64,000 nt of DNA, from positions 65,758,001 through 65,822,000 of the forward strand of contig NC_060213.1 of the NCBI RefSeq assembly GCF_021130785.1, written 5' to 3'. The notes beneath the pieces are model-generated. The model worked only from the letters and a program-made list of their open reading frames with translations, had not been told where the DNA came from and did not search any database. Positions 1-64,000 of this stretch are shown piece after piece (the stretch's first letter is position 1; the number at the start of each line of letters is the position of its first letter). The position numbers and the translations under genes were made by a program. The DNA is from Homalodisca vitripennis. Taxonomy: Eukaryota; Arthropoda; Insecta; Hemiptera; Cicadellidae.

Positions 1-3000
1 GTTTCCTGATTTATCGTGTTAACAAAATATGTTTTGAATCTGGTTTTAAAAGTATTCTTCAGCAAACGGTGTGTTGTGTTGTTCAACAATTAACGTTATA
101 ACAAACTAAGATACTTTGTAATTACAAAATTTTGAAATCAAAAAACTAAGTGGATAACAATGTGTGTGTCATTCTCATCCCACACCAAGGTTTGTTATCT
201 AAGTTGATCCACTCAAACTGATAAGATAATTCTAACATAGCACAGATATGCATTTTTGGAATTAGACTAGTTCATCCTAGATCTTGATATTAGTGTTTGG
301 CATCTCTTTGCGTGTATAAAATAAATGAATAGTGGTAAAATATGGCATAAACATGTTTGAAACTTGTGGTGTGTTTAGACATTGTTCTCACGGTTCCATA
401 CTAACAGACAGTTCTTCTGGAAAGTTTAAGTTGAGGCATTGTATGTGTTCTAATTGATTAAATTTTCTTGTTATACAAAATTAAATCTTTTTAAACAGAA
501 TGGTTAGTATATTAGCATAATATATTAGAAATGCTATAGTTGAAGGTAAGAATAATTATCTATTTCCTTGTCTCAACTAATGACAAGTAAGTTGTATGAT
601 TTGTTGACAAATATAAAAACAATTTTTTTTAATTTTATTAATTTATTTTTGTTTGATTAATATTTTTGTTTCTTACATTCCATTCTATTAATATCATGTT
701 CCTATTAAAGGTTTGTTTTGTATTTAGGTAGTTTTTTTATTTGCATAATTGAAATAAAAATGTTATTTTACTTTGTCCTCTTTTTACCTATTACAGTTTA
801 CTAATAAATCCAACATTTAACATTTGACCTTTATTAAAATGTAAAAGGTGTTAAAATGTTCTGATTTTAGTGTTTTATTTGAGATGCTCTTGTAAATTGT
901 GAATAATTTTTTCTTTAATTGTGTTTTATAATTTAAAATTAAATTATTCCATAGCGAAACTGGTACATAATGATATGCCTATTTTTAAACACTTTGAAAT
1001 ATCGCTAGGTATTTCTCTTAAATTATACTTGGGTATAACATAATTTGTATCAAACTATTTTGCTTAAAACATGCTAGACAGATAAACTACAGCAGTTGAA
1101 CAAAAGGCAGGCATTTACATTAGTATGTAAATGGTTCAACTTTTTAAGTACAAAAATCCCCTTTTAAACTAAACGATAATGCTCATGCGATTTAGCGGTC
1201 AGACTGTGCGATACTGGCAAATGCATAACCTTAATGTTAATTTAAGGTATTATTTGATAAATTTCATACCAAAGTTAAATTTATATTGAATTCCTTAATT
1301 TGTGGACTTAGCGGACTGTTATCTCGTAGAGTACTAAGTTATGCATGTTCATGTGTTTAGTGAGAACAGTATGTTCTCTAGGATATGATTGTATTGTGAG
1401 TAAACACAATTACTACAGTATTGCAAGTTTGCAAACAATATGATTACTCAGAGCTGACTGAGTATTGTATACTAATACTGTAAATACTTGTGCAGTTTAC
1501 GACAGTTGAGGTTAGTTTCACTTATTGACAGAAAGTGCCTTGTAACTCGGTCTTCAACAACAGTTAACTATGTGCTCTAAGTATTTGTTTGTTAGAAAAT
1601 TTACTTTCAAATTTAGATTTCATTGTTTAAAGATGTTGTAAAGAAACATGAGTAGATTAAGACATATATTTGTTACATTAACAAGTGTATATGATATTGT
1701 AAAAGTAATAACACTAATAGAGTTGAAACTTTCCTTGCTAAACACTTCAAATGTTTTGACCTGAAGCATGGTCTTAAAGTTCAAGCACCTTTGCTGCTTT
1801 TCCAAAACCCCTGTTTCATACTGCCAAAAGATTGTAAAAATATCTTTTCAACCCTTTTAGTGTCATGGATCGCTGTACACAACAGCTGTACTAGTGTGAT
1901 AACTGCCAGAGTCAAGTCACTGGCATTGACATTACAGATTTGTTATAAATACGTCTTTGCTCTATCATTTTTAGCATTCTAGCTAATACGGTTAGAATTT
2001 AAATGTTCACTCTAGCGTTCTTACTCTTTCCCTGTCTCTAGCTGGTACAGCAAGTATTTGTATTTTTTACGTTTGTTTTGTTTTCAATTGATTTTTGTTT
2101 TATGATAGTTAGTGAACTGTGCGAGTATGGTAAAATATATCTTTTATAAATTGCAAATAAGTTTTTTTTACTATAATGTGCACAATGAGTGATGCCAAAT
2201 GCTTGCAAGCAAGTGACAAAATGAATCCAAAACAGGTTTTTCATATCTTTTTTCACCTGAAGTTAGGCCTTGAATTGTCTAGTGAAAATTGTTTTTAACT
2301 ACAGTGAAATTTATTGTATAATTTATAGCATAATGGTAAAACATTTGTAGCTTAAAAGCATTATTATTGGAAACATTTGTAAAATGCCATTTTCCTTAAA
2401 TAAACATTTTTATTAATAAATAAGGTTGCAAACTTTTTCGTCTTTAATCTAACTTTTTTATTTTGTTTACTAGTTTTGGGAACGCTGTACCATTGTCAAA
2501 ACATGACATAAAATTCTTAAAAACTAAATGTGTACTAAAAACAAATAAAATTATACATAACAGGAATGAATTATTTTGAGAACACATATGCACGAAAACA
2601 CCCAACACAAGAATGAAATGCTGTGTATATAGTTATATAAAATTATAATTTTTATATAACTTATGTATGGCCAGCCATGGACAGGAATTGACTGGAGAGT
2701 CAAATACCTGCTACTATTTTATTTTAATACGGTATCTTTAAGCTTTGTCTTGGTATTTTAAACATCGATCCTGTTTTATTTACTAATTGTGTCGATATAT
2801 GAATTAAAAAATGTAAATGTTTTTTATAAAGGAAGAATTCTGGAGATAACAGAATTTTTGGACATTTGCTATTGTTCAGAGGTACAAGATATTAGTTCAA
2901 AATCATTTTTCATTTCCTGTGTCACTGAACAAGGTTAACTACCCCAAAAATACGTTTTAATTTAATGTTATTATTAAAAATATAATTTTAATTATTTTTC

Positions 3001-3136
3001 GATTAGATTTTCTCTGATTTTTTCTCTACAATTAAAAACAAACAAAATATTAAGGTAACTTTTTATTGGATGGTATTTACTCAACATGTACTATGTTAGC
3101 CTGTTTGAGAAATTTAATGTTAATTGTTTGTTTCAG
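1..3136. other. RER1 intron or upstream DNA; no gene recognised
   Basis: Very AT-rich. The short open frames here are not recognisable. The first RER1 coding exon was looked for and not found. Confidence 0.6.
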
Positions 3137-3241
3137 CGGTACCAAAAGCTGTTGGATGATGTTACTCCTTATCTTGCTGGAAGGTGGATTGGTGCAGCCA
3201 TCTTAGCAGTTATTTTTCTAGCCAGGATATTTTTACTTAAG
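3137..3241 (+). CDS. RER1: RER1 exon, first membrane segment
   Basis: The exon encodes 35 residues and starts after a good acceptor (tttcag). It ends at AAG followed by GTGAGG. It contains the sequence before TM1 ([16 protein letters not shown]) and the hydrophobic TM1 itself, ending in LARIFLLK. Phase is 0 at both ends. Confidence 0.9.
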
Positions 3242-6200
3242 GTGAGGAGCATGGTTTTTTAATTCTGACTAGATAATAGAATTTAAGTTTTTAAATTTGT
3301 GCTCTAATATACAAAGAAAATTTGTTTTTATTACAATGCAGCTCAAACATAGCTATGGTGGGAAGGGTTAATGTGAATAATGTGTTAAACTCTGTGTCAC
3401 CTTCCGCTTAGTCCGCTAAGTGTAGTATCTGAAATCTGACACTGGTACAGATTGACTCCTGAAATCTGACACTGGTACAGATTGACTCCTGAAATCTGAA
3501 GTTCACATTTGTCTGAAGAGATCCATAAAAAGTTGTTGGAAACAAACTCTTTGCATCGTTTCAACATCGGAGACACCGACGCTACACTCAGTCTGGTTAC
3601 CCAGAAGCTATCCAGTGTAATCTAGATGAAGAGGCTTTCTCATTTTTCTCATCAGGTACACAATTGAGTGCACTGAAACAGTATCAGATTTCAATGCTGC
3701 ACTAAGCAGAAGATGAAATGGAGCCTAATACATTTTTCGCAATTCAGCACATTTAAAAAATATGAGTTGTATTAATAAATAATTATTTCAAATCATTTGT
3801 TTTTTTTTTCTACACAATATAAGCTGTTAATTTAAATAACAATCAATAATAAATTAAATTATTAAAATATTATAAACTATAGAATATTGAATAGTACTAA
3901 ATGTTAATAAAACAGTACTTTTCCAAGTTATTTATTTTTTGGACTAGGCCTTTCGAAACCATCATGATGAAGGTATTATCATCAGGTGACACCACAAATA
4001 TAGAAATTGTATTGTAGTAACATGTTAAATATTATTTTCTAATTTATCTAACTCTGATAATTTTATGATTCTGTTAAACAAGAACTTCCCTTTCACTTAT
4101 GAAAAATTATAATACGCAAAGGAAAGGAATCGATCAATAGTCATTGGCCTACAGCTAGACAGTGGATATGTTATATCAACAGAGATGGCCAGTACATTGA
4201 TCCCAATCAAGGTTGATGAGGTTTTGAAAGCAGGCTGAATTGGATATAACTGCCGTCTATCATTGTGCTACACCAGCAACACTTGTGAGGATGCTTTACC
4301 ATTAGTGTACTACTGAAGGATAGAAAACATTTGTTTTTAGTTTATCTCTGTTGTAAAAAAAATGCATCGTTAAATGTACCATGTATGACATGTATTTTCC
4401 ACACTTAAATGTAAGAAGGCAATTAATTTTTCTGGCTTTTCCCAAAGATAACTGACTGGTTTAGTTTTTGTAATCTATTGTTAACCAATTAACATTTTGT
4501 AATCACTTACATTTCAAACTGACTATAATTTGTGAGTTTATTTACTTAACTCAATTTATAGGAAGTTTTTAATTATAGTCAAATTAATGTAAAGAATCTT
4601 TGAGATCAATTCTTTAACATTTATTGACAAAATAAAAATATAACAGAGCAACAAAAAGTAGATTTTACTCCCATGTTGTTTTTATCATACTGCCTTTTTT
4701 GTTTGGGATTTTATTTATACCTACTTTATTTATTCATTTTTGTTATTGAAAATATAGTGTAAATGAGATCAAGCTCATTTTATTTGGAAATATTTTTAAC
4801 ATGATTATCATTTTCATTTAATTTACTATTGCAGACTTCACTGTCTGTGTACTATTTGTCTACCTATTACAAGATAGCAGTATGCCAAATCATGTGCTGT
4901 GCAATAGATTTTACTAAAAGTAAAAAATAGATTTTACAGAGGTCCTATGGAAAATTCAACTTTATAGCTCGTTTAATTCCCAAGATATTCCTGTGAACAG
5001 ACAGACAGACAAATGTCCATACAAAAAAGAAATTTGTACACTCTCCAGGTAGATTCAGATTCTTAACTGGACATATTTATGGAGAGCAGAACAAAAGGCA
5101 AAATATGAGTTTGTTACAGGAAAAATGTTATAGTCAGTACTGTATTTGTAAATTATTTTTCATACCTTCTTTAGTCAAGTGGGCTCTCCAAGAATTCTGC
5201 TTCTAAGGTCTTCTTCTAGCAATGTTCAAAGTTTTCTACTTACGAGCTGTCGCATTTTCTTTCTTCAGGTAGTCGGGCTAATTTGTTGTAAAATAAAGCT
5301 CAATTTTTTTAATAAAAACAAATAATGTGTTGGAAGTACGAAATCCGTTGTGTTAGTAGTGTTATGGTGGTAATCCTTTTATCTGTCTTGGTTTAACCTA
5401 ACCACATGTAGGATGACTTCTCTTATGTACAGTGCCATTACAGTTTGTATTTTGGTCCTTAAAATATTCTTGACAACTGTCTTAACCCTGGAACTGGCAA
5501 ACGCCCGATATCGGGCGTTTTAGTCGCATCCTAGATGGCAGCGCCCGATATCGGGCGTTTTAACATGTCTTTTATTTCTCAATATTACGTACTTAAAACA
5601 CGATCAAAGAGTATCGGTATTGATACCAATCGAAAGAGGAAGGTTCAATTTATGTAAATAATACACTAATAAATAATTTTATCGTTTCGTTACACGTCCA
5701 TACTTTTTATAATCTCTGAACTTTTTGGTTACATTCTTCCGCGTACCGCGCTAGTTGCGCACGCAGCGATGAGTCAACTGGTTCATTCGGTTATTGTTAT
5801 TTCGTCAGCTGCATGGTGTTCTGTCTGGTTTATTGTTTGTTTGAGTTCGTTGTAATGATGGCTGTGTATATGACGCGATAATAGTAGGTTTTTTGTGCGT
5901 GTTTACGTAATGGATCGTAATTTCCGCGATCGTTCAAGTGACATTCAACATGACTAGTTGAACATGAAATAAGCAACGATGAGGATTCTGATTTAGACAT
6001 TCAATCAGAACATAATTAAAAAAATATAATTAATAAAAAATAGAAAATTAATATGGACTAATAGTTACAAGATTGTACAAATCCAAGTAAGCTTTGAAAT
6101 TCTTACTTTTGTTGGTAAGAAGCACTTTCGAATGTCAGTGTATGATTTTTGTATCGTTTACCACATGTAGAAATAAATACCTTATAAACTACGTGTTGTT

Positions 6201-9200
6201 TTCTTTTTACTTAGAATTAAATGCTTTTTCTTTTGTATATTTTGGATTTTGCATATCACTAACAACAACAATTTTACAAATCAAAAATTTTGAACAAACT
6301 TCTTTTTTATAAAAATTTTTTTTCATGAAGAGGTAGAGTAAGGATATATTTTTTTTGTTATAATTATATTATGTGAAAAATGTTCCTTGAAAAATGCTTA
6401 ATAAAAAAATATATAATATGACATAGGTACTTTAAAGTAAACATGTAATAATAAAATAAATATAAGGCAATGTATGAAGTACTAAAAACACTCCGCCACT
6501 GAGAGAAATATGACCGTCAGTTCCAGGATTAATAGTTCAGTGCTGCAAGGCACCTAATGCTCTTTTCTGGTGAATAAGAACTCTTTCCAGGTTGGAAATG
6601 ACTGTTCAACCCCAGTTACCTAGCCATACCTCAGATGAGATTCAAAAACTGCAAATACACCATTTTTACTGTTGTACTCCCAATCGTTTGTTTAGTTCCC
6701 TAATGACGCTAATACTTGAGATAAGCTTTTTGCACTCCTGGTTAGTTTGTATGAGGTTGACAGGTAAGATTCTCATCTATCACAATTTCCAAGGTAGTTC
6801 TCTCTACAGATCAGTTAGTTCAGCACAAATTTTCTTTTCCCTAAGTTCCATTTGGAGAATATTCTCCTCGTCCAACACAAGGTCATCGAATAGCAGTATT
6901 TTTTAGTCATATTAAAGGCAATGTAGGCTTCAATATCAATCTGCTTATTTTATTTTTTTAATACTGTTATAACAGTGTCATCTGCAAACTTGACGGTATG
7001 TCATATATCTATAAGTTGGTCTGGTAGGTCAGTTGTTAACAGCAGGAATAGAACAGGATCCAATATGGATCCTTGGGGTACACCTCTCTTTACTGGTCTT
7101 AAGAGTTGATACTGCTTTTCTCAGAGTGTTCTAAGAGAGACATTGAACTTGCACCATCTGTTTTCTATTATTTAGTTAGCTTTCAAACCAGGCTAGTGCT
7201 GTTCCAGTGATTTCTAGAGCGTTTAGCTTACCAAGTAGACAGTCTTGATTTAAGCAATCAAAAATATTACTAAACTCTTTAAGTACAGGATAGAAGACCT
7301 GCCGGCTTAGTGAGTGATATACTTCAATGACGCTCAGCCAAATCTCATGGAGTGAAATGCACCATCATCGAATTCAGTATTGCCTACATAGAAATGAAGC
7401 TTCATGCAAAATGTTAAGCCTTTATAAGTTATTTCATTTTCAAGATATTATTCGGACAGATGGACAGACAAAAATTAAAATTTTGCCAGGCCTTTGGCAA
7501 AAAATTTGCACAAATCACAACTTTCTGTACAATTTCCAGTTATTGTTTTATACTTACTTCCCTATGAACACTAGTTTATTTATTTAACCCATTGCGAATC
7601 ACTGACGAGCTGGGCTCGTCACGCAGCGGCCGGGCCTAACGGCACGGTGACGAGCTCAGGTCGCAAAAGCGGTCTGCTTTTAAATTTCCCTCCAAATAGT
7701 TCTGTTAATGTCTGATAGATCAGGCGATCGTCTTCACTTGTCTACTAAGAGTGTTTAACAACGGTCTACGTTTAGAGTTTTCAAAACTTTTATAAATATC
7801 CTACAGATCGCAGTTGTATGTCGAAGTTGACAATAGACAATAGACAATAGACAATTTCTTTATTTACATATTCATAGAGAATAGTACATGCGTCATAAAA
7901 CAAAAGTTGTGGTTAGTAAAATTTATACAATGGAAATAGTTTTTTGTGTCCATAGTTATATAATGCAAAGTTTGATACAAAGTTTGATGTCCAGAGGGAG
8001 CTCTTGTCTTCCGCTGCACTGATTCAGGTGCTCAAGAATTCGGAGTCTTAATAGTAGGGCCTTTCTTGCAGCCATTTTGTTTTGTTGGTTTCGCGAAACA
8101 CTGAGGTGGCTGGTTTCTTAGATGATCGGGCAGGTGGTTGAAAAACAGCGCTCCTTGGTATGAGGGTTTCTTCTCAGAGAGGCTTAAGCGGTGTAAGGGC
8201 AGGGTGAAGTTTGTGGCATTTCTTGTGTTATATGGATGTAGTTCCTGATGTCTTAACTGCTGTGAAGTGACTGCATGTAGAATGGTTTCCCGGATGTAGA
8301 GTGAGATTGTTGTGAGAATTTTTAGTTGTTTAAAAGATTCCCGGCAACTTTCCTGGTGATGTAGTCCTGCTAGGCATTCTAATTGCTCTTTTTTGTAGAG
8401 TAAGAATCTTTCCCATGTTGGACGCTGTTGTTCCTCCCCCATGATACTATTCCGTATCTTAGGTGCGTTTCGAAAAGAGCAAAGTAGGCAACTTTGGCTA
8501 CCTCCATGCTACACATACTTGTTTAATTCTGCGAATTACATAGATACTTGAGGAGAGTTTCTTACTTAGTTGGTCTATGTGGGGCTTCCATGACAATTTC
8601 GAGTCAATTGTGATGCCTAGATATTTGGTCACATTGCTTACTTCCAGGTCCAGGAGAGGTGCTAGGTTTGTAATTTTGTTTCTTGTGCTGAAAACTATTT
8701 GTACGGTTTTATTTTCATTTAATACTAGGTCATTATTTGTGCAGTATTGTTTAGTTTGGTTGAAAGCATGCAGTCGTGTTTATTGCGAGCATTTCATTGA
8801 CTTTATTAGAGATGGTAAGCACAGTGTCATCTGCATACATTATAGTAGAACAGGCATCATCCAGGCAGTTTTGGCATATCATTCGTGAGGAGGAGGAAGA
8901 GCACCGGCCCGAGCACGGGATCCTTGAGGCACCCTCTTCTCACTTCAGTTGTTGCTGATTGAATTTTATAGTTTGTATAATTTTGGGTGTAATTTATTTC
9001 TACCAGTTGTTTTCTTCCCTTGAGGTAGCATTTAAACCAATCTGCTTCTTTACCTCCTACGCCTAGGGCTCTTAGTTTTTTGTAGTAGGCTGATCGTGAT
9101 TGAGGCAGTCGAAAGCTTTACTAAAGTCAAGGAACAGACTAGTTACTGAACATCCTTCCTCTAGTTGGTCTATGATGTGTTCTGTCAGCTGTACCAGGGC

Positions 9201-12200
9201 TGTTGTTGTTGACCTACCCCTAAGGAATCCATGCTGTTTGTTGTAAGTAGATTATGCTGTTCGAGGATGGTTTAGGAGTCTGGTAAGGACAATTTTCTCA
9301 ATTATTTTGAGAATGTCGGGATGAGTGATATTGGCCTGTAGCTGCCAGGTTCACTCCGTGTGGTCCTTTTTTATATTTTGGATATATTTTTGGCGGTCTT
9401 CAAAAACAGTTGGGAAGATACCTTGCTGTAGGGATTTATTTATTATATTAGTTAGTGGTATTTATCAGTTCTTCTTTACATCTTTTAACTAGTTTTGCGG
9501 ATATTTCATCAATACCAGACGATGTTTTAGGCTTTAAGGAGTCTATAGCTTTTTTTACTTCTTCGCTTGTTGTTAAGTAGAACTGTAATTTCTCATTTGT
9601 GACTGGAGCTGGGTCAGGGTTTGCAGGATTAATGTTGCTACTGTTTGTTTGGAGTGTGTTTTCTGCTATTGTTGCAAAATATACATTAAGGGAGTTTGCT
9701 ATTTCGTGTGGGTCCTTTGTTATTTTTCCATTTAGCTGAAGACTTAGCTGATCATAATTTGTGTTAGTAGTTGCTTTTTCTTTCATTATTTATTGCCTGC
9801 CACAGTGCTTTTGATTTATTTTCTGCTTGGTTAATGTGTGCTGTAGTTTGTTCTCGCCTTAGGTGTTTCAGTCTCAAGTCATATTCTCTTTTCCTCTCCA
9901 CTGTTTGTGCTTTATGTTTTGCTAGGCCTGTACGCTGTTCTATTTCTAAAGCACTGATGTACGCATTTTTCAGTTGGTTGCATTCGTCATCCCAGACCTG
10001 TCTTTTTTTATTTTTGTCTTCCTTTGACTAATTTCAGAGGGCAGGTTTCATTTAATATAAGTTGTAGTGCCACTGTGAAAGGAGTTATAAGGCATGGTTG
10101 ACATCTTCTTCCATTAAGATCTGGTCCCAGGTTTGTGTGTTTGTAGTTTTTCCTTGAACCGTGTTAGTTCTCTATTGGTAAATAGTCTTTTTCTTTCCTT
10201 AGCGGTTTTTTTGATTATTTTTGATGTTTTAAGGGAAAATGTTTGTGCTGTATGGTCAGATAAGCCTGTCAGAATGATGGAATGTTTTTATGCTCTCAGG
10301 GTCTATGTTAGTGCAGATCCAGTCTATTGATTTTTTTAGTTTCACTTGTGATTCGCGTAGGAGGGAGATTTCATTCTCACAATGTCATATGTAGCAAGAA
10401 GTTCTTGAAGTTTTGTGGTTGTCATTATTTTCCGTGAGATTGTCCACATTAATATCTCCCATGAGTATCGTTGTTTGCTTGAGCTCATGATTCTATTTAG
10501 TTGTTCGGTTAGGACTTCAATTGAACTGTCTAGTTTTGCCCTTGGAGGTCTGTAGACGCCTAGTACTTGTATATTTATCTTTTTTTTCTTTATTTCAAAG
10601 AGGGCAGTTTCACATACAAGTTCTGATTCAGGTCCGCTTGTTTCAATGAGTGTTATTGCCTTCTCCTGTCCTTTTTTCACGTATCCAGCTACTCCTCCCT
10701 TGATGTGATCTTTCCTTGCGAAACCTCCAGCAAGTGAGTAGCCCTCAAGGCAGGTTGTAGCAAGGTATTTCTTGTGATAGTCCGTGTTCAGTTACTATTA
10801 ACAAGTCTGGTTTTTCGCTGTTTAAGAGATGGGCGAGTCTATCTACTTTATTACTTAGCCAGTTTATATTTTGATGTATTATTTTTATGATGTTATGGTT
10901 GCTATGTGTTTGATTTTCCTGAGGGCCGAGTTCCAGAGGGTCCGGGTTTTGTGTTTTATTTTCGGCTTGTGGTCTCTCTTTGGGACCAGGACTTTGAACT
11001 AAAAAATGGTGTTCCAGTATTTGCGGCTCAGGATGTAGGTTTGTTTGTGTTTTGTCTTTGTCCGTGGTTGCAGCTGAGGTTGTTTGTTGCTGTGGATTTT
11101 CAGTGCATGAGTTTCTTTGTGTATTTGAGGAGCTCTTCTTTACTCAGGATGTTGGCATGCTTGATCCATTTGCTTATTGTGTCATTTTGACATGCAGTGA
11201 TGTAAAGAAAAGATATGGTGTGTCTTGAAATAGCAACAATGCAGTGCGCTTGTGAGTTGTAGATGTCTTCCTGTTTGTTTGAGGTACGAATCACGATTAC
11301 GTTTTCTGCTTGTCTTCCTTGAAATTCATGAATGGTGGAAGTGTTTTTGTAGCCTAGACTGATGAGTAGTGTTTTTCTGATTGTTTGAAGACAAGGTAGG
11401 TATGTGGAGGATTTGCTGGGTTTTTTTCAAGACTTTCTGGTCCATCAAAAGACTGCAGCGTTAGTTCGTTTGAGACTTTGTTTGTTGTGTTAATTCCTTG
11501 AGGATAAAATTTGAAAGTACTGCTGCCGTGCTTAATGTGCATCTATGGGTTGTACTCAGTGTGTCAGATATTGTTGCTATTTCAGCGATGTTATGGAACT
11601 TAACTTCGAGGGATTCTGTTCTATTGATGTACGGGATTTGATTTAAGTCCCAACGAGCATAGTTTCTTTTGCTCCTGCAAGCACAGCTGCATATATTATT
11701 TCACCTGCATGCAGCATTAGGGCTTCATCTACTATAAGCCTTTCATATTTTTGTCCCTGTTTTAAATGTTGTGTCAAGTTTATTATAAATGAGTGAACCG
11801 TTCGGAATGAGTGAACCGTCGTTAATTTTAGTGTTGTTGATGTCTGGGTGTGTGTTTTCTAAAACCTTCTTCTAAAATCTTGAACAGAGTCTCTAGTTGG
11901 AAAGAGAATGAGGTCACCTTGCTTGTAATTGTTAAGAATGTAGGTTGTTTTTCCACACCCTGGTACACCTTGGACGAGGTTTAGATTAATTTTGCCAACG
12001 CTATCGATTTTTATGTTTTTAACACTGTTGAGGAGGCGCAAGTCATTTAGCAGTTGAGTGTCATCTGATACAAGTATGTTGGAATTGATAGTGATATTAT
12101 TTGGGGCCAGTGTGTATTTACCATTTTCATCTACTTTAAGTTCAATCAATCGGGCTCCATCAAAGCCAAATTGATACTCTTTTTTTGCTACTTGGTTTGT

Positions 12201-15200
12201 TAGATGTTCTCCAGTAGATAGGTCAATGATGGCATATTTATTTTTTGTTTTTTCCCTAAACTCTTGTATCTTATTTCTTCTACTTAAGTGGTTTATTTCA
12301 TATTCTTTGTACACCGAACTGAGTTTCTGGAGGATAATTTTCTCTTTTAGCTTTCCACAATTCTCTTTGTTCATGCATAGCTGCTTGAATAAAAGTGGTT
12401 TTGTCAGGAGTTGCCGAAGGTCGAGGGGGGTCATAAGGATTTGGTGAGGCAAGAGATCCTTGGGTCACTCTCTCACAGATTGTATATGAAAAAAAATCAT
12501 TCATATGAGTTTACTCTCTGCTTTTTAGCGCTTCTGATTGGGTGTTTTCCTCAGTTGTTATTATAATACTTTTGAGGTTAGTGACACAACTAAACGACGC
12601 AGACGTACATGTTGGTGGGTTTAGTCTAGACAATGGCCCGGATGTTGCAATCGATTCGCCCGAGCCGCTTTATTTAGACTATGATTCAGACATCATCCCT
12701 GCCACGCCGTAGCTTGCTCGCGTGTTATCGTTCCTACATCACGGATACCCCAGCAGGCCCATGTTCCATCTAAACGAATACCTTCACAGCTGAATTTTCT
12801 AGTATACAATAGCGAGCGATATGATGTGGCGCACCATTGCTGTTCGTGCGGCCGCTGACCGTGAATTAATTCACGCCCGCTGGTGCCCGCGCGCCAAAAC
12901 AATACGATCCGCAATGGGTTAATATATTTTAATTGTTATCAGTTTAACTACTACTTGCCCAAGCCTGTTTAAAAAAATATAAATTAACTGTTATTTTCAG
13001 TTTTTCATATATTCAAATGCAGTGCACAGTATTTGTTATAATGAAAGGTTCAATATTTTAAATACACAATATACTGAGTTATCGTAACACCTAAAATGTG
13101 AATGTTTCAATATCATAGGATAGCTGATCAGGAGCGTATAATGGAATATTTGGGTGTATCCTCTTAAGTTAAAAAGTAGAATTTTTGTCATTTATTTTAG
13201 CTGTTAAATAAGCCAGCTCCGATGTTTTAATCCTTGAAGATCTGTATTTGGGACTCTTCAACTTCTTATTTACGGAACTCATTCACAACAGGCTTTTATT
13301 CAGAAAATTTTCTTTTATCTGAGTTATTTGATGGCCTCTTATATACATCTAATCTAATCGATTATCCACTTTGGAAAATAAAATTATAATTCTCGTGTAC
13401 ATACTTAAGGATATATCTATTGGATTACAAATATACACTAGTTAAGTTCTTTTTATGGAAATCGGTCAGTAGATTTCCCTAGCATTTAGTTTTTTAATTC
13501 ATGAATTGTTTTCTTTTACAGGGCTGGTACATAGTCACCTACGCCTTGGGAATTTATCACTTAAATTTATTCATTGCATTTCTATCACCAAAAATCGACC
13601 CTGCAATCATAGACTATGAAGGTAATGATACAATTATGAAATATTTAAATAATTCTCGTTTCAATTCAAATATGCCTTAGCTGTATAGATTGTAGTGGCT
13701 TTAGCTTTGTTTTCTTTTTATATTACAGATTGTTTACCCTTTGAAGACTAATTTCCTATATGTAGAAAGTTTGCAAGTGTAGTGAGTAAAGGAAAATGTC
13801 TTGCTTTTCTGAGTAAAATTTTACTTTGAGTTAGTTTGTGTATTGTAAGTCTGTTCGCACATATGGGAGATGTCGGAGTAAGCAAACAATCACTAAAACA
13901 TGTTTACATTGTAGTTACTTTGTGGAGTTATATCTCTATAAAAGTATGTAGCTTTATGTAACAATATTATTTTTTTGTTTTCTTTCTTCTTTTAACACAT
14001 TAACTGGCACTCCATAAATTCTATTTTAATATAGTTTTAAAATATTTTAAGGTATTTTCTCTTAACTGTTTTGTTTTATTCCTCTTTATTGGTCACAACT
14101 AATTAATTAAGATTTTTAGTTAATTTGTTAATACTATGTTTATAAAGCATTGTGTATATTGGCCTAACACTACTATTTAAAAGTGAAAATGTTACAAAAA
14201 ATATATAACCATCTGGCTACTACACATGAACACGCATAGAAGGTAAATTGTTTCCATAGTTAACAGCACGAACATTTCAGTGTGCAGATGTATCACCATC
14301 ACTTTTTTAACATATTGAGTCAAGGTATTGAAGCTTTGTTGGTGCTTTTTAAACTGAAAACACATGCTCTCTACAATCTATAAGCCTGAGTAGGTAGTGC
14401 CTTACTCAAAAAAACTTGGTGAGCCAAAATAGTGAAGTCTTTATTTTAGTTGCCATTGACTGCAATAAGGCAAAATTCAAATCTGATCTTTCAGATCAAA
14501 TGTTAACCTACATCACCGCTGTGTAGAAAACGGTTCCAGAAAATGGAGAACTTCTTTTCTGAACTTCTGGCGTTAACAATTGGTAGGCTTACAATACCTT
14601 TATGAATATTAAAACACTAAGGCTCAGAAAAATAAATACCTAATTTCTATTACTAAGTTCAAAGAGGAATTGGTGCATTAATAGGCATGTAAAAAGAATG
14701 CCTATTCCACAAATAACAAGCTACGGGTCCTTACTGCCTGACCATCTTCTGTTATTGCCTTAGTAAGGAAAGAATGAAAGATGTGTTACAAGAGAATATC
14801 CAAAGAAAAAGGGCATATTGTACCAAGAAATGTGTCACAATAGTGACATTTTGCAGTGAATGTTCCAAAAACGCATTTTTGTGCGAGAAGTCCTCAGAGA
14901 TATTCATAAGTTGACTAATGTTTGAATTTGATACATACATTTCAGTAAAGTAAATGTGCAGTAAATAGTAATGTGTAAAAACCCACATCTGTAAGCTTAG
15001 GCCTTGTTTGCATATTTTGAATGCAAAACAATGTATTATGTTTCTGTGCTGACAGTTAATAGCTATGTTTCTATTTATAAATTCTCCAGTATGAAACACA
15101 GATTTGCCCAACCACAAAATTTTACCAAGGAGATTTCTACATTTTTCCTTCCAAGCCAACATTACCTTGGAGAACTCAGTGGTTTTATCAAAACATTGCT

Positions 15201-16087
15201 CACATTATTGGGCTTCTAAAGTCGGACATCCTGTATACCTAAGTCTCTGTATACCTGTTTTCATTAAAGAGTATAAGAGCCAAGTTTTAATAAAAGAGTT
15301 TTGCTAGGGTAAGAACGACTTGCCTTCACCTAATTGGAAGTTTAGTCCTCTTATTATTGATATAAAGACATTAAGTTAAACATAACTAATCTTAGTTGGC
15401 ACAAATGGGAAGACGAACAGGATCTGCCCCCCTCCCTCCCCACCAAAAAGCATTTTATTTCAAAATAAGAGATAAACTAATAGTCTATTTTAAACTGAAA
15501 ATAACATTTATGTTGGAACTTTGAAATAAATCACAATCAAGTATATAAATTCAAACCTTATAACTATTTTAATTTACTAGCGACTAGCTAAAAATTTAGC
15601 TTTTGTCTTGATTTTTTGTTCAATATTTTGTTAATGTTATATAATTTACATTTTTTTTAGTTAAATACACTTCATATAAACTATATTTGTAACGGAAGAT
15701 TTTAATTATCCCTGTATAAGCTTCCCCTGGTTATTGGTAATATAGTGGTTTTACTGTAAACTTTGTACACTTTGACCTGGTCTTTACCACCTTTTTATTA
15801 GTTTAGAAGTCCTATATTTGACAATTTTAGGACATAATATGTCAAAAATTTCCCAGGGGAATTTTCTATGCTCCAAACTATCATGTGTTCTGTTCTGCCC
15901 TCCCCCCTCAAAAAGATTTCTGGGTATACCACTGGTTGGAATAATCTTTGTTCTTAGGCGTATGTGGCTATTGCCATAACTAATATCTTAATTTTCTGGG
16001 CCACACAATGTCTCTCTACAGCTAAGCCAAAATATTTCAAGAATTTTATTGTATTACCAAAGTTTTGAGACAGTGAAAACCGGACAA

Positions 16088-16134
<47 letters not shown>

Positions 16135-19100
16135 GGGATATTTCATTCCCTTTGGCCTGCTATTTATAAACCTTAATGAAAATTACTATAACATAATCTC
16201 AGATAATTAAAGAAATGTTGTTTTTTTATTATATCACATGGTGTTTGAGTTAAAAGTTTAAAAACATTAAATGTGTTATAATTTTAAAAAATTATTAATA
16301 ATATATACATAACATTAATAATATTATTAAATTTTAAAAGTATTCAAGGAATTTCATTTACTATGTAAATTGTTCTTAGCAACTATACTGATTCAGGTCA
16401 GATGTGCTAAAGAAACTCTCTCAATGGCATCTGATATCATCAGTTAATGGACAAAGGGCTTTGCAAATTACTCATCCATTCGTTGTTTACTTTGGGATGA
16501 ATCATAATTCTGAGTTGCTCTTCTCAATGCAAACACCATCAATCCAATCATCGACTATTCTCTTTGTAAATGTTGAGTAAAACTTAACATTGAAACTGAC
16601 AAATTATATTTCCTAAAATGATAAGTAGATTTTCGAGAATTTCCAAGGTTATTATAAAAAATCATTCTTTGTCTGTTTTTGGAGCCATTTATTACAAGTA
16701 AAGAAAATTTGCAGTAAAAAGACATAATATTAGAAAAAATAGGTATGTATAAGCCAGTAAAAACCAGTACTCACAATATACTTACAATAATTACTTAATC
16801 ATTAATATTTTGTGATATAACATCATAATTCTGCAACAAACAAGATTTACTAACATATATATATTACTGTGTAAAACATTGTATGTGATTAGAATAAAAT
16901 AAATCAGATCGTTCTGTTACATTTTATTGTTAACTCTATTTTGTACTTCTTTAGTCCTATTAAATTTAATATCTTCTCAGAAATTGTGTGTTGGTTTCAG
17001 TATACATTATTTCTCCAAAATATAAAAACAGTTAACCCTTTTAGTGCCAACGTCCGTATTTACGGACGTTTGAAAAACTACTGAGAAATGCCAACGTCCG
17101 TATATACGGACGTTTGAATAACTACCGAAGAATGCCGACGTCCGTATATACGGACGTTCGGAGTAAAAGTCATACCGCAATCATTTTTTAACTTGTTATA
17201 AATTTGTAGGTATACAAACAATCAGAATGAACCAATCTACATAAAAAAAATAATAATAGTAATATCGTAAGGTTAGTCAGGTGTTTAGCCATGATAGAAA
17301 TGGCCGTGGTTTTTGCATCAGACAAAGTTGTGTCAGCTGATAGTTCACGTCTAATCTCTGTGTTTGGTTGTTTGTGTTGCTGCTTCCACAGTGTTTGTTT
17401 GTTGATAAATAGTTTACTAACAATGTTTTACTAACATAAAAAGTAAACTTCAATAAAATGAAACACTCGCGATCTCCACTTAGCGAGAATACAGTTCTTG
17501 CCGTATTAGAATCAGATGATTTGAGTGATGGTGCTTTGAGTGACGAGTCTGCTGAAAGTCCGCCTAACTATAATACCTATGTACAAAAGTGTGTAATTTT
17601 TTTTATATTTTACAAAGTGTACATTATTTTTTAAGTAGAAGATAGTTTCAGGCAGTTTTTAATGGTTTCATAGTGGAAAATATTATAAGCTTTATAAAGA
17701 AACTAAATAGTGTAAATAACACAAAAAAGTGAAAATGTAACTTTCTAAAAAAATTAACATGATTTTTTTGGTTTTTGAAATATTAATCAAAACTTTTTAT
17801 GTGTGTATTCAGTTTTAATTCCTCTTTCAAGTGATAGTATGTGTTATAGTGAAATAATTTTTTTAAAGTACTATTTTTCATGTGAAACTGGAAAAATATA
17901 AAAACTGGAAGTAAAATTTCTACTTTTTTAAATTTTTTTAAGTTAATTACATTTAGAAATATAATTTGCTTTATAGTTTTTTATAAGGGAATTTATTTTA
18001 CTGCAAAACAATGAAAACATTAGGAAAACATCTCAATATTTGTAATTTTTACAATTTTTTATAAAACACTGCAAAACGGCTGAAATAGGCCTGGCATCCT
18101 TCAGTAGTATTATGTGAAAAATCACTGGCATTTCTCAGACCAACTTTTGATTTTTTTTGTCTGGCACTAAAAGGGTTAATGTAATACATTTTTGTTAAGG
18201 CCAATTTTGTAAACCAATTGATGGTTTTAATTCTAGTTCTTTTCATTAGTATCAAAGACTAAATTGTATAAAAGTACAGTTCACAAAGATACATATAGTA
18301 ATTCAGAGATGTGTATAGTTGAGTTACATTTGAAGTAGCAAAACTTTTAAATCTGGACTCGTACATATTTGAAATTGTGATAAAGTTTTTAGAATCAGGC
18401 CATAACTTTATTTAAAAATAACACTGGAATCAATTTGTATTGAATTGAGAATCAAGACTACAACTTTAGTGTTTAAAATTAATTTTTTTGTTATCTGCCC
18501 ATCCCTACTTATAATTCTGCCTTTTCCTTAATTGTCATATTTTCACTATTCCTGCATTATGACATACGACAGTATTTTTTCCTTTTAAATTATGCAGTTT
18601 TGCACTAATTTATTTGAGACATTATTACTATTGAAATTGTACTTGTTTGATAAATCACAATTTTTAATCTATATGGTGGATGTTGACTGAGTTAAATTAG
18701 TTAGATTTTTAAAGAAAAGAGTATAGGAGATAAGAAAAACATTTAATTTGGTTCTAAAAATAAATTGATCTGCCCTTGTATTCATGTTTTTTTACTCCAT
18801 GCAGCCTAAACAAGGATCATATCAAATCAAACAGAACAAAGAAGAATCTATAGGGTGTTCATTTGAAAACTTCAAACTCGTATTAAAAGACTTAATAGCC
18901 CATCAAAATTCTGTAAATGGGAGTGTATAGTACTAACTCGCCTTCGGCTCGCTGGGGGCTACGCCCCAGGCCCCCATGATGTACGCTTGCAAATTCGGGG
19001 ATAAGCGGAATTTGGTAATTGGTTAAATTCAGACATGAGGTTTCCAAATTTCATGTATCCGTTCTCGACAATCGTACGGGTCGTAATGCTTCGCTAACGC

Positions 19101-22100
19101 TCAGCCAATTGATGTGTGGTGTATAATAATAATAATCAATAGATATCGTAGAACAGTTAAGTTATGTGTTCGCGAAATTAGAAGACAAGAAGAATTTGAT
19201 GGTAACTAAAGTCAGAGATTATGTTTGTATATCATAGTTTAAATTTTCCGGATTTACCCAAAACTTTTGACTTTGAGAGCGTTTACGGCTTACAACCGTT
19301 TGAGATACGACAATAAGTGACTGGGACCTTTCTTGTCGGAAAATTTAATTTTGTGTTTCGATTCCGTTGTGAGATTTGAGGTACGACGTCTGGTTTAGGT
19401 GGTGCAATGCTTGGGATAAAAGTCTGCCACTGGTCAGCTATTGTGAATTTTTCAGTGTAATATAACAAAAAATCGATCCTAAGTCAGTATTTTTAAGTTG
19501 TTTAGGGGGTTGCTATTTGCTCAGGAGTTTATTTTTAGTCATACAAGGAAATTCCCGGGAGGGGGGTTAATGTTATCGAGGGTTAAAATATTACGTGGTA
19601 CCACAGGGCGTTATGAGGAAAGCTGTGTTGTTACCTGAAGAGTAATCAACCTAAGTCAGTAATATTTTAAACAGATTAAGAAATTGATTAGGGGGTTTAA
19701 TTTACTCAGGAGTTTATCTGGTCATACCAGGAAATTCCCAGTGGGGGGTTAATGTTACCCGGGGTTTAAGACATCAGGGGGTTTAATTTACTCAGGAGGT
19801 TATCTGTCATACAAGGAAATTCCAGGGGGGTTTAATGTTACCTTCGCTAACGCTCAGCTAATTCACGATGTGCTCCAGTAGACGTATACTAGTCAGTCGT
19901 TTACGAAAGTAGGGTGGTTAATTTTAACCAAAGCGTTGATTTAAAGAGGTGCATTTTGCGGCTTAACCGTTAGAGATACGACAAAAAGTTACTAAACCTT
20001 TACTTTTAGAAAATTTAAAATTGAAGGAGGATTCTGCTATCTGATTTCATTTACGACCTCTAGTTTTGCAGTACAGAGCTTGGGAGAAAAGACTGCACTA
20101 GCCAACTATGGTTAATTGTTTAGTCTAAACAAAATAAAAACTAACTTTATCAGATTATTAGGTTGATCAGGGGGTCTAATTTAATCAGGAATTCATGTAC
20201 CAGGAAATTTGCGGGAGGGGGTTATGCTATAGGGGGTTATAAGAACGCGTTGTACTTTTCTGGGAAATGTGTGTCTGTGCTACAAAAATATGTGTACAGT
20301 AATTTTTATAAAAAAAAACGTTGATCAGAGGTTACAATTATTTAGGAATATCATTCCATAACACAGTGTTGATAAGGAATCACTATTTCATTAAATTAAT
20401 TAACTCTTAGCCAATTTCAAAATCTGGGGTTGTATTCACTCGTTAACCTAGCAGAGCAAGTGCAATCGGAATCTGGAATGAATTGCACAAATATTAGTCG
20501 CATATAAATTAAAAAATCTCCAAAAATTGCCAATTCACGACAAATACGGAGTATTTGTATTTTACTATTTAAGGCGATTTTCGGGCTTGCGAAAGGATAT
20601 ACGATAAAAGCTACTAGACTTTTTTTGTACACCTAGTCATTTATATTATTGGAAAACTTTCATATTTTAATCTAAGACTGAAGGTTCGACCGCTATACAC
20701 TCCAGAGAAACAAAATTATCACGTCAAAATTACATAATATTAACATTTATTAGCCAAAAAAAATAAAGATAAGAGCTAAAAGCTACCAAACCTTTTTTTG
20801 TAGATCGCTTCAGTTAATAAACAAAACAGTTTTTAGTTTTAAGCTAGAACCATCGGTTCGGTCACTATCGAGCCCGGAAGGTAAGTTTTTGAGTACAATT
20901 TTCATCATAATCACGTTTTACGGCTAAACCAATCAAGATAGAGTAAAAAAAATCAATTAATCTTTTTTGTACATCGCCTTATTTTTGTATTGAAATCACA
21001 TTTTTAATTTTGTGCTAAACAAACTGCTGACTGCAATGTAGCCCAGAATCACAAATTTAACGGGAAAAAGTAATGCGTTTAAACGCGTTTTTCCGGCCAA
21101 AACCATTAAGGATAGGGCAAAATGTTATTAAATCTTTTTTGTAGATTGCGCTCTTTCCTAAGACCTATTGAAATTGTTTTGAGCTACGACCAACCGTTTT
21201 GCCGCTATCAAGCCCGGAATGTAAATTTTTAGGCGAAAATTTCCAAATATTTTCACTTAATCGCGTTTTGCGGTCAAACTAATGGAGATAGAGTAAAAAG
21301 TTCACTTGACCTTTTTTTGTGGATCATATTATTTCCTAAATCTAACCTTTGTTTTATTTTGACCTCCGACCAATGGTTTCGCCGCTATCGATTCCAAAAA
21401 CAAAAATTTTTCACGTAAAAATTACAAAAAAATTGCACATAATCACGTTTTTTTCGGCTAAACCAATGGAGATATGGCAAAAAGTCACTAGACCTTTTCT
21501 GTAGATCGCGGAAATTTGCTAATTTGATGGGTCAATCAGAATTGAGCTACGACAAACGGTTCGGCCGCTGTCGGGCCCAAAAACATTATTTTTGGCGAAA
21601 AAATCTCTGGAATGTCAAATATTCGAGCGTTTTGTCGCTTAACCATGGGAGATAGAGCAAAAAGTCACTTGACCTTTTTTGTAGTTCACTTCATTCCTGA
21701 CTAACGATTTTTCATCAGATCCGAGCTAGCACCAACGGTTCGCCCGCTATCGGGATTACAAAAAAGGCTTGCAAAGGGTAAAAAATGCGCGTTTTTTTTG
21801 CAAATTTTTTTGAGGGGTTTAAAATTAAAAATTCCCGGTTTTCAGACTTTTCCTGTTGGTTACACGGCAAAAGGTACCTGCGTGCAAAATTTCAAGTTTC
21901 CAGCACTTCTAGAAGTAGGTTAGAATTTGTATACATATATCAGTCAGTCAGTCAGTTTCACATGCGGCTGTATAGTATATTAGATTGGGGGCAAAATTCT
22001 GTAAATGGGAGTGTATAGTACTAATTGGGGGAACAAACAAAATTATTTTCAAAATGGGGATGCTCACACCCCCATGCCCTTCCGTACCAAATGTCAAAAT

Positions 22101-24035
22101 TTTTAAATTGCAATATATTTGTACCTTGTGACACCTTAAATTGAAGCAAATGCTGTATTTTGGTTAAAAAAAATTGAAATCGTCCAAGCCAATAGTGTAA
22201 TTTTGTACACAACAATTATTAGTCTATTGTATTACTGCTAATAACAACAAAATTACTCACTGAATACTGTTGTAAATCCTTTGTAAACTTCATATCAAAT
22301 GTTCAAATTCTTGCCTAACCTTTGTAAAAGTTTCTCTGGTTAAGCGTCTGCACTTAACAGTTTTTCAAGTCTTGGACACCAGTGGGATGTGTTTTAAAAA
22401 CTACTGATTTCAAGTGACCCCACAAAAAAGTCCAAGGTACTTCCATCAAAAAAGAGCTATCCATGTCCTTGCAAGCCTTCAAGCAAAAGAATCATGCAGG
22501 CAGGCCTTTGAGGAACTGAAAATTCTCACCATCGTCAACCTCTACATCCTGGAAACTGTCAAGTATTTACACCTCAAAACCCCTGAGCTGATTCCAACTG
22601 CTGCCCTCCATCATAACTACAATACACATCTCGCCCCGAACTACTACCTTCCAATACATAATTCATTCATAGAAAGGATGCAGACATGCAGGGGAAAAAA
22701 GCTGTGGAATGCCCTTCCAGGAGAGTGGAAGAATACGGAACAACACCAGTTTGGACATCGATTAAGGGACTGGCTTCAAGAATGCCCTTTCTACACCCCC
22801 ACTGAATACCTTGAAAGAACTGAAAGTTAAAATATGATTTATTTATATAACCTAATTATATAAGTAAACAATTACTGTTCTGTAAGAATATGTAATAAAG
22901 AAAAAATAAAGCAGCAACCAATAAAATTTGTCAACCAACATTTTCACTTGTCGGTAGTAATTAACTAAAATTGTCTGTTAACACAGTACATCATTCTTTT
23001 TGAGATTTGTTTTGTTCGGTTCTCTGTAACTACTGATGTATGTATTATTATAAATCAATGAATTATTCATGTATGAATTTGTGACATTTTTTTGTAATCA
23101 ATGAATATTTTACAGACGACGCAGGGCCGGAGCTGCCGACGAGAGCCAATGAAGAGTTCCGTCCATTTATCCGCCGCCTACCAGAGTTCAAGTTCTGGTA
23201 TTCGGTCACCAAGTCGACGGTGATAGCCACTGTGTGCACATTCTTCGACTGTTTCAACATACCAGTCTTTTGGCCCATCCTGGTCATGTACTTCATCACG
23301 CTATTCTGTATCACCATGAAGCGACAGATCAAGGTCAGTCCAACTGTTTATTATTGATTCTGATTATAACATTTCTTCCACTTCATTAGAAAATGCTCAT
23401 TTTGCTTTGACTTATATTATGTTTCACTATTATGTGTTATTTTTTTACAGTCATGCTGTGCTGAATTGGAAAATGCTCATTTTGCTTTGACTTATATTAT
23501 GTTTCACTATTATGTGTTATGTTTTACAGTCATGCTGTGTTTTACAGTCAGTTGTGCTGAATTGGAAAATGAATTTCGTAAATTATCTATTTACGAGATT
23601 GCTACTCTGAACATTGTTTGTTTTTCTGTTGCACTCTTCCACATATACTGCTTCCACAATCTTTTATATCCCTCCCTCTGCAAATCCTTCTCCGTTCTCC
23701 CTAGTACAAGATTAAAAAACTAAGATTTTCAGATTAAATTATATTGTCAATTTTTAGTTTATATCTATTAATTGCAAGGAGCTAGTCAAACTTGTACAAA
23801 CAAGTTAACAATAAACTTTAAATAACTATAGGTTGAAATATAATTTTATTTTCCTGTTCAATCTTCCAATAATTGGTTGTTTACGGCTTGTCCCATTTCA
23901 ACATATTATACTGAGTAATGAATGTGTCTCTGTTTGTTGCAGCATATGATCAAGTACCGGTATCTGCCTTTCACCCATGGCAAGCCCAAGTACCAAGGCT
24001 TGAATGATTCTGGCAAGGTGATTAACGCTAAGTGA
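3137..24035 (+). CDS. RER1: RER1, Golgi-to-ER retrieval receptor (last four coding exons; 5' end outside window)
   Basis: RER1 is a small four-pass membrane protein of the early Golgi that returns escaped ER membrane proteins and unassembled subunits to the ER in COPI vesicles. Joining 3137-3241, 13522-13621, 23116-23333 and 23943-24035 gives 171 residues ending in a stop. All introns have GT/AG borders and compatible phases (0, 1, 0). The translation matches the family along its length: [17 protein letters not shown], then [16 protein letters not shown], then [20 protein letters not shown], then [14 protein letters not shown]. The family is about 195 residues long, so roughly 25 N-terminal residues should lie on an exon upstream of base 1; I searched 1-3136 and did not find it. 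The introns are large (10.3, 9.5 and 0.6 kb) and the first two are full of transposons. The gene converges on the oxidase gene. Confidence 0.95.
3429..3498. repeat. 30-bp tandem repeat, 2.3 copies
   Basis: Exact 30-bp units at 3429-3458 and 3459-3488, with the first 10 bases repeated a third time. The unit begins ctgaaatctgacactggtac. Confidence 0.9.
4860..5040. repeat. Old interspersed repeat with a gacagacagaca tail
   Basis: The segment has an 'aagatat...gacagacagacaaa' pattern that recurs at 7430-7480 (caagatattattcggacagatggacag). Both are probably decayed copies of one non-coding transposon family. The family is not identified. Confidence 0.35.
5482..6532. mobile_element. piggyBac-like non-autonomous element 1
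   Basis: TTAA flanks both ends. The ends read CCCTGGAACTG and, inverted, TCCTGGAACTG. Just inside the left end are two palindromes with core CGCCCGATATCGGGCG, at 5501-5518 and 5542-5557. At 5910-6015 there is a decayed start resembling the acidic N-terminus of piggyBac transposases ([15 protein letters not shown], then stops). No catalytic domain remains. Inserted in a RER1 intron. Confidence 0.75.
6545..7290 (-). pseudogene. Non-LTR retrotransposon reverse transcriptase fragment
   Basis: The minus-strand translation, over several frames, gives typical RT palm motifs: [18 protein letters not shown] and [22 protein letters not shown], and KFADDTV with the catalytic aspartates. Stops and shifts show that it is dead. 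No ends were identified. Confidence 0.8.
8032..9790 (-). pseudogene. Reverse transcriptase domain of the helicase-bearing LINE
   Basis: Fingers and palm motifs are readable across frames: [13 protein letters not shown] near 9500, [14 protein letters not shown] near 9220, [15 protein letters not shown] near 9130 (first catalytic aspartate) and YADDTV near 8830 (catalytic pair). The C-terminal part, with [14 protein letters not shown] and LYIRET, is at 8032-8442. Several frameshifts are present. Confidence 0.88.
10330..10900 (-). pseudogene. Retrotransposon endonuclease domain
   Basis: The domain starts with [20 protein letters not shown] and [13 protein letters not shown], where the glutamate is catalytic in the family. 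It continues with [17 protein letters not shown] and a broken MGDIN-like block near 10450. This fits the exonuclease-endonuclease-phosphatase fold of non-LTR elements. It has at least one frameshift and stops. Confidence 0.85.
11100..12504 (-). pseudogene. RNA-virus-type superfamily 1 helicase domain in a retrotransposon (decayed)
   Basis: The translation shows the ordered motifs of alphavirus-like supergroup helicases: Walker A GVPGCGKT (about 11950-11980), motif II VDEA (about 11730), motif III QIPYINR (about 11640), a motif V region HEFQG (about 11320) and motif VI AISRHT (about 11230). The frame is broken near 12300 and again by a missing base just before motif III, with further shifts downstream. 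It lies directly upstream of an endonuclease-RT on the same strand, so it is part of the mobile element rather than a separate viral insertion. Confidence 0.85.
12923..13521. other. RER1 intron, nothing recognised
   Basis: AT-rich sequence without a readable gene or repeat terminus. The pyrimidine tract before the acceptor is at its 3' end. Confidence 0.6.
13522..13621 (+). CDS. RER1: RER1 exon, second membrane segment
   Basis: This 100-nt exon follows a strong acceptor (ttcttttacag) and ends before GTAATG. It encodes [17 protein letters not shown] and a loop [12 protein letters not shown]. One nucleotide of the next codon remains at the 3' edge (phase 1). The residues are nearly identical to the vertebrate protein. 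Confidence 0.95.
13622..17031. other. RER1 intron, mostly featureless
   Basis: AT-rich. Contains a TA microsatellite (about 16092-16130) and, near 15890-15945, a fragment ending 'gggtataccactgg' that resembles a hAT-type terminus without a partner. No coding sequence was recognised, including in the overlapping frames at 14750-15310. Confidence 0.5.
16092..16130. repeat. (TA)n microsatellite
   Basis: Nearly pure TA dinucleotide run. A similar one lies at 24600-24628. Confidence 0.95.
17032..18179 (+). mobile_element. piggyBac-like element 3 with N-terminal transposase remnant
   Basis: TTAA at both ends. The inverted ends are CCCTTTTAGTGCCAAC and CCCTTTTAGTGCCAGA. Three palindromes with core ACGTCCGTATATACGGACGT lie at 17049-17070, 17093-17114 and 17138-17157. 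From 17458 there is an acidic start [14 protein letters not shown], then [15 protein letters not shown], as in piggyBac transposase N-termini. The frame ends near 17610 and the DDE domain is absent. Confidence 0.85.
18904..18936. repeat. 33-bp direct repeat, left copy
   Basis: Identical to 21992-22024 and flanking a 3-kb insertion. It begins caaaattctgtaaatgggag. This could be a long target-site duplication or the element's own terminal direct repeat. Confidence 0.85.
18937..21991. mobile_element. Unclassified 3-kb element with internal degenerate repeats
   Basis: It lies between exact 33-bp direct repeats. The left tip is GC-rich (tcgccttcggctcgctgggg). The right part has a cagtcagtcagtcag run at 21941-21956. 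Inside, a degenerate unit of about 170-185 bp recurs at roughly 20585, 20757, 20927, 21100, 21271, 21455 and 21635, each with a core like 'gagatagagcaaaaagtcac' and 'cttttttgtagatcgc'. Earlier related blocks are near 19285 and 19960. A second motif ('ctcaggagtttat...caggaaattcc') recurs near 19520, 19705, 19790 and 20190. No transposase or RT was found. I do not know the family. Confidence 0.6.
21992..22024. repeat. 33-bp direct repeat, right copy
   Basis: An exact match to 18904-18936 at the other side of the 3-kb element. Confidence 0.85.
22414..22905 (+). pseudogene. LINE reverse transcriptase C-terminus and 3' tail
   Basis: A 138-codon open stretch resembles the C-terminal part of the LINE at 8032-8442: both have a QKRAI or KKEQL start, [14 protein letters not shown] against [14 protein letters not shown], and a LYI-ET block. 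It is 5'-truncated. The stop at 22828 is followed by an AATAAA-rich tail near 22890-22905. It is a related but distinct copy on the opposite strand. Confidence 0.75.
23116..23333 (+). CDS. RER1: RER1 exon, cytosolic loop and third and fourth membrane segments
   Basis: This 218-nt exon starts after ttttacag and ends at AAG before GTCAGT. It carries the family's most conserved block, [16 protein letters not shown], then two hydrophobic segments around [13 protein letters not shown] and [14 protein letters not shown], and ends with the basic KRQIK. Confidence 0.97.
23389..23575 (+). repeat. 80-bp tandem duplication in the last RER1 intron
   Basis: The block beginning gaaaatgctcattttgcttt occurs at 23389 and again at 23469. 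A partial further copy of the tttacag-tcatgctg part follows. Each copy ends in a pyrimidine-rich TTTTACAG, an acceptor-like site. The RER1 exon actually starts at 23943. Confidence 0.85.
23943..24035 (+). CDS. RER1: RER1 terminal coding exon
   Basis: The exon starts after a TTGCAG acceptor with [14 protein letters not shown], the conserved cytosolic tail, and ends with GKVINAK and TGA. The tail after THGK varies within the family. Confidence 0.93.
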   Translation, partial: HMIKYRYLPFTHGKPKYQGLNDSGKVINAK

Positions 24036-24273
24036 CAGGTGAACTATCTGGCCTAACTGTCCGTTACGTGCGTTCAGTTTCTGTTCAGCTTTTTTCAATT
24101 CTTATTGGTATTGGTTAATTTTTGTAGTTTTTTTTTATTTATAACAGTTTAAATTTTGGATGCTGGATTTTTAATTTTTGGGTTTTGAAAATTCCTGTAA
24201 AAACTTGATATTTCTAATTCTCTGCCTGCATTCTATAAGCCATTTGCATTTTTAGCCAAACTGGGCATCAAGG

Positions 24274-24279
24274 AATAAA
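24274..24279 (+). terminator. Candidate poly(A) signal of RER1
   Basis: AATAAA lies about 240 nt after the RER1 stop codon. A second candidate lies near 24538 (gagaaataaat). Which one is used cannot be told from sequence. Confidence 0.45.
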
Positions 24280-24594
24280 TAGTTTAAAATGCATTTGAAT
24301 TCAAATCAATTACAAACAAAAACTTATTTACACATGTCTACAGATTTTTATTGAACCTAATAATTTTGTTCCCTTTATATGTAAAAAAAAAAAAAAACTG
24401 TATCAAATGTTATTGCTTTGTAACAAAAAGTTTCAGTTCAATTGTTTCTTGGCAAATATTAGAACTGTATCTTCCTTTATACAAACTATTCTTTAAACTC
24501 TGTTATACTTAATTACGCTTAGATAAGCGTCCAGGAGAAATAAATATCAACAATATATAATTTAGGAAATATAGGGCATGAAGTATCGTAAAGG

Positions 24595-24631
<37 letters not shown>

Positions 24632-24872
24632 TTTTATTTTCCTTAAAGTGAAAATTCTAAAAAATAAGGATGAGAAAAAAAGTAATATTTCATATTTTTT
24701 GTGAAATATGAGTATTTTTACTATATACTGCTTTGATTGGTCTTAAATCCAATTGAGTCTAGGTAAAGTTTATGCGGAGCTGCAGTTTCATTTACTAGCT
24801 TTCATTTGATTTCATTTTCTGTATGTAAACCATCAGACTTATAACTGTACAACTATTATTACTTTATGGACA

Positions 24873-25889
24873 TTAACCCATTGGCCTACTAGTATTTCCA
24901 GCCTCTCAACTCCACAGTAAATCCAATTAATTTGGCCCAAAATGGAGAATTTTACTTAAAATTCCATTACTCTAGTTGTACTGTTTAGATTTTAATAAAA
25001 CTTGGGATATTTAATAAAAGCATCCTAAACTATATTTTTCACAAAAAAAAAAAAAAAAAAAAAAAAGTTAATGTTAATTTTTTAATTTTGTTAATTTGTG
25101 TTAATTTTATGTTAATTACAAAATAAACACTTTTTATTTTTACTGGCAATTATTTATTATTATTATTATTATTTCGAATTATTATACAATTATTATAATA
25201 TAATTATTATAATATTATTATACAATTATTATTTCGAATATTTACTCCTACCTGATTGCCTGAAAACACAATATTTTTAGGTTCGTTTGGCTCGTCATTC
25301 CATATAGGAAAATTCCATATTCCAGTTACACCAGAAGCCACACTGCTAATAACGTCTTTCAACATTCTGTAAATGTAAATCATTCATAGGATCATCGGCA
25401 TTGTTTAGGCCTACGTCCATCTCTTCAAAATCAATATCTGAGAGGGCATTGTCAGACTCATCGTCGCTGAATTCTTCATCACCATCAATCCTCCACTCTT
25501 CTTCCACATGATTAGAACCGATTTCACCATCAGATTCACTTAAAATAAATCCATCATTGTCAATATAACGATCAATTTCACTACTACGTAAAGCTCCATG
25601 TTGCGCCATTGTACACACGCTTAGTTTGTTTACTCGAGTCAGCTGTTTACTTGTTCCGATCGTCGTGTTTATGTTCCCCTTCCCCAACTGCAGTGTTGCC
25701 AAGCTGTAAAGTTAAATTATTCAATTCCCATTATTGCAAAGAACACAGAAACGAAGTTAGGACTGAATGGTGCTGACATCTTGTGAGAAATAGGCGAACT
25801 ACTTGGTGGCGAGATGGTTTCGTCAAAGTATTTTACCGTGCATAGCGCTAGCGGCGAGATGGTCTCGTCGAAGTAGGCTAAGGGGTTAA
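24873..25889 (-). mobile_element. piggyBac-like element 4
   Basis: TTAA at both ends, with ends CCCATTGGCCTACTAG and, inverted, CCCCTTAGCCTACTT. On the right side the imperfect palindrome GGCGAGATGGTCTCGTC occurs twice (25808 and 25853). The minus-strand frame at 25346-25606 encodes an acidic transposase N-terminus (MAQHGALRSSEIDRYI, then a D/E-rich tract with EEFSDDESDNALSD). The catalytic part is deleted and replaced by A- and T-rich sequence. Confidence 0.82.
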
Positions 25890-27445
25890 AAGATATCTAA
25901 AACAAATTTTAATAGATTTTTGAGCCACTTTTTGTACCTAAAAAAGTACTGAGTTTCCCAACAATGCAGTACTGAATTAAAACACTGAATATTAAGCATA
26001 ATTCAACTTAACTTAGTTGTCTTATTAAGTGTTGTATTATGTAGATATCAGGTGGTCATTCTCTAAGCATACACAACACAATTAATTGTGATATAGAAAT
26101 ACTTTCTAGATGTGTAACACATCAGCATGTTGTAATAATAACTGTATTATTTTCTGGCCAGTGCAAATTTACATGTATGATTAATATTCAATATCTAGAA
26201 CTGACAATTTATTTTAGCTGTGTAAATGCTTTAATAAGAGTGCATTCTTCTGTATGCGACATCAGCCATTGTCACACTTAACACATTACATCCATACAAG
26301 ATGTAACAACAGCCTATTTACTTTCTCCTCATCCATGCATGCATTTTATTGAAGAAAACGTAAAGTCCAAAAGCTCTAATTTTGGCATGTATGTGTGTGT
26401 GTGTATCTATCTCATCATAGACCATGACAAAACAGACCATTTTTTGCTAAACTGTACATACTGGTGTACTTTATACTCAATTAAAGATTTTGTTTTTTTT
26501 TAATTTGACTGGTACTATTCATAACTCAGTAGATAGATTCATTTAAAAATTACACTAATTTAATTTTTTTCACTTCTTCAAAAGCTATAAAAAGTACTTT
26601 ATTATGTGTAATTAAAACTAAATGTTCTAATTTTGATAAAGTCAATATGTAAGTATAATTTTTAATTATTTCCAAACAAATATTTTATTTTCAAATTTTT
26701 AATCATAAGTTAAAAATTCTTCAAAAATAATGTATCATAAAATACTAAATTCTACTTATTATTTTATTTTTTCAAAGATAATTTATTTCTCTTCACTATT
26801 ATATGCTTGTATTGTTATCTGCTGTGAGATTTTGAATTTTTTTAATGATTTTATACGAATGTAACAACATTTTACTACATTTAAGTGTAATTTTAACTGT
26901 GGAAGTTTATTATAATTTTTGTGTGTAATATAATTGCATGTTAAATTAAAACTAAAGTGTAATTATTAATTAAGTACGGTACCTTATTAAATGAATAAAG
27001 TTTCAAGCCTACTGTTCCATAAGTATTAATTTATTTGATTAGTGTAAATATGGTAGATATTTGCCTCTCCAGACTTTTTTAGACATTCGAACCACACAAA
27101 AATTTTTAGTTCTAAAGCCAGTTGTTGGATATGGTTAAATTCATATTTTGTATGTAGCAATGCATACACGTTTCCATTAAAATATCAGAACATGAATCTA
27201 ATTAATCAGTGCATGATAATCTAATGGATCAAACATTAAATCAAATTTCATTTTTACTGGATCATTTGGCATGACCAAATTTCCACATCATATTTTCTGT
27301 TGTTATGAATTTCTTCGGAGTTTAGATTTGGCCATCGCTCTTTAACCCTCTTCCATAAGGTATTTGTGTTCCAAATATGGTATTCTCTATTAGTATTTTT
27401 TAAGTATATTTCAAGCATCAGTCCAAAAGTATGTAGTACTTTGGT
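25890..27445. other. Intergenic, no feature recognised
   Basis: AT-rich sequence with no interpretable open frame or transposon terminus. Confidence 0.5.
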
Positions 27446-28204
27446 TTAACCCTTTGTGTGTCGCAGCATCGGCATATCAGATGCAGTAGAAATCTCGATG
27501 ATCCATATTTAGATGGTATTTAATATAGTACACAGTTGAAAATATCCAAGTAACTATATAACTGTATTCTATATGTTTCAATGTATCGTAGTGCCTGTTT
27601 TTCTTCCTTGTAGATCTTTGGAATGATAATTAACTATGATGTAATGATCTGTCATCCAATGAATTTGTCAGATGCAAATCACGCGTTTGGCTAGTAGCAT
27701 TGTTTACTTCGTTCCGTAATTGTGTTTTGATATGAAAACAAATCATAAAGCTATGAACAATTCACATTTTATTAGTTTAATAATATAAACATTGATATTT
27801 GGAAGTTTTCATTGCTTTTGTTTTGTTGTTTCTAAAAAAAAAACTATTGCTGCCAAGTACATAAAAGTTTGATTATCTATTGTTGGCATTAGTTTATTGT
27901 GAAAAAATACAATATTATACTTGAGTTTGGTTTATAACTGCATGAACTTTCACATAATGAAGCTAAAAAGTTTTTGTTGTAATATGTATTAAATTATATT
28001 ATATTTTATTTTTTCCAGAAGAAATATGTTTATTTTATTACAAAAAAAAAAAAAAACAAACAAAACAAAAATGAAAATCTGTCAAGTGTTTATTGATCAA
28101 AACTGTTGCAATTTTTTTATGGAAAGCTTGCAAATATAAAAAAAATCAGGCAGGCAATATAAGGGGATAACATAACAAATCATTTATCGCACTCAAAGGG
28201 TGAA
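27446..28204. mobile_element. Probable piggyBac-like MITE 5
   Basis: The left end is TTAA then CCCTTTGTGTGTCGC. The right end, inverted, is CCCTTTGAGTGCG next to TGAA, a decayed TTAA. An imperfect palindrome GCATCGGCATATCAGATGC lies just inside the left end (27466-27484). No coding remnant is seen. Confidence 0.55.
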
Positions 28205-29581
28205 AGTTTATAGAATGCACTTGAATACAAACATATACACATTTATAATAATGAGATAAGATTAGTAGGTGTATAATAGATCCTGTCTGAAGGAATTATT
28301 TCCTCAAAGTCGTCTTGTGTAGATTCGTTTTCAATCACAGTATTTCCTTTTATAACACACTTTCATTCTCATTAAAACTAGTATCGTCTAAATCACTAGT
28401 TAATTCATGATCAGTTCACTTAACCAAAGGCTTGAATCTGGCAAGTTCACATAATAACATAAAACAAACTAATATTTATTGTTTAAAAAGAAAACCAATA
28501 AATTGTAGAATAATTGACAAAATATGCTATGTCGAGCAGAGTATAAATTTGAAGTCAAGAATTTGCTAGGTGAAAACACAACACAGAGAAATAACGACAT
28601 ACCTACAGCTCATTAGAGCCCGATTCTGGTCGCTAATACGAGATATGAGTGGAGCTTGGTTTGTGCTGGTGTGTTACTGACTGTTGTGTTTAACCATTTT
28701 GATTCAACTGATTTATGACTGTTTAACCACTTTGATTCAACTGATTTATGACTATTGTATATACTATTTTCTACCTGTTATTTTATTTAACTTAAAACAG
28801 AAAGTATCCAACAATTTATTACTTGTTCAAACATCTGTCTGTTATAAATAAACTATTAAAATTATCTGTCTGTCTAATTGCTGCATCCATTGAGTTACTA
28901 TTTAGTAGTAATTATTATTTCCTAACTAGTTTCAGAATTAAGCAGTTTTAAATTTCAAAAAAGAATCGTATAGGTAATATTTGGTTTTTAACAAACTTAG
29001 ATTTTGGATTCCATTTGAAATTAAGAAATTGTTGAAGAATTTATTTATAAGTTAATAAAAATGTCCTCAGCTTGTATTTGTTAATTTCCCAACACAGTAA
29101 AAAATTAATTCTAGTAATGCCTTATAATATTTTTCCATAAAATAATATTAACCTGTTGTGTTACTTTGTTTATAAAGAACTATGTATTCTTTCCATTACT
29201 AATGTTGTAAAACCTCACCTTATATTATCAGTCCAAATCATTATTTCAACTTTTAAGTACATTTTACTTTATCATGATGGAAACTATTTAACAAATCAAG
29301 TATTAAAATGATATTTTAATTTATACTTAGGTGTTTTTATTAATTGTAGCAAAAAATGGAAGCTGTCTGAGCGTTTCTGTATAAAATAACTGCTTGCATT
29401 GTTTGCAAAACATTTTTATAATTGCGTTGCATGTGCTTTTTCAGTAGTGTTATCTCATTTACCATTTTAGTGCCATCTCATTTTATTAAGAGACAAGAAC
29501 ATCATGTACAGAATTTGTGTCATTTGTCAATTTCTGTGTGTAAAGTGCAGTAACATTCTATTGTAAAATGTACAATATGTA
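28205..29581. other. Intergenic; small tandem repeat only
   Basis: Contains a 33-bp tandem duplication at 28688-28720 and 28721-28753 (unit begins gtttaacca). Otherwise unrecognised AT-rich sequence. Confidence 0.5.
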
Positions 29582-29583
29582 TA

Positions 29584-30874
29584 CAGGGTGAGTCAGAAAT
29601 ATGGTAAAATATTTTAAGGCGTGATTGTAGAGTTAAAAATAAGAAAAAAATGTTATATAAAGGTAGGTCCGGAAACGCTCCATTACTGAGTAATGGCTGG
29701 CGAAAGATTTTGCTTTGTTTTCAGTTCACCTGGTGAAATTAAGTGATTCTGAAAGGTTTTGTTGTTACTTTTCAACTCAAATAAGATGGATATATATAAG
29801 GAAACTCTCCTGAAAAATCAAATAATTTTGTCAGATCATTTTGTCGTATTCGTGCTTCCTCCCAGGCTTAATGGCGTGGTGTACTTGAACTTTTTAAGAG
29901 ACGAGCTACCTAACCTGCTTGATGATGTACCTCTGCATTTGCGCCAAAACATGTGGTTTATGCCTGACGGGGCACCTGCGCACTACTCTCTGGCTGTTCG
30001 TGGACACCTAAATGAGAGTTTCACAAATCAATCATTTAAATCTTTTGGACTTTTTACCTTTGAGGACATTAAAAAAAATGAGTTTACTCTTTCCCAATAG
30101 ATACCATTGAAGAACTCCGATTAAACCTTTCTAATGGAATAGAAACCATTAAGCAGACACCTGGAGTTTTTGAACGGGTCTGAAACTTGATGAGAAGACG
30201 CCTGAACGCGTGCATTTTGAACAACAGAGGTCATTTAGAGCATCATTTTTAATCTTCTGGTGAGACTTAAAGCGATTGTTGATGTTTATTGTATTTAAAA
30301 ATAAAATTTTGAACTAAAAATGTTTATTTTGCACCAGCTGTTACCAATTAGATATTCATTCCTTATTATAAAACAGCAAAAGTTTGCTGTGTAGTGTGAT
30401 ACGTGAGGAGTCAATATCATAAGTTTTTTACACATTTAGTTAACTTTGTTTATTATGGTTGTTTTTAGAATTAAATTCTCTACAATCTGTATTAGGAAAA
30501 ACAATTTGTTTATTGGTCATTTAACAATGTTATTTGACATCAAACATTTAAGATGGTATTTTTGTTATTAGATTTTTGGCAAATATCATACTTTTTCTCA
30601 AAAACTGTTCACACTACAACCTCTAGAGTGGTTTTATTTGATTTTTTCAAGTGATTTCCCTTATATATCCATCTTATTTGAGTTAAAAAGTAAGAACAAA
30701 ACCTTTCAAAATCACTTAATTTCACCAGGTGAACTGAAAACAAAGCAAAATCTTTCGCCAGCCATTACTCAGTAATGGAGCGTTTCCGGACCTACCTTTA
30801 TATAACATTTTTTTCTTATTTTGAGCTCTACAATCATGTCTTAAAATATTTTACCATATTTCTGACTCACCCTG
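29584..30874 (+). mobile_element. mariner/Tc1-type element with inverted repeats over 200 bp
   Basis: TA duplications flank CAGGGTGAGTCAGAAATATG at both ends. The terminal inverted repeats extend for roughly 215 bp with few mismatches (29584-29800 against about 30655-30874). The interior carries a transposase remnant: VVYLNFLRDELPNLLDDVP, then FMPDGAPAHYSLAVR, containing the second catalytic aspartate of the DDE/D triad, then LPIDTIEELRLNLSNGIETI after a frameshift. The N-terminal half is missing, so the copy is non-autonomous. Confidence 0.88.
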
Positions 30875-31039
30875 TATATTGTAGTTTTAGAACAAATATG
30901 ATATCTGTGATACAATACCATGCAGTACAGCAATATTAAATTATCACCAACAGTAAAACATTTCCTCTAAAACTGAATCTCCTTGATATTGTATTGCCTA
31001 TTCATATTCATGATTTAATTGTGACTATTGCAATGCGCT

Positions 31040-32245
31040 CGGACTGTTCGGATAATGTGTTGGGGATTCTGCTCTTCCAAACATGCTCAGTCTCAGTTTG
31101 CTTCAAGAAGTAGGAGTGGTAGGACGTGTGTTTGTACGAAGACTGATTTTTTATTGTGTCACAGTATGATGGAGTGCTCACTGAAACAGCGGTACGCAAT
31201 CAAGTTTAGTGTGCGGCTTGGAAAGAATTCAATCAATGGAAACTTATCAACTGCTTCTAGAAGCCTTTAAGGAGGAATGCATTTCTGCATCTCAATACGG
31301 AAGGTGCACAAGGCTTTCAAGGTCGTTGACAAGCCTCGTTATGGAGGCCAACAACAGTCCAAACCGATGAAAACTTCCAGCATGTGCGTGAAGTTTTGAT
31401 TTCAGACGGTGAAGTATCCAGGTAATCAATGATTCTCTGAACTTGTCAATATTTGTGGCACATGGAATAGTGACCGAGGATATGCAAATGCGAAAGTTCT
31501 GTGCAAAGCTTGTGCTGAAGGCGCTGACAGAGGTATAGAAAGAAGTTCAAGTTTCATGCAGTGAAAATTTGTTGGAATTGATTAGAAATGATCCTGGCTT
31601 TAAACTGTACTCAAACCAGGAACAAACCTTGGATGTTGAAGTACGATCCAGAATCACACGAAGGTAGATCTCCGAGTGGCACACACAATTTCCTCCCAAA
31701 CCCAAAAAAATAAGCATGAGCTAATCTCACATCAAAACCATGCTGATCGTCTTCTTTGACGTCTAGAGAATCGTCCATTTGAGTTTGTATCGCAAGGACA
31801 AACTGTCAACGCAGCCTAGTACCTGGAGGTGCTTAAGATACTGAAATGCTGGGGCGCACGGTCTTCATCCTCCACCACGACAACACCCCCAGCCACCATG
31901 GTTTTCGTTGTACCAGCTACGTGACCCAGAACAAGATCCACTTGGTGCCCCAGCCTCCTTACAGCCCCAATTTGGCTATGTGTTACTTTTTTTGTTCCCC
32001 TCACTGAAGAGAGAGCTGAAGGGAAAGCACTGGGAATCGGTGGAGAGCATTCTAGTTCATGTTACAATGTTCATTAGAGGCATTCCAGTCGAGGAGTTCC
32101 AGGGTGTTTTCCAGGCATGGCAGAACTATCTCCGCAGGTTTAGTTTTGCAGGAGGAGACTATTTTGAGGAATTTCAACCATTTGTACCAATCAGATTAAT
32201 AAATGTTTTTTTTCTTAGGAGATGTTACTTTCATAATGCACCCTG
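31040..32245 (+). pseudogene. Decayed mariner transposase
   Basis: A run of frames spells a mariner transposase with many stops: an N-terminal helix-turn-helix block (EQRYAIKFCVRLGKN near 31180), 'KTMLIVFFDV' with the first catalytic aspartate near 31740, and a C-terminal FAGGDYFEEF near 32150. The right end caccctg followed by TA is at 32245. The left terminus was not found. Confidence 0.75.
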
Positions 32246-32415
32246 TATTATAGCATCAGTGCAGTACAGGCATAATCATCTGTATCAGTTTCCGTTTTCA
32301 CTTCCTTGGTCTATTTGGTCCTGCGTTGTAAATTTATGTGTTATATCCATTCATTATTTTCAAGAGTTTGTTTTAGTTGCTTGAGTTTTAAATTCATATT
32401 TTATTGTATATAGTT

Positions 32416-33506
32416 TTAACCCATTCAAGACATTGGACGGGCAGTTTCCGTCCTTCACTTCGCGCGGCACAACGACTAAAGACGGGCAGTGCCCGTCCGC
32501 TAGACACGACATCGACGTAGTTGAATATATTGCCGATAGATCGCTGAGGCATTCACATTTGCTGCATATTTTGTTCTCAATATTCAAGTCTATGTTTTTC
32601 TTCTTCTTCGTTGCTGAAAAACATCTGATATTGCCTCAAATCATCTTGGCAAAACAGCTTTCTTTCGTTTGTAAACAGTCAAGATGGCGTCTCGCGACCG
32701 GAAGGATGTGTTCGTAAATTCGGATGATTTTGCGGCTTACGTTGCTAATGTTTTAGATGAAAGTGGTGATGAGGAAAGTGACATTGAACAAGATGACATG
32801 ATACATGAAAATAATGAAATGTCTGATGGTACAAACGATGACAGCAGTGATAATGAAAGTGACGATAACCCACCGGTAGGCTTTGTGATTTTACGTGGAT
32901 TGTTGGACGAAATAATGTTAATACAATACGTTTTACCAGCAATCATGGAATAAATCCTATAATTTTGAGGCAGTTAGAAAAAAACTGCACTGAATCACAT
33001 GTGTTCAATCACTTCTGTGACGAAACCTTTAGGGTTCAGGTAACCCTTTGGTAGGCCTCCCGCTTGTGGAGAAACACCACTCCTTCAAGGAAAGTTTTGG
33101 GGGCATTTTATTGAAAAGATACCTCCAACCACCAAAGCCAGGCCCTCAAGAAAATGTAAAGTTTGTGCCTTACAGGGGAAAAAGAAGTGAAACAGTGTAC
33201 CAATGTAAAAATTTTCATGTTCCACTTCATCTGGAAACATGTTTTGAAGTATTTCAGACCCAAACCAGCTTCTAAAGAAGTATAATAAACATTTGTAAAT
33301 AGTGTAAATATTTATGTATATTTAAAAAAACTAATATTTTGTGTTCATACAATAACAATGAATAACTAAGGTACATTTATAATATTCATAGCATGTTATA
33401 CAGTAAGTGTTATGCAAAGTGCACCTGTTCTTACACGGAAGCATGGAAAATATCCAGTCCTGTAGTCCAAAAATTTTAGTAATTTATTCAGTCACGAATG
33501 GGTTAA
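32416..33506 (+). mobile_element. piggyBac-like element 6 with N- and C-terminal transposase remnants
   Basis: TTAA at both ends, with CCCATTC and its inverse. Two palindromes with core GACGGGCAGTGCCCGTC lie at 32435-32453 and 32481-32497. The frame at 32684-32953 is an acidic piggyBac N-terminus (MASRDRKDVFVNSDDF, then DESGDEESDIEQDD). The frame at 33048-33275 is the C-terminal cysteine-rich zinc-finger region (CKVC in one frame, then TVYQC and LHLETCFEVF in another). The catalytic core between them is deleted. Confidence 0.88.
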
Positions 33507-36029
33507 TATCCCTATGTTAGTATTTTATTTTTTATTTATTGGCATTTTTAATGAATATATGACATATATTTATTTATTTTATTCAATACAATTATACAAT
33601 ACGGTAAAGTAATGATGGCTGTTGTGTGTGAGTAGAAGATGGTAAAACGGGAGGATCCTTATTTTTATAATGCTGTTATAAATAAATCATATATAGGATT
33701 GAGAAGGAGGGCTGAATGCACTGCAGTTTTTAGGTGATAATATGGTATGGGTTATTAAAGTTATGAAGGAAATACAGGCATTCTTAGATGCAGGTTTTGA
33801 GTAGGTGATACATTTTTGGACGAGGTTTAATTCAAGCAAAATGGATCACAGTCAATAGTAAGAGAAGAGAAGAAAAAGTTTAAATAGATAGTCAGGGTGG
33901 CCACTCAACAGGGGAAATCGGTAATAAGCCGTAAATCTTCCTGTAGATCTCAAAATCGCAAAAATAATTTTTCTGTCTACAAACTTATGACATTAAGAAA
34001 TATTTTGACAGGTAGGCCTACTTGAATCAAGATCTGATTAATTTCGATACATTGTATTTTACGCTCATTCAACATCGTCTATGTAACTGTAAATGAGGAT
34101 CGACTTATGTTCACGAGCCCCATTTGACTAGTGTAGTGGAGTTTATCATGGTTAGTTATATCACTGTGTTGCAACAAGCTCTCCAAACACATAACAATTC
34201 ATTGGACAGTTAAAGTCGGCTGACCGATTGTCTCAGGCCTCGGCCACTATACAAGCAATTCAAGCAGTTATTTTTTTTTTTATCAGTTTTATTCGGTCTA
34301 CAAAATGGGGTCTCTGGACAAGGTTATCCAACTCTTGAATGAAAATAGCATTTTAAAAAGACGTGTTAAGATAGATTTCACAGGCCTAAAATGTAAAATG
34401 CTCACCCTATAAACAGGCTTAGAGTTCAGTTCGGTGAATATTATTATCTGTTTCATAGGTGAATCAAGATGCAACCCGATTTTAAAATTCACCAGTATGT
34501 CAGATGGTTTGTACCAAACCTGATAACACACCTATTGTAGAAGGAAATAGTGGATTTGCAACTACAAGAAAAGTCGAGAAGGGAGCGTTTGAGTTTGACA
34601 TGATGCTCAGCAATGAGGGCTCAATGTCAGAAGAAAAATGTAATGTCTGGAGTTGGCGCAGATCAGTAGCCTCATGTGGTACAGTCATGCTGCACATGTC
34701 TCTTGTGGCCAGTGTTGAGAGCATTTTCCATGTGCATAGTATAAGTCACCGCCTGCCACTTACCACTCATATCGCGCCCAAGGCCTCGGTTGTGTCTATG
34801 AGCGATTGCTCCTCACACACTTTCGATTGATCATCAGATACATAGGTTAAAACAAAGAAAGTGATGTTGTGTTTTGATATTACGGTCACAGCCAAACCTC
34901 GACTGAACAAGCTGCGTTTAAACTGGCAAAAAGTTGTGCAAGTTTTGTGTCTGGCAGTAAAAATCGTTAGTCTAAAAGAGCTCTCGCTAAGGCTGCCGCA
35001 AACAGTGTCGGACAGTTGTTTACAAGAAGTGGAGAGCAGTATCAACCATTAAAATGTCAATTTTAACACTGCTGAAACATCACTGTCATGTATGAATAGA
35101 CTTTGTATTGAGAATAGTCTTGAGATTTATGTCATTGAGGTTGATATTCTACTGTACAGTAATTAATTCAGTTTGCTGTAATGAAATACTGATATTTTAG
35201 TAGCATTTCTAATATGTATGTTGTTTTAGCTTAGCAGTTTTGTTTCAGTTGAAACATGTGATGAAAGAATGGTCTGTTACAGAATGGAATAGCGATGACA
35301 CCAACGTCTGATGACCAATCGGAAGAGATTGCTGTTTTTGAAAGAAATGAGAACATAATCTAAGAATGTGTTTGAGTTGAGTATGGCATTGTGTTCCAGG
35401 GAGGCATGGAGGTTCGCGAATTGTAGCCCCCAAACATTTTTACACCTGGACTTAACCTTTATTTTCAAAACACATTTTTCACCTTTAGTTGATGTGGGAC
35501 TATAAAAAGTAATGTTTCCTATGGAAATCGATCACAGTATTGGATAAGAGGCTTGGTCTGTGCAATTCAGCAGTGATAAAAGAACGATTTAGTGGTATTA
35601 CTATTATTATGAACGTTTTACTAAGGATGTGTAACATGTAAATGACTATTATATTTGTTTTCATTAAAAAATATGTTAACTTATTGTGTTTTGTGTGTCC
35701 TACCAAACCAGCAATATTTTTAGTAAAATATTTCAGTATAGGAAAGGCTGATGATAAGTTATTATTAAGATATGTACAGTTAGTTCTTGGTGTAAGGCTC
35801 ATTACTGTCAATGGATGATTAGAAAGAATAACAAGATTTTGTACATATATCAACATAAAAATGTTTTGAAATCTAAGATATAAGGAAAACAAAGATTAAA
35901 ATTAGAAAACATTGTGGATGAATGTGCTAATTCATACTTAAACACAACTAAAAAAAACCTCAATATAAAAGTCAGAAGGAGTTCAGGCTTCGGAAAGTAC
36001 AAGGGTTTATCAAGTATAGACAGGACTTA
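33507..36029. other. Intergenic, unclassified, possibly old transposon debris
   Basis: Between 33890 and 35060 the base composition is less AT-rich and open frames are longer (for example 34504-34827), which hints at a decayed mobile element. I recognise no domain. Confidence 0.35.
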
Positions 36030-36475
36030 ATTTTTTTATCAAAACTGTATTTGTCTAAATATAACAAATATATATATTATTTTTATTCGTATTGTCCCAC
36101 CCTTTAAATACGTTTTCCCATTTGATTGGGAACTTTTTATTCCATGGTTGTAAAATCTCTTTGGGCATTCTCCTAGCCATTGAAATATGAATGCTTTCAC
36201 TACTTCATTGGCTTCAACAGTGCCTTTACAAGTGCTTTTCTTTGAGAGATCCAAAAAGATTGAAATCACAAGATGACAAGTATGGACTATAGGGTGGATG
36301 CAATCAATTTTTTCCTCATAGTGTTAGCCTCATGTGGCCTGGGTTTTGTGCAGAAGAAATACTTCTGGCCTATTAATACTTCCTTTTCCTTCAAAATGAT
36401 AAAACTTGGTTATAATTCACTGCTGTATAGAGACAGGCATTTCTTGTTCACTTATGATTTGTTTTGGTAATAAAG
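36030..36475 (-). pseudogene. mariner transposase C-terminal pseudogene
   Basis: On the minus strand, across frames, it reads KTRPHEANT, STLYSPYLSSCDFNLFGSLK (the catalytic-domain block before the last acid) and CPKRFYNHGIKSSQSNGKTY. Multiple frameshifts. No terminal repeats were located. Confidence 0.65.
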
Positions 36476-36837
36476 GGACCCAACAGATTTGCGGTTCTCC
36501 CCTCTCCATTAAAAGCCACCTGTGCATCAAACCAGCTTTAGGTCAATGACTCCTTCGGAATTTTAAGATAACCAGTCACGTTTATATTTGACACCCTTGT
36601 AAAGTGAGTGCACTTACCATATTATACAGGTGTAAACGAGGGCAGACAAAACACAGAATGGTGAGGATTGGGGGAGGGGTGAGAAAATTCTTTGGTTTTA
36701 CTTTTTACTCTTAATGTTTGTTCTGGATCCAGTCTATGAATGTCTTCAAATTTTATTCACAATGCCTTTTCTCTAATTTTTGTGATGTGTTCAGGTTTTC
36801 CAGTTAAAATCTGTTTTTAATATTGGTAACCAGAGTG

Positions 36838-36930
36838 GCCCATCCTCAATTGAGGGTTGTTTTGACAGGCCCATCTTCAATTGAAGGTTGTTTTGACAGG
36901 CCCATCTTCAATTGAGGGTTGTTTTGACAG
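36838..36930. repeat. 31-bp tandem repeat, three copies
   Basis: Units at 36838, 36869 and 36900, each containing the palindrome TCAATTGA and ending gggttgttttgacag, with one or two substitutions between copies. Confidence 0.92.
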
Positions 36931-37762
36931 TTGATCTGCTAATTTTATGTATGAATCCTCAAATAGTTTTTGTTTGATAACATTCTTTTCACAGTATACT
37001 ATGTTAGCTTAACCTACTTCATGTAATTATGTATCTTAAGACCACATCAGTAATATTGCCCAATTATATATTATTCCACTATCCCCTTTGATATTTCAAT
37101 CTTCCTTATGTCAACATTACAGTAATGAAAAAATATGTTAAATGTAAAAGAGAACAAAAAATAAATAGAATTGTCATGAACCAAACTATGTCAATGAAAA
37201 ACCATGCAATGATATAAAAAAAGATAGAAATATAAGGTAGGATAAAGATGTCTTTTCACCTCTCCTTCCTGTTTCTCTTCCTGTCTAAGTACTGCTTTGC
37301 TGAGATGTCCACTTACCTACCATAATGTGAGCAATACGTATTGTGCAGAAGCAGTGCTTTTGTATTGTATAATATCTTGCTCGTGCTTCTGAATTTTATG
37401 TTGGGTCTCAGAGATATGTTTAATTTTATATGTATAAATTTATTGTTTTTAAGTATGATTTTAATGTATCACTAATTTTTGTTTACTTCTTAATTTTTGT
37501 GCATGCTCAACCTCTCTATATATTATTTTTTTCATCCTGAATAAGAGGGCAACTTTTGTAATTTAGAACTAAGGTCAATGTTGTCATTTTTCAGTTCTTG
37601 TCACATTTTATATTTATCATAAATGTTTAAATCCAATATCCTATCAACTGGTCTTGATATCTTAGCAAACTTCTTAATTTATTGGCTTATTTTTAAATAT
37701 TATTTATAGTGATGGATTTATAATTAATAGGATTAGTGATCCTACTAGTTTTTAGTAGTATA

Positions 37763-38552
37763 TAAGGTGTTGCTAGAAAATAACAAGTAGTATTGGCTGA
37801 GCCATAGAACGAACACAACAAGACTGAATATCGTACGACTGGTAAGTGACTCCCTCACACCCCTCGTTTCATCTGGCTACCATGCTTATTCCGTCCTTAG
37901 CACCAGTTATAAAGGCAGTTAACCTTTCGTCTCTACATCAGAAAAATGTTTAGTATCCAGAAAGGACAGCGTGTGAACATCAAATCTGCAGGTGAAACAT
38001 TTATAATGTTACAACAACTGTATGGTGACAACGTTAATCAATGCATTGGAAATTCACAGCTAACAAAAATGACAAAAGCAAAAGTCAAGGCTATGATGAT
38101 TGTATTTTTTCATACTAAAAGAAATCATGCACACTTATTGGGTACCGAAGGGGCAGACAGTGAATCAAAATTATTACATTAGCATCCTAATTATTCTATG
38201 AGCGTGTACAGAGAAAACAGAACGATTTGTAGAAAAAAGTCATCCTCCACCAGGACATGTTTCAGCTCACAAAGCTTTGTAAATGAAGACATTTTTGGCC
38301 AAACCCAAAATTCCCTTCATATATCATCCACGAGATTTTGAGACTGTTGAAGCAGTAAAAGAAAAAGTAACGGAAGTCATAAACCGGGTTAAGGAAAATT
38401 ATCTGTAGCATTGTAACAAAAAGTGGAAAATTCACATGGAGCAGTGTAGAGATCGAGGAGGGAGTATATTGAAGGGGATAACTTCAAATTAAAAATATCA
38501 GTAAGTAAAATTTGTTTTCAGTCTCAGTCGGTTATTTTCTAGTCACACCTTG
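37763..38552 (+). mobile_element. mariner deletion derivative
   Basis: TA-flanked inverted ends with AGGTGT and CTAGAAAATAAC. The interior retains an N-terminal block (KSAGETFIMLQQLYGD), a catalytic fragment (KAKVKAMMIVFF), and the C-terminus WKIHMEQCRDRGGEYIEGDN typical of mariner. Frames are broken. Confidence 0.85.
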
Positions 38553-38554
38553 TA

Positions 38555-39417
38555 TATGTACTACCACAAACATATTCATTGATTAAACTTTAAAAAATCA
38601 GTTTTAGTTGGAGATATTGTCTCAGTACCATTACAGTGAACTTGTAATACTTATTAATAATGTACTATGGGAGATCGATATAACTATGGAGCTTAGTATG
38701 TGGGAATAGTCCGTACCAAATGGTTGATTAAAAGATTGAGTCAAGTCTGATCTCAATATGGTATGGCAAGAAAGGGCATGGTAGCAAATAAGCGGCCATC
38801 ATACAGGTGCAACCCATCAAACTATGTCTTGATAAAGCTCCAACTATATATGGAAGAAAATTTAGTAGTACAAAACTCTATGGTATACAAGCAAAGAGGC
38901 AACATGCTGCAAACAGGCAGAACTAGAAAACTGAGATATTGAGTCACTTTTGCAGGTAAAATTATCCAAATTCTCCAAACATTTTTGCTAAGAAAAACAG
39001 TGCATGTGTAATTTATTGTAAGTAACAAATAATTTATATTAAATCTAGATGATAATTTTAAATCAGAGCAGAATACCTTTTTAACTAGAAGAAAAGGTAT
39101 CTAAAAGTATGCAAATTCTATAATCAAGAAAAACATTGATTCAAATTAACGTTTTTACTAGGTCTATTCATAGTTATCTAATGTTTTTCATCAATTTAAG
39201 TAAATTGGTATGGCCATCAACTTCTTGAAAAACTAGAGAACACCACATATGAGCAATATCAATTCCATTTTTAAGTCTGTTATTTAAGTTAACTTCGATT
39301 AAAACTTAATCTGTAAGAAAAATGTAATCTGTTTATTCAGACCCTTACAACTGTTAATGTCTCATTGTCTAACATTCTTTAGTGGTGCCTATTCATGATG
39401 GGAATAAATAATTACAT
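38555..39417. other. DNA downstream of the oxidase gene, nothing recognised
   Basis: AT-rich. The oxidase 3' untranslated region probably ends near 39400. Confidence 0.5.
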
Positions 39418-39423
39418 TTTATT
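39418..39423 (-). terminator. Candidate poly(A) signal of the oxidase gene
   Basis: AATAAA on the minus strand lies about 120 nt after the stop of the 3'-most exon. It is the nearest such hexamer downstream of the whole array. Confidence 0.5.
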
Positions 39424-39541
39424 TCTATATAATAGTCTGAAGTTTAATATATCAAAGACTTTAGTTTGTATGCTAAAATATAAGCATTATTTTGTGTTTA
39501 ATTGATTTTCATATGTTAATAACACATTCCGGCTGACTACA

Positions 39542-39652
39542 TCACAATTTGGGCTGAACTTGAAGCAACTGTTGGACGTACTGGGCTGCATCTTTTGCTG
39601 AGCCTGGGGCCGTGGTTACACCTTGGGCTCCATGTCCGTAGTTGTGCACAAT
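39542..39652 (-). CDS. Oxidase terminal exon, 3'-most copy, ending in PKL
   Basis: After an ATTCCAG acceptor the exon reads IVHNYGHGAQGVTTAPG, then SAKDAAQYVQQLLQVQPKL and TGA (36 residues). It joins in phase 0 to the exon ending GLK at 46642. The C-terminal PKL resembles the type 1 peroxisomal targeting signal; vertebrate members of the family end in SHL or SNL. This is the only copy followed by unique sequence with a poly(A) signal, so it is probably the ancestral last exon. Confidence 0.9.
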   Translation of the reverse strand: MVHNYGHGAQGVTTAPGSAKDAAQYVQQLLQVQPKL

Positions 39653-42600
39653 CTGGAATAACAAAAATTACAATTGTAGTTGCTGAGTAGATCACAATTT
39701 GGGTCAAACTTGAAGCAACTGTAGGATGTACTTTGCTGCATTTCTTGCTGAGCCTGGGGCCGTGGTTACACCTTGGGCTCCATGTCCGTAGTTGTGCACA
39801 ATCTGGAATAACAAAAATTACAATTGTAGTTGCTGAGTAGATCACAATTTGGGTCAAACTTGAAGCAACTGTAGGATGTACTTTGCTGCATTTCTTGCTG
39901 AGCCTGGGGCCGTGGTTACACCTTGGGCTCCATGTCCGTAGTTGTGCACAATCTGGAATAACAAAAATTACAATTGTAGTTGCTGAGTAGATCACAATTT
40001 GGGTCAAACTTGAAGCAACTGTAGGATGTACTTTGCTGCATTTCTTGCTGAGCCTGGGGTCGTGGTTACACCTTTGGCTCCATGTCCGTAGTTGTGCACA
40101 ATCTGGAATAACAAAAATTACAATTGTAGTTGCTGAGTAGATCACAATTTGGGTCAAACTTGAAGCAACTGTAGGATGTACTTTGCTGCATTTCTTGCTG
40201 AGCCTGGGGCCGTGGTTACACCTTGGGCTCCATGTCCGTAGTTGTGCACAATCTGGAATAACAAAAATTACAATTGTAGTTGCTGAGTAGATCACAATTT
40301 GGGTCAAACTTGAAGCAACTGTAGGATGTACTTTGCTGCATTTCTTGCTGAGCCTGGGGCCGTGGTTACACCTTGGGCTCCATGTCCGTAGTTGTGCACA
40401 ATCTGGAATAACAAAAATTACAATTGTAGTTGCTGAGTAGATCACAATTTGGGTCAAACTTGAAGCAACTGTAGGATGTACTTTGCTGCATTTCTTGCTG
40501 AGCCTGGGGCCGTGGTTACACCTTGGGCTCCATGTCCGTAGTTGTGCACAATCTGGAATAACAAAAATTACGATTGTAGTTGCTGAGTAGATCACAATTT
40601 GGGTCAAACTTGAAGCAACTGTAGGATGTACTTTGCTGCATTTCTTGCTGAGCCTGGGGCCGTGGTTACACCTTGGGCTCCATGTCCGTAGTTGTGCACA
40701 ATCTGGAATAACAAAAATTACAATTGTAGTTGCTGAGTAGATCACAATTTGGGTCAAACTTGAAGCAACTGTAGGATGTACTTTGCTGCATTTCTTGCTG
40801 AGCCTGGGGCCGTGGTTACACCTTGGGCTCCATGTCCGTAGTTGTGCACAATCTGGAATAACAAAAATTACAATTGTAGTTGCTGAGTAGATCACAATTT
40901 GGGTCAAACTTGAAGCAACTGTAGGATGTACTTTGCTGCATTTCTTGCTGAGCCTGGGGCCGTGGTTACACCTTGGGCTCCATGTCCGTAGTTGTGCACA
41001 ATCTGGAATAACAAAAATTACAATTGTAGTTGCTGAGTAGATCACAATTTGGGTCAAACTTGAAGCAACTGTAGGATGTACTTTGCTGCATTTCTTGCTG
41101 AGCCTGGGGCCGTGGTTACACCTTGGGCTCCATGTCCGTAGTTGTGCACAATCTGGAATAACAAAAATTACAATTGTAGTTGCTGAGTAGATCACAATTT
41201 GGGTCAAACTTGAAGCAACTGTAGGATGTACTTTGCTGCATTTCTTGCTGAGCCTGGGGCCGTGGTTACACCTTGGGCTCCATGTCCGTAGTTGTGCACA
41301 ATCTGGAATAACAAAAATTACAATTGTAGTTGCTGAGTAGATCACAATTTGGGTCAAACTTGAAGCAACTGTAGGATGTACTTTGCTGCATTTCTTGCTG
41401 AGCCTGGGGTTCCCGTGTCCATAGTTGTGCACAATGTGACAGTAAAATAGTGATTTATATTACAATTTCTTTTTAGTTGTCTAGTTTAACCCTTTGGACA
41501 GCAGTGCCCGAGGTTGCTGCCCTATCCGTCTATATAATAATCACTTTAGACCAAAAATTTGAAAAAATTTTATAAATCGGAAATATTTTTAATTTTTAAA
41601 ATGGTTACATCTTATATTTGTTCTGGAATTACATAATTCTTTTGAAAAATTATTAACAAATTCTTATAATAAGCCTAAAGTATAAAAGGAGAGTAACTAA
41701 AAAACAAGCAGCTCTGTCAAGATCATTAGTGATACTAACTATAAAATTGATAAAGATAGTTCTTATTTACTTCAAAACAAAACCAGTTGAATCTTTAATA
41801 GCTTGTAAATAAAGCTAAAAATATTTTTTTCCTAGATGGCTGAACAATTGGACTTTGGCGGTTATTGCATGAACCTCAGTAGTCCAATCAATCAGACATT
41901 GGTGTTCAAAGAGTAATAATTTCTTAAATTCCCCACACCTAACATCTTACTAAGCATAGTAAATAAAAAATAGACTACAGTCATATTTTACTTATGTAAG
42001 CCTAGAAACTACTCCATCATACATATAATATTGAATATACTTTAGTTATTTAAGAAAGTTTCCATTACAAGGATATGTACATGGTTAGCTGAAGTTTACT
42101 TAGGATTTATTTTTCTGTCTGGCGGTTTGTTTTATACATGTAAGAAAAATATGATCTCCGAAAAATATATTCCATCATTTTAACCCTTCAGATACTCTCC
42201 AATTTCGGAAACCCCCACCAGAACTAGTTGGTTGACAATTAATTTCTTTCTTAGAAGAAATTTCTCCGTTGATATCAAGAAAAGCGGGTTTTGTGCTTAT
42301 ACGAAACAAATTGGCTTTCTGTTCCTGTACTTATAAGTCTTAAGCTCAAATTGATTCCTAGATATTCAAGGTTAAAATTCACACATAATCAAAATTCAAT
42401 TCATCAATAGTGGAATGTTATAATTTGGAAAAAAGGAAATAGAGTGATAATGCTCTGTGTAATTTCCTTTTTTAAAGTTTTATTATTGTCAATGAATAAT
42501 TTGAAAGGATAACAAGGTTTTAGTCATTTGTAACAAAAACAATTACAAGGATTGGAATCTTCTTCTTCTTCAGGTGTAAAGGCATAAATTTTAGCATTTA

Positions 42601-45600
42601 CATGAGTTTTTCATAAGAGATACCAAATGAGAAGTATAACATGTGAAATTTTCTCTTCCATAATGATGCACATACTCTGTAGTTCCTATAATCCTCGTCT
42701 CTTCTTGTGAACAGTGTTTTGATGACAAGAAAGGATGAAATGTATACTTTGATATGACAACCTTACCAGGTTACACCACTGACTGAATTGGACTCGCCAG
42801 AAAGATCAAGATTCACGCCTACCAAAGTAAATGCATACGGTTCACCTAGTGAAGCTATTCCAGGGAGTTTTCAATAGATCCTCAGCAATTTAATTCTGAT
42901 CCCTTCATTCATGATCAATGAAAGACACATTGAATGGTCATATCAGAGATGATCTTTCCACAAGCATTTCTGAGCTGTCTCAAACCATGAATGTACAAGA
43001 CAATAAGTGCAGTACATCAAGATGTGGAAATAAGCACATCTTTTTTAATAATTCATTGCTTAAATCAAATATCTTAATTCCTCTTGTTCAAAGAGAAAAA
43101 ATAAACAGTTGGATATAGCTAAGCAATGACTTAACTCACAGCCGGATTTAAATGGAATTCTTTGCACTTTGACTATGCCATTTGATGAACAGAATACAAC
43201 AGATTTAATTTTACCCATAGAATATAACTGACAATTCACCACTCAGGCATTGTCAGTGGTGAATTGTCCATTAAAGATCATTAGCCACTGACTGTGAAGA
43301 TGCTTCCTCAGGTAACTATGTCCCATAATCAGCCCCATAACCCGAGAAAACATTAATCTACTTAGGGGGAGAAGGTCAGATGCTACCCGGGGGGAATTTG
43401 AGTGCAAGACCATTTTGCTCATTATCAGACCCCTGTGCAGCCTCCACCTTCTCTCATGTTCATCATGAACCCACTTTGAGACAGCCCTAAAGGATTCACA
43501 CCTAGAAATACCACAGAACGGTCGAGGAACCGTCATGTGAAACGCTGAGCCAAGTTGGTCAGGGCATCAGCTCTTTCATTCCTATGACCAGAACCCAACA
43601 AACATCACATATTGTTGATTCTGCCAAGGGAAGAAACAACTTGATAGCAATCCCAGTCAAGTTTGGAGTTGAACACACAACAGTTCAACGCCTGCCTCTA
43701 ATGCTGCCTGGCTATCTTTGAAAATGGTAATCATCTTACTACGATACCACAGACGAAGATTCTCACGAGCACATTCCATCATGGCTGCAACTTCTGCTTG
43801 AAAGACTGTGGGATAAGGACCCATAGTGGCCATCAGCTCCTACATGGTCTCACTCTCACAATTCCAGCACCTCTACCACTTTTTGTCTTAGAGCCATCTA
43901 TGAACCATTCTAGCTCTGCTGGTTTCCTTCCCTCCGACCAATTCTCCCTAGAAGGTATAACAATCCTAAAGGGTTTGTCTAAGGAAAATCTTGTGGCATC
44001 TAATCAGAGATCATATGCATAGCATTTCCCTGAATCAGGATGCTAATTCTGTAGTGCCCCTGTTGCAGCCCGAGGCCGGCCAAAGTCCTGCCTGATAAAC
44101 ACAGTAGGCATTCCTCCTGGCCATAGCCTAAATGACAATGTTCAGGAAGGGCGAGATTGAGACAACAGAGTAGAGCTGCATCCGGTAAACTTGGAAAAGC
44201 CCCAGTCATATAGCTAGGCAAGCCATCCTTTGGATGCTAGCCGAACTAGCCACCGCCATCTTGGCCTACATTTTTGGCCATTATACAACAACCCCAAACA
44301 TTAATGCAGGTCTAACCACGGAGATATAAAGCCAGTACAAAAGCCTCGGCTTAAGTCTCCAAGATCCCCCTATCACACGTGTCCAGATGGAATCCCCAGT
44401 TCAGGACCCTATCAAGGACTACGACCAGGTACTTAATCTTGGACTTAAATTCAATGAAAGAGCCTTTCAATAAGAATGGACCAATACCCTCCAACTGACA
44501 CCCTCTTGTTAAGGCAACCAAGGCAGTCTTGGTGGGATTGACACAAAGGCCCTTTCCATTACATATATTAATATTGAACACATTGTCATACAATTGTCAG
44601 GGCCATATTTAAGCTTAGGCTTGCACCTAAGGGTCCCTACCACAATTACAAAATAATGTCACTGGTCATATTTTATTATCGTTGATAGTGCGTTCATTTT
44701 TTTGTACTTCATTGCCTCAACCAATAGATACCAAACTGAGCGCTTGAAACAAGTAGGATCTGAAAAAGTTGTTCTTTTACCAAAAAGGACAAGAACAACA
44801 CAATGGTCATGTTGAGATGATGCTACTAAAGCTCTTTTGCAAGGATATCAAGAAATAAAGCTGGCACTACTGAAAATTTCAGAAGACATGGAGGATTCAG
44901 ATTGGAAGACATGGGACATCATGAGTGGTTGCTCTGGATTTAATTTGAAAAATAAACAAGTTGGGAGACAGGACTGTATGGCGTTTTTTTTTATGATATT
45001 TTGGGTGAAGTAAACAAAACTAGTGAATCTTTACAAACTCCTTGAATCGACATGAACACAGCCGCAATTCATTGTTGAAATCTTCAAGAAGTCTGATTCA
45101 ACGTAAACAGGAAATTTTCCGAGGAGTATGAGCAGAAAGCTATCAAATTGACTGACTGTTTAGAATATGAAGTTGAAGTTACATAAAAATGGAAAACAGA
45201 TGTACGTTTAGCTCTTCTTGACTGTGTACAAGCCCGGAAGTTAACCTAACCTCATCTTATACATTACGGATCCAAAGCTTCATTACAGTCATAGATGAAC
45301 TTTAAGGTACATTGACAAAGAGACTTCAAGCCTACAAACTTATCGATACAAGATTTGGGTTCCTTAACAAATCGGACATGCTCTCTAATGATGAGGCGTT
45401 AGCAGCAAGCAAATCGTTAGTAGACAGCTACAACAAAGATCTACACGAAGAATTGAGCAACAAAGTTTTACAAGTCAATAATGTTTCCAACCAGTTTCAA
45501 AATGAATATGAGAAAAGTGAAAAGCACATTAGTAAAGAAGGGTTGATGTATCAACTTATGATAGAAAACAACGTAAAAGATCGATTTTCGATGGCATTAA

Positions 45601-48600
45601 GAATGTACCTTTCCTTGATGGTGACTAATTGCTCTGCAGAAAGATCATGCTGAAGCTGATCAAGAGCAGACTCCAGACCTCTATGTCAGAAGACGGGCTA
45701 ATCATTTTGGTCTTGTTTAGTATAGAACACAACACTCCAAGATGAGTCAACCATGAGGACATCATAAACGGCTTCATTGCAGAGAAGCTTAGACGGAAAA
45801 CATCAGCAAGTGACTAAAGTTGCACTGGGAGTGGGTCAATTTAGTGACTGATCTGCACTAAATTTAATTTATAGCTAAAGATTTATTCACAAGTACTTAA
45901 TATTGACTTGTACTTTCCTTTTTCACTTACCAATGTACATTCAGTGTTAAAGTTATGTTTACCTTTGTGTACTTCTCTTTATCTAAAATAACCTTAGTTA
46001 TAAATTTACAATATTAAAGTTATCTAATGTCTTAAATTTTCCCATCCAAATGGTACAAACATTTTTTTAATTGACAAAGCATTAATATTTGAATGCCAGA
46101 CCATACAGAATATTTAGAGCAATTTCCCTTAAAAGTCACCATTTTGAAACTAATTTTTTTTTTAATTTTCATAGAGAGAGCGTCCTTGGACCCCCTCCTC
46201 CCTCTCATTGAGAAGTATTCCATATCCCCCAAACCATGAACCCAGGACCTGCACCACAGGTGAAGCAAAGGGGCCTGTGTTTTCTAAATCCTACTCTGAC
46301 AGTGTTGTCAAACATATTGTTAATAGTGATCATGTGTAATATACATAAATTTCAATTTTAGTGCTTGCAACATAAATAATTTAAATTACTTTTAACCCAG
46401 GCTCCAAAGTATTTGTACAGAAATATTCAAGCTGTGTTTAGTAATGATTTTAATGTTTTTTAATTCCATCTGCTAAAAAGCATTTATCTCCACCTCTATC
46501 AAAACAAGCTCATTTGACAGTTAATATGTCACAATTAATTCTAAATATTATTAGTAAAGTAAATTTTACCACATTTAATTACGATGAGTATAATGTGTAT
46601 TGTTAAAACTAAATTTTAATTTCTATTATCTACTTTCATACCTTGAGACCGTCTCGTATTTCTGGCTCCAAGCGCACAGACTGACGGTATGGCCGAAGTC
46701 CTGCCCACTCCCAAGCGACTGGTGCATTTTCTAACTCGGGTAATATCGCAGTGCAGCGAGACATGATACCCTTAGAGTCATGAGCGCTAATGGAAGTGTT
46801 CCAGACACCTAATTGTTTGGTGCCACCCAGAGTGACTAGTCCGTCACAGTTCGGTATGATGTAGGATAACTCCGACGTTAAGAGGAAACGGTCAATGTTC
46901 GGTGCCTTCACCTATTACAGAGTCAAGTAAAATAATTTTATAAAGTATTGGTCTAACTTATGAATGTTTTGTTAAAATTACATTAATATATTGTTATTTA
47001 CGTAATATTACTCGAAACCCCTTTCTTCAAAGTCTACATGTACTGAAAGAGTTAAATTTTGTAATATTTCTCTATTCCAACTAATGTAAAGGTTTCTATT
47101 TAAATTAACATTTTAAAGAGGTATTCATAAATCTGCAATAGTTCCTAAACTTATTCTCAATTCATAACTATGATAAACATGCTTACAGAAAGTGTAAATG
47201 TAATTTATGCAGAGCATATTTGTAAATATACAAATAAAAGTAAATTCCCTAAATGTTATACTTTGTTGTAGTTTATTTCTATTACTGTGAAAAAATTATA
47301 ATGCTTTTATTGTATCAATTTATTTTTTACATGGCTTGATACATTTTCGTATCTTGTAATTATTTTAAATTTCCTATCTCTCTCAGTCAAGTGTTGACAA
47401 ACTCTTCTTCATTTTCAGAGAACTTTCCTCCTAAATTCAGATTTGTATTGTAAAAATATAATAGTTGTAAAATACAGAATCAAGACTGAGAGTCCCGATC
47501 TCCGTAATTATTTCAGTAAATGTGCTCTTTCTTATACACTAAGGCACAGATCTGGTGCTATAGAGCATATAAAAGACATCTCCATATTTTCTTTTTCAAA
47601 CTGCAGTGTTGCCAACCTTAAAATTACAACTTCTCTTTCTTCTCTCATGCCAAACAGGCTTCTTATATTCTAGAGCAGCCTGCCAGAAAATAGTCCAATG
47701 GTAGCTGGTGCATCTGAATCCCCCCCTACAACCCACATAATTTTTACAACTATAAACTCAATTTGGTACGGTACACGAGTTTTATATAATTAAATAGTTT
47801 ATCTCAAAATCCTGTTTTTTAAGATTATTTTCAAACCCACACTTTACATATAACCAATTTTTCCATTATGATTTCACATAAATTTGTGTGCTGCTGCAGA
47901 AAATTTAAATAATTTCTTGGATTCTCAGGCTCATTTCACTATTGATAGGCAAACCACTTTATTCTTTATTACGAACCTGTAATTCATTTACTCTGAAATA
48001 TAACACCATTTGATAATAACTTACTCCTAATTTTACTACTATATACCAGTGTCGTTACTAGGAATTGACATTAGGGGATGAATCTGATGAGGAGCACACC
48101 ACACCTGGGGTATGGAATAAACTTAAGTGTGAATAAATTAGACAAGCCTAATTCAAAGTGAATATTTAACTGCATTATTTGAAAAAATGGATTGCTGGTA
48201 TATGTATAATTTTCAACATTTTTAGGGTTTTTGGGGAATTCTATCACCTTTATCCCTCCCCCTTAGCTACACTATTACTAATACTGTATTAAACAAGGAT
48301 TTTCAACAGGCTGGAAACATTATGCCTAAAAAATTAAATACTGGCACACATTTAGTTAAATTGTGTGTTTGGCATTTAAAAATTGGTGCATAAATACATG
48401 TATTTAGTAGCAAATTTGGGAAAACTACATATTATTTCAAATAATAACGCAAGAAGCAATTTATATTAATAAACATGAAATTTACAGGCAAATTTCAAAA
48501 AAACTTTAAATCTTTTGTTCTTGTTAGTTACCTTAATTATCTGTCCTCGTAAAGGTGCCACTACGTCGTCTCCGCAGAGAAACTTAGCTTGTAATCCTGT

Positions 48601-51600
48601 ACAGTTGACTACAACATCGTACCTGCCTTTCAGCTCCGATAAGTCTTCAACCTTCTTCTTCATTATATGACCTCCTTTTGACTTTATCCTGAAAAAAACA
48701 TCATTCTTTGGATGGTTCACATAAATGTTTACTTTGTTATTTTGTAAAATTATAGAGTGTATTACCTTTTATTCCTGTAGTATATGAGCAATATATACAC
48801 TTGCAACGTTCGTATTAACCAGTCTCTTTTATCAAAATTGTCTCTAAACACACAAACATTGAAATTATAATAAAAACAACAATGAATTGGTATGTATTTG
48901 AAATGAGATGGCTCATGAACCAAACAAGGAGAAATGTGCTCTTTCCTAAATACTATAAATCAAAAATGTTTTATTTTCATGGTTATAATTAGCAGAAATT
49001 GCTATGTACGTGATGGAATTTTATATAACCTTAGTTTAATAATAAAATATTTACATGAAATATGCCAATTTAATTGAAAAATAATGGATGCCATTACATT
49101 TTGTTCCACCTTACTTTAATTAAATCGTTCATTAATCATTGCTGAAATCTTAAGAGCTATTCAACCAAATACTGTAGCATTTGAGATAGAAATTCGAGTT
49201 ATCTCATTGGTGGTCATAGTCATTTGTTCGCCCTTTTAATATACAGTGCAACCTCATTAAGTCGGACTAGCCGGGCCCGCGGCCGATCCGACATAACGAA
49301 AATTCGGATTAAGCGGAGAATGTTGAAAAAATAAAGAACACACCCTGTTTAAACAATAAAATATTTGTTTATTACATAAAAACACTTAAAATACACATCT
49401 TGATTAATTGTATAATACAGTTTACAGTTTAAGTTTTCTCTAAGAATTTTGTTCATTTGAGTTGCGTCAGCATGTAATTATTGAGTTCTACAAACAGTCT
49501 ACTGATAAAAAAAACTTCTGTCCCACGCTCGGCAGTCTGAGTGGACGACAAAAAGCTAATTTAAACATTTTCAGAACCGATCTGGGTTACCCAGAGATCC
49601 GACATAAAGGAGTCCGACTTAACGAGGTTGCACTGTAGCTCTATGACAAAATGGACTTCATACCTTAAATACTAATCAACAAATTCATTTCAATTCACTA
49701 ATTTACAAAGATTTGAATATTGATTCCTCCAGTAACCACTGCATGCTGTAGAATTACTTGGTATACCATTTATAAGTGTTACCCAGGTTAAGTGTTAGAG
49801 AGGGCTTCTTAGCCCTAACTTCGCCTGGTAAAATAAGACATTCTTTACTTTACTTTTTTACTTTATAAAAAGGATGCATGTAATGCCATTGTTACACTAT
49901 AGGGGTTAAGCCGCAAGTAGCAACTAGTAAATAATGATAGAAGTCTGTTCTCTGAAGTATGGTGCTTCAATATATTCCTGCCACTCTGGTTTACTACTAA
50001 TTTTGGATATTTATAGTGCTTTATAACAAGCAAAAATAAACTATAAGATAAAGTCAATAACATTTGGAAAGTTGCCAATTCGTGAAATTGGTTCAATCAA
50101 TTTTGCAGTGCTTTCAGGCCATGAAATATCTGAAATAAACATCTAGTTTGAAAAGCCTTTGACTGCTTTGTATATTTGTGAGCAACTACTGATTTGGTTA
50201 CACTATGTCTCAGGGCAATAGAATAATATTGGCATCCAGTGTCAAGTCCATGGGCGTACCCAGCAAGGGCCTACTGCCCCTTCCCCTTAAGAAGCAAATC
50301 AATAATGGAAAAATTATGAAGTGATAATGAAACAAAATCAGATAGGGCGATGGCAAATAATCAACTGTCAACCGTACTGAAATGGTGTTATAGATACATA
50401 TAATATTCTTTAAACTCTAGTTTAATTTATCTTTACCTTCTAAAATGATAGAACCTGAATGACCATTGAATGCTCCCAACCCCATTTTTTATGTTTTGTA
50501 GGTCTATGGCCAAGCCAGTGTGATATAGCACAGTTGTTGCCTATTTTTGAGCGAGCAATCTTCTTCTACTGTTATACATAATGTCACCTATTACTTGAAA
50601 AACATTTTCTGTTTATTAAGACGATAACATTTTTCTGTGAAAACCTTTTGACTCTTGAATATTAGGGTGATCTCAATGTCATCTTCTGATGATAAAGCAC
50701 ATTGTAAAACATGGTAACAAAATGGGCTAAAATAGTTAGTAATAGTTAAAAAAAGTTATTAGTAAATTAAATAAAACTATAGACCTCTTTTAATTTGTAT
50801 ACAAATGTATTAAGCAACAACTAATATTAATGGATATATTTGGTATTTAACAAAACACTTAGTCATATATACACACAGTTGTATACTTGTAATGAATTTT
50901 TCTAAAACCAATTACTGTATATTAATTTTAATTTCATGGAATGTAATTTGATAAAGAAATAGTCTTTCATGGTGTTTCATGCTACAATTTTAGGATTTGC
51001 AATAAACAAAAAATTGAAAAAATTCAATCTACTAAATAACTTGGAAATTGCATTAATCACCTTGTGGTTTTTGATGTAATATTACGTTTATAGCGACTAC
51101 GTAAAGATGTGCTACTGACATAATATTACACATGTTCTGTATTATTCTGTTGTCAACCATGAAATTGTGCAAGAAACATTTATATGACAATCGTACAAGT
51201 AGTTATGGTGTATTTCAAAGATAACTTCCTAGATTCTCTGTCATGACTGTTTGTACTTTGGTAAGTTCACAGTAATCGTGCAGTGCAGGCAGCTACCGAA
51301 TGTTGTTGCATGTCACCCGTCGTAGAGTATTTTTTTATTATTAATGTACATACATACAATACATTTCTAGGTATTAATGTATCATGGAAATATCCAACAC
51401 ACAAATAGATGATTAGCTTTATTTGCATGATGATGACATGGACAAAGGATGATGATAGGGAAAAGGACTTAGTGGACAGGTATAAAAAAGTAAAAAACAT
51501 TTTTGAAAAAAAGACATTAAAAGTAACTGTTTTACATAAGTATATATCTAAACTCTACAAATCTGTTTCTGTATAAAACAGCAAAAAATCAGCAAAACAA

Positions 51601-54600
51601 TATAATTTTAGGTACAGTACCAAAATAACTATTAAGATTTTTTTAAACTCATTGGGAACACATTCAAAATTTTTTAAACCATTAAAAAGAAATATAAATT
51701 TCTTTTATCCCTTTAAAAACTTATTGGGTATTGGACTCTTACACAGTACTCTGCTAATACAACTAATGCTTTGCAGGTGTTTGCTGATATGCACTCCAGA
51801 TAGATATCTATTCGGAATTGCAGAATTATTTTTTAGGACGGTGCATTTCAAATTCTGGAGGGCAAAATCAAATAAACCCAAAAATTATATATCAGTTTAA
51901 TTTTATTTATAAGAGAATGTGAATCATCATTGCTTTTGTTCACAATTATGTGTCACGTGTTCAAATGTTTTTTAACTTTTCTAAAATATAAGAATCTAAT
52001 TTGGAAACGGACTTGGGTATTAATACAATTATAAAACTAGAAACAATACTTCAAAAAATGTTAAAGAGTGCGAAATTTAGATTAAAAGGGTTTTGAGTAA
52101 GCTAGTGAAAAGAATAATTTTATTATTTTGTTTGTTCATGTGTAAAGATAATAATACTATCAATGTCAAGAACGTGTTACAGATGCCACACAAGTACTTA
52201 GTGCTTATCAACTGAACTGGGACTGATTGTTTTGTTAGTACATGCTATCTTTATTTGATGTGCCAAGAATTTATCAACAAATTTTCAAATTCATTAGTAG
52301 GCTTACATAGTTTTTTAAATCAGTCAACATTCAATTTTAATATCTATTAGATTTATCATGCAGTATTTAAATCTATGAGCTGTAAATACTATGATAAAGA
52401 TTAACCAACTTTATCATGTAAAAGCCTTGTACTTTAGATAACTAACTTATCAAACAACTATAATAAATCCATCCTCTCTTTATTCAATAACCACCATGAC
52501 AGTTTGATGATTGTCATGTCCCACATGTAATGAAATATCCTTCCTGTCAGGTCACAATCTAAATTTTAAGTGAATACATTATTGTATGTATTAACTTATC
52601 CCTTAGAGAACAAGTTAAAACCAGTTATAATACTAATTGTATTTTTTATTTAATTTAACTGATTATTTTTTATTAGCAATCATGTTTTATTTTTTATTAG
52701 CAATCATGTTTTAATAAGATTCTTCCTAGGTTTAAGCCACTGTTTTAAATAGTATCTGATTTCACATAACCACACATGTGTGTTGTTATTTATTTCTAAC
52801 ATTAAAAAAATGTTATGTCTTTTTTCCGTTGTTTTGAATTGTTGGATCTATTAATGCCTTTTTACTTAAAATTGTCTACAATGTTAAAGTTTTTAATCAT
52901 AAGAAATTCTACATTTTCTTTTTTTAGATTTTGTTTCTGCTGTGGTTAGCAATTTTCAAATGTTAGCATTTTCTATCTAGTTATTTATAGAGACAGACAT
53001 TTTTAATCATGATTTGCACTCTATGAGAGGATGGTAACACTTGAAAAGCAAACTGTGTGCATTATAAATATCCTTAAATTGTATTTATAATGACTTTTTC
53101 TCTCTGACTGTACAGTATATTCAATGACCGCTTAACACGTTCACTGCTGAAAACACCAATTAACGTTTGGTGTTGTCACAATGGATGCGGAATACACCAT
53201 TTGGCATTTCTGACAGGGCGTATCTCCCAACATGTTTCACTGCTATCACATGGTTTGGGCACATAATTACCCCTGATCAACCTCAAACAAGTCTTGGAGT
53301 AGTAGCTTATGCGTGTCGTATCCACATCACTAGATTTTTTTTAAATAAGTCATAATAAAAGTCGTAATCTACGCGATCCAATAGTTTAACCATTTGTGAA
53401 ACCATTATACACCATGATTCTGCCTTTGAATTGGCGTAGCAGTGGTATTACAGACAAAATTGTATCAGTGATTTCAGACAGATCTTAATCACTGTGAATC
53501 GCGATCCAGACACGTCTGTGAGTAGTCAGTCACTTTGTATTTATTGGCCCCAACCCAAACAATCGAAGTACCTACACAATGTCAAATAAGAATACACTTC
53601 TGTCCAAAACTAGTATACAGGGTGGCGCAAAAGTCACTGCACAGTTGGTTAAAGGAAGAAAAAAATAACAGCATAATCATTTGGCGTACTTGGACCATAT
53701 TTTTTTGAAGGAACAGTGACAGGAGATAAATATTTGGATATACTTCAGAATTACGCGGTACCAGGACTCATGACGTTTGCAGAAAACTTTCAAGAACTTT
53801 ACTTTCAACACGATGGTGCTCCACCACATTACGCCACTGCCGTTCGCGATTATTTAAACAAACGTTTCCAAAGAAAACTTATTGGTTTGAAGGGCAGATA
53901 TTGACATGCCCTCACGTTCACCAGATATAAGACCAATGGATTTTTTTCCTATGGGGAGTAGTCAAAGACTCTGTTTATTCTTGAAAGCCTCATTCTATTG
54001 ACGAACTGAAAGACTACATACATGACGCATTTTATGATTTGGACAATGATCCCACACTATATCGTAGAGTATGTAACAGTATTCCAGAAAGACTTCAAAG
54101 ATGTATTAATGAAGACGGAAAACAATTTGAATATAAAAAATAATTGTAAGTATTGTTTGTAATAAAAAATAATTTCAAATAAATCTAGTCTTGTTTTAAC
54201 CAACTGTCCAGTGACTTTTGCGCCACCCTGTATGATGATGATGAATTTTAAAAATTTCTTTAGTCCACTGGAGTACTTGTTCCCATGCCAGGAAATAATA
54301 CCCTTGTATGTAGATTATTACGATCTAAATTTAACATGGGACGAGCATGTGGATCATGTTCTACGCAAAATGTCTAACAGAATAATATACGCATTGTGGT
54401 TTATGGCTAAGCAATTTAACACTGACACACTGAAAACTATTTTTTATGCTTTAATTCAATCCCACGTTTCTTACGGTACAAGTATTTATGGAGCAGCATT
54501 GAAGAAAAATTTAGATAGTATACTGCTCCATCAAAAAAGGGGATTAAGAATTATTTTTAATTAAAAGAGAAGAGACTCTGTAAGTCAATTTTTTCGAAAT

Positions 54601-57600
54601 CTGAAATTTTAATGGTTTATAGCTTATATATTTATGAAATTATCAAGTTTGTGTATGGAAAATATTTAAAAAATTGTGGATGACAGAAGACACCAATACA
54701 ACATAAGAGCTCATAGAATTATTGAGTATCACAGAATAGAGCTCTTTAAGATAAAAAAACTACTTCTATAAAAGTCAACAATTTTTTACTGCTTGCCTGA
54801 CTTACTCAACCTGGAAAGTAGTAGTGCAACATTTTTAATTTTACTTAAACAATATTTGTTAAAATCTTCATTTTGCTATTTGGATGAATTTTTTTGTGAA
54901 GGAAAATATATAAGCTATAAAATTATTATCTGTTTAATTAGTAATTTAATGTTTTTTAACAATTTTATTTGTCTTTGACTCTCTCTATTCATTGTACATA
55001 TATTGAATAAAGAATGAGTTTTTCCTATGGTTCGTCTGTGAACAAAGAGTTGCACCAAGGCCTGTCCGTGGTCTTCATCTCTGACAGTTGGTTGTTTTGT
55101 CCTTCTAATAATAATTTCCATTCACTTATTTCATCTAGATACATTCTCACTTTAATTTTATTTTTCATTCTATAAAACATTATTTTGACTTTATTTATTT
55201 TTTACTTAATTTGCTTTAAGATATAAAAAAATTTTTATGGTTTGAAATACCAATTGAGTACTTTGTGGTGACTCGTTCTCACAGACAGGCTTTAGTAGCC
55301 CATGTGAGAATATTTCTCTAATAATTAAATTAGAAATATAAATTTATTTTACACAATATACGTTAAAAACCAAATATTTATTGTAATTGTATATTTTAGA
55401 CAATGAATATATATCTTTTGTAAATTTTTTCGGAGAATAAACTATTTTGATTTGATTTAATCGGTGATGAGTCATTTCTCAAGTCTATCCTAAATGACTA
55501 ATGTTTATGCTGAAGAAGTGTTTCTGTCCTCTGGTACCAACATAATTTGTGTATTAAGTGCGAGAAAGATGTAACATTACCTGAATTCAAAACATTTTAA
55601 GACTTGTATTTCATATGGGAATGGTCAAATTACCAGCCACCCAACACTATTAAATTGTTCAAAATGTGTTTTGCTCTACTTAAAAGTTTCTACTTATTTT
55701 GAAATGCTTACATTTTCTTTATATTAGTCTATATGTTTAAATTATACCTTTAGTTTTAATTATATAACTCACTGAACGCCAATTGACATTACCCGCACAT
55801 TGCGATATCATTGATGGCAATAAATTGATAATGGTGTAAATTGGTTTGATTATTTTTTTTCTTAATTACAAATTTTTTAAATATATAAAAGGACATAAAT
55901 TTAAGAAATTGTAAGCTGAAAGAAAACATAATTAAAAACTATGAACATTCTCTGTTTGAATATGTATTTATTCAGCATTGAACATGTTAAGCCAGATTAT
56001 TCTAACATAGTAGATAATAAAATTTCATTGTTGGAAAACTGCCATTAACTTTTAGCATCCTTGCATATCCAGGAAGATAACCCACAGTTACCAAATTTGA
56101 CAGAAGAACTTTAATCATAGGTCAAGTTGTGTATCAAAACAAATGTCACGTTGAGATAAGAACATTGATAAAATTTAAATTTAGAATAGCTGAAATAGGA
56201 CTGTAGTTTTTTAAAGGTTTGTTTATATAATTGTAACAGTTCAGAATCATTTAAGTACAATCTCTTGGTTCGTAGTTGACCTCATAGTGAAGATACCAGC
56301 TAATATCTTGAGTACCTTGGTGAAAATATAAACCAAAACATAAATGGTAATCCTACATTTTTTAACCTGGATGAGTGTGAAGGAACACAAGCTCAGATGA
56401 AATTGTACAGCTTTTTAGAGTTGTATATAGAAAAAATAAAGTGATATCAAATTGAAGTGTATTATTTAATAGCCAGACATCGTGTTATAACTTTGAATTT
56501 TTCATTGTAGGAATAATGTTATATCTCATGCACTTTTAATCTTTAATTTTGATTGTAGTGTAATGGGAGATGTATTATTTTGAAGATAATATGTTTCCAA
56601 ACACTTTTTCATTTTTTCGCAAAGTGTATACTTCTTGAATATTTAAATGATGAAGTTAAAAAGTTTGAAATTTTTCTATAAAAATGTTGAAAAACCAAAA
56701 TAGTGCAGTCATTGAAGCATTATTGCTCCGAATTTTTTTACTGTGAACCGAATTGCATACAATTTTGGAATTAGGTTCATCTTACCCTTAACTTCAAAAG
56801 TGAAAATGATTTGAACTCCGCAACCACCCTGGGGGTGGTTGCCACCCCTTCTGGGGGGTGAATTTTTTGTTTTCAAAATAACTTTGGATATCGATAGAAG
56901 GCCTAATTTTAACCAAAAAATCATCTATAAAGTTTTTCAAAAAATCCAATACTTTTCAAGTAATTGGCAATTGAAAATTCGCAATTTTTCACGTTTTTCA
57001 TCGGTTTTTTTTTTTGCAAATATCTCAAAAAATATAAGTTTTATCGATAATTTTATAAAAAACAAATTGTAGCAGGTAAAAATATTAACAATTTGGTTTT
57101 TTATAAAGTATTCTAAGTGCAATATTAAGCTAGATATTAAAGATAAAAGCCGTTTTTTATTTTGTCTGAAATTTGATCAATGTGGTCAATGCCATTTAGC
57201 GGCGAGCAGATTCATTTTAGGCATTCTAATAAAAAAGGGTTTTGTAGTGCTTGAAATAAGCTTTAAAATGAGCACAATTAAAAGTCTTTTGCCCGTCAAA
57301 TAAGTGAGCTGTATTGCAAATAAGAGGAGCATCTAATGTTTTTTCTTTTAAATCAATGGGTTTCATAAAGTGCCATTTCCACCAAAATTAAAATTAATCG
57401 TATTTCGCCTAGAATTAACTTTATTATGAAGAGTTTAATAGATTTTATCAGTTTGGCTGCTTCAGGACACTTATTTTTCAAAAAAGTCACGTTTAAAAAA
57501 AATTTCAAATTAAAAATCCACCTTTTTTCATAATATCTCAAAAATGACGACAGATACGTATAAAAGTGTGGGGATGACAAATTTAGGTATTTTTCTGAAA

Positions 57601-60600
57601 AACAATTTGGTTTTTTTGTTTTTTCTGTCAAACAAAAATTGACTGAGATATGATTGTTTAAAGAGCGCGTGGCAGCGCAATCACAGCCTCTCTTAAGCCC
57701 TTTAACCCTTCACCGTTTGAGAAAAGGTTTTTTACTATATATTGCAATAAAGGATGTTGTAGCTCTCTTAATTACCTTTACAATGGTTTTTAATAAATTG
57801 TGATAGCATGAAAATTGTAGGAGTTATGGTCCAAAAACTTATCATATTTTATCATATTTCTTTCTACTTAGTAACTGAACATTTCGGAGTGTGAATATTT
57901 GGAGCAATGTGAAAGTACGCAATAAAATAGAGACCCAAAATTATTGTAATGTGTATATATATACATAATATGGCTCATATATTTTGGAAACGTAGGCATG
58001 AATACATACCAACGTTCCTATATGTATATATAACACATTTGAGTGAATTTTATATAATTTGTTAATATTTTATTCAATAAATGGCAATTTTTTACTCTAA
58101 ATTAAATTATTTTTAATTATGTAATAATATATATTTACTGTTTTAATTTAGGGGTAGTTTTAAGGGTAGAAAAGCTTAAGAATATGATAATCATTTTCGA
58201 GAGTGTGGAATAATATTTAAATCCTTTTCATTTTATCAAAAAAAAATGTTTATCAATTTTTTATCAAGGGGTAGTTTTCAGTCAAGGGGTTGAAAGGGGG
58301 TTAAAAATTTGATAATTATTATAGAGAATATAAAATATTACTTACTCTATACTTACATCTTTTTATGTCATACCAAAGTATTTTTTTGTGATTTTTTCAA
58401 TTTAGGGTTTGTTTGCAAGGGTTTTAAGATTTTTTAAGGGGTTGAAAATGATTTTAATATGAGGTAATTGTGTTAGAAAACACTTTACAATTTCACCACT
58501 TATTATTAGACATGTTTTCTAGCGATAAAATTGCTCAATGTCAATTTTTCCATTAAGGGGTTGTTTACACCCCTTAAAAATAATAGGCGGAGTTTAGATC
58601 ATTTTCACTTTTGAAGTTAAAGGTAAGATGAGCCTAATTCCAAAATTTCATGCAAATCGGTTCACAGTAAAAAAATTCTTCTTTAAAAGAAATATATCTT
58701 TAAAATGAGACATCTCCCTTAATTTCACAACTCACAATAAACATGCATGAGGCAAGAACGTAGCCAGGAAAAAATTTGGGGAGAGGGGGTCAAGACCACT
58801 GAAACGTTCTCGTAGTGGACAGAAAGTAAGGGAAGTGCAGTCAACTACTCATTTCCAATCTTGTTCCTCGACCCAATTCAATGTTGAAAACGATCTGTAA
58901 TAATAATTGTTTGCTAAAAAGTAATTGAAAAAATTGAAAATTTCGGGGTGTCCGGACCTCCTTGCTGGCTACGCCCTTGGCATGAGGTTTAGCATTGATC
59001 TAATGGGGCTGCAATCAAGATGGCTGCTGGTACTACTGGCTCTGAAGTAAATATGTAGACTTCTAATGAAGCAAACCCTTACTGTTTAAAACTACATATA
59101 GTTCCTAACAATGTTTATCTTCCAAATGCAATGCTTATTGCTTTGTTTTGCCTTTGTATTTTTAATTTAAGGCAAGACAATTTTTTCAAGGAAAAACGTT
59201 GATATATTTTACGTCTTTTACTCAATTCTTAGTATAGTATTCCAAATATAAATAAATTTAACATTCCACAACATAAATTTTAATTTTTTTTTAATTGGAT
59301 GTATTATAATGCTGTGATTTTGTTTGATGCCTTCTCTGACCACCTCAGATCAGAAATAAATTTAAGAAAATTCAAAAATAGTTTGTCTTAATATAATGTG
59401 AAAGATTTCATTAACGAAAAACATGTAGATTTAGATTTACGCATATTGACACATGCCAATGCTTGTAATCGTTGAACACCAATAAATAATGATTTCATTT
59501 AATTTGATAACACAATAAATCTCTGTAATCTAAGCAATTATTCAGCATTATTGGGTCAAATAGTTGCTCTCATATTAGAAACGCTGCTATGAAGATTAGA
59601 ACTATAATCTCTTGCACATTATCAATCAACCTTATCTTGGACTGGGGAGACATTGTCAGATTGTATCCTCAATCAGTTTCTTTGCATGCACTATTTTACC
59701 TTCACTTGGTCCAATTATCAGTTCAGTTTTATCTTCATTGCACCTTAGATTGCTATTTTGACCTCGGCAACTTGCTATATAGCTCCAACCACTCAACAAA
59801 CAAACAAAATGAGTATCTTTTACAGGAATAATAAGTACAGTATTACTTTTACCATTACAATCCTCCACATATAAAATGCACAGTTAAAGTAAACTGAAGT
59901 GCAGTTAGACTAACAAGTGTAAGAACTAACCTCTCTATGAGAAAAGGTAGGAAGGTTCTGCATCGAATAAGAAGAGTTCTCATGAAGGTACCGTACTTCC
60001 AGTTTCCCAGGTAATGGAGCATCTCTTGTCGTGTAGCAGGGCGATGTTCAGGGACAGCACCATCCATTAAATCATTCTGGTACCATATTTTGAATATTTG
60101 AGTAATAGTACAATATATTCTTTTATGGATAAGAACAATAAATAAAATATTAACGTATTTCACATGTTTTATAGAAATCATTTGATCGCTTCCATGCTGG
60201 TGTATTCAATATTAATAGGCACAGACATGAGGGAAGTCCTGTGGTTATGGATGACACTAAATAATGACTCATATGAGGAGATAAAACAAGTTGTTCATCA
60301 TGATCTTCTTAGCTAGGGAATGTTAATATCCTAATACAATTTAATATCATTCACTGGCTGAGATGTTACTCAAAGAGAGTGAGCATAACCACTTTAAATT
60401 ACGCTCGTACAAGTTATGAGCAGCAAATATTTTGTCTTTTTTTTAGGTATCAGCAGTTTTACATAGGTTATACAAATTTTAAAAGATATCAACTATTTTC
60501 CAATTTTTTATAACAATTCCAATGGTAAACACTTTAAAGATACGCTTGCACAAGCCAGGAGCGCCAAACATGTCATAGTTGAGATTTGTCAGTTGTGTGT

Positions 60601-62755
60601 TGCTCCTGGCTTCTGAAAGAGTATCTTTAAAGTGGTCAAGCTCACTTATGCATTGACGGATTTCATTGATTACGGTTGGAATTTTAATAACATTTTCAAA
60701 ATAGTTGGTACCTTGTAAATTGTTTATAACTGATGTAATACAGCTGATGCCTATCAAAAGACAAAATGATTGCTGCTTCTAACTTGTGCAAGCGTATCTT
60801 TAAAGTAGTTGTGCTCACTTATGCCTTGATGGATTTCTTTGAAACTAGTACCGTTGGAATTGCAATAAAATTCTTCAAATAGTTGGTGTCTAGTATATTT
60901 TTTGTAGTTATACTGGTTTTTTTTTAGTTATTTGACTAAAAATCTTCATCAGATGCCATTTTGTGGAATAATTATAAAGAAAATAACACTTTATTTCTTT
61001 TTTAAATTTTCCTCTTACCTTTTCAAACCTATGTGCCAAATTTGGTTAGTAGAAAATGGCGCCGCTAGCAGCTAAACAAAGTTGAAATAGGAAAAAAGTT
61101 ATTCTTTATTTTTAGTTAGAATCACACATTACATCTGAAAATGCATAGCCAGCCCAACCCTTATTACTGCCAAAAAGTCAAGAATAAATCAGTAGTAGTA
61201 GTATTTTTTAAAAGTTGACCTAAAAAGATAGTTCCAACCGTGGTGCAGTGTTAAATTTTCAGAGGGCAGCGCAGCGCTCCGTTGTTGTTGGCGGCAGCCT
61301 TCTAAATTTGCACCCTCCTTGCTCTTGCACTCCTGTCAACCTCTAGGTACACCACTGCAAAGACTTTTAATTTCTGAGGTATTATTTTAGAAATTTGAGC
61401 TTGTGCCACTGAGAAGAGTATTCTGTATTTTAACACCCATCTCCAAAATGAAACCATTTTGATTTTTTATTTTACATTTAATTATACTAATGCCACATCT
61501 CGTAAAGTTACAAAACAACAATATGTAAAAAAGTTAATTTACCAGCTGATGTTAGGGGTAAGGAGCCCTCTCTAACCTGGGGATCAACGGCTTAAAGGTG
61601 ACTTCCAAACCACCACCAATGGCTGGGCAGGCAGGCTGCTTGGAAGGACAGAATCCCTTAGCGGTCATCCATCCAAGCAGCAGCCACGCTCAACGTTGCT
61701 GCTCTTGTTGTAAATGTATCTTGTTGATATAGAATTTAAAAGTTTTACAACAGTTTAAAATTTATGTTATATAAAATTCTGAAATTCTGTAGATATTCGT
61801 TTATAGGTGAAACTGTGAGCCAACATGCTATCCTTTTCTAATAAGCTTAAATATGGATTTTTTAATTCGTTATTAATAATTAAAGGTACAGTTAAATTCA
61901 ATCCATTTCATTCTGAACAAAAACCTGACTTTAGATTATAAAATTTGAAACAACATATTTCACACTAAATATATTTGAATGTGATAGTTTCAACCAACCT
62001 AAGAATTTTTATTTGTATTCAAGCCAATTATCTTTTAATACAAATGCATAGTTAATCTTTTCAATATAAGCCGAAAGTGCTTTAATTTTGCAAATTAATT
62101 TATTCTTGCACCAACTCATTCAAAACTACTTCTAAAAGCCAATGTTCTGTCTGAAAACAAGAAGATTTTGCTTAGATTTTATTTGTCATTTATTATATAA
62201 TAATTAAAAAATAAAAGAAACTTGTGCATTGCTAGTTGATTTTTGATTCTTATTTACTTCTTCCTGCTTAGTTCCTTTTGTGTCTTGATGTTCTAAAAAT
62301 AATGAAATGGCTTCCACTTACTTTTACTTCGTCTTCTGAAATTGTCGACAGCACATAGCCAGAAATTTCAAAAACTCCACAATCTTGGTTCAAGAAGTCT
62401 TCATAATATTTATAGGAATATTTGGTCCACTCCCTGAAAAACATTTATTTTTAAACTGTGCACATGCAAGATAACTAAGTAATGTAAAGTTCTTATTGTC
62501 TGAACCCATACACCAAACTTCAACAGCTGTTAAGGTTTATCTCTCAAGCTCTTTCAAAAAATGCTTTATTAAAAATATAATATTTTAAATAGCAAAATAA
62601 AATATAATATGTACTTATAAGTATAATATTCAAGATCATCTGACTTACTTTGCACTGGAAGGGGTAGGTCCTTTAAAGTTTGATTCTGGGTAAAATAAAC
62701 CAGCAGCTCCATCACTGGTCGTTTCAGTGTTGAATTTGTCTGCTATAACTGTTAC
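39542..62755 (-). CDS. D-amino-acid oxidase family flavoenzyme, probably D-aspartate oxidase (six exons; N-terminal exon outside window)
   Basis: The gene encodes an FAD-dependent oxidase that converts D-amino acids to 2-oxo acids, ammonia and hydrogen peroxide, usually in peroxisomes. Exons at 62649-62755, 62322-62433, 59931-60076, 48532-48688, 46642-46911 and 39542-39652 join in phase to 300 residues. Landmarks in order are FNTETTSDGAAGLFYPES (1-35), VVVNCTGLQA and RGQIIK (exon 4), SYIIPN, GLVTLGGTKQLG and GLRPYR (exon 5), and HNYGHG (exon 6). The terminal block fits the DAO family signature as I know it: two aliphatics, H-N-Y-G, then G-A-x-G and later G-x-A. The GLRPYR arginine is the substrate carboxylate-binding residue in the family. 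TLGGTKQLG and GLRPYR look more like D-aspartate oxidase than D-amino-acid oxidase. The usual length is about 340-350, so only the GxGxxG FAD segment is missing, beyond base 64000. The terminal exon is multiplied (see 39653-41435). Confidence 0.93.
39704..39802 (-). CDS. Oxidase alternative terminal exon, representative upstream copy (no PTS1)
   Basis: This is a 33-codon exon including TGA, in the same phase as the 3'-most copy. Its first 19 codons are identical to that copy. The later part has nine nucleotide differences: five amino-acid replacements (K-R, D-N, Q-K, V-I, Q-L), one silent change and CAG to TGA. The codons after the TGA are still CCC AAA TTG TGA, that is PKL and stop, so readthrough would restore the tail. 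Ten further copies repeat every 150 bp. Coding status depends on splice choice, which needs transcript data. Confidence 0.7.
   Translation of the reverse strand: MVHNYGHGAQGVTTAPGSARNAAKYILQLLQV
41354..41435 (-). pseudogene. Degenerate first copy of the oxidase terminal exon
   Basis: It begins IVHNYGHG but lacks 17 bp after GGACACGG, so the frame shifts. The acceptor AG is replaced by TCAC. It cannot serve as the other copies do. It marks the 5' edge of the array, about 50 bp from a piggyBac-like terminus at 41486. Confidence 0.8.
41486..41520. mobile_element. Isolated piggyBac-like left terminus
   Basis: TTAA followed by CCCTTTGGACAGCAGTGCC and a semi-palindromic GC-rich tip, like the ends of the complete elements in this window. 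No matching right end was found before 42180, where another TTAACCCTT occurs, so this is partial or coincidental. Confidence 0.4.
41521..43240. other. Oxidase intron, unresolved
   Basis: AT-rich intron. 42180-42240 begins TTAACCCTTCAGATACTC and is another possible single piggyBac-like end. Frames in 42900-43120 are not recognisable. Confidence 0.4.
43240..44597 (-). pseudogene. LINE fragment: RT C-terminus and RNase H
   Basis: Minus strand, 5' to 3'. KGLCVNPTKTALVALTR and FKSKIKYLVVVLDRVLNW (44360-44590) are the end of the RT palm and the thumb. EWFIDGSKTKSGRGAGI (near 43900) and IFKDSQAALEA (near 43700) are RNase H motifs with the catalytic acids. A C-terminal tail runs to 43245. The presence of RNase H points to an I, R1 or Jockey-type lineage. 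Several stops. The 5' side is cut by the hAT element at 44598. Confidence 0.82.
44598..46298 (+). mobile_element. hAT-type element with transposase remnant
   Basis: The left end CAGGGCCATATTTAAGC and the inverted right end CAGAGTAGGATTTAG resemble the CAGGGCCGGATTTAG termini common in this hAT group. The flanks acaattgt and acagtgtt match only partly, so the 8-bp duplication is old. Plus-strand remnants at 45300-45780 include LQAYKLIDTRFGFLN and the hAT dimerisation block LSLMVTNCSAERS followed, after one frameshift, by KSRLRTSMSEDGL. It sits inside the LINE fragment and interrupts it. Confidence 0.72.
46299..46641. other. Oxidase intron, nothing recognised
   Basis: AT-rich intron adjoining the donor site of the exon ending at 46642. 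Confidence 0.6.
46642..46911 (-). CDS. Oxidase exon with the substrate-binding arginine
   Basis: This is a 90-codon exon (acceptor TAATAG, donor GTATGA, phase 0 at both ends). It contains SYIIPN with the conserved active-site tyrosine, LVTLGGTKQLGVWN, SRCTAILPELENA, and GLRPYRQSVRLEPE with the substrate-binding arginine. The next intron runs 7 kb to the 3'-most terminal exon and contains the exon array. Confidence 0.94.
46912..48531. other. Oxidase intron, nothing firm
   Basis: AT-rich. The open stretch at 47443-47670 (plus) resembles a weak LINE C-terminus (RSGAIEH, SLSSLMPNRL), but I cannot support it. Confidence 0.4.
48532..48688 (-). CDS. Oxidase exon with VNCTGLQA and RGQIIK
   Basis: The acceptor is TTTTTTTCAG and the donor GTAACT. 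The 157-nt exon carries DVVVNCTGLQAK (FAD adenine-side motif) and PLRGQIIK. Both are highly diagnostic of the DAO family. Confidence 0.93.
49244..49635. mobile_element. Tigger/pogo-like MITE
   Basis: TA duplications flank inverted ends CAGTGCAACCTCATTAAGTC and CAGTGCAACCTCGTTAAGTC. The ends resemble pogo/Tigger termini (CAGTnnAACCTCGnTTA). Subterminal 'gatccgacataa' occurs near both ends. It is 392 bp long with no coding capacity. Confidence 0.88.
49793..49850 (-). repeat. Short interspersed repeat, copy A
   Basis: On the minus strand it reads ttagggctaagaagccctct followed by ctaac, closely matching 61553-61590 on the plus strand. It looks like the end of a LINE- or SINE-derived family. Confidence 0.5.
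49851..53615. other. Oxidase intron, nothing recognised
   Basis: AT-rich. Holds a 24-bp tandem duplication (52664-52687 and 52688-52711). The fragment 'catgggcgtacccagcaagg' near 50250 may be one hAT-type end. Confidence 0.5.
53618..54230 (+). mobile_element. mariner element, 613 bp, N-terminally deleted
   Basis: TA-flanked inverted repeats start CAGGGTGGCGCAAAAGTCAC at both ends and match over about 36 bp. The remnant starts with DKYLDILQNYAVPGL, then LYFQHDGAPPHYATAVRDYL (second catalytic aspartate), then, after small shifts, DMPSRSPDIRPMDFFLWG and a C-terminal RRVCNSIPERLQRCINEDGK. The helix-turn-helix and first aspartate are deleted. Confidence 0.92.
54290..55015 (+). pseudogene. LINE reverse transcriptase C-terminal fragment
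   Basis: LTWDEHVDHVLRKMSNRIIY, then LIQSHVSYGTSIYG and LLHQKRGLRIIFN, typical of the post-palm region of CR1- or L2-like non-LTR elements. A decayed tail follows (YCLPDLLNLESSSA). An AATAAA is near 55005. It lies directly after the mariner. Confidence 0.8.
55016..56559. other. Oxidase intron, nothing recognised
   Basis: AT-rich, no interpretable coding sequence or terminal repeats. Confidence 0.5.
56561..58722. mobile_element. Unclassified DNA element with long terminal inverted repeats
   Basis: The outer ends GGGAGATGT (56565) and, inverted, AAGGGAGATGTCTCATTTTA match in opposite orientation. A second inverted block of about 80 bp follows: 56741-56820 (ctgtgaaccg...ttcaaaagtgaaaatgat) against 58585-58670. 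The interior is very AT-rich with a GC-rich hairpin at 56824-56862 (ccaccctgggggtggttgcc). No transposase was seen. Confidence 0.7.
58753..58979. mobile_element. hAT-type MITE with 8-bp target duplication
   Basis: GCATGAGG occurs exactly at 58745-58752 and 58980-58987. The inverted ends are CAAGAACGTAGCCAG and CAAGGGCGTAGCCAG. The length of 227 bp and the 8-bp duplication fit a non-autonomous hAT element. Confidence 0.88.
59931..60076 (-). CDS. Oxidase exon with the YGTFMRTLLI segment
   Basis: The acceptor is TACCAG and the donor GTTAGT. The exon encodes 48 codons plus two nucleotides, including NWKYGTFMRTLLIRCRTFLP, which corresponds to the family's WF-x(2)-L-x(4)-YL helix. The acceptor has a weak pyrimidine tract, so the exact 5' edge is less certain than the rest. 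Confidence 0.82.
60391..60900. repeat. Nested inverted and direct repeats in an oxidase intron
   Basis: A perfect 24-bp inverted pair starts ACTTTAAAGATACGCTTGCA at 60530 and reads in reverse at 60782-60805. A direct duplication of about 95 bp ('tatctttaaagt...gttggt') occurs around 60620-60710 and 60794-60890. A weaker copy is near 60391. It may be a fold-back type element. Confidence 0.75.
61553..61705 (+). repeat. Short interspersed repeat, copy B
   Basis: GC-richer block containing ttaggggtaaggagccctct then ctaacctgggg, related to 49793-49850 on the other strand. No coding sequence. Confidence 0.5.
62322..62433 (-). CDS. Oxidase exon WTKYSYKYYEDF
   Basis: The acceptor is TTTTTCAG and the donor GTAAGT. 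It encodes EWTKYSYKYYEDFLNQD, then GVFEISGYVLST, and ends in EDEVK at phase 0. Confidence 0.88.
62649..62755 (-). CDS. Oxidase exon with the TTSDGAAG motif
   Basis: The acceptor is TTCAG and the donor GTAAGT. The exon encodes VTVIADKF, TTSDGAAGLFYPES and FKGPTPSSA, with two nucleotides of the next codon. The T-T-x-D-x-A-A-G block binds FAD in the family. Confidence 0.9.
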
Positions 62756-64000
62756 CTGAAATATAGAACAAATTATGTACACTGAACACAACCTTTAATA
62801 GCACAACTTCCTTGATAACAGATGCATGCTTTAACCTGCTTGAAATATAACATAACTCTCAATGTTAAAAGTACCTTTTCTTCTTTCTTTTCTTTTTGTT
62901 CTCTTAGGACAAGAAGCTTATAAATTGCACTTAGTCCTGTAAGAACCTTTGTGCTGCTTCCGGAGTGACAGGATATTCAGGTTGGGTAAGGTTAGGGAGT
63001 AGGGGCTGCATGAGGAAGAATTAGGGCACTACATCTGAAAGTCACGTCTCCCTGGAAGAAGGGAAGGCCAGCTTTGAACCAGCCTCTCCAGTCAAAGTAG
63101 GTAGGGGATGGCACACCCTTGTTGAGGCTACCAAGAACCTCTGAGGTAAGGGAACAAACCCTACCAACTCCAACAGTTGTCGCCCACAGTAGACCAGACC
63201 TATTGAATTGCCCTTGAACCCCAGAATCTTGACATTTTAGTGATGTGCCTCTCCTGGACATCCATAAGGTTGCCCAGATTTAAGTGACACATCGGTTTTT
63301 GCTGTGCCCAGTCATTGGTTCAACTGGAAGCCAGCCAGAAGTGATCCCTGCTGGGTAATAAAAGTACCTTAATAGTATGACTTTTTGTTTTTAACCTCAA
63401 TAGCATGAATTTTATCCAATTCAGATATAAACTCTAACGCTGTATTACACACCTTTTTGCAAAACTAAACCTTTATAGTATATAGGCAACTGGGATTGGG
63501 TTTCACAATTTGTCCAGGATGTCCTCCAATTAAAGAAGACTGATCTAGACCGTCTTCAATACAACATCTACAATATAGCAAAAACACTAAAGATTTTTGA
63601 ACCTCTTTAAAATAGTTTCTTCATTAAAAAAGTTCCACAGATCAAACTTTTGAATAAAGAACTCTTAATAACTCACTATTCTGCCTTAATTTTAAACATT
63701 AAGTATGTGTGAATGTGGATATTAATGTAAGGAGACAATGTCACCTTGCTTGTTATAAATGAACGTGTGAAAATCGGACATTACAATTTGTACATTTCAA
63801 TAATTTTAAACTTTAACATTGTACAGCAAGGATTGAACCCTCATTTACTGTAGATATCTTTAGTTTTTTTAATTTAGTTAGTAAATCAGTTTTATATTGA
63901 TTAATAGTGCTTTACACCTCTGATATGTTATTTTGAACCAAATTTATTCTTTGGACATAACTATACTTTTTGGAAGCTACTTGAATTCTATCAAATATTT
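62756..64000. other. Oxidase intron, 5' side; repeat-like block
   Basis: 62980-63360 is GC-richer than its surroundings and looks like a repeat, but I cannot classify it. The missing N-terminal FAD-binding exon was looked for here and not seen. Confidence 0.45.

What the first reader, a model, noticed from the sequence alone, without database searches (positions are those of the whole stretch)
39542..41435. Twelve tandem copies of the last exon of a D-aspartate oxidase-like gene, each with its own splice acceptor
The array looks like a satellite, but one minus-strand frame reads the DAO-family C-terminal signature (IVHNYGHG ... APGSA) right after a TTATTCCAG acceptor in every 150-bp unit. The preceding exon ends in phase 0 with the donor that would join it. 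Copies are almost identical (three substitutions seen among 11). I know of tandem internal exon clusters used for mutually exclusive splicing, but not of a tandem terminal exon array in this enzyme family. Possible consequences are many competing 3' splice sites, long repeat-bearing 3' untranslated regions, or dosage control through splicing.
Basis: partly seen in the sequence, partly recalled or inferred. Interest (0 to 1): 0.95.

Follow-up and report, generated by a model that had tools for sequence, protein, structure and literature searches.

The report
Twelve competing last exons, one gene
In what is likely a sharpshooter leafhopper genome, the last coding exon of a D-aspartate-oxidase-like gene is repeated twelve times in tandem, and only the final copy encodes a likely peroxisome address tag, so the choice of splice site would decide where the enzyme is predicted to go.

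Summary
Twelve copies of the last exon of a DAO-family gene, spaced 150 bp (exon starts 41302 to 39652, minus strand), each follow the same splice acceptor; a degenerate 13th (41435) lacks it. The eleven upstream copies (nine identical) end ...QLLQV-TGA, followed by CCC-AAA-TTG-TGA. Only the last reads ...QLLQVQPKL-stop. PKL is a peroxisomal-targeting (PTS1) type tripeptide; 92 of 113 tails counted in relatives end in a strict PTS1. The gene is complete: exon 1 lies 3.7 kb beyond the window, and all exons are open and in phase (327 aa with the last copy, 323 with an array copy). Exons 2-6 encode exactly the residues of a Homalodisca vitripennis record whose model ends in intronic sequence instead. 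One locus was found in the 2.3-Gb assembly; a paralog has one last exon ending SKL. No poly(A) hexamer tested lies inside the array, so the copies are alternative 3' splice sites of one nested terminal exon. Most likely they compete, diverting most transcripts to a PTS1-less, probably cytosolic enzyme. No transcript data were available; use of any copy is inferred. Tandem terminal-exon clusters are known (Drosophila pip); this is an unusual variant.

The parts
62649..62755 (-). exon 2 (VTVIADKF...), donor GTAAGT, ends in phase 2
   Evidence: tblastn with relatives, splice sites and phase
62322..62433 (-). exon 3
59931..60076 (-). exon 4
48532..48688 (-). exon 5
46642..46911 (-). exon 6, ends DGLK in phase 0 before donor GTATGA
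   Evidence: 90 of 90 residues identical to P0122
44354..44554 (-). intron stretch that the public H. vitripennis model J6590_015512 uses as last coding exon
   Evidence: 66 of 67 residues identical; no Pfam family
41303..41435 (-). degenerate 13th copy: no AG before it, 17-bp deletion; its 3' half is identical to the array type
39653..41302 (-). eleven 150-bp units, exon starts 41302, 41152, 41002, 40852, 40702, 40552, 40402, 40252, 40102, 39952, 39802; each codes IVHNYGHG...QLLQV then TGA, followed in frame by CCC AAA TTG TGA (PKL stop)
39542..39652 (-). last copy of the exon, reads IVHNYGHG...QLLQVQPKL stop (PTS1-type tail)
39418..39502 (-). first poly(A) hexamers after the array: ATTAAA starting at 39502 and 39448, AATAAA at 39423

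Best explanation
The array is eleven near-identical copies plus one final distinct copy of the last coding exon of a D-aspartate-oxidase-family gene, all behind the same splice acceptor and ahead of the nearest poly(A) hexamers, so the twelve acceptors likely compete for the single donor of exon 6, and the winner would decide whether the enzyme ends in LLQV or in the likely peroxisomal tag PKL. Shown: copies, acceptors, frames, stops, poly(A) hexamers. Inferred: the array acceptors are used; being 11 of 12 locally near-identical sites they take most transcripts (11/12, 92%, if all were equal); the 323-aa product stays in the cytosol while the 327-aa product enters peroxisomes. The array probably grew by unequal crossing-over or slippage of a unit made of about 30 intron bases (polypyrimidine tract and AG), the exon and about 16 bases of 3' UTR; copy number would then bias the ratio of the two forms and the length of the 3' UTR (about 0.07 to 1.8 kb).
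For: Complete open gene: exons 1-6 with GT/AG splice sites and matching phases, 327 aa with the last copy, 323 aa with an array copy. The array and its degenerate neighbour hold the only convincing IVHNYGHG-coding sequence in the window by tblastn with ten relatives (output cut inside the array), so the gene needs one of the copies. The 100 bases before the acceptor are identical in 11 of 12 copies; the twelfth (40552) has one change at -20. Their pyrimidine score equals the best of the gene's five internal acceptors tested (12 of 17). No poly(A) hexamer of 8 tested inside the array. Relatives' tails end in PTS1: 92 of 113 strict, 102 of 113 by a looser pattern of mine (116 proteins new, 3 without readable tail left out; the tails of the first search were not counted). 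The paralog in the same assembly has a last exon ending NSKL. PKL has nearly the apparent affinity of AKL (1.915 against 2.544, PMC6770196 Table 3, passage; that the partner is PEX5 is recalled), and -PKL is described as functional in human, yeast and Penicillium (PMC3709128, passages). The UniRef record of Graphocephala atropunctata (P0123; that it is a sharpshooter and stems from a transcriptome is recalled) ends ...VKQLLQA, at the array's stop position. Array and last copy each carry own changes against six relatives, as two exon lineages would.
Against: No RNA evidence: besides P0122 no near-identical record of this gene is among the hits listed by the protein searches (120 of 122 and 120 of 331 hits listed, none in the third). 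Terminal-exon definition could favour the copy nearest the poly(A) signal (terminal exon 176 nt against 326 to 1826 nt if the first hexamer is used). Six of seven codon differences between array and last copy change the residue or make a stop, so coding constraint on the array is not shown. P0123 could be a 3'-truncated record, and 11 of 113 tails, P0123 among them, match neither PTS1 pattern, so PTS1 loss occurs without any array. A competing-RNA-structure device was not found (longest perfect complement of the unit in the intron 9 bases; 95 of 100 shuffled units do as well).
Confidence: 0.5

Rival explanations
1. The array is inert: the spliceosome uses only the last acceptor, next to the poly(A) signal, and the eleven upstream copies are an exon-derived minisatellite in the intron.
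For: The last copy makes the shortest terminal exon (176 nt) and alone keeps a family-type tail, PKL; array copies differ from it by six residue or stop changes and one silent one, as expected without constraint.
Against: In 11 of 12 copies the 100 bases before the acceptor are the same as before the last one, and the first 58 exon bases likewise in 11 of 12, so nothing local marks the array copies as weak; they come first in the transcript; the Graphocephala record ends at the array's stop position.
Confidence: 0.25
2. The first intact acceptor (41302) takes nearly all splicing, the remaining eleven copies are just 3' UTR, and the gene has in effect lost peroxisomal targeting; copy number has no consequence for the product.
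For: Proximal sites are met first; the Graphocephala record lacks a PTS1; a paralog ending SKL exists that could serve peroxisomes.
Against: The last copy still encodes a good PTS1-type tripeptide, which would be expected to decay if never used.
Confidence: 0.17
3. Readthrough: the array copies' TGA is leaky and translation continues into CCC AAA TTG TGA, adding xPKL, so every copy can make a little peroxisomal enzyme.
For: In all 11 units the triplets after TGA spell PKL and then a stop; the same bases stand in the degenerate copy.
Against: The described short leaky context is UGA followed by CU (PMC4207609, section 6 read); here it is UGA CC. The PKL codons are shared with the last copy and so need no other explanation than descent.
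Confidence: 0.04
4. The copy number is an assembly artefact and the genome holds one or few copies.
For: Nine identical units invite mis-assembly; no reads were available to check.
Against: The array lies inside a 148.6-Mb sequence, with no N in the window, contains private variants in two internal units and a distinct copy at each end; the exon is found at this one locus plus a paralog.
Confidence: 0.04

Closest known systems
Drosophila pip and PGRP-LC tandem terminal-exon clusters
   Same: Tandem duplicated terminal exons or 3' variable regions chosen by alternative splicing (PMC9013439, section 6 and passages).
   Different: There the copies are described as mutually exclusive, with competing RNA structures reported; here units are nearly identical, 150 bp, share one downstream poly(A) region, and no competing structure was found with the simple test made.
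Dual targeting by alternative splicing: Yarrowia malate dehydrogenase, pumpkin hydroxypyruvate reductase
   Same: One gene whose splice choice yields peroxisomal and cytosolic forms; in Yarrowia the forms differ by a PTS1 (PMC3798809, section 5 read).
   Different: In Yarrowia two introns differing by four nucleotides are used; here eleven PTS1-less sites would compete with one PTS1 site. Use is shown there and not here.
Readthrough-derived peroxisomal isoforms (LDHB, MDH1, fungal Tpi1)
   Same: A PTS1 follows in frame after a UGA (PMC4207609, passages and section 6).
   Different: Context UGA CC, not UGA CU; PTS1 here explained by descent from the full-length exon.
Insect D-aspartate oxidases (PF01266)
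   Same: Last exon begins at the same codon as in the paralog on C2; same YGHG signature and tail length.
   Different: GAQG instead of GGYG in the loop, PKL instead of SKL, and the repeated last exon.

Membership tests
D-amino-acid/D-aspartate oxidase family (PF01266) | Pfam DAO domain above gathering score, with GxGxxG start, GLRPxR and HNYGHG signature | tested here: met
   PF01266 113.5 bits (cut-off 27.9) and 112.2 bits for the array form, both run without exon 1; GAGIVG in exon 1, GLRPYR in exon 6, HNYGHG in exon 7; motif names recalled
D-amino-acid/D-aspartate oxidase family (PF01266) | oxidase activity on D-aspartate | not testable with these tools
   best solved relative is a D-aspartate oxidase, 6rkf, 6.7e-54; no assay
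Tandem terminal-exon cluster (pip, PGRP-LC kind) | homologous tandem copies of a terminal exon with their own acceptors | tested here: met
   12 of 12 units; a 13th copy lacks the acceptor
Tandem terminal-exon cluster (pip, PGRP-LC kind) | each copy a separate terminal exon with its own poly(A) site (recalled as a feature of the known cases) | tested here: not met
   0 of 8 hexamer types inside the array
Tandem terminal-exon cluster (pip, PGRP-LC kind) | choice by competing RNA structures | tested here: inconclusive
   longest perfect complement 9 bases, not above shuffles; only perfect pairing was tested
Tandem terminal-exon cluster (pip, PGRP-LC kind) | alternative use of the copies in mRNA | not testable with these tools
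   no transcript data
Dual peroxisome/cytosol targeting by alternative splicing | alternative products differ by a PTS1 | tested here: met
   met for the predicted products: PKL in 1 of 12 copies, absent before the stop in 11 of 12
Dual peroxisome/cytosol targeting by alternative splicing | both products made and differently located | not testable with these tools
   needs cDNA and localisation
Dispersed satellite DNA | unit found in arrays elsewhere in the genome | tested here: not met
   6 of 6 matches of a 300-base query lie in this array (the tool warns that very common words are skipped and counts are lower bounds)

The most novel reading that the evidence does not exclude
A minisatellite made of last exons works as a splice-site rheostat for protein address: by out-numbering the single PTS1-bearing copy, n near-identical PTS1-less acceptors set the cytosol-to-peroxisome ratio of a D-aspartate oxidase at about n to 1, and heritable changes in copy number retune that ratio and the 3' UTR length without touching the coding sequence.
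Probability: 0.22. Interest if true: 0.82.

Novelty: new variant of a known kind. Interest (0 to 1): 0.62.

Why it matters
If the array acceptors are used, this is a natural titration series: twelve splice sites, eleven of them identical for 100 bases upstream and the twelfth with one change, that differ chiefly in order and in distance to donor and poly(A) site. It would let one measure directly how position alone governs 3' splice-site choice, a long-standing question. It would also show enzyme location set by repeat copy number, a kind of change that populations could vary quickly. Even if inert, it shows how a public gene model can lack an essential exon when that exon sits in a repeat.

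Tried and rejected
Dispersed satellite: not supported, this locus only. Recursive splicing or micro-exons inside the array: best internal donor-like sites score 6 of 9, and the AAG/GTGTAA site would give a 31-base, frame-shifting exon. Competing RNA structure between unit and intron: not above shuffles. Structure after the TGA: one fold of 80 bases, -8.5 kcal/mol, no control run; not used. Homology between the sequence upstream of the degenerate copy and the unit's intron part: 180 of 2000 shuffles score as high, so no claim. The 640-aa minus-strand reading frame across the array: follows from a 150-base unit being 50 codons; a 100-aa stretch of it had no relatives. Relatives or array copies in other collections: 35 stretches of genome contigs matched a pattern from exon 6 but none encodes a relative; an exact 32-base array pattern gave none in viral contigs. 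Haplotype copy number: no second copy of the locus among the matches in the assembly. Literature on arrays of identical terminal exons: I saw no such case in the listings. Structure prediction was not run; it would not separate the explanations.

Full report
On the minus strand twelve head-to-tail copies spaced exactly 150 bases start at 41302 to 39652. Each begins, after TTGTTATTCCAG, with ATTGTGCACAACTACGGACATGG..., reading IVHNYGHGAQGVTTAPGSA (unit 40102 with two changes), the C-terminal signature of the D-amino-acid/D-aspartate oxidase family. The eleven upstream units comprise three sequences, nine of them identical. A further copy at 41435 has lost its AG and 17 bases.

The gene. tblastn with ten relatives and inspection of splice sites give exons 2-6 at 62755-62649, 62433-62322, 60076-59931, 48688-48532 and 46911-46642, all with GT donors and AG acceptors and matching phases. 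The window is G000:C7:65758001-65822000 of a 2.30-Gb assembly. Fetching the next bases of C7 gave exon 1, MSVAVVGAGIVGLTTAAHIQDLLPNVK, starting 3.7 kb beyond the window (window position 67721 if numbered on) with a GTAAGA donor. The start codon is inferred from the match to P0123. The reading frame is 327 codons with the last copy and 323 with an array copy. Pfam DAO matches both forms (113.5 and 112.2 bits, cut-off 27.9, run without exon 1). The best solved relative is a D-aspartate oxidase, 6rkf.

The species. A protein search (331 hits at 1e-20 or better, the best 120 listed) gave as best match J6590_015512 of Homalodisca vitripennis (P0122). All 264 residues of exons 2-6 occur in it unchanged. 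Segments of its model that lie outside these exons differ by a few residues (70 of 77, 30 of 32, 66 of 67 identical; two more, 25 of 25 and 27 of 27, do not), so it comes from another haplotype, assembly or a very close species. I infer H. vitripennis or a near relative. That model ends with residues from 44554-44354, inside our intron, instead of the exon with the YGHG signature. The genome paper says that gene prediction ran on the masked genome (PMC8496328, abstract and sections 9 and 15 read), so the array may have been masked there; I could not check whether that assembly holds it.

What distinguishes the copies. The last copy is identical to the first unit for 107 bases upstream and the first 58 bases of the exon, then differs at 9 bases in seven codons: R/K, N/D, a silent A, K/Q, I/V, L/Q and TGA/CAG (array first). 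So the array reads ...SARNAAKYILQLLQV-stop and the last copy ...SAKDAAQYVQQLLQVQPKL-stop. Of 113 readable tails among the 116 proteins new (P0122-P0237), 92 end in [SAC][KRH][LM], 102 in a looser pattern of mine, and 11 in neither. Three proteins without the motif were left out, and the tails of the first search were viewed but not counted. Human DAO ends SHL and is listed as peroxisomal (PMC6770196, table passage). There PKL has an apparent affinity of 1.915 against 2.544 for AKL (same units; the receptor, PEX5, is recalled). PMC3709128 states that -PKL was shown to work (passages). The 11 array copies thus lack a tail that most relatives have. The paralog in the same assembly (C2:70252425-70265470, 39 to 62% identical by exon) is followed on its strand by one matching last exon in the 30 kb read, near 70272821, ending NSKL; that it belongs to the same gene is inferred.

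How old the two types are. Against six relatives, three of them unnamed, the array has its own changes: D to N (D in 5 of 6) and V to I (V in 5 of 6). So does the last copy: R to K (R in 5 of 6) and Q where 3 of 6 have K and none Q. Neither is simply the ancestor of the other. The degenerate copy carries the array type. The Graphocephala record P0123 ends ...VKQLLQA, at the same codon as the array's stop. If complete, a PTS1-less end is shared by another sharpshooter or arose twice. The identity of the first half of the copies points to recent unequal exchange or conversion (inference).

How it most likely works. None of eight poly(A) hexamers occurs inside the array; ATTAAA at 39502 and 39448 and AATAAA at 39423 follow the last copy. 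The units are therefore alternative 3' splice sites of one terminal exon: 176 nt for the last copy and 326 to 1826 nt for the others, if cleavage follows the first hexamer. Their 3' UTRs would be about 0.07 to 0.14 kb for the last copy and 0.23 to 1.8 kb for the others; the mean 3' UTR reported for this species' gene models is 811 bp, so these lengths are not out of range. Eleven of twelve sites are identical for 100 bases upstream and one has a change at -20; order and distance must largely decide. If all were equal, 11 of 12 transcripts (92%) would lack the PTS1. The expected effect is an enzyme mostly in the cytosol, with a minor peroxisomal form, and a ratio that depends on copy number. 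This is inference: no RNA was seen. The main rival is that proximity to the poly(A) site makes only the last copy work.

Novelty. Tandem terminal-exon clusters exist (Drosophila pip, PGRP-LC; PMC9013439) and so does dual targeting by splicing (PMC3798809). I saw no described array of near-identical terminal exons with one odd copy bearing the targeting signal in the listings of the searches. These cover open-licence papers only. I file it as a new variant of a known kind.

Noticed in passing
11103-11426 and 11862-12464, minus strand: Two separate open stretches match Pfam Viral_helicase1 (PF01443, 1.2e-10 and 2.2e-4): likely a broken virus-derived element. Described only.
   Followed up: partly
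8032-10791, minus strand: Open stretches that look, from memory, like pieces of a non-LTR retrotransposon; no Pfam family for the three stretches scanned.
   Followed up: partly
44354-44554, minus strand: Used as the last exon of the public model J6590_015512, though the family's C-terminal exon is in the array: a public annotation error likely worth correcting.
   Followed up: yes
G000:C2:70252425-70272940 (L013, L026, L028-L030): Paralogous D-aspartate oxidase gene, 39 to 62% identical by exon, with one last exon ending NSKL in the 30 kb read.
   Followed up: partly
39537-41459, minus strand: A 640-aa frame is open across the whole array in another reading frame; explained by the 50-codon unit.
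   Followed up: yes
17045-17158: 44-bp unit repeated 2.6 times, holding a palindrome CCGTATATACGG.
   Followed up: no
36837-36930 and 3429-3499: Short arrays of 31-bp (3 copies) and 30-bp (2.4 copies) units.
   Followed up: no
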